Positions 1 to 64,000 of a stretch of DNA of 64,000 nt are shown piece by piece. How positions within the stretch are numbered: the first letter of the stretch is position 1; each line of letters opens with the position of its first letter. Source of the DNA: Candidatus Nanopelagicales bacterium. Its GTDB lineage: Bacteria > Actinomycetota > Actinomycetes > S36-B12. Made by a program: the position numbers and the translations under genes. The stretch spans positions 1 to 64,000 of the forward strand of contig JAPKAV010000003.1 of NCBI GenBank assembly GCA_028825115.1. Direction: 5' to 3'. The notes beneath the pieces were generated by a model, which ran no database searches, was not told the origin of the DNA, and saw only the letters and a list, made by a program, of their open reading frames with translations.

Positions 1-797
1 CCAAAGTCACCGTAATCATTCCCACGGCGCTCACCGTCAATCACAAAACCAAGAAACCATTTGTGTTCGCAGCCATTGAGACACTCAAGCAGCAAGAAAC
101 CCACACAGATTTTGAAGTAATCGTTGTTACCACCAACGAACAAGCCCCGATCCCCGGCGCCGACAAGCAGGTCACCTACGCCACCAGCAACTTCAATTTC
201 TCCGAAGCAATCAACCTCGGTGCCGCACACGCCGACCCACACAGTGAGTACCTGCTCTTACTTAATGACGACACCGAAGCAATCGAAGCCAACCCGATTA
301 CTCGAATGCTGGAGATTGCTCAAATAGAAAACGTTGCAGCCGTTGGCGCGAAACTGAGTTACCCCGACGGAAAACTGCAACACATCGGGGTAGTGATGCT
401 GCCGGGCGGACCAACCCACCCGTTTATAGCTAAATCAAAAAGCGAGTACGGATATTTCGGGAGCGCACTGACGCCGCGGAACTACTCAGCGGTCACCGCG
501 GCCGCAATGCTGACCAGTAGGAAAGCGTTCGAGGAAGTCCACGGGTTTGATACCGACTTCGCCCGGGATTTCAACGACGTGGATTACTGCCTGAAGCTGC
601 GGGCAAAGAACTACCGAATTGCCTGGACGCCCTACGCTCACTTCACCCACCACGAAGGTGTGTCCATCCACCGCAAGGCCGCGAACCCCCAGGAAGCACA
701 GATCTTCAACGATCGCTGGCAGAATGAGTACGTAGGCGACCCCTACTATTCTCCAGCACTCAACCCGAAACTCGAGCGAATCTACGAGGCTCTCTAA
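1..797 (+). CDS. Family 2 glycosyltransferase, 5' end outside window
   Basis: The reading frame is already open at base 3, before the first in-window start (GTG at 63), and the upstream codons encode the usual GT2 opening strand (VTVIIPT). The true start is therefore outside the window and only the C-terminal part, at least 265 codons, is seen. It should transfer a nucleotide-activated sugar in the cytoplasm. Visible GT2 marks are the NDD metal/nucleotide site following LLLL, and a downstream FNDVDYCLKL segment typical of rhamnosyl-type GT2 enzymes. The stop codon overlaps the next start by one base (TAATG), so the two genes are translationally coupled and probably act on the same glycan. Acceptor and donor cannot be told. 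Confidence 0.85.
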   Translation, partial: KVTVIIPTALTVNHKTKKPFVFAAIETLKQQETHTDFEVIVVTTNEQAPIPGADKQVTYATSNFNFSEAINLGAAHADPHSEYLLLLNDDTEAIEANPITRMLEIAQIENVAAVGAKLSYPDGKLQHIGVVMLPGGPTHPFIAKSKSEYGYFGSALTPRNYSAVTAAAMLTSRKAFEEVHGFDTDFARDFNDVDYCLKLRAKNYRIAWTPYAHFTHHEGVSIHRKAANPQEAQIFNDRWQNEYVGDPYYSPALNPKLERIYEAL

Positions 798-2458
798 TGA
801 CCGAGTTCAAAACCCGCAAAGGCAACCTGATCACCGTAGACGGCGACCCTGATCTACTCGCGCTGCTGACATTGGATCGCATCCAAACCATTGGCGACCG
901 ATTCGACACCGACCCGCGCATTGCTAGTGTCAGCATTTACGCAACAACCAATCCACACGCCAACGAAACCTTCCTTCGCGCCACCGCCCCCGCCGGTTGC
1001 CTGATCGCAATCAATCAGAGTGATCTTTTCGACCCGGAAACGCAGGACTGGGCCACCGCCGCCAGCCACAGAGGTCTGTGGCACGACTGGTGGCTCACCA
1101 CTGCGAACGACATTAGGAAAGCACCCGTTATTGCTGAACCACATGCAATTGACCTCAAAGAACTAGGTGACCCCAGCGGATCTCACTTCAATGCGCTCAA
1201 GGAAACCCCAATCGACACCAACAACCTCACACTAACAATTGACGTCACCTGGCTCGGCCCCCATGAAACCGGCGCCCAGGTTCTCACCACCGCTGCCATT
1301 CCCGCAATCGCGGATCAACCAACAATCGCCAGCATCAGACTCGTTGGCCTGAGCGAACTTCCCGGCTACGCCCAGCATGTAACCGACCACCCCAAAGTCA
1401 CATTGCAACCAAATAGCCAGGAAGCACTACACATCCAAACCGATCTGATCTGGTACCCGAATCAGATTGATCAACGGGTTGACATCAGCCAATCCCGCAA
1501 ACTGGGTAAACGAGTAATCACGACCTACCTTGATCTGATCGCCTATGACATCGGTAAGTATCACGGAGACGAAAATTCCTGGGCTGCCTACCGCGCAACC
1601 CAGCGAACGATCGCCCTCAGTGTTGATGGCATTACAACCATTAGTGCTGATGTTGCCAAGCGCCTCTACCAGGAAGTTCCGCGCTTAGACACCAAACGAA
1701 TTCAACCTATTCCCCTTGGTCTGGATCACATCACAACTCAAACGATCAAAGAAAAACCACAAGGCCTAAAACCCTCAATCAGGCCCTTCATTCTGGTCCT
1801 AGGTAATGACTTCCAACACAAGAACCGCGATTTTGCAATTGATGTCTGGCAACAAGTTCTTGAGCTAGGAATCAATGTTGATCTTGTTCTCGCCGGGCTG
1901 CACGTAAAAAGCAGCAGTTCAAAAGAACAAGAATCAATCAAACTTAAAAAACACACGAACCTGCGTGGCGAAGCAACAACCCTTGGTCATGTTTCCTCCG
2001 CCGAACGCGCCTGGTTGCTAGAGAACGCAGCAGCAGTTCTGTACCCCAGTAGCGCCGAAGGCTTCGGCTTTGTTCCTTATGAAGCGGCAATCCTGGGCAC
2101 ACCCTCAACCTTCACCAACTTCGGCCCACTCAAAGAAATCAGCCAACTCACCACAACACCAACCAGCTGGAATGCAACCGAATACGCAACTGACCTAACC
2201 CATCTCCTGACCGATCCTCCATTTGCGCAACAGCGAGTGAGTGAACTGCGTGAAGTGATCGGAGCCCGTACCTGGAACCAATTCGCTCAAGAGTTCACAG
2301 AGTTCGCGACCAAGATCGCAACCATGCCCACAGTGCCCACCAGCGCGGTCACCTCCAGCACCGCAGCCAACGAACTAGCAGCGGTCCTCTCTAGTAAAGC
2401 CTGGCGTGCAACCGCGCCGATCCGTAAATTGAAATCACGGTCCAGATCAAAATCCTGA
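797..2458 (+). CDS. GT4-type glycosyltransferase with long N-terminal domain
   Basis: A 553-residue protein whose C-terminal half is a GT-B retaining transferase domain. A phosphate-contact strand (FILVLGNDFQHKNRD) lies near residue 335, and the acidic nucleotide-sugar loop (SSAEGFGFVPYEAA) near 418-431 has the spaced glutamates of GT4. The first ~230 residues look like no GT4 N-domain I recognise and may serve acceptor binding. It starts one base inside the preceding GT2 gene and has no separate ribosome site, which argues for coupled translation. The tail is basic (KSRSRSKS), possibly membrane-surface contact. Likely a cytoplasmic sugar transfer step in the first polysaccharide locus; specificity unknown. 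Confidence 0.85.
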   Translation: MTEFKTRKGNLITVDGDPDLLALLTLDRIQTIGDRFDTDPRIASVSIYATTNPHANETFLRATAPAGCLIAINQSDLFDPETQDWATAASHRGLWHDWWLTTANDIRKAPVIAEPHAIDLKELGDPSGSHFNALKETPIDTNNLTLTIDVTWLGPHETGAQVLTTAAIPAIADQPTIASIRLVGLSELPGYAQHVTDHPKVTLQPNSQEALHIQTDLIWYPNQIDQRVDISQSRKLGKRVITTYLDLIAYDIGKYHGDENSWAAYRATQRTIALSVDGITTISADVAKRLYQEVPRLDTKRIQPIPLGLDHITTQTIKEKPQGLKPSIRPFILVLGNDFQHKNRDFAIDVWQQVLELGINVDLVLAGLHVKSSSSKEQESIKLKKHTNLRGEATTLGHVSSAERAWLLENAAAVLYPSSAEGFGFVPYEAAILGTPSTFTNFGPLKEISQLTTTPTSWNATEYATDLTHLLTDPPFAQQRVSELREVIGARTWNQFAQEFTEFATKIATMPTVPTSAVTSSTAANELAAVLSSKAWRATAPIRKLKSRSRSKS

Positions 2459-2602
2459 ACACAGGATGCACCGGGTGACCTCATAAGGAAACCTGAGTAC
2501 CTATTGCGCGATCGAGTGCATTCTTTCCGCACAAAACCCACCAGCGAGTGGAGACCCCAAGCGTCAATTCAGGACACAATCCGGCCAAGTGCGTAGAACC
2601 GG

Positions 2603-2608
2603 TATCGT
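2603..2608 (+). promoter_or_regulatory. -10 box TATCGT, leaderless promoter
   Basis: TATCGT fits the actinobacterial TANNNT -10 pattern. It lies exactly 6 nt before the GTG at 2615, so the transcript would begin at the start codon. This decides between the overlapping GTG codons at 2613 and 2615. Confidence 0.55.
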
Positions 2609-2614
2609 TGACGT

Positions 2615-3802
2615 GTGTCGTCGCCCAAGGTTCTGCATCTGAGCACGTACGACGCCCATGGCGGCGCCGCTCGGGCGGCGATTGCAATCCACAACTCGCT
2701 GGAGTCTGCAGCTGTCGATTCACGGATTCGCATTGCTAAAGCAGACGACCTTAGATTCAAACTTGCCAAGGAAGCAGATCGCAGGCTTTGGAGGCTACAA
2801 AAAAGTAATGTTCTTACTTGGCGATCACCAGCTCGCTTCGGATCAATCTCCGCTAAGGAGATCAATAACAGCGGAGCTGACATTGTTCACATGCATTGGG
2901 TCACCGATGGCTTCCTCACGATTGAATCAATTGGCCAGATCAAGAAGCCGATTGTGTGGTCACTGTGTGATGCCTGGGCATTTTCCGGCGCCGAGCATTA
3001 CGCCACCCAATTTTCACGAACGAGGTCCGTTCTGGGCTACTTACCGAGCAATCGGAACCCGAATGACTCTGGCTTTGATCTCGACCGATGGACGTGGAAT
3101 CGAAAGAAATCGAAGTGGACAACACCCATGCACGTGCTGCCCGCGAGCACCTGGCTCACCCAAGCCGCCCAAGAGAGCGCACTCATGGGTCATTGGCCAA
3201 TTACTCAGATCCCACACATTGTCGACACCAATCTCTTCACAAGCACGAATGACAGAAGGAAGAACGTTGGGCAGCCAGTCATTCTCTTTCTCGCTTCAGC
3301 GGGAATTCGTGACACGCGCAAGGGCGCGGACCTGCTCATCCAAGCGCTTAAAGACCCTGCAATGACTCAGCGTTTAAAAGTAATCATTGTTGGGCCGCGC
3401 CCAACAGCACAAGAAGAACAACACATCAGTTCCAGCCTCAACCACGACCTGGTTTTCCACGGTGAAGCCAGAGGAGACAAGGAACTAATTGACCTGTATT
3501 TACAAGCGGACGTCACAGTGGTTCCCAGTCGTGAAGACAATATGCCGATTGCGGCAATGGAAAGCCAAAGTTGTGGCACACCTGTTGTCGCTTTTCGAAT
3601 TGGTGGGTTGGGAGATATCGTCAACCCAACTACCAGCGGCTACCTCGCCGAACCGGAAAACACACATGACCTTGCCCAAGGAATTGTGCAGGTGCTAAAC
3701 AGCAATCTTCGAGAGTCCACGCGACAGCATGCCAAAGCAACATGGTCACCTGAAGTAATTGTTCCGCAACTACTTGCTGTCTACGAATCGGCATTGACGT
3801 GA
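2615..3802 (+). CDS. GT4 glycosyltransferase (WcaC-like)
   Basis: A 395-residue GT-B enzyme. The N-terminus (VLHLSTYDAHGGAARAA) is the glycine-rich entry loop of colanic-acid-type GT4 proteins. The C-domain carries the glutamate-rich loop SREDNMPIAAMESQSCGTP near residue 302, the EX7E-like donor site. It would extend a lipid-linked oligosaccharide on the cytoplasmic face of the membrane. A 156-bp gap and its own -10 box separate it from the upstream pair, so it may be expressed independently. No truncation is seen. Sugar specificity cannot be inferred. Confidence 0.88.
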   Translation: MSSPKVLHLSTYDAHGGAARAAIAIHNSLESAAVDSRIRIAKADDLRFKLAKEADRRLWRLQKSNVLTWRSPARFGSISAKEINNSGADIVHMHWVTDGFLTIESIGQIKKPIVWSLCDAWAFSGAEHYATQFSRTRSVLGYLPSNRNPNDSGFDLDRWTWNRKKSKWTTPMHVLPASTWLTQAAQESALMGHWPITQIPHIVDTNLFTSTNDRRKNVGQPVILFLASAGIRDTRKGADLLIQALKDPAMTQRLKVIIVGPRPTAQEEQHISSSLNHDLVFHGEARGDKELIDLYLQADVTVVPSREDNMPIAAMESQSCGTPVVAFRIGGLGDIVNPTTSGYLAEPENTHDLAQGIVQVLNSNLRESTRQHAKATWSPEVIVPQLLAVYESALT

Positions 3803-3978
3803 GTGCCGAAGCGTTACCCACAAAAAATACTCTCGTTAAAGTTCCCTACGAATCTCCTCTGGATTTCGCCGTAAATCGTGCCAAACGCTATTTTGGCTGA
3901 GTGGCCCCAGATTCACGCCTCGATAGGGCCCGGCGCGCGCCGTACCGGCCCTAAGAGAGTCTTTAATCGGGCTCCTAA

Positions 3979-4728
3979 ATGAATGCACTACCGTTAGGCA
4001 CCGTGCCGGCCCAAAAGTTTTTGATTGCTATTCCCGCGTGGAACGAGGCTGGGTCAATTGCTTCGGTCGTGGCATCAGTGCAGGAGCACCGACCCGACGC
4101 AGATATTTTGGTCGTCAATGACGGCTCGACCGACTCAACCGCCCAGGAAGCCCTAAAAGCGGGCGCTCGAGTGGTTTCCCTTCCCTTCAATGTGGGGGTG
4201 GGGGGCGCCATGCGAACCGCTTTTCTCTATGCCCAGCGCGAGGGCTACCAGGCCTTGGTGCAGGTGGATGCAGATGGTCAACACGACCCCGCAGATCTTG
4301 ATCGGCTCTTTGAAGGCCTCGCGGACTCTGACATTGTGGTGGGGACTCGCTTTCACCCGGAGTCCATGTATTTTGTTGGCGGTCCCAGGCGCTGGGCAAT
4401 GGTGCTGCTCTCCAAGGCCTTAAGTTGGATGAATAAGGGAACAATCTCTGACCCCACTTCCGGCTTCCGCTCCGCGGGACCAAAAGCAATCGAACTATTC
4501 GCAATTGAATACCCCGCTGATTATCTGGGAGATACGGTGGGATCACTCTCGATTGCCATCCGGCAAGGTCTTGTTATTCATGAGGCTCCAGTGACCATGT
4601 ACTTTCGACAAGTGGGTCGGCCCAGTAAGAATGCTCTTTGGTCGGCGCTCTACCTTGGTCGCGCGACACTTGCGATTTTAGCCACCGGACTTAAAGCCAG
4701 TCGGACTCCACGGGAAGACGCCTCATGA
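3979..4728 (+). CDS. DPM1-like GT2 polyprenyl-phosphate glycosyltransferase
   Basis: A 249-residue soluble GT2 enzyme of the dolichyl-phosphate-mannose synthase type. It has FLIAIPAWNE near residue 14, DGSTDST near 48 and the catalytic DADGQHD near 97. The family moves a sugar from a nucleotide carrier to polyprenyl phosphate, giving donors for extracytoplasmic transfer or O-antigen modification. The next gene is a DUF2304 membrane protein starting 4 bp before this stop, a pairing often seen in polysaccharide loci. The two probably form one membrane-bound unit. Start is ATG at 3979 after a 176-bp gap; no strong ribosome site is visible. Confidence 0.88.
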   Translation: MNALPLGTVPAQKFLIAIPAWNEAGSIASVVASVQEHRPDADILVVNDGSTDSTAQEALKAGARVVSLPFNVGVGGAMRTAFLYAQREGYQALVQVDADGQHDPADLDRLFEGLADSDIVVGTRFHPESMYFVGGPRRWAMVLLSKALSWMNKGTISDPTSGFRSAGPKAIELFAIEYPADYLGDTVGSLSIAIRQGLVIHEAPVTMYFRQVGRPSKNALWSALYLGRATLAILATGLKASRTPREDAS

Positions 4729-5081
4729 CCGCAAATATTTTGGCAGCAGCTGCCGCACTCATCACTTTCGGGTTCGTCTTTTTCTTGCTCAGGCGTGGCG
4801 CATTACGCGAAAAATATGCGGTTCTATGGCTATTCTTTTCCGGAGCGGCACTGTTTTTCGCAGTCTTCCCGGGCGCTCTTGAATGGCTCAGCCGGGTGTT
4901 AGGCGTGGCGCAACCAGTAAACCTACTTTTCTTTGTCACAGTCGTTCTGCTTGTGCTAGTGAGTGTGCAGTTGAGTTACGAACTCAGCCGTCACGAAATG
5001 CGAATCAGACGGTTGGCCGAAGAAGTTGCCTTACTCCGTGACGAAATCAATCGGGACCAGCAAGAACGTGACGGTAACTGA
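4725..5081 (+). CDS. DUF2304 family small membrane protein
   Basis: A 118-residue protein with three hydrophobic stretches (about 5-22, 32-48 and 62-84) and a charged, probably helical tail (HEMRIRRLAEEVALLRDE) likely to form a coiled coil. Size, topology and location directly behind a DPM1-like GT2 match DUF2304. The family has no defined reaction; I infer that it anchors or partners the GT2. The ATGA overlap with the preceding stop shows coupled translation. The 3' end overlaps the next glycosyltransferase if that one starts at GTG 5068. Confidence 0.82.
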   Translation: MTANILAAAAALITFGFVFFLLRRGALREKYAVLWLFFSGAALFFAVFPGALEWLSRVLGVAQPVNLLFFVTVVLLVLVSVQLSYELSRHEMRIRRLAEEVALLRDEINRDQQERDGN

Positions 5082-6006
5082 GCCAATCTTGGTGATCGCC
5101 TTTAACCGGCCCGATCACCTCACCGTCTTAATTGATCGACTGCGAGAAGTTCAACCAACACGAGTCTATTTTGCTGTTGACGGCCCACGCAAGAACAAAG
5201 ATGGGGAAGCGGAGAGAGTCTCCCATTGCAAAGACCTAAGGAAATCGATTGACTGGGATTGTGAAGTAATAACAAATTTTCAGGAGTCAAACTTGGGTTG
5301 CGGTCTTGGAGTAAGCACCGCAATTACCTGGTTTTTTGAGAACGAAGAGCATGGAATAATTTTGGAAGATGACATTATTCCTGACCCTTCATTCTTTCCC
5401 TTCTGCACTGAACTGCTACAACGTTATGAGCTGGACCCGGAGGTCTTCGCAATTTCAGGTTGTAATTTTGTCCCACCGGATCAGATTTCAGTGAGTAATG
5501 GGTATCGATTCAGCCAGGTTCCACATATCTGGGGTTGGGCCAGCTGGCGTGACCGTTGGGCGCGATATCAATTAGACATCGATGGCTGGCGCAAGGAGCT
5601 GCCCGCGCGCAGACTGTGGTCCAAATCCGGGAACTCGATTCCGGGCGCCGTGTATTGGGCAGGCACATTCGAATTGCTTGCCCGCAAGGAAGTGGATACG
5701 TGGGATGGTCAATTGGTCTACATGTGCATGAAGACCGGGATGCTCACTGCAACCAGCAATACGAATCTGATTGAAAACATTGGCTTTAATGAACAGGCAA
5801 CTCACACGGTCGAGGATCGCAATGAATTGCAACCGGTCATCCCGATTTCCCTCCCAACGACACCTGTTACCGTGACGGTGGATCGCAAGGCCGACTCTTG
5901 GACACGAAAGAACCATTTCCGTGCCACCTGGCGGGGAATGCTCGATCAAGGCGATAGATTTCTCAAAAGGCGCAAAGCAGAGAGTAATGCAAAGGACGGC
6001 ACATGA
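5068..6006 (+). CDS. GNT-I-like nucleotide-diphospho-sugar transferase
   Basis: About 312 residues from GTG 5068; the frame stays open to TTG 5026, but that start would overlap the DUF2304 gene by 56 bp. The GT-A-like body begins [14 protein letters not shown], with YFAVDGPR as the second strand and ILEDDI as the metal-binding acidic site. Later come [12 protein letters not shown] and GQLVYMCM. This layout belongs to glycosyltransferases related to GNT-I found in surface glycan loci. A paralogue with the same motif order lies at 20911-21882. Its last base pairs overlap the next gene (ATGA), so it is in one operon with the UDP-xylose synthase. Confidence 0.8.
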
Positions 6007-6953
6007 GTATTACCAAAGGTCGAGTTCTCGTTACCGGTGGAGCAGGGTTTATTGGATCCCACCTATGCGAATGGCTGCTGGGAGACGGCTATGAAGTCTT
6101 GTGCGTGGATAACTACTACTCCTCGACCAAAGACAATATTGCGCACTTACTTAACCACCCTCGATTCGAGGTAATTCGCCACGATGTGACCTTCCCACTC
6201 TATGTGGAAGTTGATCATATTTTCCACTTGGCATGTCCCGCAAGTCCAGTGCATTACCAGCGTGATCCGGTACAAACCACGAAGACTGCCGTTCACGGGT
6301 CAATCAACATGCTCGGACTTGCCAAGCGAACCGGTGCACGAATTCTTCTCACCTCAACTTCAGAGGTGTACGGAGACCCACTGGTTCACCCGCAAACTGA
6401 GGACTACTGGGGCAACGTCAACCCAATCGGTCCACGGGCCTGCTATGACGAGGGTAAGCGAGCAGCCGAGACACTATTTTTTGACTACCACCGTCAACAC
6501 AACTTGGACATTAAAGTTGTCCGACTGTTTAACACTTATGGACCGCGTATGCACCCGCAAGATGGTCGGGTGGTGTCCAATTTCATTATGAGCGCGCTGA
6601 CCGGCGCACCTCTCACCGTTTACGGTGAAGGTGAACAAACCCGTTCGTTCTGCTACGTCAGTGACCTGATTCAAGGGCTGATTGCCATGATGAACTCAGG
6701 ACCCGGAGTCACCGGTCCGATCAACCTTGGTAACCCAGGTGAATTCACAATCGGTGAGCTTGCCAACATTGTCATTGGGAAAACCAACAGTTCTTCCAAA
6801 ATTGACTACCTGCCACTGCCTGTTGACGACCCCATCCGCCGTCAACCCGACATCACTCGGGCTAAAGAGACACTCGGCTGGCAACCAACAATTGCTTTGA
6901 GTGAAGGATTAGACACCACGATCGCGCACTTCAAAGAGCACCTTCTTTCATAG
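6003..6953 (+). CDS. UDP-glucuronate decarboxylase (UDP-xylose synthase)
   Basis: A 316-residue extended SDR. The NAD-binding TGGAGFIG is at residues 11-18, the catalytic triad is S120/Y148/K152 (STSEVYGDP, then CYDEGKR), and R-rich RSFCYVSDL lies near 218. The stretches [12 protein letters not shown] and [12 protein letters not shown] are hallmarks of UXS, which oxidises and decarboxylates UDP-glucuronate to UDP-xylose. No UDP-glucose dehydrogenase is in the window, so UDP-glucuronate must be made elsewhere. The start overlaps the upstream transferase by 4 bp. It likely supplies xylose, or UDP-4-keto-pentose, to this locus. Confidence 0.9.
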
Positions 6954-7110
6954 TCACGGGGAATCTTCCTGGTGGCGTTAAGGTGGCTCGTATTCGTCGC
7001 TGCTAATTCGCGCAAAGCACCCAAAAAGCAAGAGACCCTCACTTCACTCAAGCGTCATTCCCTCATTTGGTGCGCACGGGCAGGAAACCCATGAAGGATT
7101 TTTTGGGTAG

Positions 7111-8070
7111 TTACAACCACCCACGGCGCCTGGGTGCCCCCAAGAGACTGCGTGCAATAGCGCGCACTCGAACACCTAAGCTGAGTAGCACGTTGGGGGA
7201 AAGGGCCACACTCTGATCGAAATTACCTGAAGCCACGGCCGCTTCGTAGCCGAAGGAGGACTCGGCGAAATATACGGTGGCTTGGGCTGCGGCCAGGATT
7301 CGCCAATCAATGAGTGCCAACACATCACCCGTGAACTCTGCGTGGGAAACAAAATCATTCTCGACAACCCATGGAAATAGTCCAAGGCCAGAGAGAATCT
7401 CACACCAATGCTCGCGCTCTTTGCGGGAATCACTCGCAACAAAAACTCGATCAATCCCGGTACTTCGACACAGGTTTATCACGGCGCGTTTGATCTCGGA
7501 TCGCGAAGGAGTCTGGTGCGAGCGATCGGAATAGCGCAAATGCAACCCGATAAACGGTTCACCTATTAACCCTGACCAAGCTGAATCAATTTGTGGGGCC
7601 AACTCAAGGGTTCGGTACCAAGTAGAGCGGTCGTTTCGAAAATCTACTGAATCCCACGTCACGGGCTGACTGCCAGAATTCATGGAAAAGCGGCCACCGG
7701 CAACAATCACCACGGATTCAGATTTACCCGCATGTAGTGCTTGAGCGAAATCAGACATCAGTGGCTGCTCGCCTAGGTCGTGGCCCGCGAGAGTGATTAC
7801 TCTTCCAATTTCCGAGACATCATGAGAGTTCACATAATGGGGAAATGATTCCACAGAAAAACCGAGAGTCCGCTCCAACTCAGATTCAGTAATAAACCTT
7901 AACTCTGAGTCACTAGCAAATACCACTTCCTGCGGTGCAGGTGCTGCTGCTTGGGGCAGCCAGCAGACCGAAAAATCTGCTCCCAAAGACTCGGCCAGAA
8001 GCGAGGCGCTAGCCATCGCTTGCAAGCGATTTAGGTAACCGTTGCGAGGGACAATAATCACTTGCTTCAC
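7111..8070 (-). CDS. GT23/NodZ-like fucosyltransferase candidate
   Basis: A 319-residue protein starting at GTG 8070 (GTG 8061 also possible). The N-terminus (IIVPRNGYLNRLQAMASA) resembles the GDP-sugar transferase entry loop. Mid-protein FIGLHLRYSDRSH near residue 170 matches the HxRxxD motif of alpha-1,6-fucosyltransferases and O-fucosyltransferases, and FVASDS follows near 208. I infer transfer of fucose or a related deoxysugar; the family match is by motif only. It is divergent from the GT4 gene at 8158, sharing an 87-bp promoter region, and convergent with the UXS gene. Confidence 0.62.
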   Translation of the reverse strand: MKQVIIVPRNGYLNRLQAMASASLLAESLGADFSVCWLPQAAAPAPQEVVFASDSELRFITESELERTLGFSVESFPHYVNSHDVSEIGRVITLAGHDLGEQPLMSDFAQALHAGKSESVVIVAGGRFSMNSGSQPVTWDSVDFRNDRSTWYRTLELAPQIDSAWSGLIGEPFIGLHLRYSDRSHQTPSRSEIKRAVINLCRSTGIDRVFVASDSRKEREHWCEILSGLGLFPWVVENDFVSHAEFTGDVLALIDWRILAAAQATVYFAESSFGYEAAVASGNFDQSVALSPNVLLSLGVRVRAIARSLLGAPRRRGWL

Positions 8071-8145
8071 ACCGTATCCCCATTCGCAATCTCGGATTAT
8101 TTATCGAACTCGGGCAGCATACCCACCGTCACCGCGCATGACCCC

Positions 8146-8151
8146 TAGACT
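8146..8151 (+). promoter_or_regulatory. -10 box TAGACT, leaderless promoter
   Basis: TAGACT lies 6 nt before GTG 8158, the same spacing as at several other genes here. It supports GTG 8158 over the in-frame ATG 8170. Confidence 0.6.
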
Positions 8152-8157
8152 TCGCAG

Positions 8158-9252
8158 GTGCGGGTTGCCATGGATGAACAGATTTTCGCGATCCAACGTT
8201 ATGGCGGGATTTCCCGGCTTTTTTACGAGTTGGCCAAACAATTCACCACCACTCCAGAACTTGGAGTGGAATTACTTCCCATCCGAGCGCCGATTGTTAA
8301 CCACTACGTTCTGGACAACCCCGAGCTAGCAGCAGCACTGCACACCCACCCAGCTAAGAACTCCATGACCGCACTTGCCAATTACTTCACCCACCGAACT
8401 GACGCCCGCGGCGCTGACGTTGTTCATAATACTTTCTATTTGCCGCATGGATTGATTGGTGCGCAGGGTGCGAAACGCGTGGTCACAATTCACGACATGA
8501 TCCCCGAACTTCTCCCGAAAACTCGCCGGCGGCTGGACTTACTGACCATGAAGCGCCGCTATGTTGACCAAGCAGATCATATAATTTGTGTGTCGGCCGC
8601 TACCCGCGGCGACCTGATTCGCCTCTACCCGGAACTCACTGCGCCTATTTCCATTGTTCATCATGGAGTGGACCCTGTTTTCACGCCCAATATTCCCAAA
8701 TGGTCTGCGCTGCCAGAGCGCTACATTTTGTTTGTGGGAAATCGCGGGCAGTACAAAGACGCGGACCTTCTCATGAAAGCTTTTTCTCAGTTCTCAAAGG
8801 AAATTCCTGGAGTCACCTTACTTTTTGTGGGTGGTGGCCAATTCTCGTCCAAGGAAAACCAACTGATGCATTCACTGGGGATCAGCCAAAGTGTCCGACA
8901 GCAATCTTTGCCTGATGCCAAAATGAGCTCGGCCTACTGCAACGCCCTATTCACCGTCCTTCCTTCCCGGTTTGAAGGTTTTGGGTTGCCCGCGTTGGAA
9001 TCCATGGCCAGCGGAACCGCAACTATTTTGGCTAATGCGACCTCACTACCCGAAGTAGGCGGAGACGCGGCGCTGTATTTCGAGAGCGGTGACGGAGCCG
9101 ATCTAGCCCAGAAAATGATTTCACTCGCTTCAGATCATGAGTTGAAGGAGCATCTTGCAAAAGCAGGTATAGCCCAAGCGGCCTGCTTCTCTTGGGAGAG
9201 ATGCGCGGCTGAGACGGCAGATGTCTACCAAGCAACTGTTACTAGTAACTGA
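8158..9252 (+). CDS. GT4 glycosyltransferase (mannosyltransferase-like)
   Basis: A 364-residue GT4 enzyme with the typical N-terminal QRYGGISRLFYEL loop, the inter-domain HHGVDPVF phosphate-binding segment near 180, and the donor loop PSRFEGFGLPALESMASGT near 262-280 with both glutamates in place. Proteins of this shape usually transfer mannose or rhamnose to lipid-linked intermediates. The gene is followed after 20 bp by a capsule-type GT-B gene in the same direction, so the two are probably co-transcribed. The start is set by the -10 box 6 nt upstream. Confidence 0.88.
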   Translation: MRVAMDEQIFAIQRYGGISRLFYELAKQFTTTPELGVELLPIRAPIVNHYVLDNPELAAALHTHPAKNSMTALANYFTHRTDARGADVVHNTFYLPHGLIGAQGAKRVVTIHDMIPELLPKTRRRLDLLTMKRRYVDQADHIICVSAATRGDLIRLYPELTAPISIVHHGVDPVFTPNIPKWSALPERYILFVGNRGQYKDADLLMKAFSQFSKEIPGVTLLFVGGGQFSSKENQLMHSLGISQSVRQQSLPDAKMSSAYCNALFTVLPSRFEGFGLPALESMASGTATILANATSLPEVGGDAALYFESGDGADLAQKMISLASDHELKEHLAKAGIAQAACFSWERCAAETADVYQATVTSN

Positions 9253-9272
9253 ACAGGTACTATTTCCTCATC

Positions 9273-10763
9273 ATGAAGGTGCGCGCGGAGCATGAATCTC
9301 TCAATGGCTACCTCAATTCAGTTCTCACTGCTGAGCAAATGGCCAGGCCGCTGCTGACCAATTTCAATCACTGGGATTTCGCCCAAGATGCACTCGGCGA
9401 AGTTGCACTCACCCTAAAAGATCGAGGATCAATTGTCAGCGTCGGTTTTTGGGCGGACAAAACCCCCATGCTTGACGTGGCTTGGGCAACCTCACGTGTA
9501 ATAGGCACTCTTCTGCTCAGCCCCACCCGTGAGGCTCAAATACAAAAAGCCTTGGCACAAGCTGGGCTCGTAAAATCTAATTTTGTTAAGCCCCCAATTC
9601 ACCGTTGGAAACCCAGGGAGCCAATTGACATTCCGCGGGTTCTGAATCGAACTAACATCCGCGCCATGACTTATCGTGGCGCAGACATGGGTCGAGCAAT
9701 TCTGCAAATCCACCCAGATCGTGACACTCCAGTTACCGACAAGCACCTATGGCCAGCCGCGTGGGTCCACGCAGCAGCAAAATCATTTGCCTACGTTTTT
9801 GATCAGACACATGCCGTCATTACTCAACGTGGCATCACCATGCTCGCTGTATACAATGGACGGTTTTTGCACGACCGTGCTGCCGCAGTGGCTGCCGAGT
9901 CACTCGGTATCCCTGTTGTCAGTTACGACCTTGGGGGTCACGATACGGATTTTGATCTCACCTTGGACGACACACATGACTGGGAGATTCTCCAACGGCG
10001 GATGCTCACCCTGTACGCGAACTGGGACCCAGAAGAACGTGACCAATTGGGAAGTAAGTGGTTTCTTGATCGAACTCAACACCTAGACGAAATTAACTCA
10101 CTTTTTGTCGAGGCTCAAAAAATCGGTTCGATGGTTGATCTCCCGGCCAATAAGAAGATCGTGGTCTATTTCAGTTCGTCAGGAGATGAAATTGTAGAAC
10201 TCGACTTGGACTGGGATTCTTATTTCGGTGGACAAGAAAATGCGCTGGCACTTGTTGGCCAGATCTGTGCCGAAGATCCCGACACCTATTTCATTGTCCG
10301 ATCGCACCCGCACAAGCGTCACAAGCCCAAGCATGACGTTCAGGAATGGATGAGCGCGGTTGAGAAAACCAATCCCGATCTACACTTGGACCCTCACTCA
10401 GAGGTCGACTCGTATGCACTCATGCGAGCGGCGGACCTAGTAATTACCTATGGTTCAACGAGTGGGGTAGAAGCAGCCTTTGCCAAAAAACCGGTCATTG
10501 TTATGGGTCCCTGTGCGTACAACATTCTCGGTTGTGCTTCCCAGGTTACTAATGCAGACGAACTGCGACAATCAATGGCGGATCAGTCGCCCGGTGAGTG
10601 GAGTGGGGCTGTTTCGTATGGCCTCATGATGAAACGTCGGGGGTTCAACAGGGTGCACGCACGGGAATTCAGCCAGGTTGAGGACACAAAACCGCTAGTG
10701 AAGAATCTCAGCATGCTTCGACGCAACCGGGCCTTTGCCAAGTATTTGGCAACAACGAATTAG
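9273..10763 (+). CDS. Capsule-biosynthesis-like GT-B protein
   Basis: A 496-residue protein with no clear N-terminal family. The C-terminal half carries features of KpsC/KpsS-type and related GT-B enzymes: VVYFSSSGDEI near 292, FIVRSHPHKRHKPK near 342, and ADLVITYGSTSGVEAAFAKKPVIV near 388-411. These residues normally contact the nucleotide part of an activated sugar. It would act in the cytoplasm on the same glycan as the GT4 gene just upstream. A TACTAT box sits 9 nt before the ATG, so a near-leaderless internal promoter is possible. Substrate unknown. Confidence 0.72.
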   Translation: MKVRAEHESLNGYLNSVLTAEQMARPLLTNFNHWDFAQDALGEVALTLKDRGSIVSVGFWADKTPMLDVAWATSRVIGTLLLSPTREAQIQKALAQAGLVKSNFVKPPIHRWKPREPIDIPRVLNRTNIRAMTYRGADMGRAILQIHPDRDTPVTDKHLWPAAWVHAAAKSFAYVFDQTHAVITQRGITMLAVYNGRFLHDRAAAVAAESLGIPVVSYDLGGHDTDFDLTLDDTHDWEILQRRMLTLYANWDPEERDQLGSKWFLDRTQHLDEINSLFVEAQKIGSMVDLPANKKIVVYFSSSGDEIVELDLDWDSYFGGQENALALVGQICAEDPDTYFIVRSHPHKRHKPKHDVQEWMSAVEKTNPDLHLDPHSEVDSYALMRAADLVITYGSTSGVEAAFAKKPVIVMGPCAYNILGCASQVTNADELRQSMADQSPGEWSGAVSYGLMMKRRGFNRVHAREFSQVEDTKPLVKNLSMLRRNRAFAKYLATTN

Positions 10764-10841
10764 AAGGGGATTCGAAGACTGGGTTTGGTCAGTAGTTCCT
10801 AATAGCACTTCGCCATGCCACAGCTAGTTGACACGTTCAAC

Positions 10842-11615
10842 CTAAGGATCCGTTTTGATCAGTACCCGGCCTGAGTAATCGATGGGGTGCATATAAGGCC
10901 GGTGTCCCAGTTTTTCAAAATATTCGTCTACCGCTTTGCGCGCACCTTGCCAGTGACCGTAGTCGTCAAAAATACACACCCCACCCACACTCAACCGTGG
11001 GTACAACACCTCAAGTTCCATGCGGGTTGACTCGTACCAGTCAGTATCGAGTCGGAGCAAGGAAATATTTTCAGGAAAAGTCTCTCGCAATGTCCGAGCG
11101 ACATCACCCTCAACAAAAGTAAATTTTTCCTTGGGGTACCCGGTCGAGAAAACGTTCGCTTGGACGTCTGGCAAACCTGCGACGCACCACACATTGTCAC
11201 CATCACCCACGATTGTCTGACCCAACATGGTTTCCGCTGTAACACCAGAACCCGCCTCGATATCTTCGGCCGTTGGCGCCGTCATGCCGCTGAAAGTGTC
11301 GTACAGCCAAATCTGCCGATCAGCTACACCCAAAGACGAAAGCTCCTGAGCCATGGACATGACGCTGCCACCTCGCCACACCCCGCATTCAACAAAATCA
11401 CCGGGAATCTGGTTATCCACCACGTGACGCACCGCATTGATCAAAGACCATAGTCGTTCACCAGATGTCATGGTGAACGGTTTCAAGGACGCAATCAGTT
11501 CGGCATCCTGGGGGGTCGCCTCCACGGGCAACTTATTTCCAATTGAGGAAACCCGAGAGATTTCGAGACCAAACTTTCGAGCAGCACTCGCCACAAAACG
11601 CTCAAAGGAACTCAC
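10842..11615 (-). CDS. TylF/MycF family O-methyltransferase
   Basis: A 257-residue SAM- and Mg-dependent methyltransferase like the macrocin O-methyltransferases. FVECGVWRGGSV near 75 is the SAM-binding loop, LYDTFSGMT follows near 103, LLRLDTDWYEST near 182-193 holds metal-binding aspartates, and IFDDYGHW near 212 the last acidic site. The family methylates sugar hydroxyls, so it probably caps or decorates this glycan. A close paralogue lies at 20070-20837. The GTG start has a CATAAT box 6 nt upstream. It is divergent from the ABC transporter across a perfect dyad. Confidence 0.88.
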   Translation of the reverse strand: MSSFERFVASAARKFGLEISRVSSIGNKLPVEATPQDAELIASLKPFTMTSGERLWSLINAVRHVVDNQIPGDFVECGVWRGGSVMSMAQELSSLGVADRQIWLYDTFSGMTAPTAEDIEAGSGVTAETMLGQTIVGDGDNVWCVAGLPDVQANVFSTGYPKEKFTFVEGDVARTLRETFPENISLLRLDTDWYESTRMELEVLYPRLSVGGVCIFDDYGHWQGARKAVDEYFEKLGHRPYMHPIDYSGRVLIKTDP

Positions 11616-11621
11616 AAGCGC

Positions 11622-11627
11622 ATTATG
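11622..11627 (-). promoter_or_regulatory. -10 box CATAAT, leaderless promoter
   Basis: Read on the minus strand, CATAAT lies exactly 6 nt before the GTG start (11615) of the TylF-type gene. It differs from TATAAT in the first base. Confidence 0.5.
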
Positions 11628-11677
11628 TCACTACCCTTCTCGGTCCCGGGGATGGAAAGTTGAATAGTCGGAACCGG

Positions 11678-11705
11678 GTTCCCTGATCTCTCAAGATCAG
11701 GGAAC
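11678..11705. promoter_or_regulatory. Perfect 12-bp inverted repeat, possible operator
   Basis: GTTCCCTGATCT and its exact reverse complement are separated by the loop CTCA. The dyad lies between divergent genes and ends 4 bp before the TAGATT -10 box of the ABC transporter, so it covers the -35 zone. There is no T-run on either side, which argues against a terminator. An operator for a dimeric regulator is the simplest reading. Confidence 0.45.
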
Positions 11706-11708
11706 GAG

Positions 11709-11714
11709 TAGATT
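11709..11714 (+). promoter_or_regulatory. -10 box TAGATT, leaderless promoter
   Basis: TAGATT is followed by 6 nt and then GTG 11721. No ribosome site precedes that GTG, which is consistent with a leaderless mRNA and favours it over GTG 11751. Confidence 0.55.
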
Positions 11715-11720
11715 GCTGGG

Positions 11721-13646
11721 GTGACTGAGTCGAGGGATAGAGATCTTCCAGTGACCGATACCGCATATGATGGCAAAGGAATCGACGATTTTCATCGACG
11801 CAGAATTCTTGCCTCCGTCAAGAAGGGCATCAGCCTTCTCGACCCAGGAAAACGTCGGCTTCTGATTTTCGCTGGAATTCTGCAATTGTCCCTGGGGCTG
11901 TTAGATCTGCTGGGAATTGCTCTGATTGGACTTGTGGCTGCGGTCGCCGTTTCGGGAGTTGGATTGACACAAATTCCGGCCCCAATAGAGGACCTTCTGG
12001 ACACTCTTCGATTGGGAAATTTAACCGTGTCCCAAATTTCCGTTATTTTGGCACTTTCAGCCGTGACAATCTTAATTGTGAAAACTGGTCTTTCTGCACT
12101 CATGGCTCGAAAGATTATGTTCTTCCTTGCAAACAGACAAGCTGAGCTCTCCGTCGAACTTGCCCGTGACTTCCTCAGTCGTCCACTTGTGGTGATCCAA
12201 AAATGGACAACTAGTGAGGCTACATACGCCCTGGGAGCCGGAGCCTCCGCAGCAACTGTTTCTTTGCTTGGCTCCGGAATCATAATCGCCTCTGAAGTTT
12301 TCTTATTCTTAATCGTTGGGCTCGGCTTGTTACTCTTCGATCCAGTATTAACGATTGTCGCATTTTCACTTTTTCTCTGCATTGTTCTCATACTTCAACG
12401 TGTTCTCGGGCGATGGTCAGCCCGAAACGCGCAAACAATGACGGACGCCCGTATCGCCAACCTCACCATAGTTTCGGAAGCTCTTTCAACCTACCGCGAG
12501 TCAACAGTTCTCAATCGCCGTGACCTTTATGTCGCCAAATTTGAGGCCAACGCATTAACGAGCGCGCGAACGAGCGCACTCTCTGCTTACATTATGGAAA
12601 TCCCTAAATACGTCCTCGAGGCCGCACTTTATTTAGGAATATTGGTCCTCGCGGTGGTGCAATTCCTTACCAAGGATTGGGGAGCAGCCGCTGCAACTAC
12701 CGCACTGTTCTTGGCAGCGGGCAGTCGAATCATCCCGGCTTTGCTTCGACTTCAAGGCGCAGGAATTTCAATTCGTAACGCATCGATTCAAGCCCAGCCG
12801 ACTTTCTTTATGCACGACTACCTGGCGGCGTTGCCAAACAATGAAATATCTTCCACTGCCAGAATTACCGCCGAAGAGATCCACCGCAGTATTGAGTCCG
12901 GCTACCCAGGATTCAGCGCTGATATTGTCATGGAAAATGTCGAACTTCGTTACGAAAGTGCCGCCGACCCGGCGGTAACTAACATTTCTTTCTCGTGCTC
13001 AGCCGGTAACTCTGTTGCACTCGTGGGCAGTACCGGTGCCGGAAAATCAACGCTGGCTGACCTGATTCTTAATGTGTTGGACCCCGACCTAGGGCGTGTC
13101 CTCGTTGGTGGAGTGACCCCCCGTGAAGCGATTCTTCGCTGGCCCGGAGCGATCTCCTACGTACCGCAAAACGTCGCCCTCACCATTGGAAGTGTTCGAG
13201 AAAACGTAGCCATGGGTTTGCCCCGTGATCATATTGACGACCAACTGGTCTGGGACGCCCTACGTCGGGCCCACTTGGCAGACTTCCTGACGCAGTTTCG
13301 TGAAGGAATCGACACTAACGTGGGGGAAAGAGGATTTCGACTCAGTGGTGGGCAACGGCAAAGGCTAGGAATCGCCAGGGCGCTCTACACCAGACCCAAA
13401 CTTCTCGTCCTTGACGAGGCAACGAGCGCGTTGGATTCAGAAACCGAGCAAGCCATCATTGAAATGTTAAATGAATTGGAATCCGAGGTGACAACCGTCA
13501 CGGTGGCGCACCGTTTAGCCACCGTCCGGCGAGCAGATTTGCTTATTTACCTCAAAGACGGTCATTCAATCGCTCAGGGCACTTTTGAGGAAGTGCGTGC
13601 GCTCGCTCCTGATTTCGACCGGCAGGCTGCATTACTGGGACTTTAA
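11721..13646 (+). CDS. ABC exporter (permease-ATPase fusion), possible glycan flippase
   Basis: A 641-residue half-transporter. About six hydrophobic helices lie between residues 45 and 345, followed by a nucleotide-binding domain with Walker A GSTGAGKST near 436, signature LSGGQ near 541 and Walker B LLVLDEATSALD near 561. Architecture and length match MsbA/PglK-type exporters, which work as homodimers. No Wzx flippase occurs in the window and the neighbours are lipid-linked glycan genes, so I infer it may flip undecaprenyl-linked oligosaccharide as PglK does; a lipid or peptide exporter is possible. The promoter overlaps a perfect inverted repeat. Confidence 0.88.
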   Translation: MTESRDRDLPVTDTAYDGKGIDDFHRRRILASVKKGISLLDPGKRRLLIFAGILQLSLGLLDLLGIALIGLVAAVAVSGVGLTQIPAPIEDLLDTLRLGNLTVSQISVILALSAVTILIVKTGLSALMARKIMFFLANRQAELSVELARDFLSRPLVVIQKWTTSEATYALGAGASAATVSLLGSGIIIASEVFLFLIVGLGLLLFDPVLTIVAFSLFLCIVLILQRVLGRWSARNAQTMTDARIANLTIVSEALSTYRESTVLNRRDLYVAKFEANALTSARTSALSAYIMEIPKYVLEAALYLGILVLAVVQFLTKDWGAAAATTALFLAAGSRIIPALLRLQGAGISIRNASIQAQPTFFMHDYLAALPNNEISSTARITAEEIHRSIESGYPGFSADIVMENVELRYESAADPAVTNISFSCSAGNSVALVGSTGAGKSTLADLILNVLDPDLGRVLVGGVTPREAILRWPGAISYVPQNVALTIGSVRENVAMGLPRDHIDDQLVWDALRRAHLADFLTQFREGIDTNVGERGFRLSGGQRQRLGIARALYTRPKLLVLDEATSALDSETEQAIIEMLNELESEVTTVTVAHRLATVRRADLLIYLKDGHSIAQGTFEEVRALAPDFDRQAALLGL

Positions 13647-13667
13647 ACTGAGCAGCCCGGTAACGCG

Positions 13668-14918
13668 CTAATGTTCAGAATCAACCGGATTAAGTTGTGG
13701 CCTTTTGCTTTCAAGAGCAGATGCTGCGGTGATAACAGCCAAGATCACTAACATGCCAGTGGCTGAAGGACCAATCCACGAGTTGCGTGGCTCTGTGACA
13801 CCTGTGACGAGATATGCGGTCAAAATTGCCAGCGGACCTGCGACACCTCGTTTGGCGGCGATAAACGCAATGACCAATCCCAATGCAATTGCTACAAACT
13901 GAGTCACGAATCCCAAAAGCCCGTAACGAGCTAATTCATCAATGTAGAGATTATGGGCGTGACCGTATTCTTGTGTGATTCCACCGCTGATGGAAATCCC
14001 CGAAGTTCCAATGCCAACAAGCGGCGAGGACTGCCAAAGTTCAATGAATGCCGGCCAGAAATTGTTACGACCCGTGACCCCTGCAGATCTTGTATACATG
14101 AATACCGCGCCGGCAAGTAGAACTGCTAGTCCACCCCAAACTCTAGCTACCCGGGGTATCCGCCCAATTCGACCATGTTTCGTGAACACGATGATCACGA
14201 TAATTCCGGCGATTACCGCGCCCATTGATGCCCGACCACTAGTGATCAGAAGGGTGAACGCACCCACCGCGATAAAAAACCAGCTCGCCTTCGTCCAGTA
14301 AGCCACGGCAACAATAATTAGCAACGCGCCCATCATCGCCGTGTCTGCGTTGTGCTCGAATGGGCCAGGCCAGCGCCCATCAATTCCCAACAGATCATTC
14401 AAGGGAAGGAAGTAGCGTTCCTTATCAAAAGTTATGACACCCAGGGGTTGTGTTTTGACCTCAAGGATTCCCAACATTTCAAGAACTCTGGTCAATACCA
14501 AGACAGCTGCAGCTGTCCACGCAAAGGCCAAAATTGCCGTCCAGGCTTCGCGCAAGTCGGGGGGCTTAAACCAAATCATGACCAATATTGGGAAGTACAA
14601 TAAGGCGAGGTAGTTGAAATCATCGCCATGTAGCCTGTAGAGAAACAAGTGTGCAAACCAAGCGGCACTCATGAGGATTAAGAAGCCGGACATCAATCCT
14701 TTGGCCCTAGGGCGACTTTCAACTCCCAGCCAAAATATGAATGCAAATCCGAAGGCCACAAAGAATAAAACAATGGCTGCTGACTGGCCCTTAAAAACTG
14801 GCTCGCCCTTGCCCAAGTAGCTTGCATACTGGGTGAGAGCAACCCCTGCGGCCAAGAGACCGAGATATATGGATGCAGGTTGCTTTCGGAACCTGTGCAT
14901 CAATTCCCTGGTACCCAC
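13668..14918 (-). CDS. O-antigen ligase/polymerase family membrane protein (Wzy-like)
   Basis: About 416 residues with ten or more predicted membrane helices and the family's large outer loop near residues 290-330 (SPLVGIGTSGIS... HAHNLYIDELARYGLLG). That loop contains the conserved His-Asn pair of WaaL/Wzy-type glycan polymerases and ligases. It should join lipid-linked repeat units outside the membrane. The frame opens with TTG 14921, but a TAGAGT box 6 nt before the next codon makes GTG 14918 the likely start. It is convergent with the ABC exporter and divergent from the initiating transferase, giving a Wzy-type locus core. A second such protein is at 36988-38265. Confidence 0.85.
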   Translation of the reverse strand: MGTRELMHRFRKQPASIYLGLLAAGVALTQYASYLGKGEPVFKGQSAAIVLFFVAFGFAFIFWLGVESRPRAKGLMSGFLILMSAAWFAHLFLYRLHGDDFNYLALLYFPILVMIWFKPPDLREAWTAILAFAWTAAAVLVLTRVLEMLGILEVKTQPLGVITFDKERYFLPLNDLLGIDGRWPGPFEHNADTAMMGALLIIVAVAYWTKASWFFIAVGAFTLLITSGRASMGAVIAGIIVIIVFTKHGRIGRIPRVARVWGGLAVLLAGAVFMYTRSAGVTGRNNFWPAFIELWQSSPLVGIGTSGISISGGITQEYGHAHNLYIDELARYGLLGFVTQFVAIALGLVIAFIAAKRGVAGPLAILTAYLVTGVTEPRNSWIGPSATGMLVILAVITAASALESKRPQLNPVDSEH

Positions 14919-14924
14919 CAACCC

Positions 14925-14930
14925 ACTCTA
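14925..14930 (-). promoter_or_regulatory. -10 box TAGAGT, leaderless promoter
   Basis: TAGAGT on the minus strand lies 6 nt before GTG 14918. This shifts the start of the Wzy-like gene one codon from the longest open frame. Confidence 0.5.
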
Positions 14931-15013
14931 GTACTCCCTAGAAATTGTTCCCCGAAAGCAGCATTACGCTGATAAAGCCATGCGGGACTTAGACTTAGTG
15001 CAACCGGCGGAGA

Positions 15014-16528
15014 ATGGGAGAAGTTTTGTCTGAACAAATTGACCAAGGACACGTGGAATCTTCCGAGCCCCTGAGTTATCAACAGCGTTACCGGTCCTCG
15101 GTCGGCAGCGCCGACACCACTTCAACAGATGAATCTGTTCGCGTTATGTCACCCTTCCGCAATCGGCTCATTGTCACCGACTCGATCATGATCGGAACTT
15201 CTTTAGGTCTTGGCCTTCTCATTAGTTCCCGCGCCTCTACATGGGCGATCGACCCAACTTTCGCAATTTACGGTACCCCCGTAGTGATTGGTCTGCTGTG
15301 GCTCGCATTGCTACTAATTAGGGGGTCCTATGACCTCCGAGTCATTGGCCTGGGAACCCAGGAGGTCCGGCGAGCTGTTTCGGCCACGTTGGTGCTTTTC
15401 GCCACAGTGGCGGGGCTCAGCTACCTGATTCGCGCGGATATTTCTCGGGCGTACGCCTTCATCTCATTACCCCTGGGAATCCTGTTGATCGGTTTCTCTC
15501 GGTTTGGTTGGCGTCAGTGGCTGTACCGGCAGCGAGGCACCGGAAAGTTTCTCTCCAACATTATTGTGATTGGTTCACCCACAACTAGCCAGAGGTTGAC
15601 CGACAAACTAAATCAAGAAAGTTACGCCGGCTTCCACGTGGTGGACCAAGTTAGGCTCCCGACTTACCAGGAGTCCGAGTCCGAGCTCATTAGTTGGCTT
15701 GAACACGTTGATCGGATCATCAAAAAGCATTCGGCTTCAGCGATTGCGATTGACCCGGGTGATGACGCACCCTATGAAGTAATCCGCCAGCTCTCCTGGC
15801 GTCTTGAGGGGCGAAATATTGACTTACTTATTTCACCAGGAGCTCTCGATGTTGCCGGTCCACGCCTAAGTGTCCGCCCGGCCGCAGGCCTCCCCCTTCT
15901 TCACTTGGACGAAGCGGTTCTTTCGCAATCTCAGAGAGCATCGAAACGCACCCTTGACCTTGTTGGGTCCCTAGTTGCCATAATCCTTCTCAGCCCAGTC
16001 ATGCTCATTAGTGCCCTAACGGTGCGGTTCACTTCACGCGGACCAGTGATATATAAACAACAAAGAGTGGGCCGTGCAGGTGAAACGTTTACCATGTTCA
16101 AGTTGCGCACCATGCGCAACAACACCGATCAATTAATTGAGGATCTCCGAAAGGAACATGAACTGAGGGACCCAATGTTTAAACTACCGAACGACCCCCG
16201 GATCACAAAAGTTGGCGGCTTTTTACGCAGATGGTCTCTTGATGAAACACCACAGCTCTTTAACGTTCTCGGAGGCTCCATGAGCCTTGTTGGCCCCAGG
16301 CCCCACCCACTTGACGACGTAGACCGATACCAAACAGAAGCTTTCCGCCGACTTGCGCTCAAACCCGGCATGACCGGACTCTGGCAAGTCGAAGGCCGCT
16401 CAGACCTCGCATGGGATCAGGCCCTACAACTCGACCTGCATTACGTTGAAAAGTGGTCTTTGGAATCAGATGTGTACCTACTAGCGAGAACCGCCAGGGC
16501 CGTTCTGCAACGAAGTGGAGCAGCCTAG
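15014..16528 (+). CDS. Polyprenyl glycosylphosphotransferase (WbaP-like)
   Basis: A 504-residue initiating transferase. Four hydrophobic helices in the first ~170 residues and a Rossmann-like middle domain precede the catalytic bacterial sugar-transferase domain, which begins KRTLDLVGS near 313. The domain continues with KLRTMRNNTD, SLDETPQLFNVL (catalytic Asp-Glu) and SLVGPRPHPL. It loads sugar-1-phosphate onto undecaprenyl phosphate and so commits the first polysaccharide. TAGACT at 14990-14995 and GGCGGAG before the ATG suggest a short 5' leader with a ribosome site, unlike its leaderless neighbours. The last gene before the IS-scarred region. Confidence 0.9.
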   Translation: MGEVLSEQIDQGHVESSEPLSYQQRYRSSVGSADTTSTDESVRVMSPFRNRLIVTDSIMIGTSLGLGLLISSRASTWAIDPTFAIYGTPVVIGLLWLALLLIRGSYDLRVIGLGTQEVRRAVSATLVLFATVAGLSYLIRADISRAYAFISLPLGILLIGFSRFGWRQWLYRQRGTGKFLSNIIVIGSPTTSQRLTDKLNQESYAGFHVVDQVRLPTYQESESELISWLEHVDRIIKKHSASAIAIDPGDDAPYEVIRQLSWRLEGRNIDLLISPGALDVAGPRLSVRPAAGLPLLHLDEAVLSQSQRASKRTLDLVGSLVAIILLSPVMLISALTVRFTSRGPVIYKQQRVGRAGETFTMFKLRTMRNNTDQLIEDLRKEHELRDPMFKLPNDPRITKVGGFLRRWSLDETPQLFNVLGGSMSLVGPRPHPLDDVDRYQTEAFRRLALKPGMTGLWQVEGRSDLAWDQALQLDLHYVEKWSLESDVYLLARTARAVLQRSGAA

Positions 16529-16570
16529 CGAACTTGTCTCGATTCATTCGCGGCAAGCTCTTATGATCCA

Positions 16571-17177
16571 GGTGGCATGTGCGTTGATGACGCAAGAGAT
16601 TTCAAAGATCTCCGGACCGAAAACGGCAAACTCGAACGCCTCGTTGCTGATGCTGAGCTTGACAGGATAATGCTTAGGGAGATTGCTGAGAGAAAATTAT
16701 GAACCCAACGACTAAACGACGAGCTGTTCCGCTGCTCCTAGATTTTTTTGGGGCATCAAAGCAGTTCGCGGGTAAAGTTATTGGGCTTCCCAGATCCACC
16801 CAGCGAAGTCCTCTCACTCATGAAACACCGACTGGTCCTGACCGCCCGCTACGAACGCATCTATGCCTCTGGACAGATGTTCCACGTAGCGCCTGTAGGC
16901 CACGACGTAAACGAGGAGGCACCTGCCCAATCACTAATGCTCAAGGAGCGAACGTGATCTGGGCGATTGATTTCCAATTTGACTCGCTGCCGGCGCGGAA
17001 CACCCATCAAGTTCGCACCCATGGTGGATAAACACACCCGTGAATCCCTTCTCGACATGACCGACGTACCCAATGCCGGTGAGAAAGTAATCGACCGCGT
17101 GAAAAAAATCATTGCTCAACGCGGAGCACCACTAGTGATCCGGTACGACAACGGGCCTGAATTCATTTCCCAGGAGC
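16571..17177 (+). mobile_element. Degenerate IS3-family element (OrfA tail and broken OrfB)
   Basis: Frames change repeatedly, but the order is that of IS3. An OrfA C-terminus (DLRTENGKLERLVADAELD) runs from ~16600, then an OrfB start near 16699 (TKRRAVPLL... GLPRSTQR). An integrase-core segment near 17021-17177 contains VDKHTRESL and the DDE-region RYDNGPEFIS. The helix-turn-helix part between them is missing and no terminal repeats could be found, so it cannot move. It is related to the remnant at 27744-28290, which keeps the same OrfA leucine-zipper tail and a similar OrfB start. It ends 23 bp from an interrupted glycosyltransferase gene. Confidence 0.75.
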
Positions 17178-17199
17178 AAGGTCTGCCAACCTCGACTCA

Positions 17200-17904
17200 T
17201 CAAACGGAGGTCTCCGTTACGCCGAGAAGTCGCCTTATTCTGTGTCCCGTCCTGCCTTGAGTTTGCTCGACCACCTTACGGTACGCAAAATCCATTGGAT
17301 ACTGCCGTCTGAAGGTTGCCAGGTCTGAGCCAAGCATTTGCAGTATCTCCGGTGATCTATTCGTTGCTGCACCGGGACTGAGATGGTTATAGTGCACATC
17401 AGCTGTGATTATCCCATTGAATTTACGGCGAGACCGAATGTCTAGATCGTCGTCACCGTAATACCAGCGGTACCGTTCGTCCGGAAATAGACCGTGATTT
17501 GGGTCCACCGCCCAGAGTGAACCAACCAGCTTCCGCATTGCAGGAAGGGAAGACCTCTTATGTTCCCCACTGTCTCCCGGGCAAGCGAGCGTCGCCTTGC
17601 TAACGCGGAGTGCGTCATTTAAAGTTCCGAAGGTCTACCTATCAATTTCGATGTCGTCATTGGCAACGACCACATTCTGTGCACCTCGTATGACACAAGC
17701 CTTAATACCTGTAGCCCACCAACGCTGAATATTGATGGACCCAAAGTCGTCAATCACATTGACGCCCTCAGGGACTACTGCTCCTTCCAGGGTCCTGACT
17801 ACCACAAATTGATTGGGGGACAAACCAGACTCATTGACGATGTTTTCCAGTACCTCCGGGTGGTCTCCCCGAGTCGGAATCGTCGCGAAAAGCACCATCG
17901 CCAT
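17200..17904 (-). pseudogene. Glycosyltransferase interrupted by one in-frame TAG
   Basis: Read from ATG 17904, codons run in one frame to the stop at 17200, broken only by TAG at 17635-17637. Before it, the N-terminus (MVLFATIPTRGDHPEVLENI) and VVVANDDIEID look like a GT2-type fold with an NDD metal site. After it the frame continues through WAVDPNHGLFPDERYRWYYG and DDDLDIRSR, resembling the second acidic site. Without the TAG it would be a protein of about 234 residues. A nonsense mutation or a base-call error are the plain explanations. TAG is used as an ordinary stop elsewhere here (6951, 10761), so recoding is unlikely. The 96 bp after the TAG lack an early restart. Confidence 0.6.
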
Positions 17905-18122
17905 ACCCTCTCGTTTACATCAGAAGCGAAACCTAAACCATCTCAATCTCCATACCACCTTCACGAATGTGTCACCTTTAATCAGGATGCCCAAGTCGCA
18001 GCGTAGCGGTTAAGTTCGAATACAGCGAGTGAGTTGTTGCGCAGAAGCTAGGTGCAGTCGAAGAAGATCATGGTTCAGCGATTCCGACCACGATTAGCCG
18101 AAACTCCATTCCTTCGCGAAAA

Positions 18123-19058
18123 CTAACGCAGAAATATTCGCTTAATATTCCCCAGCAGCCCTCTTAAATTATATTTTTGCGCCTTGAGACCAAACGGACC
18201 GCGGACTGAGCGACGAGCCTCCTTCCAAAAAATCTTTGATGAACTCAAAGACTGACCTTCGACGAAAGCCTGAAACTGTTTTTCAACCCGTGCGTATGCT
18301 CCAAACGCAACTCGGAGTTCAGGATTCAGACTGCGTATCAGTCCGGGTGTTGCTAGCCAAGGCTTCCAGTAGCCGGCGTAATGCAACACAATTGGGTTCT
18401 CCACTTTCTTCCCGTACGCAGGTCTAAAATTGTATTCAGGCGGAAGGGGATCCACAGCCCCTAATAGCGCCGCATTCATAACGTCTTGTTCCAGCAATTC
18501 GAATTCGTGGTCACGGTAATCGTTCATCAACGACCGCCACCGATTCTCGTGCCGTTCACGCCACAAGTCTGGTTTAGCTACCAGCATTCCCGCATTTGCA
18601 TACCAACCACGAGGCTGTCCATTGGAGCCCCACTTCAATTCAAAGTCCTGCATGTTTTCTTCACTGTCTGCAGCAATCGCATTTTTGTCGATGAACTTGA
18701 TCATGTCTTCCCAGCCACGCACTGCGATTGTGTCGGCATCCAAGAAAAGAACCTTCTCTGCATCAGCTATATCAAAGTACGCGGGTTTCACGAATGTAAT
18801 AGGCGAAATATGAAGCGTCCTAGGTAGCTCGGCTGCACTGATTGGACACTCGACAAGCCTAAATGACCAATTAAGGGATTTGACGAGTTTCTCAACTTCA
18901 TCGACTTCTTTTTGACGCAGCATTTTCCTCCAATCACTTGGAACTGCATATTCGAATTGAATCTCACCGGCGGCTTGTTGCGAATAAGAGAATATCGAAA
19001 TCGCCAAAGGATAGATGAAGTTTGAATCAGCAGTCATCGCTACAGTGACTTTGGCCAT
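18123..19058 (-). CDS. Family 8 glycosyltransferase
   Basis: A 311-residue GT8 enzyme. It opens with VTVAMTADSNFIYPLAISIFS, carries the manganese-binding DxD in KVLFLDADTIAV near 104, then GWYANAGMLV near 152, EQDVMNAAL near 190 and the late HYAGYWKPW that closes the active site. GT8 enzymes retain configuration and use UDP-glucose, UDP-galactose or UDP-galacturonate. It stands alone between gaps of 218 and 257 bp in which I find nothing beyond its promoter. ATG 19058 has a TATAGT box 6 nt upstream, one of the clearest leaderless promoters here. Confidence 0.9.
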   Translation of the reverse strand: MAKVTVAMTADSNFIYPLAISIFSYSQQAAGEIQFEYAVPSDWRKMLRQKEVDEVEKLVKSLNWSFRLVECPISAAELPRTLHISPITFVKPAYFDIADAEKVLFLDADTIAVRGWEDMIKFIDKNAIAADSEENMQDFELKWGSNGQPRGWYANAGMLVAKPDLWRERHENRWRSLMNDYRDHEFELLEQDVMNAALLGAVDPLPPEYNFRPAYGKKVENPIVLHYAGYWKPWLATPGLIRSLNPELRVAFGAYARVEKQFQAFVEGQSLSSSKIFWKEARRSVRGPFGLKAQKYNLRGLLGNIKRIFLR

Positions 19059-19064
19059 AACTCA

Positions 19065-19070
19065 ACTATA
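19065..19070 (-). promoter_or_regulatory. -10 box TATAGT, leaderless promoter
   Basis: TATAGT on the minus strand, then 6 nt, then ATG 19058 of the GT8 gene. It is near the TATAAT consensus. Confidence 0.65.
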
Positions 19071-19315
19071 GTCGTGAGTTGTGCGATGAAGTCTATCCTC
19101 CTTTAGATCCTTTTTGCTCGCGATCAAAAGTATTGGAATTAGAGAACGGTCTTTGTATTTCTGGCGAGGCTAGCTTGTCAATTTGAAGGCCGATTTTGTC
19201 AGAGTCGACCAACAAGTTTAATGGGAGCGCAGAGAGAAACATTCAGCGGTTACTGTAAGTTGGGCGTTGGCCACTATCATTAAGAATCTGCCACCGTAGG
19301 AAGCGGGAGTTTGCC

Positions 19316-20050
19316 TTGCGAATTTCACATGCACTTAAAGCTCGCTTTGAACTTGGTATTTACGGTCAGAGGAGAATCGGGCGTTACTACCGACCCACAC
19401 TTCACAATCTTTCGGTTTCTGGTGTGCCTATCTATTGCGACCTGACGGAGGCGCTGGGGAGGTACGGAATTGCCAGTGGCACACCCATTCCTGCTGGTTT
19501 CAAGGACAAAGGCGATTTGAACCAGATATTTCCCGATGATTATGGGTCGGAACTTAACACGGTTAAAGCCCTGTGGACCCTGATTACGGGCACCCGACCG
19601 GAAGCAGTGGTTGAAACGGGGGTTGCTAATGGCCAGTCAACTCGGGCAATGTTGCTGGCAATGGAAAAAATTGGGTTCGGACACCTGTACTCGTTTGATA
19701 TAGATGAGCGCATTCTGAACTCCGTGGAAGACAGCCTGCGTGCTCGCTGGTCACCGATAATTCTTCCAAAAACAAAGACTATGAAGCATTTAGAATCACA
19801 TGTGGCAGGGATCAAGGAGAAAATCGGAATTTGGTACCATGATTCTGATCACAGTTACCATTGGCAAATATCCGAATTTGATCTTGCAAAACGATCACTG
19901 ACACGGAATGGTTTTCTGGTTTCTGACGACGTAGATGGCAACGATTCATTCGCAGACTTTGCCAAATCGAACCCTGATATGACTTGCACTGGACTGTTTG
20001 ACCGACGAAAAGTCTGTGGGCTTGCATCCAGTACCCGAGATCCGGCATGA
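19316..20050 (+). CDS. Class I SAM-dependent methyltransferase
   Basis: A 244-residue protein with a Methyltransf_24-like core. AVVETGVANGQSTRAML near 95-111 is the SAM-binding strand and loop, LYSFDIDE near 122 the acidic ribose contact, and IWYHDSDHSYHW near 168 the third motif. Start is TTG 19316, preceded by AGGAAGCGGGAG as ribosome site. It lies 19 bp ahead of a TylF-type methyltransferase and belongs to a methyltransferase-methyltransferase-glycosyltransferase run (19316-21882). Likely methylates a sugar or glycan end; substrate unknown. Confidence 0.75.
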   Translation: MRISHALKARFELGIYGQRRIGRYYRPTLHNLSVSGVPIYCDLTEALGRYGIASGTPIPAGFKDKGDLNQIFPDDYGSELNTVKALWTLITGTRPEAVVETGVANGQSTRAMLLAMEKIGFGHLYSFDIDERILNSVEDSLRARWSPIILPKTKTMKHLESHVAGIKEKIGIWYHDSDHSYHWQISEFDLAKRSLTRNGFLVSDDVDGNDSFADFAKSNPDMTCTGLFDRRKVCGLASSTRDPA

Positions 20051-20069
20051 ATTATTTCAAGGAAATAAT

Positions 20070-20837
20070 GTGAAAAATAGGATCCATGCATCGGTTCTTA
20101 CCAGGGTCAAAAACAAGTTCTTGAGGCGCGGCATAAACAGCGATGGGTTTCCTGTCGAGGCAACGCAGATTGATCGAAGCATTGTGGAGCAAGTCAGGTC
20201 GTATTCCATGACAAGCGATGCTCGATTGTGGATGCTAATAAGGTCTGTTGAATACCTGGTGAGCAATAGAGTTCCTGGTCACTTTGTTGAGTGCGGCGTC
20301 TGGCAGGGCGGCAGCATGATGGCGGTGGCCAAGAAGTTGGATGCCATGAACGATCACACCAGAGAATTGTGGCTTTATGACACGTTTTCCGGGATGACGG
20401 ACCCTTCTGATCTAGACGTAGAAAGCCACTCAGGTCGGAGTGCAATGGAACTCCTAGCGGAATCTGACATCAATAATGCTAGGGGCGTCTGGGCCTGCTC
20501 TACCTATGATGATGTCTACGCAAATATGATGAAAACGGGCTACCCATCCGAGAAATTAAGATTCATAAAAGGCAAAGTTGAAGAGACTCTAAAGCATCAC
20601 GTGCCAGATCAGATAGCACTCCTGCGGCTGGATACTGACTGGTATGAGTCCACCCGTGCTGAACTAGAAATTCTTTACGACAAGCTTGTAATGAACGGCG
20701 TATGCATTATTGACGATTACGGTCATTGGGAGGGTGCCAGAAGGGCGCTCGATGAGTTCATAAGTAAATTGGATCATGCGCCGCTTCTGGTCCCTATTGA
20801 CTACACTGGCCGCATGTTTATTAAGACCTCTTCGTGA
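20070..20837 (+). CDS. TylF/MycF family O-methyltransferase, second copy
   Basis: About 255 residues from GTG 20070, chosen because AAGGA lies just upstream and the longer frame from 19998 would overlap the preceding gene. It shows all TylF marks in order: FVECGVWQGGSM near 72, LYDTFSGMT near 100, LLRLDTDWYEST near 182 and IIDDYGHW near 212. It is clearly paralogous to 10842-11615, with the same block spacing but diverged loops. Probably a sugar O-methyltransferase acting in the same short operon as the upstream methyltransferase. Confidence 0.87.
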   Translation: MKNRIHASVLTRVKNKFLRRGINSDGFPVEATQIDRSIVEQVRSYSMTSDARLWMLIRSVEYLVSNRVPGHFVECGVWQGGSMMAVAKKLDAMNDHTRELWLYDTFSGMTDPSDLDVESHSGRSAMELLAESDINNARGVWACSTYDDVYANMMKTGYPSEKLRFIKGKVEETLKHHVPDQIALLRLDTDWYESTRAELEILYDKLVMNGVCIIDDYGHWEGARRALDEFISKLDHAPLLVPIDYTGRMFIKTSS

Positions 20838-20910
20838 GAATCGCTAGGGATTTGATCTTTGTTCTCTGAGCTACTGTCACGCATAGTTCATAATTTTTAG
20901 GGGTAGGGGA

Positions 20911-21882
20911 ATGGATCAAGTATTCGAAAGTGACCAGGAACATGCAAAATCCCAAGGATTTGTATCGGTGCTGGTATTGGCGTTCCGAAGGCCAGATAAA
21001 CTCTACGAAACCCTGACCGCCCTGAAAGTAAACCGCCCAGGCAAGGTATACATCCACGTTGATGGCCCCCGATACGGCGTAGCCGAGGACGCTACTGCAG
21101 TCGCGGCCTGCTTAGAAGTCGCAAATCAATTTGTATGGGATTGCCCTAGCGAGATTCGTCTGCTACCGCAAAATGGTGGGCTTGGTATAGGCGTCTTAGA
21201 AGGAATAACTTGGTTTTTTGAACACGAAACAAAGGGGATAATCCTAGAAGAAGACGTAATCATTGCACCCAATTCACTCTTCCTCGCAGGACTAATGCTC
21301 CAGGAATTCGCTCATGATCCCGAGGTAGGGAGCGTAACTCTTTTCAACGCTGTTCCGCAGAGGGTGCAATCACAACCAGAGTCCCTCCTTCGGTTTTCCA
21401 AAATGCCATCGAGCCAGTACTGGGGAACTTGGAAAGATCGCTGGGTCCAAACCATTGAGTTAAGCTCCATTACCTTGCAAACTAATTCTCGCGCTGAATT
21501 GGTGGGTGTTGGCGGGGAAAGATTTGCGGAATTCTGGGTCGATTCGCTCGGATCAGCTATCTCTGATAGGCAACTTTCTTGGGAGCATGGTTGGATTTTG
21601 ACTCACTGGATAAATAGTTGGAAATCGGTTGTTTCAAATAAGAATTTTGCAGTCCACAACGGGTTTGGCGCAGCAGCTTCCAATTCCAATGTTCGTCCCT
21701 CCTGGTATCCCACACAATTCAGTGAAATTTTGGACCCTTATCCGGTAATCAACCCCCCGGCGCTTGATTCTCGCGCAGATGCCTGGTATTTCAATCAGAG
21801 ATTTGGATTGAGCCGTTGGAAAAAAATCAAACGTGGAGTTAAAAAGGTTCTTGAGGCATTCCGTCTCATGTTCCCTTCCTAG
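20911..21882 (+). CDS. GNT-I-like glycosyltransferase, second copy
   Basis: A 323-residue relative of the protein at 5068-6006 with the same motif order: VLVLAFRRPDKLYETL near the N-terminus, YIHVDGPR, the acidic ILEEDVI site, then QYWGTWKDRW and a C-terminal basic tail. The acidic site is LEED here where the first copy has LEDD. The start ATG follows a strong ribosome site (AGGGGTAGGGGA), and CATAAT lies upstream, so it has a conventional leader and its own promoter. It probably adds a sugar to the glycan methylated by the two genes before it. Confidence 0.78.
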   Translation: MDQVFESDQEHAKSQGFVSVLVLAFRRPDKLYETLTALKVNRPGKVYIHVDGPRYGVAEDATAVAACLEVANQFVWDCPSEIRLLPQNGGLGIGVLEGITWFFEHETKGIILEEDVIIAPNSLFLAGLMLQEFAHDPEVGSVTLFNAVPQRVQSQPESLLRFSKMPSSQYWGTWKDRWVQTIELSSITLQTNSRAELVGVGGERFAEFWVDSLGSAISDRQLSWEHGWILTHWINSWKSVVSNKNFAVHNGFGAAASNSNVRPSWYPTQFSEILDPYPVINPPALDSRADAWYFNQRFGLSRWKKIKRGVKKVLEAFRLMFPS

Positions 21883-22018
21883 TCTGTCGGAGTTAGCTGG
21901 ACGGCCCAGAATAATAAATTTTTCTATTTCGAGGGCCCCACCAAAGTTTGATACCTCACGAACACTAGGAATTTAGGCTAGTCGGTATTGATGCTCGGAT
22001 AAGTCTTACTACCTATGA

Positions 22019-22147
22019 TCATTGCTTCTCAAATCTCTCAAGAATCATCAACGTGATTCCATCTAGCAACACCAGTATTAACGAACTCGCCCACCAAATC
22101 GCTTTGTTTTCAGGGGAAGTAGAGGACTCTGGGACAGAAGAATTCGT
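22019..22147 (-). pseudogene. Orphan frame with one membrane helix
   Basis: Just beyond the stop of the 105-residue frame, a shifted frame encodes a Ser/Pro-rich linker (SSVPESSTSPEN) followed by a hydrophobic helix (ASSLILVLLDGITLMIL) and a charged end. It has no start of its own and is probably the shifted C-terminal end of the neighbouring decayed gene. No family recognised. Confidence 0.25.
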
Positions 22148-22464
22148 CACTTCCTTGTCTTCACGCGCACATATTTCCTCGCGGAAATATGTCTCACAAT
22201 GAACACTGCTATCGAAGTTTCAAGCCCGATCAGCGAGGCTGCAGCCACCATATTTCGCAAGCGATCTCGATAGAGATCTTGAAGTTCAATTTGTATGAGT
22301 GCCAGTGAGGCGTTCGTCTCGGCAGCAAAGTTGGTACCTTCACAAGAGAGCGTAAGGGCGCTAAGTTCCGTCGAGGGCCCTATTCTTTCAAAGGGAATCA
22401 CAGCCTGTGACGAACCGGCTCGAACGCAAATCGCACTCAAAGTGATATCGCATGGTGCATTCAT
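22147..22464 (-). CDS. Hypothetical 105-residue protein, one membrane helix
   Basis: I do not recognise a family. The frame starts at ATG 22464, which overlaps the TGA of an upstream frame (ATGA), an arrangement typical of coupled genes. Residues 70-94 (NMVAAASLIGLETSIAVFIVRH) could form a membrane helix followed by a basic tail, and the preceding part has an extended, strand-like composition. It may be the middle of a larger decayed membrane protein rather than a gene of its own, because coding-like frames lie directly on both sides in other frames. Confidence 0.3.
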   Translation of the reverse strand: MNAPCDITLSAICVRAGSSQAVIPFERIGPSTELSALTLSCEGTNFAAETNASLALIQIELQDLYRDRLRNMVAAASLIGLETSIAVFIVRHISARKYVRVKTRK

Positions 22465-22895
22465 TTAGGAGCCCGCTGTAACCGGTTTTCCAGAGTTCTA
22501 CGAGATAGATTAACTGAAAAATTTGGAAAATTATCTCTTCTAATAGTTAGTTCCTTTTCAGATACGTCTTCGATAAATGGGTCTTCAATATCTGAAAAAG
22601 CTGACGGTATCTCTCGTTCGAACTTTGCAAGCGCATTTGGATCGAAACCGGTCCCAGTGGCGAAAAGAACAGAGATGGGCCGACCTCGATGCTAACGACC
22701 GAAAGCATCAACAGCGAAATGGCTGGGCGGTTAATCAACCCGCGATCAGTTTTTGTGCTGACCGCTGAGATTCACTTGCAAGGCTGACTTGTGTCTTTCC
22801 GAAGCTCTACCATCCAATATGCAGGATTTGATTTGGAATCATGAGGAAATAAATTAAATTGGATTCGAAGTCCTTCGGTAGGTATTGTGTACCCA
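22461..22895 (-). pseudogene. Decayed coding region, frame-shifted
   Basis: On the minus strand, protein-like stretches succeed each other in different frames. First comes GLRIQFNLFPHDSKSNPAYW, ending at a TGA near 22772. It is followed in the same frame by NRPAISLLMLSVVSIEVG, then after a shift by PISVLFATGTGFDPNALAKF and EKELTIRRDNFPNFSVN, ending at 22461. Composition is that of real protein, yet no frame is long and no family is clear. I read it as a gene broken by at least one nonsense change and one frameshift. Confidence 0.35.
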
Positions 22896-24038
22896 CTAGG
22901 CGATTTCACTCCAAGCCTTAATCCCAGCAACGAATCGATTGGCCATTGATTCAATGGAGAGTTCATATTCGAGTATTTCGCAATTACCGGATAACCTTTC
23001 TAACTCTGTTCGGTCACCCAAGAGTCTGGTTACCGAATCCGCGAATACTCGAACGTTGTGCTCGACGAAGAGTGCATTCTTGCCTTTTGTTAGATATTCC
23101 GCTTCGGGGGAATGGGATGGGTGCTCTGTAGTGACAATGGGAACGCGAGCAGCTAGGGAGTCTACGGCGACGAGACCGACCCATTCGGGGATCAAAAGCA
23201 AATCAGCAGCACACAGAGCGATTGCCTTTTCGTTGCCATCCGCCCTACCTAAGTAAACGACAGGGCCCCCTCTTTCTTGTAGTCCCCGCACTTCGCCCGC
23301 CAGGCTGCCGTCGCCCGCCACTAGTAATTTGAATTCGGGGCAAGTCTTAACAATTTCTTGTGCCGCATCCAACAGGAAAGGGACCCCTTTGCGTTCATCT
23401 ATTCCACCAAGAAATAGCCCGACGGCTCCTCGAGTGAGCCCGTGACCTTGCAAGTAGCTCTCCAACTCTCCGGCCGAGATCAAGGAGATTGCTTTCTGCA
23501 GTGAAAAAGTATCCGTTGAATTATTTAAAATGGTGACCCGATTTTGTGGAAACCCGTGCTCAATCACGGGCTGGGCGCCACTCTGGGTGTAACTAAAGAA
23601 CCAATCCATGCGTTTGGTTAGCCACTGTTTCATCGCGGCTTCAACATTGGACTGGGTAGAGGAATAGGAGCGGCCCTGTCCCCACATGGCAACCTTGGGC
23701 TTATTTCGAAACTTTGGTCGCAGTGCCAAAGACCAAGCCTCAAGGTTCTTAATCGCTTGTTCAACAATGACCATGTCGGGGTCGAAGGTATTCAATACAT
23801 TATGCAGATCCTTCTTGAAAAAACTCTTCTTCCCAATTTTCACTTGGTGTTTCTCCAAAACGAAATCCGCGAAGATGGCAGTTTCGTCATCGTTTCGTGA
23901 ACTGTCGTGACCACTCGCCAAAGGTGCCGCAATAGCGAGCTCGACTCCGATACCAGAGAGCAATTCTTTCATGTTGCGGAAAAGTGGTACTCGATAAGAG
24001 GGGACATATGGCTGAATGATGAGGAGTCGTTTAGCCAT
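22896..24038 (-). CDS. GT4-like glycosyltransferase
   Basis: About 380 residues from ATG 24038 (RLLIIQPYVPSYRVPLFRNM); the longer open frame to 24203 only duplicates coding space of the next gene. It has the GT-B arrangement with SSTQSNVE... TKRMDWFFSYTQSG in the N-domain and GLFLGGIDERKGVPFLLDA opening the C-domain. The donor loop reads EWVGLVAVDSLAARVP, so the second acidic residue is Asp rather than the usual Glu. It overlaps the end of the upstream GT4 gene by 8 bp and is surely co-transcribed with it. Substrate unknown. Confidence 0.82.
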   Translation of the reverse strand: MAKRLLIIQPYVPSYRVPLFRNMKELLSGIGVELAIAAPLASGHDSSRNDDETAIFADFVLEKHQVKIGKKSFFKKDLHNVLNTFDPDMVIVEQAIKNLEAWSLALRPKFRNKPKVAMWGQGRSYSSTQSNVEAAMKQWLTKRMDWFFSYTQSGAQPVIEHGFPQNRVTILNNSTDTFSLQKAISLISAGELESYLQGHGLTRGAVGLFLGGIDERKGVPFLLDAAQEIVKTCPEFKLLVAGDGSLAGEVRGLQERGGPVVYLGRADGNEKAIALCAADLLLIPEWVGLVAVDSLAARVPIVTTEHPSHSPEAEYLTKGKNALFVEHNVRVFADSVTRLLGDRTELERLSGNCEILEYELSIESMANRFVAGIKAWSEIA

Positions 24039-25164
24039 TTTTTTCCACCACGAATTCGAATAAAGACTCAATCTTCGCCAACCAAGCAGCTTTGGTCCAC
24101 CTCTGCTGAAATTCTCCCAGTGCGGCAGCGGACATCTGATCTCTGTTTTCCACAACGGACGCCAATGCAGCCTCCAGCGAGACGCGGTCTTGGTATACGG
24201 CACCAGACCCTGTTGCGCTTACGAGTTCTGCGGAGGTGTTTGCGTAGAAAGCCACAACTGGAACACCCACCCGCATGGCTTCCGCGACAACTTGAGGGTC
24301 AGATTCGTACCACCTGCTGGGAAATATCATGCCGAATGATTGAGCAAGGATTTCACGTAGAGTCTCCCTCGAAACACTTGAAAGGAATTCAATGCGCTTC
24401 TCCTTAGCCGCCGCTTTAATCTGCTCTTCTAATTCACCGTCACCCACCACAAGTAGCTGCTCAGAGTGCGGCCAGTCCTGCACAAGGTCAACGAACCCTT
24501 TCTCGGGTGTGAAGCGACCCATTGCAATCCACTTTCGAGGTCTGGTAAGGGTTGAATGAATCAAATCCACCTGGTCAATGAAATTAGGAATCATGTGGGT
24601 TGAGAGTTCAAGAGGTACAAACCTCCTGATTGCCCGATCCGAGAGCTCGGAAGTAGTAACAATCCCGGTAGCGCCTGTAAGCAGATTCTGCTGGGTCCGG
24701 GAGATACTGAGCGCAATTGGGATTGTCGCGAGCCGCGAATCTCGGTAGCAACCATGAACAATTGCACGGTGATTCCCTCGATCTGGGCATTCGTGACAAA
24801 TATTTCCGTCTCGGTACAAAAGTCCATTGGAGCACACCGATCGGTAGTTGTGCAGCGAAACCACGGTTGGTGCAGAGATCCTAGAGACCCACTTCGTTGA
24901 AAAATTGGGAAACAGATTGTGAACATGAACAACATCAGGATTGAAGCGCAATAGTGTCTTGCTAGGGTCAAAACCAGAACCGCTCAACAGGTTCACGGCT
25001 GTCTTGGCTGCGTAGAAACCACCCTGAAGATGGTCTGTGTCTTGCCGGATCAACTCAACTTGGTGTCCCGCCTGATTCAGAGCCTCAACCTGATCTTCGA
25101 CCACCCGATTCTCGCCGCTTGGCTGGGCCGAGGAATAGAAACTATGCACTACAGCGATTCTCAT
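24031..25164 (-). CDS. GT4 glycosyltransferase with Cys-rich insert
   Basis: A 377-residue GT4 enzyme. N-terminal motif VVHSFYSSAQPSGENRVVEDQ, then SLHNYRSVCSNGLLYRDGN with a four-cysteine CHECP-type insert near 135-155 that is found in a subset of GT4 proteins and may bind zinc. The C-domain has AMGRFTPEKGFVDL near 222 and the donor loop SRWYESDPQVVAEAMRVGVP near 290 with both acidic residues. It heads a two-gene minus-strand operon with the GT4-like gene that follows. ATG 25164 is the start; no clear leaderless box is seen. Confidence 0.88.
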   Translation of the reverse strand: MRIAVVHSFYSSAQPSGENRVVEDQVEALNQAGHQVELIRQDTDHLQGGFYAAKTAVNLLSGSGFDPSKTLLRFNPDVVHVHNLFPNFSTKWVSRISAPTVVSLHNYRSVCSNGLLYRDGNICHECPDRGNHRAIVHGCYRDSRLATIPIALSISRTQQNLLTGATGIVTTSELSDRAIRRFVPLELSTHMIPNFIDQVDLIHSTLTRPRKWIAMGRFTPEKGFVDLVQDWPHSEQLLVVGDGELEEQIKAAAKEKRIEFLSSVSRETLREILAQSFGMIFPSRWYESDPQVVAEAMRVGVPVVAFYANTSAELVSATGSGAVYQDRVSLEAALASVVENRDQMSAAALGEFQQRWTKAAWLAKIESLFEFVVEKNG

Positions 25165-25380
25165 GATGTTCGGCTATCCAGCGACACCAGAGATCGAGGA
25201 TCTATGGGCAGTTTAGGCAAAGTCACATTTCCCCTCAGATCGGTTCCGTCGATACAAGACTACCGGGCAATCACGAAGGGGCTGGCAAATCAGTGAGCAG
25301 TGTTGCTTCTCGCGGTTTTCGTAGCGCTTTGGTAGCCTTTCAGATCTAATGACAATCTACTGCACGAGAGGCTAGACACT

Positions 25381-27264
25381 GTGTGCGGAATATTTGGAGT
25401 CATTCAACCCTCGGGTGTGACGGACTCGCTGGCAGATACGACAAATCACATCGGTGAATTTCTTTTACATCGCGGTCCTGACGGTTCCGGTTACATCAAG
25501 GGACCCGCAGCCTACTTGGCCATGCATCGGCTCAGCATCATGGACGTTCAAGGCGGTGGACAGCCATTCTGGAGCGAGAACCACCAGATTGGCGTTCTGG
25601 GCAACGGAGAGATTTACAACGCTTCAGAGCTGCGTGCTGGGCTCCTGGCGGCAGGTCACAGCTTCACCAGTACCTCTGACATGGAAGTCGTCCCTCACCT
25701 GATTGAAGCTCACGGGTTGGACGGTATTTCACGCCTCCGGGGAATGTTCGCTCTCGTTGTTTCGGACAAAGAAATGAATGCTGTCCACTTAATCCGGGAT
25801 CGTATGGGTGAAAAACCAATTATTTACTATAGGGACGGCAATGCCACCTTTTTTGCCAGTGAGCAATCAGCGCTGATCAAGTCAAAAGTCGTGCCGTCCG
25901 AGATTGATCCAGGATTTCTCTCAAATTACCTTTTGCACGGATTTGTTCCAGAACCACATTCGCTGGTGACGGGTGTTCACAAGGTCCCTGCCGGACACAT
26001 TCTCAGTATTTCCTTGACCGACGGCTCCCACACCCTAAAGCAGTATTGGGACCCCATGGAATTTGTCGGGTCAAAACCATTGAACACAAAAGACCTGCGG
26101 GAAGTAATTGAAGAATCCATTGAAGTCTCGTGCACGAGCGACCGTCCGGTGGGGATATCCCTCTCCGGAGGTCTTGACTCCTCTTTGGTCGCGGCACTCG
26201 CAACCACTCACCGGACAGAATTGCACGCCTTCACAGTAGGTTATGAAGCTAATGGTTTCGATGAAGCAGCCCAAGCAAATGAATTCGCCTCGAAGCTTGG
26301 CATCCCCTGTCACACCCGGTACTTGGACACCCGAGAGGTGGCGCATTCTTTCTCAGACATCTGCAGTTGGCGAGACGAACCGATCGCCGATATTGCCGGT
26401 CCCAGCATCGCAGCGGTCGCAAAGATGGCTGAGGAAGAACATGTACCCGTTCTGCTCACCGGTCTCGGTGGCGACGAACTCTTCTGGGGATACAGCTGGG
26501 TCAATAACCTGGCTATTTCGACGCGGCGCTATCTAGGGCAGCAGGGATCACGGTCCCTCAAGGATTTCTACTCACCGCCACCTCGGGGCAAACAAGGCCT
26601 ATTCGACTGGGGATTAAATTGGGGTGGAATTCGCAGTGAGGTTGCCAGGACTCGCTTCATGAAAAACTGGGCGACACACACCGAGGTTCCAATACCTCTC
26701 TACGAGTTTCAATACGGCTACCGATCGATCAATCAACAAATTCAAGCTATTTGCGGAAAAGTCCCCTCACCTGAATTTCTCATGCCACCGGATCCTGATC
26801 TTGTCGACGCTTTTTTTACCAACGCACAACTTGTCGGCTACCTTCGAGTGAACGGACTCACCCAAGTGGACCGACTTTCCATGCATTACTCGATTGAAAG
26901 TCGTGTTCCCTTAATTGACCACAAATTGGTCGAATACGTTATGAGTGCAAGAGTCGGGTCCAGTTACTCGCAAGAACCTCAGAAGATGTCTCTAAGGGAA
27001 GTCGCCAAACAAATCCTCCCGCCTGAAGTTATGAATCGACCCAAACGTGGTTTCACCCCTCCCGTACGGACATGGCTGCGAGAGATCTGGGGCATGAATC
27101 ACGATGCCCTCAATGCTGATGCACTTTCACAAATCCCAGACATCAACATTCACGCAATTCGAACCACAATGGCTAACCCAATAAACAAAACGGGCCAAGT
27201 GAACCAAATGGCGCTGCGATTGCTAACCCTGGAACTCTGGGCAAGGTCGCTAGCAAGTCAGTGA
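25381..27264 (+). CDS. asnB: Glutamine-dependent asparagine synthase-like amidotransferase
   Basis: A 627-residue two-domain enzyme. GTG 25381 is fixed as the start because the next codon is the catalytic Cys2 (CGIFGV). The glutaminase domain spans ~2-200 (HRGPDGSG, LGNGEIYN), and the synthetase domain has the PP-loop SLSGGLDSSLVAAL near 260. Length is normal. In surface-glycan loci such AsnB-like proteins often amidate uronic acid residues rather than make free asparagine, and that is my preferred reading given the neighbours. It is followed by degraded sequence. The 216-bp region upstream holds no gene. Confidence 0.88.
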   Translation: MCGIFGVIQPSGVTDSLADTTNHIGEFLLHRGPDGSGYIKGPAAYLAMHRLSIMDVQGGGQPFWSENHQIGVLGNGEIYNASELRAGLLAAGHSFTSTSDMEVVPHLIEAHGLDGISRLRGMFALVVSDKEMNAVHLIRDRMGEKPIIYYRDGNATFFASEQSALIKSKVVPSEIDPGFLSNYLLHGFVPEPHSLVTGVHKVPAGHILSISLTDGSHTLKQYWDPMEFVGSKPLNTKDLREVIEESIEVSCTSDRPVGISLSGGLDSSLVAALATTHRTELHAFTVGYEANGFDEAAQANEFASKLGIPCHTRYLDTREVAHSFSDICSWRDEPIADIAGPSIAAVAKMAEEEHVPVLLTGLGGDELFWGYSWVNNLAISTRRYLGQQGSRSLKDFYSPPPRGKQGLFDWGLNWGGIRSEVARTRFMKNWATHTEVPIPLYEFQYGYRSINQQIQAICGKVPSPEFLMPPDPDLVDAFFTNAQLVGYLRVNGLTQVDRLSMHYSIESRVPLIDHKLVEYVMSARVGSSYSQEPQKMSLREVAKQILPPEVMNRPKRGFTPPVRTWLREIWGMNHDALNADALSQIPDINIHAIRTTMANPINKTGQVNQMALRLLTLELWARSLASQ

Positions 27265-27340
27265 TCCCAATCCCATAGATCTATCTGCGACAGCAGTCTT
27301 TCAACGCACACCTTAACTTGAAGAAGGGGGGGATGTGGCT

Positions 27341-27712
27341 CTATCTGCCCGTTCTTGCCTTTCCTATTCTTGGGTGATCCTGAGCATTTGCATCATCTGC
27401 GGGTTCCCGTGATTTGCGGGAGTCTCTGGAGTTGGCGCGACTGGTCTCTTCGAACAGGAATGGCCACGTAGTTTGTCTGCAGATCACGTTGGCGGTGCAG
27501 GCGGAGGATACCCACCCCTTTTTCACGCGACTATGCGATTATTTTCCGGCCTAGAAGTTGAAAAGTCAGTGGTCATCATGCGCATGATTAGCGTTGTAAA
27601 CGCGGCTGCTGTTTTACTTTGGGCGCTCATAATGACCCTCCAGTTGTTAGCAAATACTTGGCACGAACGGGCACAATCGCCTGAATCCCGTTCGGGGCAT
27701 CGGCCTAACTGA
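27341..27712 (+). pseudogene. Remnant of a DUF2142-type membrane protein gene
   Basis: From ~27413 the frame reads FEQEWPRSLSADHVGG and then GGGYPPLFHATMRLFSGL and VIMRMISVVNAAAVLLWALI, matching the GxYPPxxY and SVLxMRLxNV segments of DUF2142 glycan-locus membrane proteins. A hydrophobic helix in another frame just before it (WVILSICIICGF) looks like the family's first membrane helix, so there is at least one frameshift. The rest of the ~450-residue protein is absent. It is a truncated relic between asnB and an IS3 remnant. Confidence 0.5.
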
Positions 27713-27743
27713 TAGGGCAGGTTGCTGTTCTTCCCTGTTTACG

Positions 27744-28290
27744 TCAGGCCTTACGATCGACTCGGAATCCCCTCTCACGGTAAATGCGTTGCACTTTTTT
27801 ACGATTCACGACAGAGCCATCGCCGCGTAGGTCCGACCGGGGGCGCCGGCGACCCTTACGAGTGTTGCGTGGCCCATGTGCTGACAAGTCGAGATGCGTG
27901 CGCAGCCAGCGGTCAGGATCAGTTGGTGTTTCATGACTGAGCAGACCGTGCTGGGTGGATCTGAGGGGCCCAACCACTATGCGTGCGAATCGCTCTAATC
28001 CCTCAAAATTTTCCTGTGGCAGCAAAACAGCTCGTCTTTTGGCCGATGGACACATAATTTTTTCGCGATCTTCCCAAGCATCATTTTGTCAAGATCAGAC
28101 TCAGCGAGGAAGCGTTCAAGTTTGCTGTTTTCGGTCCGGAGATCTGCGAGCCCCCCGTGTCACCAACGTCCATGTCTTCGTAGTGTTGCCGTCATTTGCA
28201 ATACGCAGGAGAAGCAATATGAACCGTCTCGGGTGTCGTTGGGTTTTCATGTGTATGGACATCATCGGTGTTTTGGAAAGCAAGGCACCC
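27744..28290 (-). mobile_element. Degenerate IS3-family element on minus strand
   Basis: Reading leftwards, an OrfA end (DLRTENSKL-like, then AESDLDKMMLGKIAKKL after frame repair) at ~28250-28040 is followed by OrfB residues from 28055: KRRAVLLPQENFEG, PLRSTQHG, PTDPDRWLRTHL, GRRRPRSDLRG and NRKKVQRIYRERGF. It stops before the integrase core. It is the same type of element as 16571-17177 but carries the helix-turn-helix portion that copy lacks. No terminal repeats were identified. It marks the left border of the acyl-modification module. Confidence 0.72.
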
Positions 28291-28380
28291 ACCGAAGGTT
28301 CAAATATCGAGATGTCGGCAGTTTCCTTCATGTTGAGCGAACGTCAAAACGCTGTCTAGAAACGGGCTTATTCTACGGTT

Positions 28381-29310
28381 TCATTGCGGAAAATCATTGG
28401 TGTCGAAGCGCGCAATTTCGAGCCGCTCTCCCGGGGAGACGTCCGCGGCTCCGGCTTGATCGGTGAAGGCTGCTTGGCAGCCAAGGGACGTTGCAAGGTC
28501 CAATGTGGTTTGGTTGTAATCTCCATATGGGTAAGCCAATGACCAACCGTGGCTCGGGTCCGCTCCAACAATCTCAAGCATTTCTATGGAACGATGAAGT
28601 TCGTGCTCTTGGTCTTTGGGCGCTAATTTACCAAGAAATTCATGGCTGTCTGCGTGGGACCCAATGTGCATGCCATTGGCTGTCATTAGGCGCATTTGGG
28701 ATTCGTTCATGTACAGCTCTTCTACGAACGCTTTTTCGTCGATGCTTACAAACTCCCGAAAAAGATTTTCACAGATCGCTGTCCTTAACGCTCTTGGGAG
28801 ATCACGTTGGAGCAAGCGTTTGATCGTGACTGTTTCGGGAGAGTCGCGCTTCCCACTGCCGGCTGCTTCAAGCGACGCTCGCGCATGACTTGACCCTAGA
28901 TGGTCATTGATGTGTAGTTGTAGTCTTTGGAGGACGTCTTCATGGTTTTTCGCCGCGGCGAGTATGAAGTGGATTCTGTGTACATCGAGGAGTTTTTTAT
29001 CGAGTACGGGAAGGGATGGGGGATAGAAGCAGCCTTGGATACCGAAATCATGAAGAACAGGAAAGACGCTGTGAAAGTGATCGATGAACCCGTCGTCGAA
29101 GGTTAAAACCACAGCTTGCCGTTCGCAGGTTGTGCTGCCGTCAATTACGGCTAGTAAGTCTTTCATCCCGAGGATTTCAAAATTCTTGCAAAAGTAATTG
29201 ATCTGGCGCTGGAACTCTTGATACTCGAGTGCTTTAATGTCTGGATAGCGTGACAGGCTCAAAGGCCGGACGTAGTGATACATGATTATGTTGACGGGTG
29301 AATTGGTCAC
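28381..29310 (-). CDS. Polysaccharide deacetylase (NodB-homology)
   Basis: About 310 residues from GTG 29310; an ATG-like start at 29385 is open but overlaps the GNAT gene by 62 bp. The NodB domain is visible: MYHYVRP at its entry, TFDDGF (metal and catalytic Asp) near residue 73, and SHADSHEFLG as the His-containing second motif near 215. YPYGDYNQTT follows as the motif with the structural Arg/Tyr position. It removes N-acetyl groups from amino sugars. No signal peptide is evident, so it probably acts in the cytoplasm on a precursor. Its partner upstream is an acyltransferase, suggesting deacetylate-then-reacylate logic. Confidence 0.82.
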   Translation of the reverse strand: MTNSPVNIIMYHYVRPLSLSRYPDIKALEYQEFQRQINYFCKNFEILGMKDLLAVIDGSTTCERQAVVLTFDDGFIDHFHSVFPVLHDFGIQGCFYPPSLPVLDKKLLDVHRIHFILAAAKNHEDVLQRLQLHINDHLGSSHARASLEAAGSGKRDSPETVTIKRLLQRDLPRALRTAICENLFREFVSIDEKAFVEELYMNESQMRLMTANGMHIGSHADSHEFLGKLAPKDQEHELHRSIEMLEIVGADPSHGWSLAYPYGDYNQTTLDLATSLGCQAAFTDQAGAADVSPGERLEIARFDTNDFPQ

Positions 29311-29323
29311 ATGTGCAACTGTC

Positions 29324-30346
29324 TCATGAGTTTGGCCTGTCTTGATCGGTATCAGAAGGGTGAAGGTGAAGCTTTTGTAACTCACGTAGCGACGATTTTA
29401 CTGCGTAAGCCACATTTACAGTGCGTTTTTCGAAAGGGTCGAAGTAATTTGGCAGAACCAAATCGGTGTCAGTTCGGGTGCTGGTGAATCCATTTCTGAG
29501 CATTTCATTTGAATCCACACCAGTCATCACTAGGTCGAGGTACTCAGCGCCCCAGTCTTTGATGAACTCACTCAGAACACTCGCAGACTGTGGTAAGAGA
29601 CTCACATCCCCACCGACATCAACTACCCTGACGAGGAATGAACCCTTAACTTTTACCTCTCTCAAGACCAAGAGCAATTCAGGATCCTCACCCCTACCCA
29701 GCACTATCATAAAATAAAGAAACGACGGATGTCGTTCAAAACGCTCTCGGTAATAAGCGACCGATTTTTCTGGGGTATTTGCACGGAGCATCGCTTCCAG
29801 TTTTAGTAGCAATGACTCCTCGAGATCAAGGGATCGTCCAATTACTTTCATTGGGGTAGCCGCCGTCTTATTCTGATTAACATTCTGCCCTGTTATCTGG
29901 GATACCTCAAGGTTGGGGTGAAAAATCGCGAAATGTTCCATAACACCCGTTGAGAAACGAAGAGCACGGTAGATGGGCACAACCATGTCACTCAGACCAA
30001 TACCGAACGTAGTGGTGGGCTTAAAATCTGCGACAAGTTGATTCAAAAGCATTACGCCTGTCCCACCTCCTGCCTCTTTGATCACCTTCCAAACGGCTAG
30101 CGCAATCGTGTTTTCTTTAAGTGACTCATCAAAGCGCCGAAAAGGAATAAAGCCCAGCAAGCCCACAATTTCAGCAGATTCCACAGCGACAATAAAGTTT
30201 AGGGTTTCTTCCTTTTTGTTTAGGTGCTGCCACATCAAGAGTTCTGGGCGCCTTACAAATACATGATCCTGACGCCAATTCTGCTCAATAAAAGAGGTGA
30301 TCTGATTCAACTCAGAAGCACGGGCTATCCGTAATGTTGCGGCCAT
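29324..30346 (-). CDS. GNAT-type N-acyltransferase
   Basis: A 340-residue protein. Its first ~150 residues are GNAT-like: RIARASELNQITSFIEQNW, then FIVAVESAEIVGLLGFIPF, then the pantetheine-binding EAGGGTGVMLLNQL near 91-104 and GLSDMVVPIYRALRF near 120. The C-terminal half is unassigned and may be a second GNAT-like lobe. The donor may be acyl-CoA or acyl-ACP. ATG 30346 is preceded by a strong AAGGGGGG ribosome site and a CATAAT box. It heads the operon with the deacetylase and is divergent from the KAS-III gene, so I infer N-acylation of a deacetylated amino sugar. Confidence 0.7.
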   Translation of the reverse strand: MAATLRIARASELNQITSFIEQNWRQDHVFVRRPELLMWQHLNKKEETLNFIVAVESAEIVGLLGFIPFRRFDESLKENTIALAVWKVIKEAGGGTGVMLLNQLVADFKPTTTFGIGLSDMVVPIYRALRFSTGVMEHFAIFHPNLEVSQITGQNVNQNKTAATPMKVIGRSLDLEESLLLKLEAMLRANTPEKSVAYYRERFERHPSFLYFMIVLGRGEDPELLLVLREVKVKGSFLVRVVDVGGDVSLLPQSASVLSEFIKDWGAEYLDLVMTGVDSNEMLRNGFTSTRTDTDLVLPNYFDPFEKRTVNVAYAVKSSLRELQKLHLHPSDTDQDRPNS

Positions 30347-30639
30347 TAACCCCCCTTAATTCCTATTATGATGACCAAGCAAGCTAGGTTCGCCCGGGGA
30401 ATAGTCAGAAAACTGAAGTTCCCAACAGATACGTAAGGTTAAACCCACTACGGATAAGGCTTCGGCGGGACCCCTTGCAGCGAGTCCGAGTAATGTGACC
30501 TCAAACAACCGTCACTCTGTGGGGGCCACATCATGAAGACCGCCGACCGACTAATGGGGTCCTTCGATTGGATTTTTAGGGTTAGTTATTATTCTTGCTC
30601 ATGAAGCGGTAAGTACTCATTCATACTGAGAGGATAATC
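30347..30639. promoter_or_regulatory. Divergent promoter region of the acyl-modification module
   Basis: A 293-bp stretch without a gene between GNAT (left) and KAS-III (right). Leftwards, CATAAT at ~30365-30370 precedes AAGGGGGG and ATG 30346. Rightwards, CATACT near 30622 and GAGAGGA precede ATG 30640. The two arms of the module are therefore likely switched together. No obvious dyad operator was found. Confidence 0.45.
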
Positions 30640-31656
30640 ATGCAAGTAGACGGCGTGGGCTTGAAAGCAATCTCCGTAGCCTTACCAAACTCCGTCGTGA
30701 CAAATACAGAGATGAACGATATTCATCCCGAATGGCGGATGGACTTAGTGGAGAGTAAAACGGGAGTTAGCCAGCGGCACATTGCCGGTCAGGGTGAAAC
30801 AGCGCTGGACTTGGCTGAAACTGCTTGTCGCAAGCTTTTAAGCGCCAACGAGGGTCTCTCGGAGCGCATTGATGGAATCATCTTCTGCACTCAGACTCCT
30901 GACTACATAATGCCTCCCAATGCTTGTTTGCTCCACGATAAGTTGGAACTGGGCGATGGAGTGATGGCTTTCGACACGAGTCTGGCCTGCTCAGGTTATG
31001 TTTACAGCCTCGTAATTGCGCAGGGCCTGATTGCTACGGGCATGTGCACCAATATTCTTGTTGTGACCGCGGATACATATTCCAAACTGATCAATCCGGG
31101 AGACAGGTCCGCCCAATGTCTTTTCGGCGATGGCGCAGCTGCGACTTGGATGGCCTCATGCCATGACGCTGGTGTTTTGGACGCTATATGTGAAACCTCT
31201 GGTTCCGATTATCGCAATTTCTTCATCCCTGCAGGTGGTATGCGTCAGCCATCCACGCTGAAAAATCGCGACGAGGTGGTAGACGCAAGTGGCAGCAGAC
31301 GAAGCCCCAATGATATCCACATGAACGGTATGGGAGTCCTTTCCTTCGCGAATACCAAAGTCCCCCACCAGATACGGCGGCTCCTTGAGCGCAATGCCTT
31401 GTCTGTCGACGACATCGACTTAGTAGTCTTTCATCAAGCGAGCAAGCTTGCATTGGACTCACTGACACGACTTCTAGGATTTTCGGAGCGTCAAGCCTTC
31501 CGTAACTTAGTCACCGTAGGCAACACGGTGTCCGCATCCATCCCAATCGCATTATCGCAGGCGATCCTGGAGGGTCGGGCAAGGCCTGGGGATCTTGTCC
31601 TCTTATGTGGCTTCGGCGTGGGGCTTTCGTGGGCGACCATGTTGGTCCGATTGTAG
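30640..31656 (+). CDS. 3-oxoacyl-ACP synthase III-like enzyme (KAS III)
   Basis: A 338-residue thiolase-fold enzyme with the full KAS-III triad: C117 in TSLACSGYVY, H265 in VVFHQASKL and N295 in VGNTVSASIP. The FabH-type glycine-rich end (LLCGFGVGLSW) is present. It condenses an acyl starter with malonyl-ACP. As a stand-alone copy next to a private acyl carrier protein, ligase and SDR inside a glycan island, it is unlikely to be the housekeeping FabH. I infer it builds a short 3-oxoacyl group for glycan decoration. Ribosome site GAGAGGA is well placed. Confidence 0.87.
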   Translation: MQVDGVGLKAISVALPNSVVTNTEMNDIHPEWRMDLVESKTGVSQRHIAGQGETALDLAETACRKLLSANEGLSERIDGIIFCTQTPDYIMPPNACLLHDKLELGDGVMAFDTSLACSGYVYSLVIAQGLIATGMCTNILVVTADTYSKLINPGDRSAQCLFGDGAAATWMASCHDAGVLDAICETSGSDYRNFFIPAGGMRQPSTLKNRDEVVDASGSRRSPNDIHMNGMGVLSFANTKVPHQIRRLLERNALSVDDIDLVVFHQASKLALDSLTRLLGFSERQAFRNLVTVGNTVSASIPIALSQAILEGRARPGDLVLLCGFGVGLSWATMLVRL

Positions 31657-32054
31657 CCAACGAAGACCAATCGATTTGGAGAATCGCGTTCCATAAACAA
31701 GATCGATTTTGACGCAACTGCGGCCCACTCAGCTCAGCGATGCGGGCGCCAAATGTTCGCGACATTTTAGGCGAGAGTAGTCGCACTACTGAGCGACCGA
31801 GCCAAAATGGTTGAAGAGCCGCTTGCCACAATTCACACAGACAACGGTCACTCGCCGGGATCCTAGCAGGACCGCTACTTGGAAGCCAAGGACAGGCGTA
31901 TGCCGCAAAAAATCGCTCATCCCTGGGAGTTTGAAAATGCTAATGGGTCGCTGCCTCGGGGGTGTAAAGCCCCTGCACGGTTGTGATACCACGATTAGGT
32001 AAGGTCATGCTTCAAGGAAACCTTTGTGGCACGAGTGAGAATAGGATACGAGGA
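31657..32054. other. Gap with no assignable gene
   Basis: About 400 bp between KAS III and the acyl carrier protein. The minus-strand frame 31786-31992 has a CVNCGKRLFNH zinc-finger-like stretch that could be the start of a transposase, but there is too little to call it. I see no terminator and no promoter that I would defend. The gap is unusual because the rest of the operon is tightly packed. Confidence 0.3.
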
Positions 32055-32348
32055 ATGAATATTGAAGAAGCGCAGTCTTTAGTTTTTGACGCGATTCGTG
32101 CCGTAAATGGAGAGAGAGGAGTGGACGAACAGATCCTTCTCTTGCCGACTACGGCTCTATTTGGTCACGACTCGACTGTCGACTCGCTGAGTCTCGTATC
32201 TCTCGTCGTGGATGTCGAGACAGCGTTGAGTGAAAAGCTGGGTCGCCAGATTTCGCTCACAGATGAGGTGGCAATGAGCCGAGAGGTTATGCCACTCGCC
32301 ACCGTGGGCACGCTCACAGAGTTCATCATTGAACTCGCTCAGCACTAA
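32055..32348 (+). CDS. Acyl carrier protein
   Basis: A 97-residue carrier protein from ATG 32055 (MNIEEAQSLVFDAI), preceded by ACGAGGA; the longer open frame from 31983 is rejected on length. The phosphopantetheine site is S44 in TVDSLSLVSLVVDVE, the DSL box of the family, and helix II continues VETALSEKLG. It would hold the growing acyl chain made by the KAS-III enzyme and loaded by the ligase downstream. It is a dedicated carrier since no other fatty-acid genes surround it. Note the acidic, short form typical of pathway-specific ACPs. Confidence 0.85.
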   Translation: MNIEEAQSLVFDAIRAVNGERGVDEQILLLPTTALFGHDSTVDSLSLVSLVVDVETALSEKLGRQISLTDEVAMSREVMPLATVGTLTEFIIELAQH

Positions 32349-32429
32349 CAAAAGCCAGCGCGGTGAGGATGAATCCTCGTACTGATTGGCCAGGTCTCTG
32401 CGGTTCTAGCCTAACGATAGAGGGGGGAT

Positions 32430-33134
32430 ATGCCAAACGACCAGATTGAATCTGCGGTGCCAATTCAGATTGGTGAGGGCGTCTGGAGAATTCGCAACCG
32501 AGGTCATGCTTCAAACACTTACCTTTGCCGGCTTGAGGATGGCGAGTCTGGTTTTATTATCGATCCTGGGATTGATGAGGAAGCTGTGCTGGCAGGTATC
32601 CACAGCCTAGGATTTAGACTTGTGGGAACTTTCTGTACCCACGGGCACTTTGATCATGTTGGGTCGGCGGCTGCAATCCGGGAAAATTTTGGTGCGCCAA
32701 TCCACCTTCATGAGGCCGACTTAGACTTGTTGAAGTCGGCAAATTTTCATATGATGCTTGCTAAAGTTCCCGGCAGGATCTCAACACCCAGGGTGGACGC
32801 AGCTGCATCGGCTGGTTCGCGCTACTTGACAGGCAACGATTTAATTGAGTTCATCCACACGCCCGGACACACACTGGGAAGTTGCTGCATCCGATTCGGT
32901 CGGTACATCTTCACTGGAGACACTCTCTATCGAGACTCCCTGGGGCTCGTCAACTTCCCCGGGGAGGATCCTGCGACCCTGCGCGAATCCCTCGGAATCC
33001 TTTGGGACACCCTCCCGCCCTGGTCTGTCATTTGCCCGGGACATGGAGGAGCAGGTACCCTAGAAAGTATCAAAGAGAATAACGTGGAGCTTCGCAAATT
33101 CCTATTTGGCGATGCACAGAAGAAGGAAATCTGA
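32430..33134 (+). CDS. Metallo-beta-lactamase-fold hydrolase
   Basis: A 234-residue glyoxalase-II-like hydrolase with the dinuclear metal motif H71-x-H73-x-D75-H76 (THGHFDHVGS), third His in HTPGHTLGS near 144, bridging Asp in FTGDTLYRDS near 163 and last His in CPGHGGAG near 203. Placed between a carrier protein and an acyl ligase, it most likely hydrolyses acyl thioesters, either releasing the product or clearing mis-primed carrier; lactone or nucleotide substrates cannot be excluded. AGAGGGGGG precedes the ATG. Its stop overlaps the next start by one base. Confidence 0.82.
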   Translation: MPNDQIESAVPIQIGEGVWRIRNRGHASNTYLCRLEDGESGFIIDPGIDEEAVLAGIHSLGFRLVGTFCTHGHFDHVGSAAAIRENFGAPIHLHEADLDLLKSANFHMMLAKVPGRISTPRVDAAASAGSRYLTGNDLIEFIHTPGHTLGSCCIRFGRYIFTGDTLYRDSLGLVNFPGEDPATLRESLGILWDTLPPWSVICPGHGGAGTLESIKENNVELRKFLFGDAQKKEI

Positions 33135-34504
33135 TGACCTACTCATGTGACTTTCTTCTTGAGCGATTCGCCTCAGTTCCGGATCAAGTTGCCTTTATTG
33201 ACGATGACGAGGAGTTTACCTTCGCGTGGGTACTAGATCGTGTACCGGAGTACGAGGCACTGTTGAGCTATGCGGGTGTCAAGCGTGGTGATGTTGTAGT
33301 TGTGCTTGCGGACTATTCCCCACACATTTTCTGCTTTATTTTGGCGGCTGTGAGTAAAGGTATTATTTTTGCACCGATGACCAGCGACTCCGTTGTGGAT
33401 TTGACAACGATTCTGGAGCTATCCGAGGCAGATCTGTACATTGAGTTCGCTAAGGATCCAGAGGATATTCGAATAGTTCCACATACGCCACAGAATAAGA
33501 ATTCCCTGCTCGGTGAGTTTAGACCTCGAGACCAGCCAGGTCTTCTCCTATTCTCTTCAGGATCAACCGGAGACCCGAAAGGGATCCTGCTCGACTTTGG
33601 CTCTGTTCTTGAAAAGTTTAGGATCGCGCGTCCCCGCGTCACGGCTATCTCGTTTCTTATGCTTGATCACTTCGGAGGAATTAACACACTTCTCCACATT
33701 TTGTCCAACCTTGGGACAGTCGTCACGGTGCGCGAGAGATCGGTTCGCGCCGTCTGCCAAGCAATCCAACGCCACCGTGTGGAACTACTACCAACTACGC
33801 CGTCTTTCCTGAACATTCTGGTGCATTCCGATGTGGGGAGCCATTACGATTTGAGTTGTCTGCGCATAATTTCCTACGGAACAGAAGTTATGCCACAGGT
33901 GACGCTGGATCGACTCGCACTCCAATTTCCCGATGTAAAATTGCAGCAAACATACGGTTTATCTGAAGTGGGGGTCCTCAGAACAAAATCACGCCCTGAC
34001 GGATCGCTGTGGCTAAAGATTGGGGGCGAAGGGTTCATGACTCAAGTTCGTGAACATGTTCTGTGGGTAAAATCCGATTACGCGATGGTCGGTTACCTCA
34101 ACGCACCTTCTCCGTTTGATGAGGACGGCTGGTTCAATACTCAAGATCGAGTGGAGGTTGACGGCGACTACATCCGTATTCTCGGGCGAACCACAGACCT
34201 TATTAACGTTGGTGGTCAAAAGGTCTACCCTGCTGAGGTCGAAGATGTCATCATCGGACTGGACAACATTGAAGACGTTCGGGTGTTTGGTGAAAAAAAC
34301 GCTCTCGTTGGGAATATCGTGGTAGCCCAAGTGGTGCTCAGAGAGCCAGAGAATCCGGCTGATCTCAAACCACGGATCCGTAAGGCGTGCCTCGAATCGC
34401 TGGCTGATTTCAAAGTGCCAGCCAAGGTGACAGAACTGCATTCCGGGTTATACTCCTACCGTCACAAGAAGATTCGAACCAGAGATGGATTTATTACGCC
34501 ATGA
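33134..34504 (+). CDS. AMP-forming acyl-CoA/acyl-ACP ligase
   Basis: A 456-residue adenylate-forming enzyme. The P-loop-like LLLFSSGSTGDPKGI is near 135, QTYGLSEVGVLRTKS near 275 is the adenine-binding A5 motif, WFNTQDRVEVDGDYIRILGRTTDLINVGGQKVYP near 333-366 covers A7-A8, and RHKKIRTRDG at the end holds the A10 lysine. It activates a carboxylic acid as the adenylate and passes it to a thiol. The neighbouring ACP is the obvious acceptor. It is shorter than classical acyl-CoA synthetases (~550) in the N-domain. Coupled to both neighbours by 1-4 bp overlaps. Confidence 0.86.
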   Translation: MTYSCDFLLERFASVPDQVAFIDDDEEFTFAWVLDRVPEYEALLSYAGVKRGDVVVVLADYSPHIFCFILAAVSKGIIFAPMTSDSVVDLTTILELSEADLYIEFAKDPEDIRIVPHTPQNKNSLLGEFRPRDQPGLLLFSSGSTGDPKGILLDFGSVLEKFRIARPRVTAISFLMLDHFGGINTLLHILSNLGTVVTVRERSVRAVCQAIQRHRVELLPTTPSFLNILVHSDVGSHYDLSCLRIISYGTEVMPQVTLDRLALQFPDVKLQQTYGLSEVGVLRTKSRPDGSLWLKIGGEGFMTQVREHVLWVKSDYAMVGYLNAPSPFDEDGWFNTQDRVEVDGDYIRILGRTTDLINVGGQKVYPAEVEDVIIGLDNIEDVRVFGEKNALVGNIVVAQVVLREPENPADLKPRIRKACLESLADFKVPAKVTELHSGLYSYRHKKIRTRDGFITP

Positions 34505-35217
34505 GCCACGACTCATTCCCACAGGGTGGTGTTGACTCACTCATTGTCTACGGACCAATGAGTCACGCTTTGACTGATTTTCTTGACAAGGTCCCGCCAG
34601 AGATTTCTATGATCCGAATTCACGGCAAGACCCCGCCACCGGCTAGGGAATTTACTTGGGACATAAATAATGTAGAGGATCTTCCTGATTGCCTGTCACA
34701 TTTGCAATCGTCTCGGCCAAAACCAAGGATTGCCTTTCTTGGAGCTGGTTTCATGAACCAAAACCGCTTGCTGATTCAAGAAACTACAGAATCGGTCAAT
34801 CTCCAGATCGAAGCGAATGTGTTGAATTATGTTCGGATGACACATACCTTGCTGCCACACATGGTGCGTTCCCGGTTCGGCCGCTTCGTGTACCTGTCAT
34901 CTTTTCGAACAAAAGCAGTGGTGCGAGGCACCAGCATCTATTCTGCTTCAAAGGCCTTCGGGGAGGCTTTTTTTAGATCCGTGGGAATCGAGAACGGTCG
35001 TTTCGGGGTGACGAGTGCAAGCATACGAATGGGATATTTCGCGGGAGGCTTGCTCAGTGACGTGAGCGTTGAGAGACTCGCGGCACTTAAGAGCCAAACA
35101 TCGCTGGGGCGCCTTGGAACTCCCGAGGACCTATCAATGGCGATTTCCTATGCGCTGAATAGCGAGTTCACAAATGGTGGTGTCATAGAACTCGAAGGAG
35201 GCCTGTCATCTCTGTAG
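34501..35217 (+). CDS. Short-chain dehydrogenase/reductase, FabG-like with altered cofactor loop
   Basis: A 238-residue SDR. The catalytic set S133/S134, Y147 and K151 (VYLSSF, then YSASK) and the C-terminal GGVIELEGG are intact. The N-terminal TGxxxGxG cofactor loop is replaced by YGPMSHAL near 17-24, and the NAG motif reads GAGFMNQ. It may use its cofactor differently or have lost activity. By position it should reduce the 3-oxoacyl group made by the KAS-III enzyme to 3-hydroxyacyl. It closes the operon, overlapping the ligase by 4 bp. IS remnants begin 70 bp downstream. Confidence 0.78.
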   Translation: MSHDSFPQGGVDSLIVYGPMSHALTDFLDKVPPEISMIRIHGKTPPPAREFTWDINNVEDLPDCLSHLQSSRPKPRIAFLGAGFMNQNRLLIQETTESVNLQIEANVLNYVRMTHTLLPHMVRSRFGRFVYLSSFRTKAVVRGTSIYSASKAFGEAFFRSVGIENGRFGVTSASIRMGYFAGGLLSDVSVERLAALKSQTSLGRLGTPEDLSMAISYALNSEFTNGGVIELEGGLSSL

Positions 35218-35289
35218 GCCTTTGATTTAGCATTCAAACCGAGAAGGAGTTGGAGGACCACGCTGATCGGTCCACGTAAGTTGAGAGTT

Positions 35290-35415
35290 TTTGAATCTTG
35301 AACCACTAGCAACTCTGAGCGTACCTGTTCGGAGTGAATATCCCGGACGTGAGTGCGGGTGGTATTTGTTGTGGTCCTCCTTCCAGTGAGTAATGACCTC
35401 GTGGGCTTGGGTCTG
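35290..35415 (-). mobile_element. IS3-type transposase C-terminal scrap
   Basis: The minus strand reads QAHEVITHWKEDHNKYHPHSRPGYSL, split here only by description: the W-x-x-x-x-N and HPHSRPGY pattern is the C-terminus of IS407-like OrfB proteins. Nothing upstream in frame belongs to the same protein. It is one of four transposase scraps stacked between the acyl module and the second polysaccharide locus. Confidence 0.5.
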
Positions 35416-35473
35416 CCTTCGGTTTGGCTGACATCACGAACCGCCCTAAGTTGGTTGCCTTTTCTCGTTGATT

Positions 35474-35760
35474 TTAGGCAGGTTGTTTTTGCAGGCTGGC
35501 TCCGCATTCGACGGGTGATATGCAACCAATGTTGGAGTGTTTGCGTTGTCGCTTATAGAAGACTCCAGCGAGCTCGAATATCGCATTTGCTGACTCGATG
35601 CGTATTTTCCATTTCCTCGGGTTCGACATTTCAACCTGCATCGAAAACCAGAAAGATTCCACCATGGCAATGTCATCGGCAGCACCGACTGACCCGAATG
35701 ACGGCATGAGGCCGGCTGAGGGGAATTTTTCCGCGAAAGCTAATAAGCAAATTGTCTGAA
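35474..35760 (-). mobile_element. IS3-family OrfB C-terminal third
   Basis: From ~35757 leftwards one frame reads AFAEKFPSAGLMPSFGSVG, then ADDIAMVESFW, RKWKIRIESANAIFEL and KRQRKHSNIGCISPVE. This is the end of the integrase core, with the final catalytic Glu in VESFW and the conserved tail of actinobacterial IS3 transposases. The upstream part is gone; an IS30 piece follows instead. Immobile relic of a different IS3 subtype from the ones at 16.6 and 27.8 kb. Confidence 0.75.
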
Positions 35761-35761
35761 T

Positions 35762-35900
35762 TCAACCGGTTGTTGCAACGCTGGCTTATTGGATTAACGG
35801 CAGTTGATCGGTGAATACTGCTGCTGGGGTCCTCCACCCGAATGTTTTTCTGGATCGACTATGGAAGTGCATGTGCGGATGCTTCGAGGTCTGAGGTGTT
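35762..35900 (-). mobile_element. IS30-family transposase C-terminus and end
   Basis: Leftwards on the minus strand: SRKTFGWRTPAAVFTDQL, the RPRKTLGWxTP signature that closes IS30 transposases. After the stop codon comes a TTGCAACAACCGGTTGAA-like end that resembles the right terminus of these elements (35762-35780). Only this end survives. It abuts the IS3 tail at 35760, so one element probably inserted into or recombined with another. Confidence 0.6.
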
Positions 35901-36102
35901 CCATCGCGTTAGCTTAGATCCTCTGGGACATTAATGCTATCAGTAGACCTTTCTTTCACGAGAGTGATGTTCTGCAATTTCAATTACCCACAGATCGTCA
36001 GACCGATCACGGCTAAAACGACGATTCACAAGATCATGATTGGTAGCCTCCCGCGAGTTTCGAGATGCTTTGACTGGTCATAAAAGGTCAACAATTGCAA
36101 CG

Positions 36103-36470
36103 TTATGCTCGAAGGGTCCCCCGAGAAGCGCACTCACGAAGACCCCGCGACCGTTTCTGAGTCCGAGAGGCGCCCGGCGCTAGCCAGACCTCCCGCGAGG
36201 AGCTACGCGAACACTTCGAATGATGTCCGTTAACCAGGGGGAGTGCCCGGTTTCGGCGCATCTTCGCGTGCGTCAATGGTCGCAAACTGTACTCGTCATA
36301 TTCCCGGGGAAAGCCTCCAAGAACACGAGCGCATTGCTTTAACCGATAACCATCAGCCACCAGGACATCCATTGATCTGCTTGAAGCCTTTTCGGTGACG
36401 GACCTGGCTCCCAAAATGTCAGGGGCCCTGCGAAGAATCTCGACTCGTTTTCCAAATCACGTCCAAGTCA
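36103..36470 (-). mobile_element. IS3-family OrfA/OrfB junction relic
   Basis: The minus strand frame runs EILRRAPDILGARSV (the usual OrfA end), then DVLVADGYRLKQCARVLG and YDEYSLRPLTHAKMRRNRAL, the OrfB N-terminus of IS2/IS51-type elements in which a second protein begins near a recoded overlap. Later residues are frame-shifted. It may be the missing 5' part of the element whose tail is at 35474-35760, separated by the IS30 scrap; the distance would fit an inserted and deleted element. Confidence 0.5.
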
Positions 36471-36987
36471 GACGTAGCTTTTTACCCGTTGACCGGCTCG
36501 GATCGATGAAACGGTTCTCAGTCGGAACTCATCAGGTTAGACACGTGGCGTAAGATTGGGCCTTCATTAAGGCCGGAAATCAAAACCAAAATAGGAAACT
36601 CCGTCTGGGGCAGGTCAAACTGCAAATCAAACTCCAGTCAGACCCAACATTCATTTATCCTCAACAGGGTACATGGGCCTCGTCCCAAAGAGAAACTCAG
36701 AACGGCACTGGCTTGAGAGCCGGTACCGATTTGAAGTTCATCGGAACCCACTAACAGTAGCCTCACAGCGACACGATTTTTTCAGCAATTCTTTTTGCGG
36801 CAAGACGGTGAGGCCCTGACCACTTGGGTTTTGAGAGCTGCAAAAAGGAGTGAACCATGGCAAGACTGAATACTTGACCCACAACTTCAGCGTACGACTT
36901 GACCGGTTTTATCGCGATATCCTGTGTCTAAAAGCGAGGTACGCCTCAAAATATTGATTCCAAAAATTTACTCCTTGGGCAATCTGA
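36471..36987. other. Intergenic stretch, nothing assignable
   Basis: About 520 bp beyond the last recognisable transposase scrap and before the stop of the Wzy-like gene. Short frames exist on both strands but none resembles a protein family, and no repeat or dyad stands out. Probably further decayed mobile DNA. Confidence 0.3.
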
Positions 36988-38265
36988 TCAGGCTGTGGCT
37001 TGAAGCAAGTTGGATGGGTTTTGATCTTTCCTAGCCTGTTTTAGTCCCATTCCCACAAGTAAGGCACCAGGCCACATTAACGAAGGGAAGACGATAAAGT
37101 TTTCTATCGTACCTAGAGTTAAACCAGCAACGATCAACAAAAAACCCCCCACAATTATGGGAGCCCTGACGTGCCCAGCAATTCTGGGCCTTAGTGTCCA
37201 AAGAAGCAGCGCCACAAAGATGATGGTCAAAATCCCAGCAACCAAACCTCCATCGTGCAAGATCCGTAGATACTCGCTGTGAGGGTGATCGATCGGCCAC
37301 GCATCTCGCAGGGCCACTGTTTGGCCTGATCCTGCGCCTTGCCCAAATAGCGGTGCCTGAAGGAAAGAGTCAATAACTACTCGCCATCCAACGGCTCTGC
37401 CTGAATCATTCACGCTGAGTCCGGGGCTGGTAATTTCGTTAGCTGCCATCCGAGAGGAAATCAGAGGAGTACTTAGTGTTACTGCCAGAACCATAACACC
37501 ACCAGTGAACATTCCCAGTCCGTGCAGTAGGGGTCGTTTTGCGGTGACGGTGAAACCTACACCTGCTACGACAAGCGCTGTCACGAAAGCGGTTCTCGAT
37601 TCGGAAACAACAATTGCGGCATATAGCGATGCTATGAGCATCACTCTAACGAATGCAGGGATTCGAACAGCGAAAATCATGCACACGGTTATGACGCAGT
37701 ACATCGCGTAGACCCGAGGGTTACTGCCAACAAAGTTAAATACTGAATAGTTGAACGCTCCAACGAGACCAGCGGAACTAAGCACTAATGCAGACAGAAC
37801 TGTAACTGTCAATAAAATTTTTTCGACCAGTCCAGTGCCGTAGCGTGTGGCAAAAAGAATTGCTAGTGAAACGAGGTAAGCCGCTAGATTCTGGGTAGAC
37901 GTCGGCTCTGGCTGGAAAGCGGTGATTATGAAGAGCCAAAGAACTAGCCAGGATCCCCACATTTCAGGACAACGCAACACAGAACCCAACGTGATCGGAC
38001 CAAATCGAGGTTTTTCAGTCACCATGTTGATCGCTAGAGAACCAAGTACCAAAACTGCCGAGCCAAGTGCAATAATTGTTATACTTACATTAGCCAAACC
38101 GGATGAAAACGGAGTCAGAATCGGGCTCAATACAGATTTTGAAACCGGGTAATAGAACAATGGCATCACAAGAATGAGCACAAGTGGTAGTTGGAGAAGA
38201 CGACTTAAGCGGTTTTGGGTTTTCAACATGTTGATCCCCATTCCGGACGTTTTTGAAGAACACAT
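36988..38265 (-). CDS. O-antigen ligase/polymerase family protein (second Wzy-like)
   Basis: Up to 425 residues; ATG 38265, 38241 and 38229 are all possible starts and no ribosome site decides. About ten hydrophobic helices are seen, with the large outer loop near 300-350 (APLFGQGAGSGQTV... IDHPHSEYLRILHDGGL). The His-Ser-Glu-Tyr region there is the conserved face of Wzy/WaaL-type proteins. Together with the PglC-like transferase 104 bp upstream it would polymerise or ligate the second glycan of this window. It is not close in sequence to the copy at 13668-14918. Confidence 0.83.
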   Translation of the reverse strand: MCSSKTSGMGINMLKTQNRLSRLLQLPLVLILVMPLFYYPVSKSVLSPILTPFSSGLANVSITIIALGSAVLVLGSLAINMVTEKPRFGPITLGSVLRCPEMWGSWLVLWLFIITAFQPEPTSTQNLAAYLVSLAILFATRYGTGLVEKILLTVTVLSALVLSSAGLVGAFNYSVFNFVGSNPRVYAMYCVITVCMIFAVRIPAFVRVMLIASLYAAIVVSESRTAFVTALVVAGVGFTVTAKRPLLHGLGMFTGGVMVLAVTLSTPLISSRMAANEITSPGLSVNDSGRAVGWRVVIDSFLQAPLFGQGAGSGQTVALRDAWPIDHPHSEYLRILHDGGLVAGILTIIFVALLLWTLRPRIAGHVRAPIIVGGFLLIVAGLTLGTIENFIVFPSLMWPGALLVGMGLKQARKDQNPSNLLQATA

Positions 38266-38369
38266 TGTTATCGAAAGATTCTAGCTCACAGACGCAAAAG
38301 TGGTGCCCTGCCTCTGAGCATACCAGTAACCTGCTGTGAACTTATTTCAAATTTGAGATTAGAGGCCCA

Positions 38370-38966
38370 CTAATGGGTGCCGTTAAAACGCGGAACAGTA
38401 GCTGAGTCTTTGGAAGATACCCCTTGTCTTGTGATGACTGTTTTGATTGTCCAGAAAATAATTGCCCAGTCAAGTTTGGAATCGTGGTTGTCCACGTACC
38501 AAATGTCCAAATCGAACTTTTCTTCCCAAGACAAATCATTGCGCCCTTTTACTTGAGCTAACCCGGTCAACCCAGGCCGGATCTCGTGTCTGCGAGCCTG
38601 AACTGGTGAGTATCGGGGCAGGTATTCCATCAATAGTGGTCTGGGACCCACCAAGCTCATGTCTGCGCGAACCACATTCCACAATTCTGGAAGTTCATCC
38701 AGACTTGTCGAGCGCAAAAAGGTTCCGAAGCGTGTCAGGCGCTCAGCGTCCGGCAATAAATCACCGTATTGATCACATCGGTCGGTCATGGTTCGGAATT
38801 TCACGAGCCCAAAGGGCTTACCACCGAGCCCCGGCCGAATTTGCCGGAAGAGTACCGGCGAACCCAGAAACACGCGGACAAGTAGCCCAAGAAGTCCAAT
38901 AACTGGCGACAGTAGAACCACTCCACATCCAGAAATCACGAAATCTGCGAGACGCTTCATGCTCAC
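38370..38966 (-). CDS. pglC: PglC-like phosphosugar transferase
   Basis: A 198-residue monotopic initiating transferase. One re-entrant hydrophobic helix (RLADFVISGCGVVLLSPVIG) at the N-terminus is followed by the catalytic core: PVLFRQIRPGLGGKPF, KFRTMTD, SLDELPELWNV with the catalytic Asp-Glu near 92, and SLVGPRPLLMEYLPRY. Size and order equal PglC, which moves di-N-acetylbacillosamine-1-phosphate from UDP to undecaprenyl phosphate. The matching PglE-like aminotransferase overlaps it by 4 bp and PglD/PglF-like genes are close by. The symbol reflects this context; close relatives use other sugars. Confidence 0.85.
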   Translation of the reverse strand: MSMKRLADFVISGCGVVLLSPVIGLLGLLVRVFLGSPVLFRQIRPGLGGKPFGLVKFRTMTDRCDQYGDLLPDAERLTRFGTFLRSTSLDELPELWNVVRADMSLVGPRPLLMEYLPRYSPVQARRHEIRPGLTGLAQVKGRNDLSWEEKFDLDIWYVDNHDSKLDWAIIFWTIKTVITRQGVSSKDSATVPRFNGTH

Positions 38967-40099
38967 GGGCCAAGGGTCTTCGAGATCACCGAACAGACCT
39001 CTTCAACATCGAAGTCAGTGATCCTTGGACCAGAAGGCAGACACAATCCCGAAGAGTAGACGGAGTCGGCCTTGCCGTTGAGGAAAGTGCGAGCACCTCG
39101 GAAAACGGGCTGGTTGTGCATCGGCTTCCAAATTGGACGGGACTCAATGTTTCTTTCTTCCAAGGACAATCGAACGCGTGTGGGCGCATCTGGATATAAT
39201 CCAAGATCAAAAGTCACCACAGATAACCAAGCATTTGAACGACCCCACCGTGGGTCCTCTTGTACCAGGATACCCTCTAACTGGGCAAGACCCTCCCGAT
39301 ACAACTCACGAAGCTCACGGCGGCGAGCTACCGTACGGTCAATTCTCTCCAATTGTGACCTGCCCAAGGCCGCCAAAATATTACTCAACCGGTAATTGTA
39401 ACCAATCTCTTCATGTTCATACCAAGGAAAATCCTCGCGCGACTGTGTAGCCCAAAAACGGACTCTGGACGCAAACTCGCTATCATTCGTCAATAACATG
39501 CCACCCCCCGAAGTGGTCAGGATCTTATTTCCGTTAAAGGATAGGGCTCCGCCCACTCCAAAGCCCCCCAATTTTCGGCCACCAAAATCACCGCCAAGGC
39601 CCTCAGCAGCATCCTCAAAAACCGGGACACCGAACTCTGAGAACAAAGGCATCAACGCTCCGTAATTGGCAGGGGAACCATATAAGTCGACGGGAAGTGC
39701 GGCCCCAACCCGAATACCATCACCGTTCAAGGCCTCCAGGGCCAGTCGTGTTTGATCTGGATCCATGTTCCACGCGTCGTCAACGTCAACAAATACCGGC
39801 TCAGCTCCCAGGTAGGTCACTGCAAAAGCGGTTGCACCGAAGGTCAGTGTGGGAACTAAAACTTGATCGCCCGGACCCACGCCTAAATATTTTAAGGCCA
39901 AATGGAGCGTTGCCGTGCCGGAGCTCAACCCAACCGCCTCAGATACCCCTACATAGAGCGCAATTTGCGTCTCAAAGGCAGACAACTCCGGCCCCGACGG
40001 CGCAACCCAACCCGAAAGCAAGGATTCCTGGACCCGGTGGATGTCTTCAGGAGTAGCCACGGGAGCAGATAGGTAACGTCTTGCTCCAATGTCATTCAT
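38963..40099 (-). CDS. pglE: PglE-like DegT aminotransferase
   Basis: A PLP-dependent sugar aminotransferase of ~378 residues. SSGTATLHLAL (phosphate cup) is near 60, FEDAAEGLGG holds the PLP-pyridine Asp, and the Schiff-base Lys is in FNGNKILTTSGGGML near 190. It adds an amino group at C4 of a UDP-4-keto-6-deoxy-GlcNAc. The first ATG is 40105, but a TAGGCT box lies exactly 6 nt before the second ATG (40099), so I prefer that start. The neighbours supply the steps before (PglF-like), after (PglD-like) and the loading enzyme (PglC-like). Confidence 0.86.
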   Translation of the reverse strand: MNDIGARRYLSAPVATPEDIHRVQESLLSGWVAPSGPELSAFETQIALYVGVSEAVGLSSGTATLHLALKYLGVGPGDQVLVPTLTFGATAFAVTYLGAEPVFVDVDDAWNMDPDQTRLALEALNGDGIRVGAALPVDLYGSPANYGALMPLFSEFGVPVFEDAAEGLGGDFGGRKLGGFGVGGALSFNGNKILTTSGGGMLLTNDSEFASRVRFWATQSREDFPWYEHEEIGYNYRLSNILAALGRSQLERIDRTVARRRELRELYREGLAQLEGILVQEDPRWGRSNAWLSVVTFDLGLYPDAPTRVRLSLEERNIESRPIWKPMHNQPVFRGARTFLNGKADSVYSSGLCLPSGPRITDFDVEEVCSVISKTLGP

Positions 40100-40105
40100 G
40101 GACAT

Positions 40106-40111
40106 AGCCTA
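40106..40111 (-). promoter_or_regulatory. -10 box TAGGCT, leaderless promoter
   Basis: On the minus strand, TAGGCT, then 6 nt (ATGTCC), then ATG 40099. The first ATG (40105) would lie upstream of the transcript start, which argues for the second. Confidence 0.5.
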
Positions 40112-40275
40112 TTCTCTATTCATTTCGCGGCAGACCACCTAATAGAGTGTTCTTATGGCGCGACCAAATTTCCACTTGAAGACCTCTCATTTTGGCAGCC
40201 CCAAATCCGGATCTTTTAAACGCCTAGCTCTAATGGGCCAAAGGGAACCAGTGATCCTCTCGAAGAGGGAGTCTC

Positions 40276-40923
40276 GTGAATAAGGGACTCTACGTGTGGG
40301 GTACCGGGGGGCACGCGAAGAGCTTGGCCGAGATTGCCATCGCATCGGGCTTCCAGATTCAGGCCTTTATTTCTCCAAACTCGGATTTCCAAACTTTTTT
40401 AGGTTTCACTGCCCGACCAGAACTCCCTGACGGTCTTACACCCGGGAATGCGGTCTTGGCGATCGCAATCGGAGATAATTTCACGCGCCAAAAAGTGTGG
40501 TTCGAACTCAACAAAACTTATCCCCTTTTAATGTTTCCTCCCTTAATTCATCCGACAGCATCGATTGCAAAAGATTCCGATATTGGACAGGGCTCCACTG
40601 TTCACCAAAACTCAGTGGTTGGAACTTCCTCCCAAGTCGGAATTTTTTGCACGCTCAACACAGCTTCAAGTATCGAACATGACTGCAATGTGGGCGACTT
40701 TGCGTCACTGGGCCCAGGCGCCCGAACCGGCGGTAACGTGACGATAGGTGAGCGAGCTGTGTTAGCCATTGGCTCCACGGCACGTCATGGTGTCCAAATT
40801 GGCGACGATTCCGTGCTGGGCGCCGCTTCATACGCACACGAATCAATTCCGCCTCTTACGATTGCGGTAGGCGCACCCGCATCATTTCTCAAAGACAGGA
40901 AAGCCCATGATCCATACTTATAG
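40276..40923 (+). CDS. pglD: PglD/NeuD-like sugar N-acyltransferase
   Basis: A 215-residue protein with an N-terminal nucleotide-sugar fold (LYVWGTGGHAKSLAEIA) and a C-terminal left-handed beta helix of hexapeptide repeats from ~97 (IHPTASIAKDSDIGQGSTV). The catalytic His follows ASSIEHDCNVGD near 135. PglD transfers acetyl from acetyl-CoA to the C4 amine of UDP-4-amino sugars. The GTG start follows AGAGGGAG. Whether this copy uses acetyl or an acyl made by the module at 30-35 kb cannot be seen. It runs with the PglF-like gene 36 bp downstream. Confidence 0.83.
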   Translation: MNKGLYVWGTGGHAKSLAEIAIASGFQIQAFISPNSDFQTFLGFTARPELPDGLTPGNAVLAIAIGDNFTRQKVWFELNKTYPLLMFPPLIHPTASIAKDSDIGQGSTVHQNSVVGTSSQVGIFCTLNTASSIEHDCNVGDFASLGPGARTGGNVTIGERAVLAIGSTARHGVQIGDDSVLGAASYAHESIPPLTIAVGAPASFLKDRKAHDPYL

Positions 40924-40947
40924 TTTTAGGAACATGTTGAACTGGCG

Positions 40948-40953
40948 TAGGAT
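40948..40953 (+). promoter_or_regulatory. -10 box TAGGAT, leaderless promoter
   Basis: TAGGAT lies 6 nt before GTG 40960, giving the PglF-like gene its own start site within the operon. Confidence 0.5.
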
Positions 40954-40959
40954 AGTTCA

Positions 40960-42714
40960 GTGACCCAGAGACCATGGTTCCAAAAACGATTGGTCCAAGT
41001 GGCTTGGGACGGCCTCTCGTGGATTGTGGCAGTCCCGATGGCTCTGCTATTCCGATATGATTTCAATGTCAGCAACTCGCTCCTGCTGATTGCTTTTGGC
41101 AGTGGTGTACTCGCAGCAGTACTCCATATCGCAGCCGGTTCTGCATTCCATCTGTACCAAGGTCGATATGTTGTGGGTTCTTTTGATGAAGTTCTCGGTG
41201 TTGTTGTTACGTGCCTATTTGTGGGAGCTCTAGGAACATTAACGCTGTTACTCATTCCCGAGAGCGAGTTACCACGCTCCACGTTTCTTATTGCTACTGG
41301 AGTCGCAGCGGCAAGCATGCTCGGTGCTCGATTTGTTTTGCGGGGTGTGCGCCAGCAACGATTGCTCGGCCGTGAAGGGAAGAAGACCCTTATCTATGGA
41401 GCGGGAGATGCTGGATCACAAGTCGTCATTCTGATGCTCAACGACCGTCACAATGAATACCAGCCCATTGGCTTTATTGATGATAATCCGAGGAAGCATC
41501 ACCTACGAAGATCAGGTATCAAAGTGCTTGGTAATTCGTCCCAACTTGAAGAAATCTGTTCTCAGACTGAAGCGGTAGTTTTACTTATTGCCATCGCGGG
41601 GATTCAAGCAGCGGAACTTCTTGAACTTGATCAACGTATGAGACCCCTTGGAGTTTCGGTAACAATCATCCCGACCGCATCAGAAATTGCTGGCGGGGCG
41701 GTCAAGTTAGGTGACATTTCCGATGTTACCGAAGAAGACCTCATGGGGAGGCGCCCCATCAAAACAGATGAGGCTGAAATCACCGCATTCATCCGGGGTA
41801 AGAGGATCCTTGTCACGGGTGCAGGAGGTTCCATCGGTTCTGAATTAGTACGGCAGATTTCGCGCTATCGTCCAAGCGCCCTGTTTCTCTTAGATCGAGA
41901 TGAGTCCGCCCTTCACCGAGTCCAGCTCACCCTTGATGGATCTGGCCACCTAATGTCCCCCAACTTGATCCTCGCCGATATCAGAGACACAGTGAGGATC
42001 GACGAAATCTTCGCAGAGACCCAGCCTGAAATTGTTTTTCACTCCGCTGCCCTCAAACATCTTCCCCTCCTCGAACGCCACCCCGAAGAAGCCTTCAAAA
42101 CCAACGTCCGCGGGACCGCAAACATGCTACAAGCGTCCACGGATCACAGGGTCACTCACTTCGTCAACATTTCAACCGACAAAGCCGCAGACCCCACGAG
42201 CATCCTCGGCAAATCGAAATTGCTCACTGAACAACTCACTGCCGGAGTACCTGAAGATTCTAAGCGATCTTTCGTGTCAGTTCGGTTTGGGAATGTCCTC
42301 GGATCAAGAGGATCAGTCATAGAAACATTTCGATTCCAAATTGAAAAAGGTGGGCCAGTAACTGTCACAGATGAAACAGTTACTCGATTCTTCATGACAA
42401 TCCGCGAAGCAGTCCACCTCGTTCTTCAGGCCGCAGTAATTGGTTCGCATGGCGAAACCCTCATACTTGACATGGGATCACCCATCAAGATAGTTGATCT
42501 TGCTCAACACATGATCAGTAGATCGGGCCGTAACATCTCCGTCGAATTTACGGGTCTTCGACCTGGTGAAAAGGCTCATGAGATCTTGGTGTCGCCAACA
42601 GAAGAAACTAAGCAAACCTCGCACGAGCTAATTACCAGTTCACGAGTCGACCCGTTTCCGCTTCCCGGTCCATCTAATATCCGCGAAACAAATTGGCTAA
42701 AAGTGCAAAGTTAG
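40960..42714 (+). CDS. pglF: PglF-like UDP-GlcNAc 4,6-dehydratase, membrane-bound
   Basis: A 584-residue protein of the WbpM/CapD type. Four membrane helices lie in residues 15-115, followed by a first Rossmann domain (KTLIYGAGDAGSQV near 143) and the catalytic SDR domain (ILVTGAGGSIGSELVRQ near 280, NISTDKAADPTSILGKSK near 405). The large forms of this family carry Met at the usual SDR Tyr; this copy shows ILGKSK there, so the YxxxK Tyr is likewise absent. It would convert UDP-GlcNAc to the 4-keto-6-deoxy form, first step of bacillosamine-type sugars. Start GTG 40960 set by the leaderless box. Confidence 0.88.
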   Translation: MTQRPWFQKRLVQVAWDGLSWIVAVPMALLFRYDFNVSNSLLLIAFGSGVLAAVLHIAAGSAFHLYQGRYVVGSFDEVLGVVVTCLFVGALGTLTLLLIPESELPRSTFLIATGVAAASMLGARFVLRGVRQQRLLGREGKKTLIYGAGDAGSQVVILMLNDRHNEYQPIGFIDDNPRKHHLRRSGIKVLGNSSQLEEICSQTEAVVLLIAIAGIQAAELLELDQRMRPLGVSVTIIPTASEIAGGAVKLGDISDVTEEDLMGRRPIKTDEAEITAFIRGKRILVTGAGGSIGSELVRQISRYRPSALFLLDRDESALHRVQLTLDGSGHLMSPNLILADIRDTVRIDEIFAETQPEIVFHSAALKHLPLLERHPEEAFKTNVRGTANMLQASTDHRVTHFVNISTDKAADPTSILGKSKLLTEQLTAGVPEDSKRSFVSVRFGNVLGSRGSVIETFRFQIEKGGPVTVTDETVTRFFMTIREAVHLVLQAAVIGSHGETLILDMGSPIKIVDLAQHMISRSGRNISVEFTGLRPGEKAHEILVSPTEETKQTSHELITSSRVDPFPLPGPSNIRETNWLKVQS

Positions 42715-42835
42715 TTCTGATCCCCTCGCGTCGCTCGTTCCGATCCGTACCTTCACAGAACCACACAATAGTTACCAGCGTGCGCCGCAGACGTAAAGGC
42801 ATTTGGGCGTTAGTGCGCTAGATACTCAGATCCTT

Positions 42836-42841
42836 TAGACT
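42836..42841 (+). promoter_or_regulatory. -10 box TAGACT, leaderless promoter
   Basis: TAGACT is followed by 6 nt and GTG 42848. It is the same hexamer and spacing as at 8146. Confidence 0.6.
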
Positions 42842-42847
42842 CCAGAT

Positions 42848-43678
42848 GTGGGTACAACAGAGGTCGAACGTCAGAAGTTGGTGGTCATCGGGGCTCGCAG
42901 TAATTTAACGCACGCTATCGCGAATCATTCAAACGCCACCGTCATCTCGTCGAGCGAAATGCTAAACCCTGACACCTCAATATCGGTTCCCAAGAATTTG
43001 CCTGTGATCGTCAATGCGTTCCAACCTGCGAATCACCTATCCGATTTATCAGATCCGGTAAAGTATCTAGATCAGTCACTAGGGATCCTTGCGCGGACCT
43101 TGGAATGGGCGGAATCTTCACAGTGCTCAAGACTGATCTACACAAGTAGCGCTGTTGTCTACGGTGACAATGCTAATTGCAAGGAAGACGATGCGGTTCA
43201 GATAAATGGCATACACGGTGCGCTAAAAGTTGCCGCCGAACAACTGGTTTCTAGTTTCGCGCAGCAGTTCGGAATCGACTTCACCATCGTTCGACTCTTT
43301 AATCTTTTTGGAGGTGAAGATCGATTCTCGGTAATCTACAGGTTGGAGCAGGCAGCGAGATCATCGTCGCCCTTTCGGGTGATAAACGCAGGTGAGTCAC
43401 TTCGTGATTTTACTCATGTGACAGACGCTGCCAATCTATATCTTCAACTGATTACGGGTGGGAATCCAGGAATCATAAATATCGGCCGGGGGAGAGGGGT
43501 TTGCGTCACAGAACTTATTGACGTGCTTCGTAGCAAGGAGATCGACCTAGAGTTAGAGCAGGTCACGCGTGATGAAGTGCAGGCGTGCGTAGCCAACACT
43601 GAACGGCTTGCGCAGTTCGCCGATGTCGAGAACTTTCGCGATCCGTTGACGTACTTGAGTAATCAGGTGCAGTCTTGA
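42848..43678 (+). CDS. Epimerase-family SDR with His in place of catalytic Tyr
   Basis: A 276-residue extended-SDR-like protein. LIYTSSAVVYGD near 97-107 and VRLFNLFGGEDRFS near 147 are normal for the sugar epimerase family, and RDFTHVTDAANLYL is the substrate-side motif. Two key sites differ. The YxxxK motif reads H123-G-A-L-K127 (codon CAC at 43214), and the N-terminal glycine loop is VVIGARSNLTHAI instead of TGGxGxxG. It could be a 4-reductase-like enzyme with changed chemistry or a decaying epimerase. It overlaps the next glycosyltransferase start by 4 bp. Confidence 0.75.
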   Translation: MGTTEVERQKLVVIGARSNLTHAIANHSNATVISSSEMLNPDTSISVPKNLPVIVNAFQPANHLSDLSDPVKYLDQSLGILARTLEWAESSQCSRLIYTSSAVVYGDNANCKEDDAVQINGIHGALKVAAEQLVSSFAQQFGIDFTIVRLFNLFGGEDRFSVIYRLEQAARSSSPFRVINAGESLRDFTHVTDAANLYLQLITGGNPGIINIGRGRGVCVTELIDVLRSKEIDLELEQVTRDEVQACVANTERLAQFADVENFRDPLTYLSNQVQS

Positions 43679-44826
43679 AGCAAAAACTCTGGATCGTCAC
43701 TACGGTTGCGGATTCACTTGATTCATTGATTGAAGGGCAACCAGAATTCCTTAACCAGCATTTCGATGTTACGATCGTCAGCTCACTTTCCGACAAACTC
43801 CCTAACGTAGCCGAGCGGGAGGGTGTTGGCTGGCAAGCAGTTAAAATGAGACGCACCATTTCGCCATTTCACGATTTGGTTTCGATCTGGCATATGTTCA
43901 GGCTTTTGCGAAAAAATCAACCCGACATAATCCAGTCGTACACCCCAAAGGCCGGACTCGTGACCATGCTTTCGGGTCGCTTGGCCCGGGTTCCGCGACG
44001 AGTTCACGGTGTAGTGGGGATGCCATTGATGGAAGCTCGAGGGACTCGGCGGTTACTCATGAAACTCGCCGAGCAGTTCACCTACTTTAACGCGACCGCC
44101 TTGACATCAAATAGTTTCGGGCTCAGAGATTTTGTCCACACGAACCTCACTAAGAAAATCGTTACGGTTATCGGGAACGGTTCGATCAATGGAGTAGACG
44201 TCGACCATTACAATCGGGCGAATTTTGATTCTGATGTTCGCACTGGTCTGGGTATTTCCGAGTTGAATACTGTTTTCGTGTATGTCGGCAGATTGGTTCC
44301 GGACAAGGGAATAGTCGAGTTGGTCGAGGCATTCGTTGAACTTGCCAATTCCCATTTCGATGTGGACCTACTACTTGTTGGCGAACAGGAAGAAGCGCTA
44401 TCCTCGCTACCGACCAAAACCCGAGAACAGATGGCAGGTTCAGACAGGATCCATGAACTCGGATGGCATCATGACGTTAGACCATACCTCGCGGCAGCCA
44501 ATGTCTTTATCCTGCCAAGTTACCGCGAAGGACTACCCAACTCGGTTATTGAAGCGGGAGCCATGTCATTGCCCTCGATCGTGACTGACATTAATGGGTG
44601 CAACGAAGTAATAACCGAGGGAGTAAATGGGTTCCTTATTCCAATAAAGAATTCCCAATTACTTCTCCTTAGCATGAGTGAGATCATGAACGGTGGGATT
44701 GACCTGGGAACTCTGGGAAATGCTGCGCGACACCAAGTCGTTGAATTCTATAATCGCCATTTCCTCTGGCAAAAAATTTTGGACTTCTACCAAGATCTTG
44801 GTGGCGCACCAAACCATTGTCGGTAA
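43675..44826 (+). CDS. GT4 glycosyltransferase (PglA/CapM-like)
   Basis: A 383-residue GT4 enzyme starting at TTG 43675 inside the preceding stop codon. SYTPKAGLVTMLSGRLARVPRR near 82 and FVYVGRLVPDKGIVELVEAF near 195 are typical of the group that adds the second sugar to undecaprenyl-linked bacillosamine or similar. The donor loop SYREGLPNSVIEAGAMSLP near 280 has both glutamates. Context with PglC/D/E/F-like genes makes a PglA-type role likely, though WbaZ/CapM-like roles fit too. Its last 40 bp overlap the end of a convergent GT2 gene. Confidence 0.86.
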   Translation: MKQKLWIVTTVADSLDSLIEGQPEFLNQHFDVTIVSSLSDKLPNVAEREGVGWQAVKMRRTISPFHDLVSIWHMFRLLRKNQPDIIQSYTPKAGLVTMLSGRLARVPRRVHGVVGMPLMEARGTRRLLMKLAEQFTYFNATALTSNSFGLRDFVHTNLTKKIVTVIGNGSINGVDVDHYNRANFDSDVRTGLGISELNTVFVYVGRLVPDKGIVELVEAFVELANSHFDVDLLLVGEQEEALSSLPTKTREQMAGSDRIHELGWHHDVRPYLAAANVFILPSYREGLPNSVIEAGAMSLPSIVTDINGCNEVITEGVNGFLIPIKNSQLLLLSMSEIMNGGIDLGTLGNAARHQVVEFYNRHFLWQKILDFYQDLGGAPNHCR

Positions 44827-45635
44827 CGGCCTTCGATCGCAAGGTAGAAGAGCGCGCTCGGAAAGCGCAACGCCTTCTCTCCTGCTTTGCGTAAGAGGCT
44901 CTGTTGACTGGCAAAGCTAACAGTTCCTACAGCTCGATCTATCCCCTGCAACCTGACTTGCATATTTTCACGTGCAGAAGTACCTGTGCTGTCGTGGCGG
45001 CATGCTCCGTGAATTTCGCTTATAAATGCGATCCGGTGGTGCTGACTCACGCGAAACCAAAGGTGATAGTCCTCTACGGCCCTTAATTCGAGTGACTCAT
45101 CAAAACCGCCAAGTCCATTTATCACATCTTTGCGAATCGCGACGGAAGAACACTGAATTACATTAGATTTTTTCAACTTTGATTCCGTAGCGATAGATTT
45201 TCGTGGCGACGGGAGATAGAGGAGGCCCCATAAACGGCGTCCATTTCTCACCACCCAAAGATGAGAGTGAATCATTGCTATGGTCTCGTCGGCGTCGAGG
45301 ACTTGGACTTGTCGCTGCAACTTTTGAGGACTCCATAGATCATCGTGATCAAGTAGAGCTACATATTTACCTTGCGATTGTCGGATGCCGTAATTTCTGG
45401 GGACTGCAGGCAAGTTACTGTTCTTCGACAGGCGAAAATATCGAATCCGTGGATCTTGCTCCACAAATTCATTGACGATTCGGGGAGTTGAATCCGTTGA
45501 GCAATCATCAACCACGATTGCTTCCCACGATTCAAGGGTTTGGCTCTGAACAGAAATCAGCGTTTCCGAGATGTGCTGCTCCATATTATAAGTGGGAATT
45601 ACCACGGAAACTAGCGGGCGAGAAATAGGTTTCAT
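44787..45635 (-). CDS. Family 2 glycosyltransferase
   Basis: About 282 residues from ATG 45635; a GTG at 45665 is also open. GT2 marks are VSVVIPTYNMEQHISETL at the N-terminus, VVDDCSTDSTPRIV near 45 and the DxD-type LLDHDDLWSP near 97, then ELRAVEDYHLWFRV as the second acidic site. It follows an RmlD-like gene after 4 bp and probably shares its transcript. The 3' end overlaps the convergent GT4 gene by 40 bp, which is unusual and suggests either an extended C-terminus or a recently formed junction. Confidence 0.85.
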   Translation of the reverse strand: MKPISRPLVSVVIPTYNMEQHISETLISVQSQTLESWEAIVVDDCSTDSTPRIVNEFVEQDPRIRYFRLSKNSNLPAVPRNYGIRQSQGKYVALLDHDDLWSPQKLQRQVQVLDADETIAMIHSHLWVVRNGRRLWGLLYLPSPRKSIATESKLKKSNVIQCSSVAIRKDVINGLGGFDESLELRAVEDYHLWFRVSQHHRIAFISEIHGACRHDSTGTSARENMQVRLQGIDRAVGTVSFASQQSLLRKAGEKALRFPSALFYLAIEGRYRQWFGAPPRSW

Positions 45636-45639
45636 TATT

Positions 45640-46542
45640 TTAGTGGGCAATCGCAGACTCGTCACGTTTCAGCTTCTCGAGTCCTTCCATTGGGGAGGAC
45701 GGATAGAAATCTAGTTCTTCCTTGAGTCGCCGCAGATCAAAAGAGGTGCTACGTGGCCTTGGTGCGAGGGTCGGAAAATCTCCACTCGAGGCAGGATCGA
45801 TTAGTGAAGAGTCCAGGTCGAAAACGGATGCCACGGCATGCGCAAACTCGAATAAGGACATCTTCACACCGCCACTGACATTCAAAGGTCCCGACATCCT
45901 TTCATCCAGTGCGCACCAAATCGCCTCCGCGCAATCCCAAGCCGCTAATGGCTCCGTCCACACGTCATCAACCACACGAATCATTTTCCCCTCCCGCAAG
46001 CTGGAGATCCACGAAGTAACCGGATTTTGTCTTCCAGACGGCTGTGGCCACCCATACATGAGTATCGGCCTGACCACAAGCGCATTGGGATTCTGCTCAA
46101 TAACCGATTTTTCGGCTTCCGCCTTAAGGACCCCGTAACCATTGATCGGGTCAAATCTGCTGTAGTCAGAGTAGCTTTCGGCTCCGCCTCCAAATACCGC
46201 ATTGGAAGACAGGTGCACTATTTGCGCGCCTGAATTTTTGGCATACTCGCTGAGAAGCGAAGGCAGTTCTACATTCAGTGCCCTAAACTCATCGATCCGC
46301 TTCTGAACTGCATCCACGCGGCCCTCAGCAGCGGTGTGAATGATCACTTCAGGTGCAAAGGTGTCAAGCACTTGAATGACTTCGGAAAATTGTGTCAAAT
46401 CTAATTCGCGTGTTTCGTACTCACCTCGACTACCGGTTGAATCCCTGGAGCGAACAATTCCGAGAATTTCTGCTTCTCGACTTCGGCTCCGGATCAGATG
46501 CTGACCCAACAGTCCGTTCGCTCCAGAAATGAGAACTCGCAT
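45640..46542 (-). CDS. RmlD-like SDR (dTDP-4-dehydrorhamnose reductase family)
   Basis: About 300 residues from ATG 46542, the start matching MRVLISGANGLLGQHL; the frame is open to 46590 but that part is not needed. Cofactor loop GANGLLG, then HTAAEGRVDAVQ near 72, catalytic Ser in HLSSNAVFGG near 107 and Y-G-V-L-K in NGYGVLKAEAEK near 131-135. The family reduces 4-keto sugars. WTEPLAAWDCAEAIW and LNVSGG follow as in RmlD. Divergent from the TIGR04326-like gene; TAGCCT is 7 nt upstream of the ATG. No other rhamnose genes are nearby, so a different deoxysugar is possible. Confidence 0.8.
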   Translation of the reverse strand: MRVLISGANGLLGQHLIRSRSREAEILGIVRSRDSTGSRGEYETRELDLTQFSEVIQVLDTFAPEVIIHTAAEGRVDAVQKRIDEFRALNVELPSLLSEYAKNSGAQIVHLSSNAVFGGGAESYSDYSRFDPINGYGVLKAEAEKSVIEQNPNALVVRPILMYGWPQPSGRQNPVTSWISSLREGKMIRVVDDVWTEPLAAWDCAEAIWCALDERMSGPLNVSGGVKMSLFEFAHAVASVFDLDSSLIDPASSGDFPTLAPRPRSTSFDLRRLKEELDFYPSSPMEGLEKLKRDESAIAH

Positions 46543-46549
46543 AGCCCCG

Positions 46550-46555
46550 AGGCTA
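46550..46555 (-). promoter_or_regulatory. -10 box TAGCCT, leaderless promoter (7-nt spacing)
   Basis: TAGCCT on the minus strand ends 7 nt before ATG 46542, one base more than the other leaderless genes. It supports the internal ATG over the open frame from 46590. Confidence 0.4.
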
Positions 46556-46560
46556 CCCTG

Positions 46561-48513
46561 ATGGGCTGTCTCATGTCGCTGCGGTTCCATTCCCCCTTAT
46601 TCAAGTATCATGCGAAGGCGATGAAGAAGTTAATGCTGTGGTGCTCTCCTGAGCACTCACCACCGCCCGGATACTTCACGGTCTATTGGGCCCAATACAT
46701 ATCTGAGCAAGAGCGCAAGGCAGGGAATATCTCGCTTCCGGAGCTGATCAACGGGGACCCCGACTACTGGAAGCCACGATACCTGTCATGGTTTGAAACG
46801 GTCGGGAAAAGCCCGTGCGGCACCACGACCGTAGTTGATACCCTCCTCATTCGTCCTGGGCTTAGTTATTGGTGGATGACGATTCCGTCGGATTATTCCT
46901 TCACTCCAGCATCCATCGCGTATGCAACCCTGCGCCTTTGGGCCCTCGCGCAGATCGCAGAGGCCCACCATGTGAAAGAACTGCACGTCGATGGCGCCGA
47001 TGGCGCCCTCGAAGAGATTCTTACACTCTGGTGCAACAAAACTGGGCGCCGAATCACATTCATTCGCGGGCGGAGCACGAACAAAGATGAATCTCAGATG
47101 CGATTCTCTTCCTCCCACATAGAGAGGAGCCTCCCTCCTCTTATTAGTGGCCTTGGTTACCTAGCCCTGCAGTATCTCCGCTACTTCACTTGGCATCGCC
47201 ATAAACGCTCTTCTGAAACTGGTGATGGTCCTGCATTGACCGTGGTTGATTACTTCGCCAATCTTGATGTCGAAGCAGCGCAGGAGGAGGCCGCTTACAC
47301 ATCCAACTATTGGGGTCCACTTGCCCCGATCATTACCCAAACGGGGAAAACGATCAACTGGATCCATATTGACTCGAGAAGTGCCGCGCTCCCCGACGTA
47401 CGTTCAGCGCGAGCCGCAATCCGGGGTCTGAATCGAGGCAATAATTCCTCCCCCCACGTCCTTCTTGAAGAGTACTTGACGCCGCGAGTAGCACTTAAAG
47501 CGGCCGGGCAGTATTTGCGGATACGCAAAATCACAAAACGGGTCGGGGCGCGACTCCTATGGGTAGATACCGTGAGTAGGTTGGACGTCTCGCCACTAGT
47601 CCGTTCTCGCTTAAATTCAGATTTTCAGGGCTTAGGAGCAGCCAGGAACGCACTGTGGCTCACACTTTTTGATGAGGCGCTCCCCTTTCAGCAAGCCCAG
47701 GGTTCATGTATCTACTTAATGGAGAACCAGCCGTGGGAACTGGCGCTCCTCCACGCACAGACGCGTCGGGGTGCAGGCCCAAACATTGGAGTGGCGCATG
47801 TGCCTGTGCGCACTTGGGATCTTCGATATGCGATTGGATTTTCCGGTGTTAATGCTGAGAACGGTCGCACACTGCCCGCTCCCTCCGGTGTTGCCGTTAT
47901 CGATCCAAAAAGTGAAGCCATCATGATTGCCAACGGACTGGAACCCTCGACGATCCGCAAGGTTGAGGCATTACGATTCTTGTCACGCAATTCAACTACC
48001 GCAGACTCGTCAAGAAATCGAACCGATGCATTCACTAGCCGAAGGCTTCTTGTTCTCGGTGAGTACGACGTTTTGATGTGTGCAAAGCAAATCCAAATAC
48101 TTGAAGAACTGGTCCTATCGGCCGAGGAAAAATGGGACTTCTCGTTTCGACCGCACCCTGCGAACCCGATTGCACCGGAGAGCCTACCCTTTGGGGTTTC
48201 ACTCTCGCAAGCATTTACGATGAGAGAAGACCTAGCCAAGTGCCACGTGGTGTTTTGTAGCAATGTCAGTACCGCTGCACTTGATGCGAATTTGCAAGGG
48301 ATTCCAATTCTGATGTTTAGGAATGGCCGTTTGCTCGATGGGTCTCCTGTGAATGCTGGACCATCTGTTACGCACGTGAATAACGCGGCCGAAATAGCTG
48401 CTGCCCTCCGAGAACTTGACTTTGACGCGAGGCCAAGATCCATTGACCGGACCTACTCACTGTACCTGGATGGTGGCCTAACTAAGTGGCGTGCTTTGCT
48501 CGATTCACTGTGA
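46561..48513 (+). CDS. Surface carbohydrate biosynthesis protein (TIGR04326-like)
   Basis: About 650 residues. KKLMLWCSPEHSPPPGYFTVYWAQYI-type opening (only short parts quoted), LRLWALAQIAEAHHVKELHVDG mid-way and the C-terminal SFRPHPANPIAPESLP, CHVVFCSNVSTAALDANL and GIPILMFRNG recall TIGR04326 and GT-B-like capsule enzymes. Role is not established for the family; a glycosyltransferase-like transfer step is inferred from the C-terminal fold. Start is ATG 46561 or 46573. The last ~320 bp are duplicated at 49302-49637 in a chimeric relic, so this gene has taken part in recombination. Confidence 0.72.
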   Translation: MGCLMSLRFHSPLFKYHAKAMKKLMLWCSPEHSPPPGYFTVYWAQYISEQERKAGNISLPELINGDPDYWKPRYLSWFETVGKSPCGTTTVVDTLLIRPGLSYWWMTIPSDYSFTPASIAYATLRLWALAQIAEAHHVKELHVDGADGALEEILTLWCNKTGRRITFIRGRSTNKDESQMRFSSSHIERSLPPLISGLGYLALQYLRYFTWHRHKRSSETGDGPALTVVDYFANLDVEAAQEEAAYTSNYWGPLAPIITQTGKTINWIHIDSRSAALPDVRSARAAIRGLNRGNNSSPHVLLEEYLTPRVALKAAGQYLRIRKITKRVGARLLWVDTVSRLDVSPLVRSRLNSDFQGLGAARNALWLTLFDEALPFQQAQGSCIYLMENQPWELALLHAQTRRGAGPNIGVAHVPVRTWDLRYAIGFSGVNAENGRTLPAPSGVAVIDPKSEAIMIANGLEPSTIRKVEALRFLSRNSTTADSSRNRTDAFTSRRLLVLGEYDVLMCAKQIQILEELVLSAEEKWDFSFRPHPANPIAPESLPFGVSLSQAFTMREDLAKCHVVFCSNVSTAALDANLQGIPILMFRNGRLLDGSPVNAGPSVTHVNNAAEIAAALRELDFDARPRSIDRTYSLYLDGGLTKWRALLDSL

Positions 48514-48617
48514 CATGGCACTAGGGGAGTGGGCCGCCGCTCTAGGTTAAGTGCTCGACCCCCCGAGCATACGACTTCTCGCGGTTACACAAATGAAGTG
48601 CCCTAGACTCAAAAAAT

Positions 48618-49250
48618 ATGAGTGAGCACGATCAAAAACGCAGAGTTTTAATTCTAGGTGCAAGTTCAGACATTGGTCTTGCCCTGACTCAGACGTACCT
48701 TAACGCTGGATTCCGCGTGACGGGACACTTCCCCACCGTAATCCGGAAGCGCTTCGATCCCTTTCACTTTCACACCCCGTCCGGTGGCAGCGCTTGCTGC
48801 CTGCCCGGCCAGGTGGCTGACAGATCAACGCAAAGACGCCCGAAGGGTCGATCATTGGCAGAGTCAAGCCGCACGGGTCAGGTCTTCCGAATCTACTAGA
48901 AATCCGACAAGAACAGACTGACAGTCATTGGTTCGAGTATCGGTGTGAGATTTGGGTGCGGTGTAGATTCCTTCGCCTACGCCTTAGCCAACCACGCGTG
49001 CGAGTTCATCCCGCGACTTGCCCGTGAATGGGCTGCCCACAACGTGGTTACCAACGTTGTTCGCATCGGTGTAACAGACACCAAGAGACAATCAACATTC
49101 TCCAACTGAAAATCGGCTGAACCAGAACTCCTCATACTCATACAGCGAGCCGCGGATCGCCGCGAGATAGCCGACTACCTCTTCTGGCTGGGGTCTGAAC
49201 AGAACACTTACGTAACCGGGCAGGTGAGCGCTATCTCAGGTGGTGAGTAG
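48618..49250 (+). pseudogene. Broken SDR oxidoreductase
   Basis: The start (RVLILGASSDIGLALTQTYL) is a sound SDR cofactor-binding N-terminus, with TAGACT 8 nt before the ATG as promoter. After ~35 residues the sequence loses protein character. From 48918 in the same frame the C-terminal half returns: SSIGVRFGCGVDSFAYALAN, EFIPRLAREWAAHNV, TNVVRIGVTDT and YLFWLGSEQNTYVTGQV, ending in AISGGE. In-frame TAG (48897) and TGA (49107) codons interrupt it. It is a dead SDR with central loss, probably once part of an SDR-HAD-sugar pathway. Confidence 0.65.
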
Positions 49251-49252
49251 CT

Positions 49253-49309
49253 ATGCCCAAAATCAATCAACCTGAAGCTATCTTTTTCGACGTTGATGGC
49301 GTGCTCATT
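49253..49309 (+). pseudogene. HAD phosphatase N-terminal stub
   Basis: ATG 49253 opens NQPEAIFFDVDGVLI, the DxDGVLI nucleophile motif of HAD phosphatases, three bases after the dead SDR. After 19 codons it runs into the duplicated TIGR04326-like tail in another frame. It resembles the start of the intact HAD gene at 53356-54033 (TAVFFDVDGVLIDS). Confidence 0.6.
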
Positions 49310-49637
49310 CTCGCAAGAATTTATGATGAGAGAAGACCTAGCCAAGTGCCACGTGGTGCTTTGTAGCAATTTCATTACCGCTGCACTTTATGCGAATTTA
49401 CGAGGAGTTCCGATTCTGGTGTTTAGGGATGGCCGCCAATTCAATGGGAATCTCCTAAAAAATGGACCAACAATGCAATATGTGAGCAACGCAAGGGATG
49501 TTAATGCTTCTCTTCGGAACCCTAACTTTGTTGGGATGTCAAGGTCAGTGGAAGAAATATATCCACTGCACTCTGAAGGTGGCTTAACAAAATGGAAGGC
49601 TTTACTCGCGTCACTGATTCGTTTTGGTGAGGAGTAG
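49302..49637 (+). pseudogene. Duplicated C-terminal tail of the TIGR04326-like gene
   Basis: From ~49302 the DNA closely follows 48193-48513. The protein reads MREDLAKCHVVLCSNFITAA, then GVPILVFRDGRQFNG and EGGLTKWKALLASL, against MREDLAKCHVVFCSNVSTAA and the same order in the intact gene. About 110 codons are kept, with substitutions across the whole length, so it is a diverged paralogue rather than a recent copy. It is fused to a HAD stub and has no start of its own. Confidence 0.75.
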
Positions 49638-49673
49638 GATCGTCCTCATGGCTTTATCCTTGTCGAGACTGGA

Positions 49674-50447
49674 ATGTACATGAACATTCGCTACAACGGT
49701 CCGGGGCTCTCGGATTACTACTCACATAATCGATTCAAATATAGCCACTTCTATCCATCCGAACGGCTTGCACTGGAGTTAGTAGCCCCTGGACCCACGA
49801 CGACGATCCTCGACATTGGGTGCGCATGTGGTGGACTTGGTCTCGCACTCAATGAACAGTTTGGTTGTTGGCAGTACACTGGTCTTGAGATCCATGCCCA
49901 TGCCGCTGAACTTGGTGGGCATCTTGTTGAACGTTTCGGTGGACGTGTCATCGCGGGTGATGTATTGGAGGGCGCGACACTGCTGGAGCCGGCGCGAACA
50001 TTCGACCTCGTAGTATCCCTTAGCGCTTTGGATTGGAACGAACAGATTCGCGAAAATATACGGGCCGCATGGAAATATGTTGTAGAGGGCGGCGTTCTAC
50101 TCATGACCATGCGGCTTCATCCGCACATTTGCCTAGAAAAAATTATCGATTCTTGTCAATCGACTACACCGAGCTTGGGTGGGGGAAGTGAGCTTGCGCC
50201 TTACATAATTATGTCGGTTCCCAAAGCAGTTCATTTTGCCAAGTCATTGGGTGCCACCCAGGTCGATGTTTTTGGTTACTGGGGCAGCCCTTCAGCGACT
50301 GCACGGACCTCAGTTAAAGAATGTATATTTGCGGCGGCAGTTCTGCGGAAAGGGCTAGGCGGAAACCAGCACACAAAGTTCGTAGTACATTCGCCGCCGT
50401 CACTCGTCGAGCAGGTGCGAAGCATTCAAACTAAAAATGATAGATGA
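49674..50447 (+). CDS. Class I SAM-dependent methyltransferase
   Basis: A 257-residue methyltransferase with TTILDIGCACGGLGLAL near 43 (SAM loop), TGLEIHAHA near 67 (acidic ribose contact), AGDVLEGA near 94 and FDLVVSLSALDW near 110. The C-terminal part is unassigned. The first ATG is 49674 with another at 49680; neither has a strong ribosome site. It lies 36 bp after the duplicated tail relic and is the last plus-strand gene before a gap of 221 bp with nothing recognisable. Substrate unknown; a glycan or sugar precursor is likely from context. Confidence 0.75.
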   Translation: MYMNIRYNGPGLSDYYSHNRFKYSHFYPSERLALELVAPGPTTTILDIGCACGGLGLALNEQFGCWQYTGLEIHAHAAELGGHLVERFGGRVIAGDVLEGATLLEPARTFDLVVSLSALDWNEQIRENIRAAWKYVVEGGVLLMTMRLHPHICLEKIIDSCQSTTPSLGGGSELAPYIIMSVPKAVHFAKSLGATQVDVFGYWGSPSATARTSVKECIFAAAVLRKGLGGNQHTKFVVHSPPSLVEQVRSIQTKNDR

Positions 50448-50668
50448 CGCCCAGCCAGTGCCAATGTCACACATCCGTAATTTTCTCAGGCCATAAAAAA
50501 TCAATCATCTAAACGTCGGTCAGTTCACCGCACTACCTTTTTATCGGCCGACAGACCAAGCTTTACGAGTCTACGTTAAGTGCACACCTGAACGATTTTC
50601 CGCTTAAAAAAAATCTAACGACCCCATTTTTCTACGCGGTTCCTTTACTCGGCGTAAGTTGATGGTAA

Positions 50669-51553
50669 TCAATTTCTCACCCAGATCTGATTGAATGTAT
50701 GTGAAAATTTACCTGTTTGAAACATGTCGCCATGACGCTTAGCGTCCAGTTTAAACCCGGAATTATGTAGTAGACGGCCGACTTCAGATGCGAGTTCCAC
50801 AAACTCGTCATTCACCTCAATAAGTATCGAACGTAAGGTTGCTGAGCGTAAGACTGCCTGAGCCCCTTCAAGGACCAGGTGTTCTATCCCATCTACGTCA
50901 ATCTTGAGTAACGACGGTAATTCGGGAATAATTCCACTCTCAACAATGAAGTCCAAACTACATCCAGGCATTTGATAAGTCATCTTTTCCACAAGCGGGA
51001 GCCCATCGTGCCCGTATGTGGCTCCAAATGTGGACTGCGCTCCACCCTCATTAGTCTGGGACAGAGTAAGGGGAGCTGTGACGTTGCTCGCGGTCAGTGG
51101 AATTGGCATAACCACAATTTGATCACTCAATTCGTTTAGTGCGATGTTCTTAGCGAGTAGCCCCAGGTTTAACGCGGATGGTTCGAATGCGTAAACTTTG
51201 TCACTAAATAACTTGGCGAAGTAGAGGCTATACAACCCAATATTCGCTCCAACATCGAAAAAAGCTCCATCTCCCCCCCACTGCTCAATCCATTCCAGAG
51301 TTTCCGGTTCTTTGGTGGAGAACGAGTCTGCCCTAAACCGACAGGTGGCATTTGGTGCATGAATGCGCAAATTTATTTCGGAGCCCTCGCTGGAGCTTAC
51401 GTGTCTGATGGAAGCAGTCCTGGCAATGCTGTCTTCATACATCCGGTCATTCAGAATTGAACCCCACTGAGGCCGCATCCTGCCAAGAAGCTTCAAGTAT
51501 GCTGACGCCCAGCCAACTGGGGCCAGACATAGCGACTTTATTAAGTCTTTCAC
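50669..51553 (-). CDS. FkbM family methyltransferase
   Basis: About 295 residues from GTG 51553, chosen because TATATT lies exactly 6 nt upstream; the frame is open to 51598. The FkbM core shows GAFFDVGANIGLYSLYFAKL near 95, VYAFEPSALNLGLL near 119 and SLLKIDVDGIEHLVLEGA near 207 with the family's DVDGxE motif. FkbM proteins O-methylate sugars or polyketides. A degraded paralogue at 63070-63622 aligns with it from the AKL-F stretch to the end. It stands alone between gaps of 221 and 227 bp. Confidence 0.85.
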   Translation of the reverse strand: MKDLIKSLCLAPVGWASAYLKLLGRMRPQWGSILNDRMYEDSIARTASIRHVSSSEGSEINLRIHAPNATCRFRADSFSTKEPETLEWIEQWGGDGAFFDVGANIGLYSLYFAKLFSDKVYAFEPSALNLGLLAKNIALNELSDQIVVMPIPLTASNVTAPLTLSQTNEGGAQSTFGATYGHDGLPLVEKMTYQMPGCSLDFIVESGIIPELPSLLKIDVDGIEHLVLEGAQAVLRSATLRSILIEVNDEFVELASEVGRLLHNSGFKLDAKRHGDMFQTGKFSHTFNQIWVRN

Positions 51554-51559
51554 TCTCCC

Positions 51560-51565
51560 AATATA
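51560..51565 (-). promoter_or_regulatory. -10 box TATATT, leaderless promoter
   Basis: TATATT on the minus strand is followed by GGGAGA and GTG 51553. GGGAGA could also act as a ribosome site on a longer transcript, so both readings support this start. Confidence 0.5.
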
Positions 51566-51825
51566 TACACACGAAACACCAAAACTCAAATTGGTCACGA
51601 TTACGAAACATTAAAAGCACTCAAACTGTTCACTGGTTGACTCACTTCCGAGTGCACGCTCCAGGGAATGAATAGCGAACTCGGCAAACCCAAAAAGAGG
51701 GATTCGTTGCGGTCCATAAAATGCTAGGTCATGTTGAGTCCGTCATTCAGGCTGTGAAGGGCCAAGCCGCCAACTAGGCCGGTTATGAATCTTTTCCCAT
51801 CGCATCTGGTAACCTCATAGTCCTA

Positions 51826-52245
51826 ATGATGACTAAAAATCGCGCTATTCGTGCCGTACATCGATCGCACGGAATCTTGCAGGGCGAAACCGCAGATTAC
51901 GTTTTTTCAATGAGTGCTACTGTTTCGGGTCAAAATACCTGGCTCCGCTTTAATCAAAATTTTAAAAAAATAGCTTCGGCTGCGCACCCATTAAAGAGAG
52001 CCGAGGAAATGGGTCACACAAGCCCGCAGTGTGAATTAACAAAAGCAGTTCGCGATGACCACGCTCAGCGGGTTGCCTTGCTTGACCTCTACCGTGTGCA
52101 ATTAGCCAGCTACGATGACATCAAACCAATTTTCGTAAGTTATGAGGGGCAACTTCAAATTGAGAACACTCAGCAGAATTCGATGCCGCTTGACTCCCAT
52201 TCTGAACTCCAACAGCAGAACTCGACATGCCAGTTCGATATGTGA
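51826..52245 (+). CDS. Hypothetical 139-residue protein
   Basis: I do not recognise it. It starts with two adjacent ATG codons (51826, 51829). CATAGT at 51816-51821 lies 4 or 7 nt upstream, close to the leaderless layout used by real genes here. No signal peptide or membrane helix; the second half is Gln/Ser-rich (IENTQQNSMP, ELQQQNSTCQ). It ends 7 bp before the aminotransferase start, so it could be its operon partner. It could equally be a spurious frame; codon use was not measured. Confidence 0.3.
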   Translation: MMTKNRAIRAVHRSHGILQGETADYVFSMSATVSGQNTWLRFNQNFKKIASAAHPLKRAEEMGHTSPQCELTKAVRDDHAQRVALLDLYRVQLASYDDIKPIFVSYEGQLQIENTQQNSMPLDSHSELQQQNSTCQFDM

Positions 52246-52252
52246 TTTCCTG

Positions 52253-53368
52253 ATGCAACCGATATTCACCCCTCCGATCAGCGAACGCAGTACGCGGATA
52301 AAGCGCGTTGCAATACCGTTCGAAGATCGCTCTGAACTGGTACGGATGGATCGAAATGAGGATGTCGTCGGCTGGGATGAGAAAAATTTAGCTGAAATGT
52401 TAGGGCGTATACGACCCAGTGATGTTGCGGCCTACCACGACTCGGATCGCCTTGAACAGCGCATTTCTGATTGGATCGGTGTACTGCCATCTAACCTGAC
52501 TGTCACGGCCGGGTCTTCCGAGGCCTTAGGGATGGTATTCGATGCGTACGTAGACGAGGGGACCAATGTTCTTGTTTTGAGCCCTTCTTATTCCCTTTAC
52601 GAGGTGTTTGCCGCGAAGTGCGGGGCGAGGCTTATTGGGTTCCCATTCGACTCCACTTTGAACGTGGACGTTAAAAGTTTGATTGACGCCATCGTCAGGG
52701 AGCAGCCACGTCTAATAGTGCTCGCAAATCCAAACCAACCCACAGGTACCCTGATAAATTCGGTTGAGCTTGGCAAAATCGCCAATACCGCACTCGACGC
52801 CGGCGCTATTTTGCTTGTTGACGAGGCATACTGGTTGTTCACGCCAGAGTCCGCACTGAATTTGACCAAGGATTATCCGAATGTCATTGTCACTCGGACG
52901 TTCTCGAAGGCCCTGGGGCTCGCCGGGCTCAGACTGGGTTTTTGCGCTGGGCCAGCAGAGCGTATAGCCGAGGTGGAAAAGTTCCGCGGCGTTACAAAGT
53001 CTAATTCCATCGCTCTCTTGGCCGCACACTATATCTTGGATCATCTCGACTGGACTTTGGCCCGAGTGTCGGATGTCGTTGCTGGAAGAGACTACCTCGT
53101 GAATAAGTTTTTCGAATCTGGTCTGATCACCTTTACCTCCCACGCCAACTTCGTACTACTTGAATGCGCATCACACAAATCGGCGGTGCAATTAGTTGCT
53201 TCCGCTCGAGCATCCGGTTATGCCATCCGTGGACCACTTTCAGGTTATGCCTTAGAAAACTTTGTGCGCATAACTGCAGGTCCTCCCTATCTCATGAGGC
53301 AGTTCTGGTCCCAGTGCAGTTCTAAAATATTCGAGTATGCGAAGCACAGAGAGCAGTGGGAGATTTAG
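52253..53368 (+). CDS. HisC-like class I/II aminotransferase
   Basis: About 371 residues from ATG 52253 (MQPIFTPPISERSTRI); the longer frame from 52142 overlaps a hypothetical gene. PLP features are TAGSSEALGMVFDAYV near 85, LIVLANPNQPTGT near 162, LVDEAYWLF near 191 and the Schiff-base Lys in TRTFSKALGLAGLRLGF near 219. The sequence resembles histidinol-phosphate aminotransferases and threonine-phosphate decarboxylases, but no histidine or cobalamin genes are near. The HAD phosphatase starts before this stop, so the pair may transaminate and then dephosphorylate one small substrate. Confidence 0.83.
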   Translation: MQPIFTPPISERSTRIKRVAIPFEDRSELVRMDRNEDVVGWDEKNLAEMLGRIRPSDVAAYHDSDRLEQRISDWIGVLPSNLTVTAGSSEALGMVFDAYVDEGTNVLVLSPSYSLYEVFAAKCGARLIGFPFDSTLNVDVKSLIDAIVREQPRLIVLANPNQPTGTLINSVELGKIANTALDAGAILLVDEAYWLFTPESALNLTKDYPNVIVTRTFSKALGLAGLRLGFCAGPAERIAEVEKFRGVTKSNSIALLAAHYILDHLDWTLARVSDVVAGRDYLVNKFFESGLITFTSHANFVLLECASHKSAVQLVASARASGYAIRGPLSGYALENFVRITAGPPYLMRQFWSQCSSKIFEYAKHREQWEI

Positions 53369-54033
53369 TCTTGCTTGATAGAAAGACAGCGGTATTTTTT
53401 GATGTCGACGGGGTGCTCATCGATTCTGTCGCCGCAAAAGGACAAGCGTTCGTCGACCTTTTTCCGGGATCCCCCGAACACAGTGAGGCGATCCTTGAAC
53501 TGCACCGTGCAAATGGAGGGGTGAATCGGTTGCGTAAATTTGAAATGATTCACGAGCAGTTTCTTGGTGTTATTTTGAGCGAGCAGCGAGCCGTAGAACT
53601 CGCTGACGCGTTTTCTGCGATTGTTCTGCGCAAAGTGATGGCAGCGCCAGAAATTCCAGGGGCGTCCGCCGCTCTTACTTCCATGCACGCAAGGTTTCCT
53701 ATGCACGCTGTCTCGGCCACACCTAATCTTGAGCTCAAACAGATCTTGCGTCACCATGGGATGCTCGACTACTTCCGGTCGGTTCATGGAGTGCCGCCAT
53801 CAAAGTCGGTTACCGTCCGTACTCTAATTGACAAGTACGGGTACCACGCCAGGCAATGCCTCTTTATTGGAGACAGCGAACAGGATGCTGTCGCAGCGAT
53901 GGAGAATCGCATGCTTTTCGTCCAAGTCAGGGAAGCTTCCGCCCCTGTCCTTGCCGGGACATCCCGAACCGTCGCAAACCTCGTGGGGATCAAGCGAGTT
54001 ATCGATGAGCTGATTCGTGAAGTGAAGGTTTAA
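53356..54033 (+). CDS. HAD-superfamily phosphatase
   Basis: A 225-residue phosphoglycolate-phosphatase-like HAD protein. The nucleophile is in VFFDVDGVLIDS near residue 13, the second motif Ser/Thr is in HAVSATPNLEL near 118, the Lys in GVPPSKSVTV near 143 and the acidic GDSEQDAVAA near 172. It has a helical cap between motifs I and II. Start is GTG 53356 (or TTG 53371), overlapping the aminotransferase. It likely removes phosphate from a sugar or amino-acid phosphate in the pathway that ends at the cytidylyltransferase. An N-terminal stub of a homologue lies at 49253. Confidence 0.83.
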   Translation: MGDLVLLDRKTAVFFDVDGVLIDSVAAKGQAFVDLFPGSPEHSEAILELHRANGGVNRLRKFEMIHEQFLGVILSEQRAVELADAFSAIVLRKVMAAPEIPGASAALTSMHARFPMHAVSATPNLELKQILRHHGMLDYFRSVHGVPPSKSVTVRTLIDKYGYHARQCLFIGDSEQDAVAAMENRMLFVQVREASAPVLAGTSRTVANLVGIKRVIDELIREVKV

Positions 54034-54207
54034 TTGGGGGCCTCCGTCGCCCGTCGGTCGTTCCCGGGAATAAGGCAGAATCTGCGTCTGCGAGCAGCAT
54101 CTGATTCCCCACTCCTGTGTTTATCGCGAAAGTTCGTCTTGTCATTTAAATGCGGCGTCCCCGCCTAATTGCCCTGCAAAGGGTCGATTTCCGTGTAGGA
54201 GAACTGG

Positions 54208-54213
54208 TATCGT
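54208..54213 (+). promoter_or_regulatory. -10 box TATCGT, leaderless promoter
   Basis: TATCGT then 6 nt then ATG 54220. Hexamer and spacing are identical to those at 2603, and the preceding bases (GAACTGG against GAACCGG) are nearly the same. Confidence 0.6.
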
Positions 54214-54219
54214 GTACTC

Positions 54220-55161
54220 ATGCGATCCTTGCCGTTGGTGCGCGACCTCCCTCAAACACTTGGCGAGGTAACGCGCGACTTGAGACTTGACTTGCAGTCA
54301 AGGAACTTGGACCTTCCACACCACCTCGTGTGGTGTGCTGGGTTACCCAAGTCAGGTACCACACGTATCGAACAACTCTTTCGACAACTTCCGTACGTTG
54401 ACGCCAACCGTTCCTTGCTAAGGCGTCGTAGACTTAGGGAGTTGCATCACGACCATGACTTGTCACCTCGTACTATACGATCTCAATCCTCACGCAGGTA
54501 CACCTTTATCAAAACTCATTCGCATTACGTAGAGTCCACTGTCGAGCTTGCTCTGGAACTTGGGACTGGTTTGCTAGTGACATCCCGGGATCTGCGTGAC
54601 ATGATGATAAGCAGATATTTCCATGTGCTCGCTGACAAATCCCACTGGCAACATAATTTGATAGCCGACCTTCCTCGAGAGGAAGGCTTCCTCAAATCAC
54701 TCACAGCCCTTACGAGTGGTCAAACGGAAGTTCCTATTGAGTACTACTACAACTGGATCAATGACTGGGGCGAGGTAGTGAAGCAAGACCCTCGGATTCA
54801 CTGGATTCAGTATGAGATATTCGAAGGTGACCCCGTCCCGGCTATTCAGGGAATCCTCAATCATCTAGGCCTGCAATTCGTCGCAGATGCCCCCATTATC
54901 GCGGACTCAATTGAACGAACTCGGATTGAAGCAGCCCAAACCAACCTTGAAACCCGTCTTCGTTCAAGATCTCGAGCAAAAAAAAGCACACTTCGTAAGG
55001 GAGGGCAAGGAGAGTGGGTGGAATTTATGAGCACCGGCCTTCTGAACGCCTTTGAGAGCAGGTTGCCAGGGCCCCCCGACCAGGTATACGCCGCAATACC
55101 CCACCCCGATCCTGAGAATCGAGACAAGTTGCGCAGGGCCGCCAGCTCCAAAGACGGATGA
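54220..55161 (+). CDS. PAPS-dependent sulfotransferase
   Basis: A 313-residue sulfotransferase. The 5'-phosphosulfate loop is VWCAGLPKSGTTRIEQL near 38-54, the 3'-phosphate-binding strand is VTSRDLRDMMISRYF near 127, and the C-terminal LRKGGQGEW near 261 corresponds to the RKGxxGDW motif of cytosolic-type enzymes. It would transfer sulfate from PAPS to a glycan hydroxyl. No PAPS-synthesis genes are in the window. It is monocistronic with a leaderless promoter. A second sulfotransferase, of a different subgroup and interrupted, lies at 61951-62964. Confidence 0.83.
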   Translation: MRSLPLVRDLPQTLGEVTRDLRLDLQSRNLDLPHHLVWCAGLPKSGTTRIEQLFRQLPYVDANRSLLRRRRLRELHHDHDLSPRTIRSQSSRRYTFIKTHSHYVESTVELALELGTGLLVTSRDLRDMMISRYFHVLADKSHWQHNLIADLPREEGFLKSLTALTSGQTEVPIEYYYNWINDWGEVVKQDPRIHWIQYEIFEGDPVPAIQGILNHLGLQFVADAPIIADSIERTRIEAAQTNLETRLRSRSRAKKSTLRKGGQGEWVEFMSTGLLNAFESRLPGPPDQVYAAIPHPDPENRDKLRRAASSKDG

Positions 55162-55410
55162 GATTGCTCCAAAAAAATATACTTTGAAACCCCTAAGAAC
55201 CACGTCGCCCCCTGGGTCTACTTTTTGGGTTGCCGCCAAAACAATTCGTTCAAGTCTCTCTATAGGTCGCATCCAACTTTGATGAATCTGATGTAGCGAT
55301 TAGAGACTTGCGTGGCCTGGCTGCTGCGGTTGACAACACGATGGCGCTCGACCTGCCGTATAGTACGAGATAAAGTGTAAGCACTTTGCAACGATTGGAG
55401 GTCAGTGTCA

Positions 55411-56397
55411 GTGGCACGTGTCCTAGTTACAACGGTGCCCTTCGGCGTTCATAACAGTTTCCCGTTCGAGCTCCTTGAGTCCACGGGCGTGAATTTTGAA
55501 ATCAACCCACTGGGTCGTCGACTCAAGGAATTGGAACTTGCCGAGATGGCCGCCGAGACGGAAATTCTCATTGCTGGGACGGAGCCGATAACAGCGGCGG
55601 TCATGGATGCTGCGCCGAATCTCAGGTTTGTTTCCAGAGTTGGGGTAGGGCTTGATAACGTTGACCTGCTTGCGGCACGCGAACGTGGAATCATTGTGGC
55701 CTATACACCCGAAGCGCCAGCCCCAGCAGTGGCGGAATTGACATTCGGATTGATGCTGTCGCTCCTACGCCACACTCATGTGGCGAATCTAAAGATGCAC
55801 AGAGGCGTGTGGGATCGTCACATGGGTCGGCGGCTTTCGGAAGTAACCATCGGAATCATCGGAACTGGCCGAATTGGCAGCCGGGTACTACGGAGAATCC
55901 CAGTTTTTGGTACTCCAAGAACCCTCGTTAATGACTTGGATCCTCGTCATAATTTGGTTCCTGAGTTGAAACTGGAGTGGGTAAGCAAGGAAACCATTTA
56001 CCGAGAGGCCGACGTAATCAGCCTTCACATTCCGATGACGAAGAACACCCACAACATGATCGGTATTGAGCAGCTGCGCCAGATGAAGCCAGACGCACTC
56101 CTCATAAATACATCCCGAGGCGGGATCATCAACGAGTCTGACCTCCATCGGGTAATGAGTGAAGGTCATCTTGGAGGTGCCGCTATTGATGTATTCGAGG
56201 ATGAACCTTATGGGGGGCCTCTAGGTGAGATAGACAGGTGCCTCCTCACCAGTCACATGGGTTCCATGTCAATTGATTGCCGCTCCCGAATGGAGATAGA
56301 AGCCACCGAGGAGGTGGTGCGTTATCTGCGAGGGCTTGACCTGCAAAGCCGCGTTCCTGAAGAGGAGTACTTGTCCCAGCAAATGTTTCGAGGCTAA
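55411..56397 (+). CDS. D-2-hydroxyacid dehydrogenase (phosphoglycerate dehydrogenase-like)
   Basis: About 328 residues. GTG 55411 is preferred over GTG 55405 because GGAGG at 55397-55401 is then properly spaced. NAD loop GIIGTGRIGSRVL near 147, catalytic Arg in LINTSRGGIINESDL near 230, Glu in DVFEDEPYG near 262 and His in LTSHMGS near 283. The family reduces 2-keto acids or oxidises D-2-hydroxy acids such as 3-phosphoglycerate. In this island it more likely makes a hydroxyacid building block. It converges on the cytidylyltransferase gene with a 4-bp overlap of stops. Confidence 0.85.
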   Translation: MARVLVTTVPFGVHNSFPFELLESTGVNFEINPLGRRLKELELAEMAAETEILIAGTEPITAAVMDAAPNLRFVSRVGVGLDNVDLLAARERGIIVAYTPEAPAPAVAELTFGLMLSLLRHTHVANLKMHRGVWDRHMGRRLSEVTIGIIGTGRIGSRVLRRIPVFGTPRTLVNDLDPRHNLVPELKLEWVSKETIYREADVISLHIPMTKNTHNMIGIEQLRQMKPDALLINTSRGGIINESDLHRVMSEGHLGGAAIDVFEDEPYGGPLGEIDRCLLTSHMGSMSIDCRSRMEIEATEEVVRYLRGLDLQSRVPEEEYLSQQMFRG

Positions 56398-57128
56398 TCC
56401 TGGGAGTTTTCTAACCACCACTGGGCCTGTGGCATCTGGAATGGGTAGTCAACGTCAAGCCCCGCCACATTCTTGATTGGGTAGATTCGTTGACCCATCC
56501 ATTTCTGTGGCAAGAGACCCGTGTCCAGGGCGTCAAGATTTTTGGGTCGCACAATTGAGGCACCCATGTCTGCAAACCAAACATCTCCCTGCGAGTCACG
56601 ATCGCAGTTCAATGTGGCCGGGTCACCGAAAACCTCGAAAGGGACAAATGGTTGAAGAAGTCCGTCCTCTGTGATCTTACGGGCACGCAGTGGACTCCAC
56701 ATGTTGTAGCAGGAGACCGTGACCGCCGAATCAAGATCTGGTCTGCTCCGCATTTGGGAGATTCCTTGCCGCAGTTGCGCAGGCGAGATCGTGACGGAGT
56801 TGGCCATAAGTAGTACATAAAGTTCAGGGCGAGTTCCCGCGGCCGTCAGTTCCCGATTGATCACTTGGTGGGCGTGAACAAAAGCGTCTTCTCCCAAGGC
56901 CGCGTTGCTGGCTAGATAGTCTGGGCGTTCGATTAGACGTGCCCCCTTCGCAAGGCCGATGTCACCGAGGGCGGGGTCATCTGTGGACACATACGTAAAA
57001 TCTATTTCAGGAGTTTGCCTAGCCGCCTCAAGGGGCCACCAGGCCATAGGGTGCCCGGCGATCTCGATAGTGTTCTTGCCGGGAAATCCTGAGGACCCTT
57101 TACGGCCAATGAGGATGGCTACGATCAT
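56394..57128 (-). CDS. CMP-sugar-type cytidylyltransferase (NeuA-like)
   Basis: A 244-residue nucleotidyltransferase. The N-terminus VAILIGRKGSSGFPGKN carries the CTP-binding RxGSxGxxxKN signature of CMP-sialate and CMP-Kdo synthetases, FTYVSTDDPAL near 43 and LYVLLMANSVTISP near 104 follow the family layout, and DVDYPFQ near 225 is the late acidic motif. Sialate enzymes normally have PTSPLR where this has ANSVTI, so the substrate is probably not a sialic acid. No NeuB- or KdsA-type synthase is in the window. GGAGA precedes the ATG, and it follows an epimerase gene by 2 bp. Confidence 0.8.
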   Translation of the reverse strand: MIVAILIGRKGSSGFPGKNTIEIAGHPMAWWPLEAARQTPEIDFTYVSTDDPALGDIGLAKGARLIERPDYLASNAALGEDAFVHAHQVINRELTAAGTRPELYVLLMANSVTISPAQLRQGISQMRSRPDLDSAVTVSCYNMWSPLRARKITEDGLLQPFVPFEVFGDPATLNCDRDSQGDVWFADMGASIVRPKNLDALDTGLLPQKWMGQRIYPIKNVAGLDVDYPFQMPQAQWWLENSQD

Positions 57129-57130
57129 GA

Positions 57131-58006
57131 TTAAAAGTTCTCCATCGGGTTCTGCTCGCTGCTTGCCTTGATCGCCTCAACGAGCCCGAGTCCAAGATCG
57201 ACATAAGTGTCGCCGACGAGACGGCATCCACGGTTGGCCGTGAACGAATACGGAGTGAGTCTGTATCGCCCCTCGAATGGCTCGTTGCACAACTTGATCT
57301 CTATACCTCCCCCGAGGATCTCATCAATCATTTGTAACAACTCAAGTGTAGAAACTCGTTCACGACCGGTGATGTGCAAGGCCTCCTCCGCATACTTCGG
57401 ATCCAAGGCAGTAACTGCCAACGATGCGGCATCAGTGATGTGTACGTACTCCCGGATCTCTGTCCCGTCACCCCAGAAGTCGATTCGGCGGTCATTTACC
57501 GCCTGCGTGACCAGCCGAAGTATTGCGTTCTGCGGGTCAGCCCGAGGCCCGTACAGGGAACCGAAGCGAAGGATCGTGGATCTAAGGCCTAACTGCGGGG
57601 AAAGGTCTTCTACGAGTCTCTCGGCTGCCTGCTTTGTCGTCCGATACACGGATCCGCCGTTCGAAAATACATATACGCTACTTGCAAGCATAAAACGTTG
57701 TACGCCAGCTGCCCCTGCGGCTTCCAACGCTGTGAGGGTTCCTAGAACGTTTACTTCCAGTGCCAACCGCGGCAGATCTCGCGCCCTGTCTAGATCGGCA
57801 ATTGCCGCGCAGTGAAATACTTCATCGCATCCAATCATGGCATCGCTTACCGCTTGGGTATCACGGATATCGGCGAGGACGAAGTCACGATCCTCTGATT
57901 CCGGCGCTTCCAGATCTAGCACCACAACTTCCCGGCCTTGTCTTACGAGCTCGTCGGCGATATGGCTTCCGAGAAAACCGCTTCCGCCGGTAACAAGAGT
58001 CTTCAC
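57131..58006 (-). CDS. NAD-dependent sugar epimerase/dehydratase (SDR)
   Basis: About 291 residues from GTG 58006 (VKTLVTGGSGFLGSHIADEL), preceded by AGAGAGGG; the open frame to 58039 is not needed. Cofactor loop TGGSGFLG, HCAAIADLDRA near 67, SSVYVFSNGG near 105 and Y-R-T-T-K near 118-122 (SVYRTTKQAAERL), so the YxxxK pair is present. LRFGSLYGPRAD and EYVHITDAAS follow. It is the first gene of an operon with the cytidylyltransferase and probably prepares the sugar or acid that is activated. Confidence 0.83.
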   Translation of the reverse strand: MKTLVTGGSGFLGSHIADELVRQGREVVVLDLEAPESEDRDFVLADIRDTQAVSDAMIGCDEVFHCAAIADLDRARDLPRLALEVNVLGTLTALEAAGAAGVQRFMLASSVYVFSNGGSVYRTTKQAAERLVEDLSPQLGLRSTILRFGSLYGPRADPQNAILRLVTQAVNDRRIDFWGDGTEIREYVHITDAASLAVTALDPKYAEEALHITGRERVSTLELLQMIDEILGGGIEIKLCNEPFEGRYRLTPYSFTANRGCRLVGDTYVDLGLGLVEAIKASSEQNPMENF

Positions 58007-58282
58007 GCGATTACCCTCTCTCACCATGATAACCAGCATAGACCCGTGGAAAGGCGCTTCCCTCTATCGACTTACGAGTGAACTTGATAAACGTCGGCAA
58101 GCCCATCGATCTCCAAGGACACGGGCCAACCATTCGTTCCTCTTGTTCTAGTCCGACACATCCCCAGTCAGGACTACCCGCGGTGTAGTCTTGCATCTCA
58201 TAACACACCCGACAACTATTGATGATCAATACGGATAATCACATTCGAGACCCATTGATTTAGCCTAACGAGGAGAATTTTC

Positions 58283-59194
58283 ATGGCGCTGCCCTCTGCG
58301 TGTCCCTTATGCCACGAGAACGAGTTGAACCAGCATGTGGAGGCGCGCGTCGTAGCTGGGGGGACTGACGAACATGCGTATTTTCGCTGCGGTTCCTGCG
58401 ATGTGCGCTACTTGTGGCCACGCCTCACAACGGAAGAGGAAATCCGTTTCTACAGAGACGAGTTTGCCGTCTTCATGCAGTCTCGGGAAGGGACTGAATC
58501 GTTGCCACTGACCGCAGAAGCGCACCGCGAGCGAAATGAGACGTTGAGGGTCGAGCGAATGGCACGCCTCACCGCTGATCTGTCGATGCCCAAATCTATC
58601 CTGGAGGTTGGGTGTGCGTCGGGTTTCATGCTGCTACCTCTTCAAGATGCAGGTCACCATTGTGTTGCTGTGGAACCTTCGGGGCTCTTCCGAGAAGATT
58701 TGAACGCCCTCGGTCTGAAGACATTCAACACGGTCGACGAGCTGGTCGAAAGTGGTGATGTAAAATTTGACCTTATATTTCACTACTTTGTACTTGAGCA
58801 TGTTGGTGATCCACTCAGCTTCCTCACCCAACAAATTGACCTGCTGAATCCCGGAGGATTGTTGGAGTTCGAGCTTCCGAGTGGCAATGAGGCTCTTCTT
58901 GAAGTCTACAATCTGAACTCATTCCGGGATTTCTACTTTCAGGTCGGTCATCAATGGGTATTTACTCCGGATGCACTGAGTTTTTTGTTGTCGAAGGTGG
59001 GCGTCGATGTGCAGATCACGCAGCGGCAACGGTACGGGCTGGCAAATCATGTGACGTGGGCGGAGCACGGTCGACCCGGCGGCAATCTCCAGCTTGCAAA
59101 AATTTACGGTGACGATCTAGAGAAAGCCTACCGGCAGCGACTAGTCGACACTGGGCACGCGGACACCCTGAGTGCAGTTATCCGGAAACTGTAA
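58283..59194 (+). CDS. Zinc-ribbon class I methyltransferase
   Basis: A 303-residue methyltransferase with an N-terminal zinc ribbon: C7/C10 (ACPLC) and C36/C39 (FRCGSCDVRYLWP). The SAM domain has ILEVGCASGFMLLPL near 113, AVEPSGLFRED near 136 and FDLIFHYFVLEHVGDPLSFL near 166. This architecture is common in glycan loci and in sugar C-methyltransferase relatives. Its ribosome site (GAGGAGAA) and ATG follow 276 bp of intergenic DNA. It is the first gene of a tight three-gene operon with an epimerase and a Gfo/Idh oxidoreductase. A partial homologue starts at 63642. Confidence 0.82.
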   Translation: MALPSACPLCHENELNQHVEARVVAGGTDEHAYFRCGSCDVRYLWPRLTTEEEIRFYRDEFAVFMQSREGTESLPLTAEAHRERNETLRVERMARLTADLSMPKSILEVGCASGFMLLPLQDAGHHCVAVEPSGLFREDLNALGLKTFNTVDELVESGDVKFDLIFHYFVLEHVGDPLSFLTQQIDLLNPGGLLEFELPSGNEALLEVYNLNSFRDFYFQVGHQWVFTPDALSFLLSKVGVDVQITQRQRYGLANHVTWAEHGRPGGNLQLAKIYGDDLEKAYRQRLVDTGHADTLSAVIRKL

Positions 59195-60144
59195 TGCAAC
59201 GAGTTGTAGTCGTAACCGGCGCGGCCGGGTTTATCGGAAATGCAGTTGCCTCACGTCTACACAAGGACGGCTACATAGTTGTTGCACTTGACGACTTTTC
59301 ATCAGGACGAAACCTCAGCGTGGAGCCTGGATTACTTGTTGTTAAGTGCGATCTGCGCTCACGGGAGCAGGTCGAGGATAACTTGCCAAGTGAGGTAGAT
59401 GCGATTGTTCATTGCGCTGCTCAGTCATCAGGCGAGGTTTCATTTGACGACCCGTGGGACGACATGACTAGGCACGTTAACGCCACGCTCCGACTGCTCG
59501 AGGTAGCGGCGGAACGCGGAGTAGCTCACTTCGTCTACACAAGCTCGATGGCGGCCTACGGCAACCCTTTCGAGCTTCCCGTGAAAGAGAACTCGCTACT
59601 CAATCCGCTCAGTTTCTACGGGGCGGGCAAAGCCGCCACCGAGCACTACGTGCGTTTGTACTCAAGTTTAGGAATGTCCCACTCAATCCTGCGCCCATTC
59701 AGCGTCTACGGTCCGGGTCAGGATCTTGATAACCTTCGCCAAGGCATGATCAGCATCTACCTCGCCCAACTCATGCGCTCCGGGCACGTTGTTGTGAAGG
59801 GTTCCTTGGATAGATTCCGCGATTTCGTTCATATTGACGATGCAGTCTCAGCGGTTGTAGCCGTGCTTGAAAGTGAGGCCACCCATGGCCAAACTATGAA
59901 CTTGTGCTCAGGGAAGGCCGTTTCCGTCAGGGAAATCGTTGGATCCCTGCTGGCATGTGCCGACGCTGGGTGGGATGTTGTAGAGATTGTCGAGAACACG
60001 CCAGGTGACCAGTTCGGTATGTTCGGAGACAATGTACTCCTTCGTAACCTTGCAGACTGGGAGCCCAAATGGGAAATACAGGAGGGCATTGCGGACATGT
60101 GGACAAAAGCAAAGTCACTAGCGTCGAAGGACAACAATGAGTGA
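59194..60144 (+). CDS. Sugar nucleotide epimerase (extended SDR)
   Basis: A 316-residue SDR with VVVTGAAGFIGNAV near residue 4, HCAAQSSGEVSFDDPW near 74, YTSSMAAYGNP near 109 and the catalytic Y-G-A-G-K (FYGAGKAATEHY) near 133-137. VLRPFSVYGPGQ-type segment near 155 and RFRDFVHIDDAV near 196 complete the GalE/WbpP pattern. Start ATG lies one base inside the preceding stop; its end overlaps the next gene by 8 bp. It interconverts or oxidises a nucleotide sugar in the pathway shared with the cytidylyltransferase operon. Confidence 0.87.
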   Translation: MQRVVVVTGAAGFIGNAVASRLHKDGYIVVALDDFSSGRNLSVEPGLLVVKCDLRSREQVEDNLPSEVDAIVHCAAQSSGEVSFDDPWDDMTRHVNATLRLLEVAAERGVAHFVYTSSMAAYGNPFELPVKENSLLNPLSFYGAGKAATEHYVRLYSSLGMSHSILRPFSVYGPGQDLDNLRQGMISIYLAQLMRSGHVVVKGSLDRFRDFVHIDDAVSAVVAVLESEATHGQTMNLCSGKAVSVREIVGSLLACADAGWDVVEIVENTPGDQFGMFGDNVLLRNLADWEPKWEIQEGIADMWTKAKSLASKDNNE

Positions 60145-61231
60145 TTTAAAGAGGAAGCTGAATGTTGCGATCCTTGGCTGTGGCCGCATTGTTGGCCATC
60201 ATGTGGCCGCTATCGAGTCGAGCGACGACCTTGAGCTCATTGCGGTTTGCGATCTAGACCTCGAGCGAGCCTCTCGAATGTCTCCGAGGGAAGAGGTACG
60301 GGTGTATGAGGACTACCGCCGAATGCTTGAACAGAACCCGGAAATTGATGTCGTCGCCATCGCGACGCCGAGTGGACTGCACTATCCACACGCGCGCGAG
60401 ATTGTTGGGCGGTGGAGAAAGAGTGTAGTGATCGAGAAGCCGCCGACTCTTAAGTTCACCGAACTTGATGAACTTGTCGATCTTGCCGCCGAGCGCGGAT
60501 GCCATGTTTTCCCAGTTTTTCAGTACCGCTTCAATGCTCCTGTCCAACGTATCCGGCGCGGCATCCAGGATGGAGAGTTGGGCGATCCCCGCATTATCTC
60601 GATTCGCCAGCGGTGGTGTCGCACACAGCAATACTACGATCAAGGGGATTGGCGAGGAACATACTCTCTCGACGGAGGCGCCTTAACGAATCAGGGCATT
60701 CACCATCTTGACCTCATTCAGCACTTTGGCGGACCTGTGGCCGAGGTGTTCGCTGTCAAGGCAACAATGGGCTCGAGGATCGAGGTAGAGGATTCGATCG
60801 TGGCCACTCTGCAGTTCGAGAACGGAGCCATCGGCTCGCTGGAGATTACCACTGCAACTCGACCAGATGACGTCGAGTCTTCTGTTTCGATTATCGCGGC
60901 AAATGGGTATGCAATTCTGGGTGGTTGGGCAACTGACAAGTTGGTGGCCTACTCCCCCAGCCCCGATGAAACCGAAACTTTCAGCCAGTCGAACATGGAC
61001 GCCTACGGTCAGGGTCACATGGACATCTACGCGGGAGTGGTCCGAAAGATACGTTCATTGGGTGAGCCAGCAGTCACCACTACTGACGCACGATCCGCGC
61101 TAATGCTACTTCATTCGCTCTACGTGAGCGCTGATGAACATCGTTCAGTCGCAATGCGAGAAGCTGTCCAATTTGCGCAATTAGGCGCCTACGATCACAC
61201 CCTTTGGAGCACTTACCAAACCGCGAACTAA
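60137..61231 (+). CDS. Gfo/Idh/MocA family oxidoreductase
   Basis: A 364-residue two-domain oxidoreductase. NAD(P)-binding NVAILGCGRIVGHHV near 8, VVAIATPSGLHYPHA near 69, and the family's EKPPTL near 95 carrying the catalytic Lys. The C-domain has DGGALTNQGIHHLDLIQHFGG near 175 with the conserved Asp and His residues. In glycan loci these enzymes oxidise C3 of nucleotide sugars (WlbA/WbpB-like) or process ulosonic acids (PtmF-like). It starts 8 bp inside the epimerase gene. It is the last gene of the operon. Confidence 0.87.
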   Translation: MSDLKRKLNVAILGCGRIVGHHVAAIESSDDLELIAVCDLDLERASRMSPREEVRVYEDYRRMLEQNPEIDVVAIATPSGLHYPHAREIVGRWRKSVVIEKPPTLKFTELDELVDLAAERGCHVFPVFQYRFNAPVQRIRRGIQDGELGDPRIISIRQRWCRTQQYYDQGDWRGTYSLDGGALTNQGIHHLDLIQHFGGPVAEVFAVKATMGSRIEVEDSIVATLQFENGAIGSLEITTATRPDDVESSVSIIAANGYAILGGWATDKLVAYSPSPDETETFSQSNMDAYGQGHMDIYAGVVRKIRSLGEPAVTTTDARSALMLLHSLYVSADEHRSVAMREAVQFAQLGAYDHTLWSTYQTAN

Positions 61232-61938
61232 GAATTCCTACCGGTAGCGACAGCACCCCCGGGCCGTTTCCGTACCTGTTCCTCTCATGTAGCGCGTGCT
61301 TGCAAAGCGTCAGAAGTGGATTCGTCTGAAAACAGAACACACACCGAAAGTTACAAATGGATGTCGGCTCAATCTGTACGCATGGCGGGTAGTCATCCAG
61401 TTCTTTCTTTGTGGAAGCTACGCCTTAGCGATGCCTGTGGTGAAGGTAACAGGGTAGATCTTTGTCGTCTAGCAGTTCGATCTCTTCAAAAACATGGTGA
61501 CGCAAAAAGTGCTGGCACTGCGCTCCCTCTGCCGCTTTTTCTAAAGACTAAAGGCGTTCTCGCTTGCGATAAAGCGGAGGCGTGTTCACCGTGATTGCCA
61601 TTAAACAACGCAACTCAGGCCGCGAAAAGCCTAGGGTGCTGCCCTAGCGCAGGTTCATCAAGGTCGCCTGCTTGAGTGCGGGGTTCTGTGGGGGCCTCAA
61701 AGTTTAGTCACGGCGAATCTAGTGCTCTATTACATTGGTAAAGATCTACCAATTTCCAGCTCACTCCGTTCACTTACTTGCGTTTGGGCGCTCGAGACGG
61801 TGCGATATCAAACAACAATCGTTGAGCGATGACCACTAGAAAGCACCTTGCCGTTTTGGTCCACTCTTAGATTTCCGCTAACAACGGCCAAAAACCCATT
61901 GCGCTCCTCCGCCTCCGCCTGTCGTGGATCACTGCATG
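61232..61938. other. Gap of about 700 bp with no assignable gene
   Basis: No frame here resembles a protein family. A short dyad (CTAGGG at 61631 with CCCTAG at 61642) could be a weak hairpin but lacks a T-run. The right edge holds the TACTCT promoter box of the interrupted sulfotransferase. Probably decayed DNA. Confidence 0.35.
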
Positions 61939-61944
61939 TACTCT
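61939..61944 (+). promoter_or_regulatory. -10 box TACTCT, leaderless promoter of an interrupted gene
   Basis: TACTCT, 6 nt, then ATG 61951. The leaderless layout is intact although the gene has an internal TAG, so the lesion is probably recent. TACTCT also occurs 4 nt before ATG 63642. Confidence 0.5.
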
Positions 61945-61950
61945 CAGGGC

Positions 61951-62964
61951 ATGAATAAAAGGCTTATGCTTCATATTGGGTTGCATAAAACCGCCACCAC
62001 TATGTAGCAAATGAATTTCTACCCTCAATTTTCTGGATTTTTGGGAAGGCACTATGCGCGCGACACCTTTGGTAAGAGCTTTATAGCCACACCCGGAAAA
62101 ATATTTAATGAATTTGAAGACGTCATCGTGTCTTATTGTCAAGGACAGGATACTTGGGAACAGGCTCTTTCAAGATGGGTCAAGGGACTCGATTTCTCAA
62201 CAAATCCGGTGCAAATTTTGTCTAACGAACATTTAACTTGGTGGCCAAGCCCACTTGGACTAAATTCATCATTGGGCCCTGTCCACGAACCTTCAGATAG
62301 CGATACACCCCGCAGAGGCCAACATCCGATGACGATTTTTCTTGAGCGAATCAGGAACTTCCTCCCAAAAGAGATTGATTTATTGACCATAGTCACGCTC
62401 CGCAATCAACCGGAATTTTTAGCTTCTTGGGCCGCATGGAATGGGGTAAGCGAGCAAGGAGCGATTGCTCGGGTGATTGAGCGTCAGGACGCTTTCATAG
62501 ATTTCTTTTCGCTAGTAACAGATTTGGAAAAGGTGATTGGCAAGTCCAACAACCTGACTTTGCTTTTTGAAGATGGTGTCGAAAAAAATTGTGAGAAGAT
62601 CATCGCTTTTGCAGGACTCGAGATTTTGGATTCAGCTTCCACTTTTGAGTTCCAAAAGAAAGAAGGGAGTTCAGTACGAGAGAATGTTGGAAGAGTTGGG
62701 GATGCTTCCTGGAAGCTCAACAACATTCCGTTCTATGCACGTTTTCGTCTGGTCGTTTGGGCAAGAACAGTTGCGGGGCGTAGAGCCCCCTCGCTCATTC
62801 TAATCGTGAGGGGCATGCGTAACATTTTTCTTAGCGTAGCGCAACGTCCGCGCATTTTGTCTCTGTCGGATACGGAGCGAGTCGTGGTCCGTGAGTATTG
62901 TGCACCTTCGAATTTACTTCTTGCGCAGCACCTGAAGAGGGATTTGGTGTCTCTCGGTTATTAA
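61951..62964 (+). pseudogene. Sulfotransferase interrupted by in-frame TAG at codon 19
   Basis: From ATG 61951 the protein reads RLMLHIGLHKTATTM and then TAG at 62005-62007, continuing in the same frame with QMNFYPQFSG to the stop at 62964. HIGLHKTATT is the PAPS-binding loop of bacterial sulfotransferases, so the true start is here and not at ATG 62011. Later TIVTLRNQPEFLASW near 130 is the 3'-phosphate-binding Arg strand, and LTLLFEDG follows near 190. Without the TAG it would have about 337 residues. A restart at 62011 would lack the PAPS loop and be inactive. Confidence 0.65.
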
Positions 62965-63069
62965 ACCGGAGCACCGCCGCTAACCTCGAAGATTTGTGTA
63001 TGCACTTCACCTTTTGAGTTCAAAATTAGCTCGCGCCGACTGCCGGTTTAAGGCGGTGAAGTAAAGGTT

Positions 63070-63622
63070 CATACGCAAAAATGTGCTTTGAGTAGGTGTA
63101 TTCCTTGGGGCCCTCAGCCCTAAACCTTTGGCCATTGGCCAAACATATTTTAGTTAATCGCCTACAAGAGCAGATTGGGGTGGTGTCCACTCTATTGTCG
63201 TCAAATGACTAGATCGCTCTTCTGCATATGAGTGCGCTTGGAGAAGGAAGGGCTCGTTCCGCATTCTGTGCGGTTTTCAGACTCGATAGGCTGCCGCTTG
63301 TTGAGCAGATGAGTTATCGAATTCCCGGAATGGCAAAGGACTCCATTCTTAAGAGCGGTCAAATCCCCCAATCACCATCTTTGATCAAGATCGATGTAGA
63401 CGGTATCGAGCACCCTATTCTCCAGGGCGCTCACCACGTTCTGCGTTCACCGACCCCTCGATCGGCACTCGTGGAACTCAACGATCAGTTTCGCGAACTG
63501 GAATCTGACGATACCGGGCAACTCATAGATGCTGGTTTTGAACTGTGGTCAAAGGGCCACAGCGAAATGTTTGAGAGCGGTCGGTAATTAACCTCGATCA
63601 GTCAGATTTGGGACCGACCATA
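63070..63622 (+). pseudogene. Degraded FkbM methyltransferase
   Basis: In one frame it follows the intact FkbM gene at 50669-51553 residue by residue: AKMCFE, stop, VYSLGPSALNLWPLAKH, then NRLQEQIGVV. After a second stop come LPLVEQMSYRIPG, SLIKIDVDGIEHPILQGAHH, LVELNDQF, a TAA, and SQIWDRP against NQIWVRN. In-frame TAG codons lie at 63093 and 63210 and a TAA at 63585. The N-terminal third, including the SAM loop, is missing or beyond recognition. Clearly dead. Confidence 0.75.
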
Positions 63623-63641
63623 AGCCCGCTGTACTCTGTGC

Positions 63642-64000
63642 ATGCCCACACGACTTAAAGAGCATGAGATTCGTCCGACGGATTTATTCAATACATATCT
63701 CGATCTCGCGAAGCAGGACATTAAGATCTTCTTCACAGATACCTTGAGCGAAGCGGTGGCGTGTCCTGCATGCGACTCGAAAGGCGATTTAGCATTCGAA
63801 AAGTTAGGCTTCTGCTATCTTGAGTGCCATCAATGTCTGTCTTTGTGGGTGAGCCCCAGGCCCACTTTCGACGCCTTTGTTGCCTTTTATTCGGACTCTA
63901 TTTCATCTCGATACTGGGCAGAAGTTTTTTATCCGGCCGTAGAGTCTGTGCGACGTGAGAAATTGTGGCGTCCTAAAGCAGAACTCATACGTGACATAGT
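63642..64000 (+). CDS. Zinc-ribbon methyltransferase, 3' end outside window
   Basis: An open frame from ATG 63642 runs off the window after 119 codons. C41/C44 (VACPACDS) and C62/C65 (LECHQCLSLW) form a zinc ribbon like the one at the front of the methyltransferase at 58283, and SPRPTFDAFVAFYSDS matches the segment before its SAM domain. I infer the same architecture, though the SAM domain itself is not visible. TACTCT lies 4 nt before the ATG. It begins 55 bp after the FkbM relic's stop. Confidence 0.65.
   Translation, partial: MPTRLKEHEIRPTDLFNTYLDLAKQDIKIFFTDTLSEAVACPACDSKGDLAFEKLGFCYLECHQCLSLWVSPRPTFDAFVAFYSDSISSRYWAEVFYPAVESVRREKLWRPKAELIRDI

Follow-up and report, generated by a model that had tools for sequence, protein, structure and literature searches.

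Does an uncultured actinobacterium possess a self-contained route for giving an amino sugar of its surface glycan a custom N-acyl group? Bacterial surface glycans owe their antigenicity, phage sensitivity and charge to N-acyl decorations, and to our knowledge few routes alter the acyl group of a sugar once it has been made. The question is raised by seven genes lying amid surface-glycan genes of Candidatus Nanopelagicales bacterium, in a window of 64,000 nt (contig JAPKAV010000003.1, positions 1-64,000). The original prediction held that this module builds a short 3-hydroxyacyl group and attaches it to a deacetylated amino sugar, by a logic resembling that of Nod-factor synthesis.

Gene content and borders of the module

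The module and its surroundings comprise the following features.

25381..27264 (+), AsnB-type amidotransferase beside the module (TIGR01536; TIGR03108 at E=3e-98, below cut-off)
27744..28055 (-), IS3-type transposase relic at the left edge, OrfB N-terminal HTH (HTH_21, E=3.7e-6, just under the curated cut-off)
28381..29310 (-), polysaccharide deacetylase of the CE4/NodB fold (PF01522, E=5e-18); the ORF opens at 29385 and homologues start near 29310 or 29283
29324..30346 (-), GNAT-family acyltransferase with a C-terminal DxDxDRP motif; homologues adjoin the deacetylase elsewhere
30640..31656 (+), beta-ketoacyl-ACP synthase III, KAS-III (PF08541/PF08545); Cys117/His265/Asn295 triad intact
32055..32348 (+), dedicated acyl carrier protein (ACP), 97 aa from an internal ATG (true start about 32055); Ser44 in TVDSLSL
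32430..33134 (+), metallo-beta-lactamase-fold (MBL) hydrolase, glyoxalase II-like (PF00753; HxHxDH and later H, D, H)
33134..34504 (+), AMP-forming ligase of the MupQ/TmlQ-like clade (PF00501/PF13193)
34501..35217 (+), SDR, FabG/MupS-like (Pfam/NCBIfam scans); YxxxK present, usual TGxxxGIG cofactor motif absent
35474..35707 (-), probable IS3 transposase C-terminal relic on the right, frame read by eye
about 35760..35906 (strand not given), IS30-family relic at the right edge, 72% to annotated IS30 transposases
38370..42714 (mixed strands), pgl-like block from profile matches: sugar-1-P transferase (-), aminotransferase (-), acyltransferase (+), PglF-like dehydratase (+); a block on contig C92 matches at 76-88% identity
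38963-40105 (-), DegT aminotransferase of the pgl-like block
40276-40923 (+), PglD-like acyltransferase of the pgl-like block

All seven module ORFs are full length and run in the predicted directions, deacetylase and GNAT on the minus strand and the other five on the plus strand, such that the two halves are divergently transcribed. The residues named for KAS-III and the ACP were read directly and are as described. The prediction had the genes joined mostly by 1-4 bp overlaps, which holds for MBL/ligase (1 bp) and ligase/SDR (4 bp) only; gaps of 398 bp and 81 bp separate KAS from ACP and ACP from MBL. A gene remnant was sought in the 398-bp gap against ORFs of related loci, with no match. The 62-bp overlap of deacetylase and GNAT hinges on the start codon, and a homologue-based start at 29310 or 29283 turns it into a short gap.

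Relics of IS3 and IS30 elements do lie outside both ends, with the HTH_21 fragment on the left and the IS30 relic and by-eye IS3 frame on the right. An inverted 76% copy of the left-edge OrfB fragment is carried at 16606-16862. That the module split one IS3 into two halves is ruled out, as the two relics share the minus strand and it is the N-terminal part that has the lower coordinate.

Recurrence of the two halves in distant bacteria

Judged by gene order, the KAS-III/ACP/MBL/ligase/SDR set is a recurring acyl-ACP cassette. The closest orthologous five-gene sets are contiguous in two Bacteroidota loci (L051 and L096); the set is also present in a betaproteobacterium (L037). Because the core is contiguous again in other phyla, the gene set is not a chance grouping. 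It also occurs within Actinomycetota, in Mycobacterium rhizamassiliense and Modestobacter, so that phylum already has examples of the kind; of the claim that the set is undescribed in an actinomycetote, what stands is that all seven genes as an orthologous set were found in the window only, each half recurring in distant bacteria.

By homology, the ligase falls in a widespread MupQ-like clade and is a candidate ACP loader. It matches the ligase of pTML1, the thiomarinol plasmid, at 36% over 444 residues, and those of ligase-SDR-ACP-PKS runs at 43-45%. Among 80 loci with MupQ-like ligases, an SDR is nearby in 78 and an ACP in 71, the minimal unit in most being ACP-SDR-ligase without KAS. An MBL gene is present in 19 of the 80, always with KAS (19/19), and the ligases of these loci form one clade (tree support 100/100). 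Within 9 kb, 17 of these 19 loci have a sugar aminotransferase, 14 a QdtA-like isomerase and 11 a GNAT. The ligase loci of order relatives spanned only about 4 kb and were uninformative as a neighbour control.

The window KAS clusters with those of L096, L051, L037 and Deinococcus (support 99/99, a FabH outgroup translated in the wrong frame being left out of account), is 41% identical to the KAS in a Burkholderia glumae vioA-KAS-ACP-KAS-SDR-acyltransferase island, and is kin to KAS of viosamine flagellin-glycan islands. The ACP is at 45-56% to the cassette ACPs of L024-L037. The nearest solved structures to the MBL protein are hydroxyacylglutathione hydrolase-like, making it a candidate acyl-thioester editing hydrolase. 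The SDR model is confident only past residue 45, its nearest folds being FabG; the protein matches FabG only from residue about 50 and solved MupS only from residue 99, the cofactor loop being replaced and modelled with low confidence.

On the other side of the module, the deacetylase is probably cytoplasmic, and its TFDD, GSHxxxH and YPYG motifs are invariant or nearly so in a family alignment (37-42% identity). The window GNAT has no Pfam match of its own, nor any Pfam/NCBIfam match at 1e-3; family members in L107 and L125 match GNAT Pfam models at 1e-5 to 1e-6. Modelled alone with AlphaFold2, the window GNAT gave a pLDDT of 34, and the model was discarded. Deacetylase and GNAT adjoin in the window and in L107, L118, L119 and L125, and by this gene order they form a separate conserved pair, found in Clostridia, gammaproteobacteria and E. 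albertii plasmids. A Paracoccus locus (L110), with a close deacetylase and no GNAT adjoining, is an exception, and more distant deacetylases are adjoined by formyltransferases.

Do the two halves work together?

We put at about 0.48 the probability that the module serves to synthesise a custom N-acyl group and attach it to an amino sugar of the surface glycan, via two linked sub-pathways. In the first, the acyl group would be built on the dedicated ACP: a short carboxylic acid, either malonate or a hydroxy acid, would be loaded by the ligase, KAS-III would form a short beta-ketoacyl-ACP, the SDR would reduce this to 3-hydroxyacyl-ACP, and the MBL hydrolase may remove wrong thioesters. In the second, the deacetylase would strip a nucleotide- or lipid-linked sugar of its N-acetyl group, and the freed amine would be re-acylated by the GNAT with acyl-ACP as donor. 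Gene content, catalytic motifs (intact except for the SDR cofactor loop) and the recurrence of each half can be read from sequence; from them we infer what reactions take place, which acyl chain is made, what accepts it and that the halves are coupled. Since the SDR is without the normal glycine motif and a nearby PglD-like acyltransferase offers an alternative route, a 3-hydroxyacyl product and a connection of the two halves stay presumptive.

The coupling rests on adjacency in the window, on L119 and on L096, because in L107 and L118 the pair has no ACP genes near it, and most cassettes lack this deacetylase family, which a motif census places in 4 of the 80 ligase loci. In L119, from Clostridia, the deacetylase-GNAT operon also holds an ACP, an SDR and an AMP-ligase, non-orthologous to those of the window. 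In L051 a WbmS-like deacetylase follows the ligase directly. In L096 the gene just upstream of the ACP encodes a deacetylase, and two genes beyond the ligase comes a GNAT-like protein; the standing of L096 as a seven-gene orthologue is weakened, as the deacetylase is only distantly related to the window's and the other protein is GNAT-like by resemblance only, without a Pfam match. The deacetylase adjoining the cassette in L092 is a distant family member without GNAT, and a GNAT homologue sought in 32 cassette-carrying genomes was found in none. Divergent transcription, meaning that the halves are not one operon, and the lost SDR motif also speak against the proposed scheme. The predicted acylation is in part supported, by the tie of the cassette to amino-sugar acylation (the aminotransferases of the 19 KAS+MBL loci) and by the pairing of deacetylase and N-acyltransferase across phyla.

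As to the Nod comparison, Nod-factor synthesis (NodB, NodA, NodE, NodF) likewise proceeds by deacetylation, then N-acylation from a dedicated carrier, and this logic is plausible here. The module is not a Nod system, however: its KAS is of type III and not NodE-type, no chitin-oligosaccharide synthase was recognised in the window, and no module protein matched the NodA family in Pfam/NCBIfam at 1e-3. The deacetylase matched no NodB model in NCBIfam (PgaB, HfsH and PdaA/PdaB models fell below cut-off), sharing only the CE4 superfamily (PF01522). In Vibrio cholerae O1, tetronate N-acylates perosamine (PMC3441752); there too, by description, a dedicated gene set supplies a short hydroxy acid for a surface-glycan amino sugar, with different enzymes and an amine from an aminotransferase.

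The pgl-like block, 3.7-5.7 kb away for its aminotransferase and LbH acyltransferase, is an alternative acceptor pathway: its aminotransferase would make a free 4-amino sugar and its PglD-like protein would acylate it with the acyl-ACP as donor, deacetylase and GNAT serving a separate purpose. This route is taken by the viosamine island of P. syringae (vioA, vioB, vioS, vioR, acp), where N-(3-hydroxybutyryl)viosamine arises through genes for KAS-III, an ACP, a reductase and an acyltransferase (PMC3927599). The window has the same KAS-III, ACP and 3-oxoacyl reductase set; the island differs in being without AMP-ligase, MBL and deacetylase, in making its amine with an aminotransferase and in using VioB, not a GNAT. 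For wfpC-G, the O-polysaccharide R-group genes of Flavobacterium psychrophilum, the available part of the published account proposes that a dedicated ACP (WfpD), ketoacyl synthases and a reductase lead to a dihydroxyhexanoyl amide on a PglF/PglE 4-amino sugar, transferred by the PglD homologue WfpG, and reports no deacetylase, ligase or MBL there (PMC6519341). The aminotransferases of most KAS+MBL loci also fit, as does L051, where a PglD-like gene directly precedes the ACP. However, contig C92 of the assembly carries the pgl block at 71-88% identity without an acyl cassette, its PglD-like protein being 87% identical, so the window PglD probably needs no cassette; this objection is weak if both loci are in one cell, where the ACP could serve both. 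IS relics and a Wzy_C gene also cut the module off from the block. We regard this route as rather unlikely.

The deacetylase and GNAT also fit a 'deacetylate, then re-acylate' step like that proposed for the CE4 deacetylase VimE and the N-acetyltransferase-like VimA of P. gingivalis, a related uronamide step using an AsnB-type enzyme (PMC7468200). The AsnB of the window is possibly linked in function to the module, and AsnB adjoins the pair in L125 as well. By analogy, the pair might swap N-acetyl for aminoacyl with AsnB assisting, the cassette serving another sugar. The Wbp/Vim pathway (Porphyromonas, Tannerella) differs in transferring serine or glycine and in being without an ACP cassette. 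Against this version, none of the NCBIfam models fits the GNAT, not even pepcterm_femAB, the family that VimA resembles, and no PEP-CTERM deacetylase model fits the deacetylase. Members of the GNAT family are moreover part of ACP operons in L119 and in L111, where a homologue closes an FkbH-ACP-MaoC-SDR run. We give this version little credence. About as improbable is a product of the mupirocin/thiomarinol type, where MupQ, MupS and MacpD make a 3-hydroxypropionyl-ACP starter (PMC10098928): ligase, SDR and ACP would make this or another hydroxyacyl-ACP from malonyl-CoA, and KAS would extend or move it, with no 3-hydroxybutyryl-type chain. The ligase identities and the KAS-free minimal unit favour it, and in the window too the homologous ligase has an SDR adjoining and an ACP two genes upstream. 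Against it, the SDR is only distant kin (25-29% to SDRs of the ligase-SDR-ACP-PKS runs, over the C-terminal half only) and KAS-III keeps its decarboxylative Cys-His-Asn triad. The Mup set itself feeds a polyketide and is without KAS-III, MBL, deacetylase or GNAT. Finally, a decaying, horizontally acquired island, no longer fully functional, would account for the flanking IS relics, the degenerate SDR loop, the unexplained 398-bp gap and the order relatives, which have no close homologue of the ligase (best about 34%, partial matches), deacetylase or GNAT; with seven full-length frames and the catalytic residues of deacetylase, KAS, ACP, MBL and ligase kept, it is very improbable.

A general acyl-exchange unit?

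Returning to two linked sub-pathways, a wider reading is tentative: a self-contained N-acyl exchange outside rhizobia, working like Nod acylation and having evolved from components unrelated to it, in which a conserved cytoplasmic pair would take the N-acetyl off a glycan building block and put on a custom hydroxyacyl group from its own ACP (KAS-III, MupQ-like ligase, SDR, MBL editor). The pair may then be a general, undescribed unit with varied acyl suppliers, such as ACP cassettes or, in distant relatives, formyltransferases. Both halves already recur apart in distant bacteria; new is their combination, in this form only in the window. Should the pair indeed exchange acyl groups, a deacetylase beside a GNAT in a glycan locus would predict non-acetyl amides, and the ACP-SDR-MupQ-like-ligase cassette, which is widespread, would predict which acid is attached.

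Module genes and the surrounding glycan locus

All seven open reading frames of the module, in the families claimed for them, were present in the window, and IS relics were seen at both flanks; the left one, an IS3 relic, has an inverted copy (76%) at 16606-16862. The KAS-III residues C117, H265 and N295 were all there, as was S44 of the ACP, provided that the latter starts at the internal ATG at 32055. The 1-4 bp overlaps described for most junctions were confirmed for MBL/ligase and ligase/SDR, and not elsewhere. A non-coding gap of 398 bp (31657-32054) separates KAS and ACP within an otherwise tight gene run; a remnant of a known neighbour was sought in it and none was found.

The core motifs of MBL and ligase, read directly, are unbroken, and the deacetylase retains TFDD, GSHxxxH and YPYG. 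The SDR retains YxxxK and carries YGPMSHAL in place of the expected TGxxxGIG. Some halohydrin dehalogenases, a type of enzyme without NAD binding, were also listed when SDR structures were compared, the nearest fold being FabG and the model being unreliable at the cofactor-loop region. A Pfam search with the window GNAT gave no match; GNAT models match residues about 21-135 of family members from Escherichia albertii plasmids (L107) and a gammaproteobacterium (L125), and a C-terminal DxDxDRP motif is common to the family.

With its glycosyltransferases, Wzy_C, sugar-phosphate transferases and pgl-like block, the region is a glycan-synthesis locus. The assembly (2.18 Mb, 77.5% complete, 3.4% contamination), in which the window makes up 64 kb of contig C140, has three WhiB genes, which supports Actinomycetota; among 14 control genomes, Corynebacterium alone matches. 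The pgl block has a second copy, which may be a paralogue or come from a related strain within the bin:

Contig C92 (G000), 172000-191500 (L134): matches the pgl genes and adjoining genes at window 38370-48513 with 71-88% identity, but lacks the acyl module

The acyl-ACP cassette

The other ligases of 146 order relatives are all distant, with 28% identity in the top match and no more than 34% where partial matches are counted. Of 396 sampled genomes of the phylum, a single one besides the source has a match at E≤1e-60. When genomes were scanned at one per species, at least 549 relatives came up, and the best 80 loci were analysed. SDR and ACP genes lay near the ligase in 78 and 71 of these 80, respectively, and MBL in 19, all with KAS. 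These 19 loci frequently held a DegT aminotransferase (17), an FkbH-like protein (16), a QdtA-like isomerase (14) or a GNAT (11). Across the same 80 loci, the ACP-SDR-MupQ-like-ligase set occurs in many phyla, as judged from record titles, and frequently within glycan loci; it is a very widespread cassette and apparently undescribed.

The window ligase falls in a clade of 18 (support 100/100), all with MBL and KAS. With Mycobacterium rhizamassiliense and Modestobacter among its members, this clade shows that other Actinomycetota have the cassette too. The KAS groups differently, with two Bacteroidota (L096, L051), a betaproteobacterium (L037) and two Deinococcus plasmids (99/99), so the cassette parts have mixed histories. 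L051 has the order ACP-SDR-MBL-KAS-ligase (KAS 49%, ligase 44% to the window), with a PglD-like gene directly before and a WbmS-like deacetylase directly after. In L096, from Sediminibacterium, the order is deacetylase-ACP-SDR-MBL-KAS-ligase, and two genes later comes one that is GNAT-like.

Near the L096 cassette (851-5362) lie relatives of genes at window 53-61 kb (53356-61231): HAD phosphatase (33%), D-2-hydroxyacid dehydrogenase (38%) and Gfo/Idh oxidoreductase (25%). By eye, a cytidylyltransferase is near them in both, hinting at a common acidic-sugar pathway.

The deacetylase-GNAT pair

Homologues of neither protein were found among 97 order relatives. Close deacetylase relatives (37-42%) adjoin a GNAT relative in L107, L125 and two Clostridia (L118, L119), and share a contig with one in another actinobacterial class; Paracoccus is an exception. 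L119 has a single operon with deacetylase, GNAT, ACP, SDR, NeuB-like synthase and AMP-ligase, whose carrier genes are non-orthologous to those of the window, so that this composition arose separately. In Subdoligranulum (L111), the GNAT follows FkbH, ACP, MaoC and SDR genes. Distant deacetylases of two Bacteroidota lie directly beside a formyltransferase gene (L128, 8452-10207; L129, 1147-2931), suggesting deacetylate-then-formylate pairs. Adjacency to GNATs, the ACP operons of L119 and L111 and these formyltransferase neighbours together suggest that the deacetylase family partners N-acyl- or formyltransferases. The same logic has been proposed in print for VimE/VimA, which would exchange acetyl for serine or glycine (PMC7468200).

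Some pairs stand elsewhere. In L107 (10934-12963, plasmids of about 62 kb), the pair lies between apbC/metG-like and AAA ATPase genes with no glycan locus near; in L118 (7502-9530), it is alone among housekeeping genes, and its substrate must therefore be supplied from elsewhere. In the window, an AsnB-type amidotransferase (25381-27264) adjoins the pair, an arrangement also seen in L125; an enzyme of this type is employed in the Vim pathway (PMC7468200).

Likely cassette product and possible joint action of the two halves

Beside flagellar genes on Burkholderia glumae plasmid pBGF3 lie vioA, a KAS-III (41% to the window KAS), an ACP, another KAS-III, an SDR and a gene for a PglD-like acyltransferase. 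In this flagellar-glycan island (L109, 11974-14349), the ACP has a KAS-III gene on each side, and the second of the two is absent from the PLSDB gene table. The viosamine island of P. syringae, with the KAS-III VioS, an ACP, the reductase VioR and the acyltransferase VioB, produces N-(3-hydroxybutyryl) viosamine; once vioR is deleted, the modified sugar is gone (PMC3927599). For F. psychrophilum, a parallel proposal for amino-sugar acylation has been published (PMC6519341). MupQ/MupS/MacpD convert malonyl-CoA to 3-hydroxypropionyl-ACP (PMC10098928). By these parallels, the likeliest cassette product would be some short hydroxyacyl-ACP. The widespread MupQ-like ligase clade also takes in the thiomarinol-plasmid ligase. 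A MupQ-type 3-hydroxypropionyl product specifically is improbable.

The acyl group could instead be used by the PglD-like enzyme, in a viosamine-like route. However, the pgl copy without module on C92, paralogue or strain alike, makes the enzyme's need for the cassette less credible, and we consider this route rather unlikely. Vim-like aminoacylation by deacetylase and GNAT seems a long shot.

The original prediction of amino-sugar re-acylation is partly supported, in that ACP cassettes accompany sugar aminotransferases, and deacetylases N-acyltransferases. Against joint action, each half commonly occurs alone, no GNAT relative was found in 32 cassette-bearing genomes, and deacetylase motifs lie near only 4 of the 80 ligases in a regular-expression census, which WbmS-like proteins escape. 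For it are the adjacency in the window, the independently assembled L119, the distant parallel L096 and GNAT family members inside ACP operons. The module is best read as swapping the acyl group of an amino sugar, with a probability of roughly 0.48; its working logic would resemble that of Nod-factor synthesis, as had been proposed, yet it is not a Nod system.
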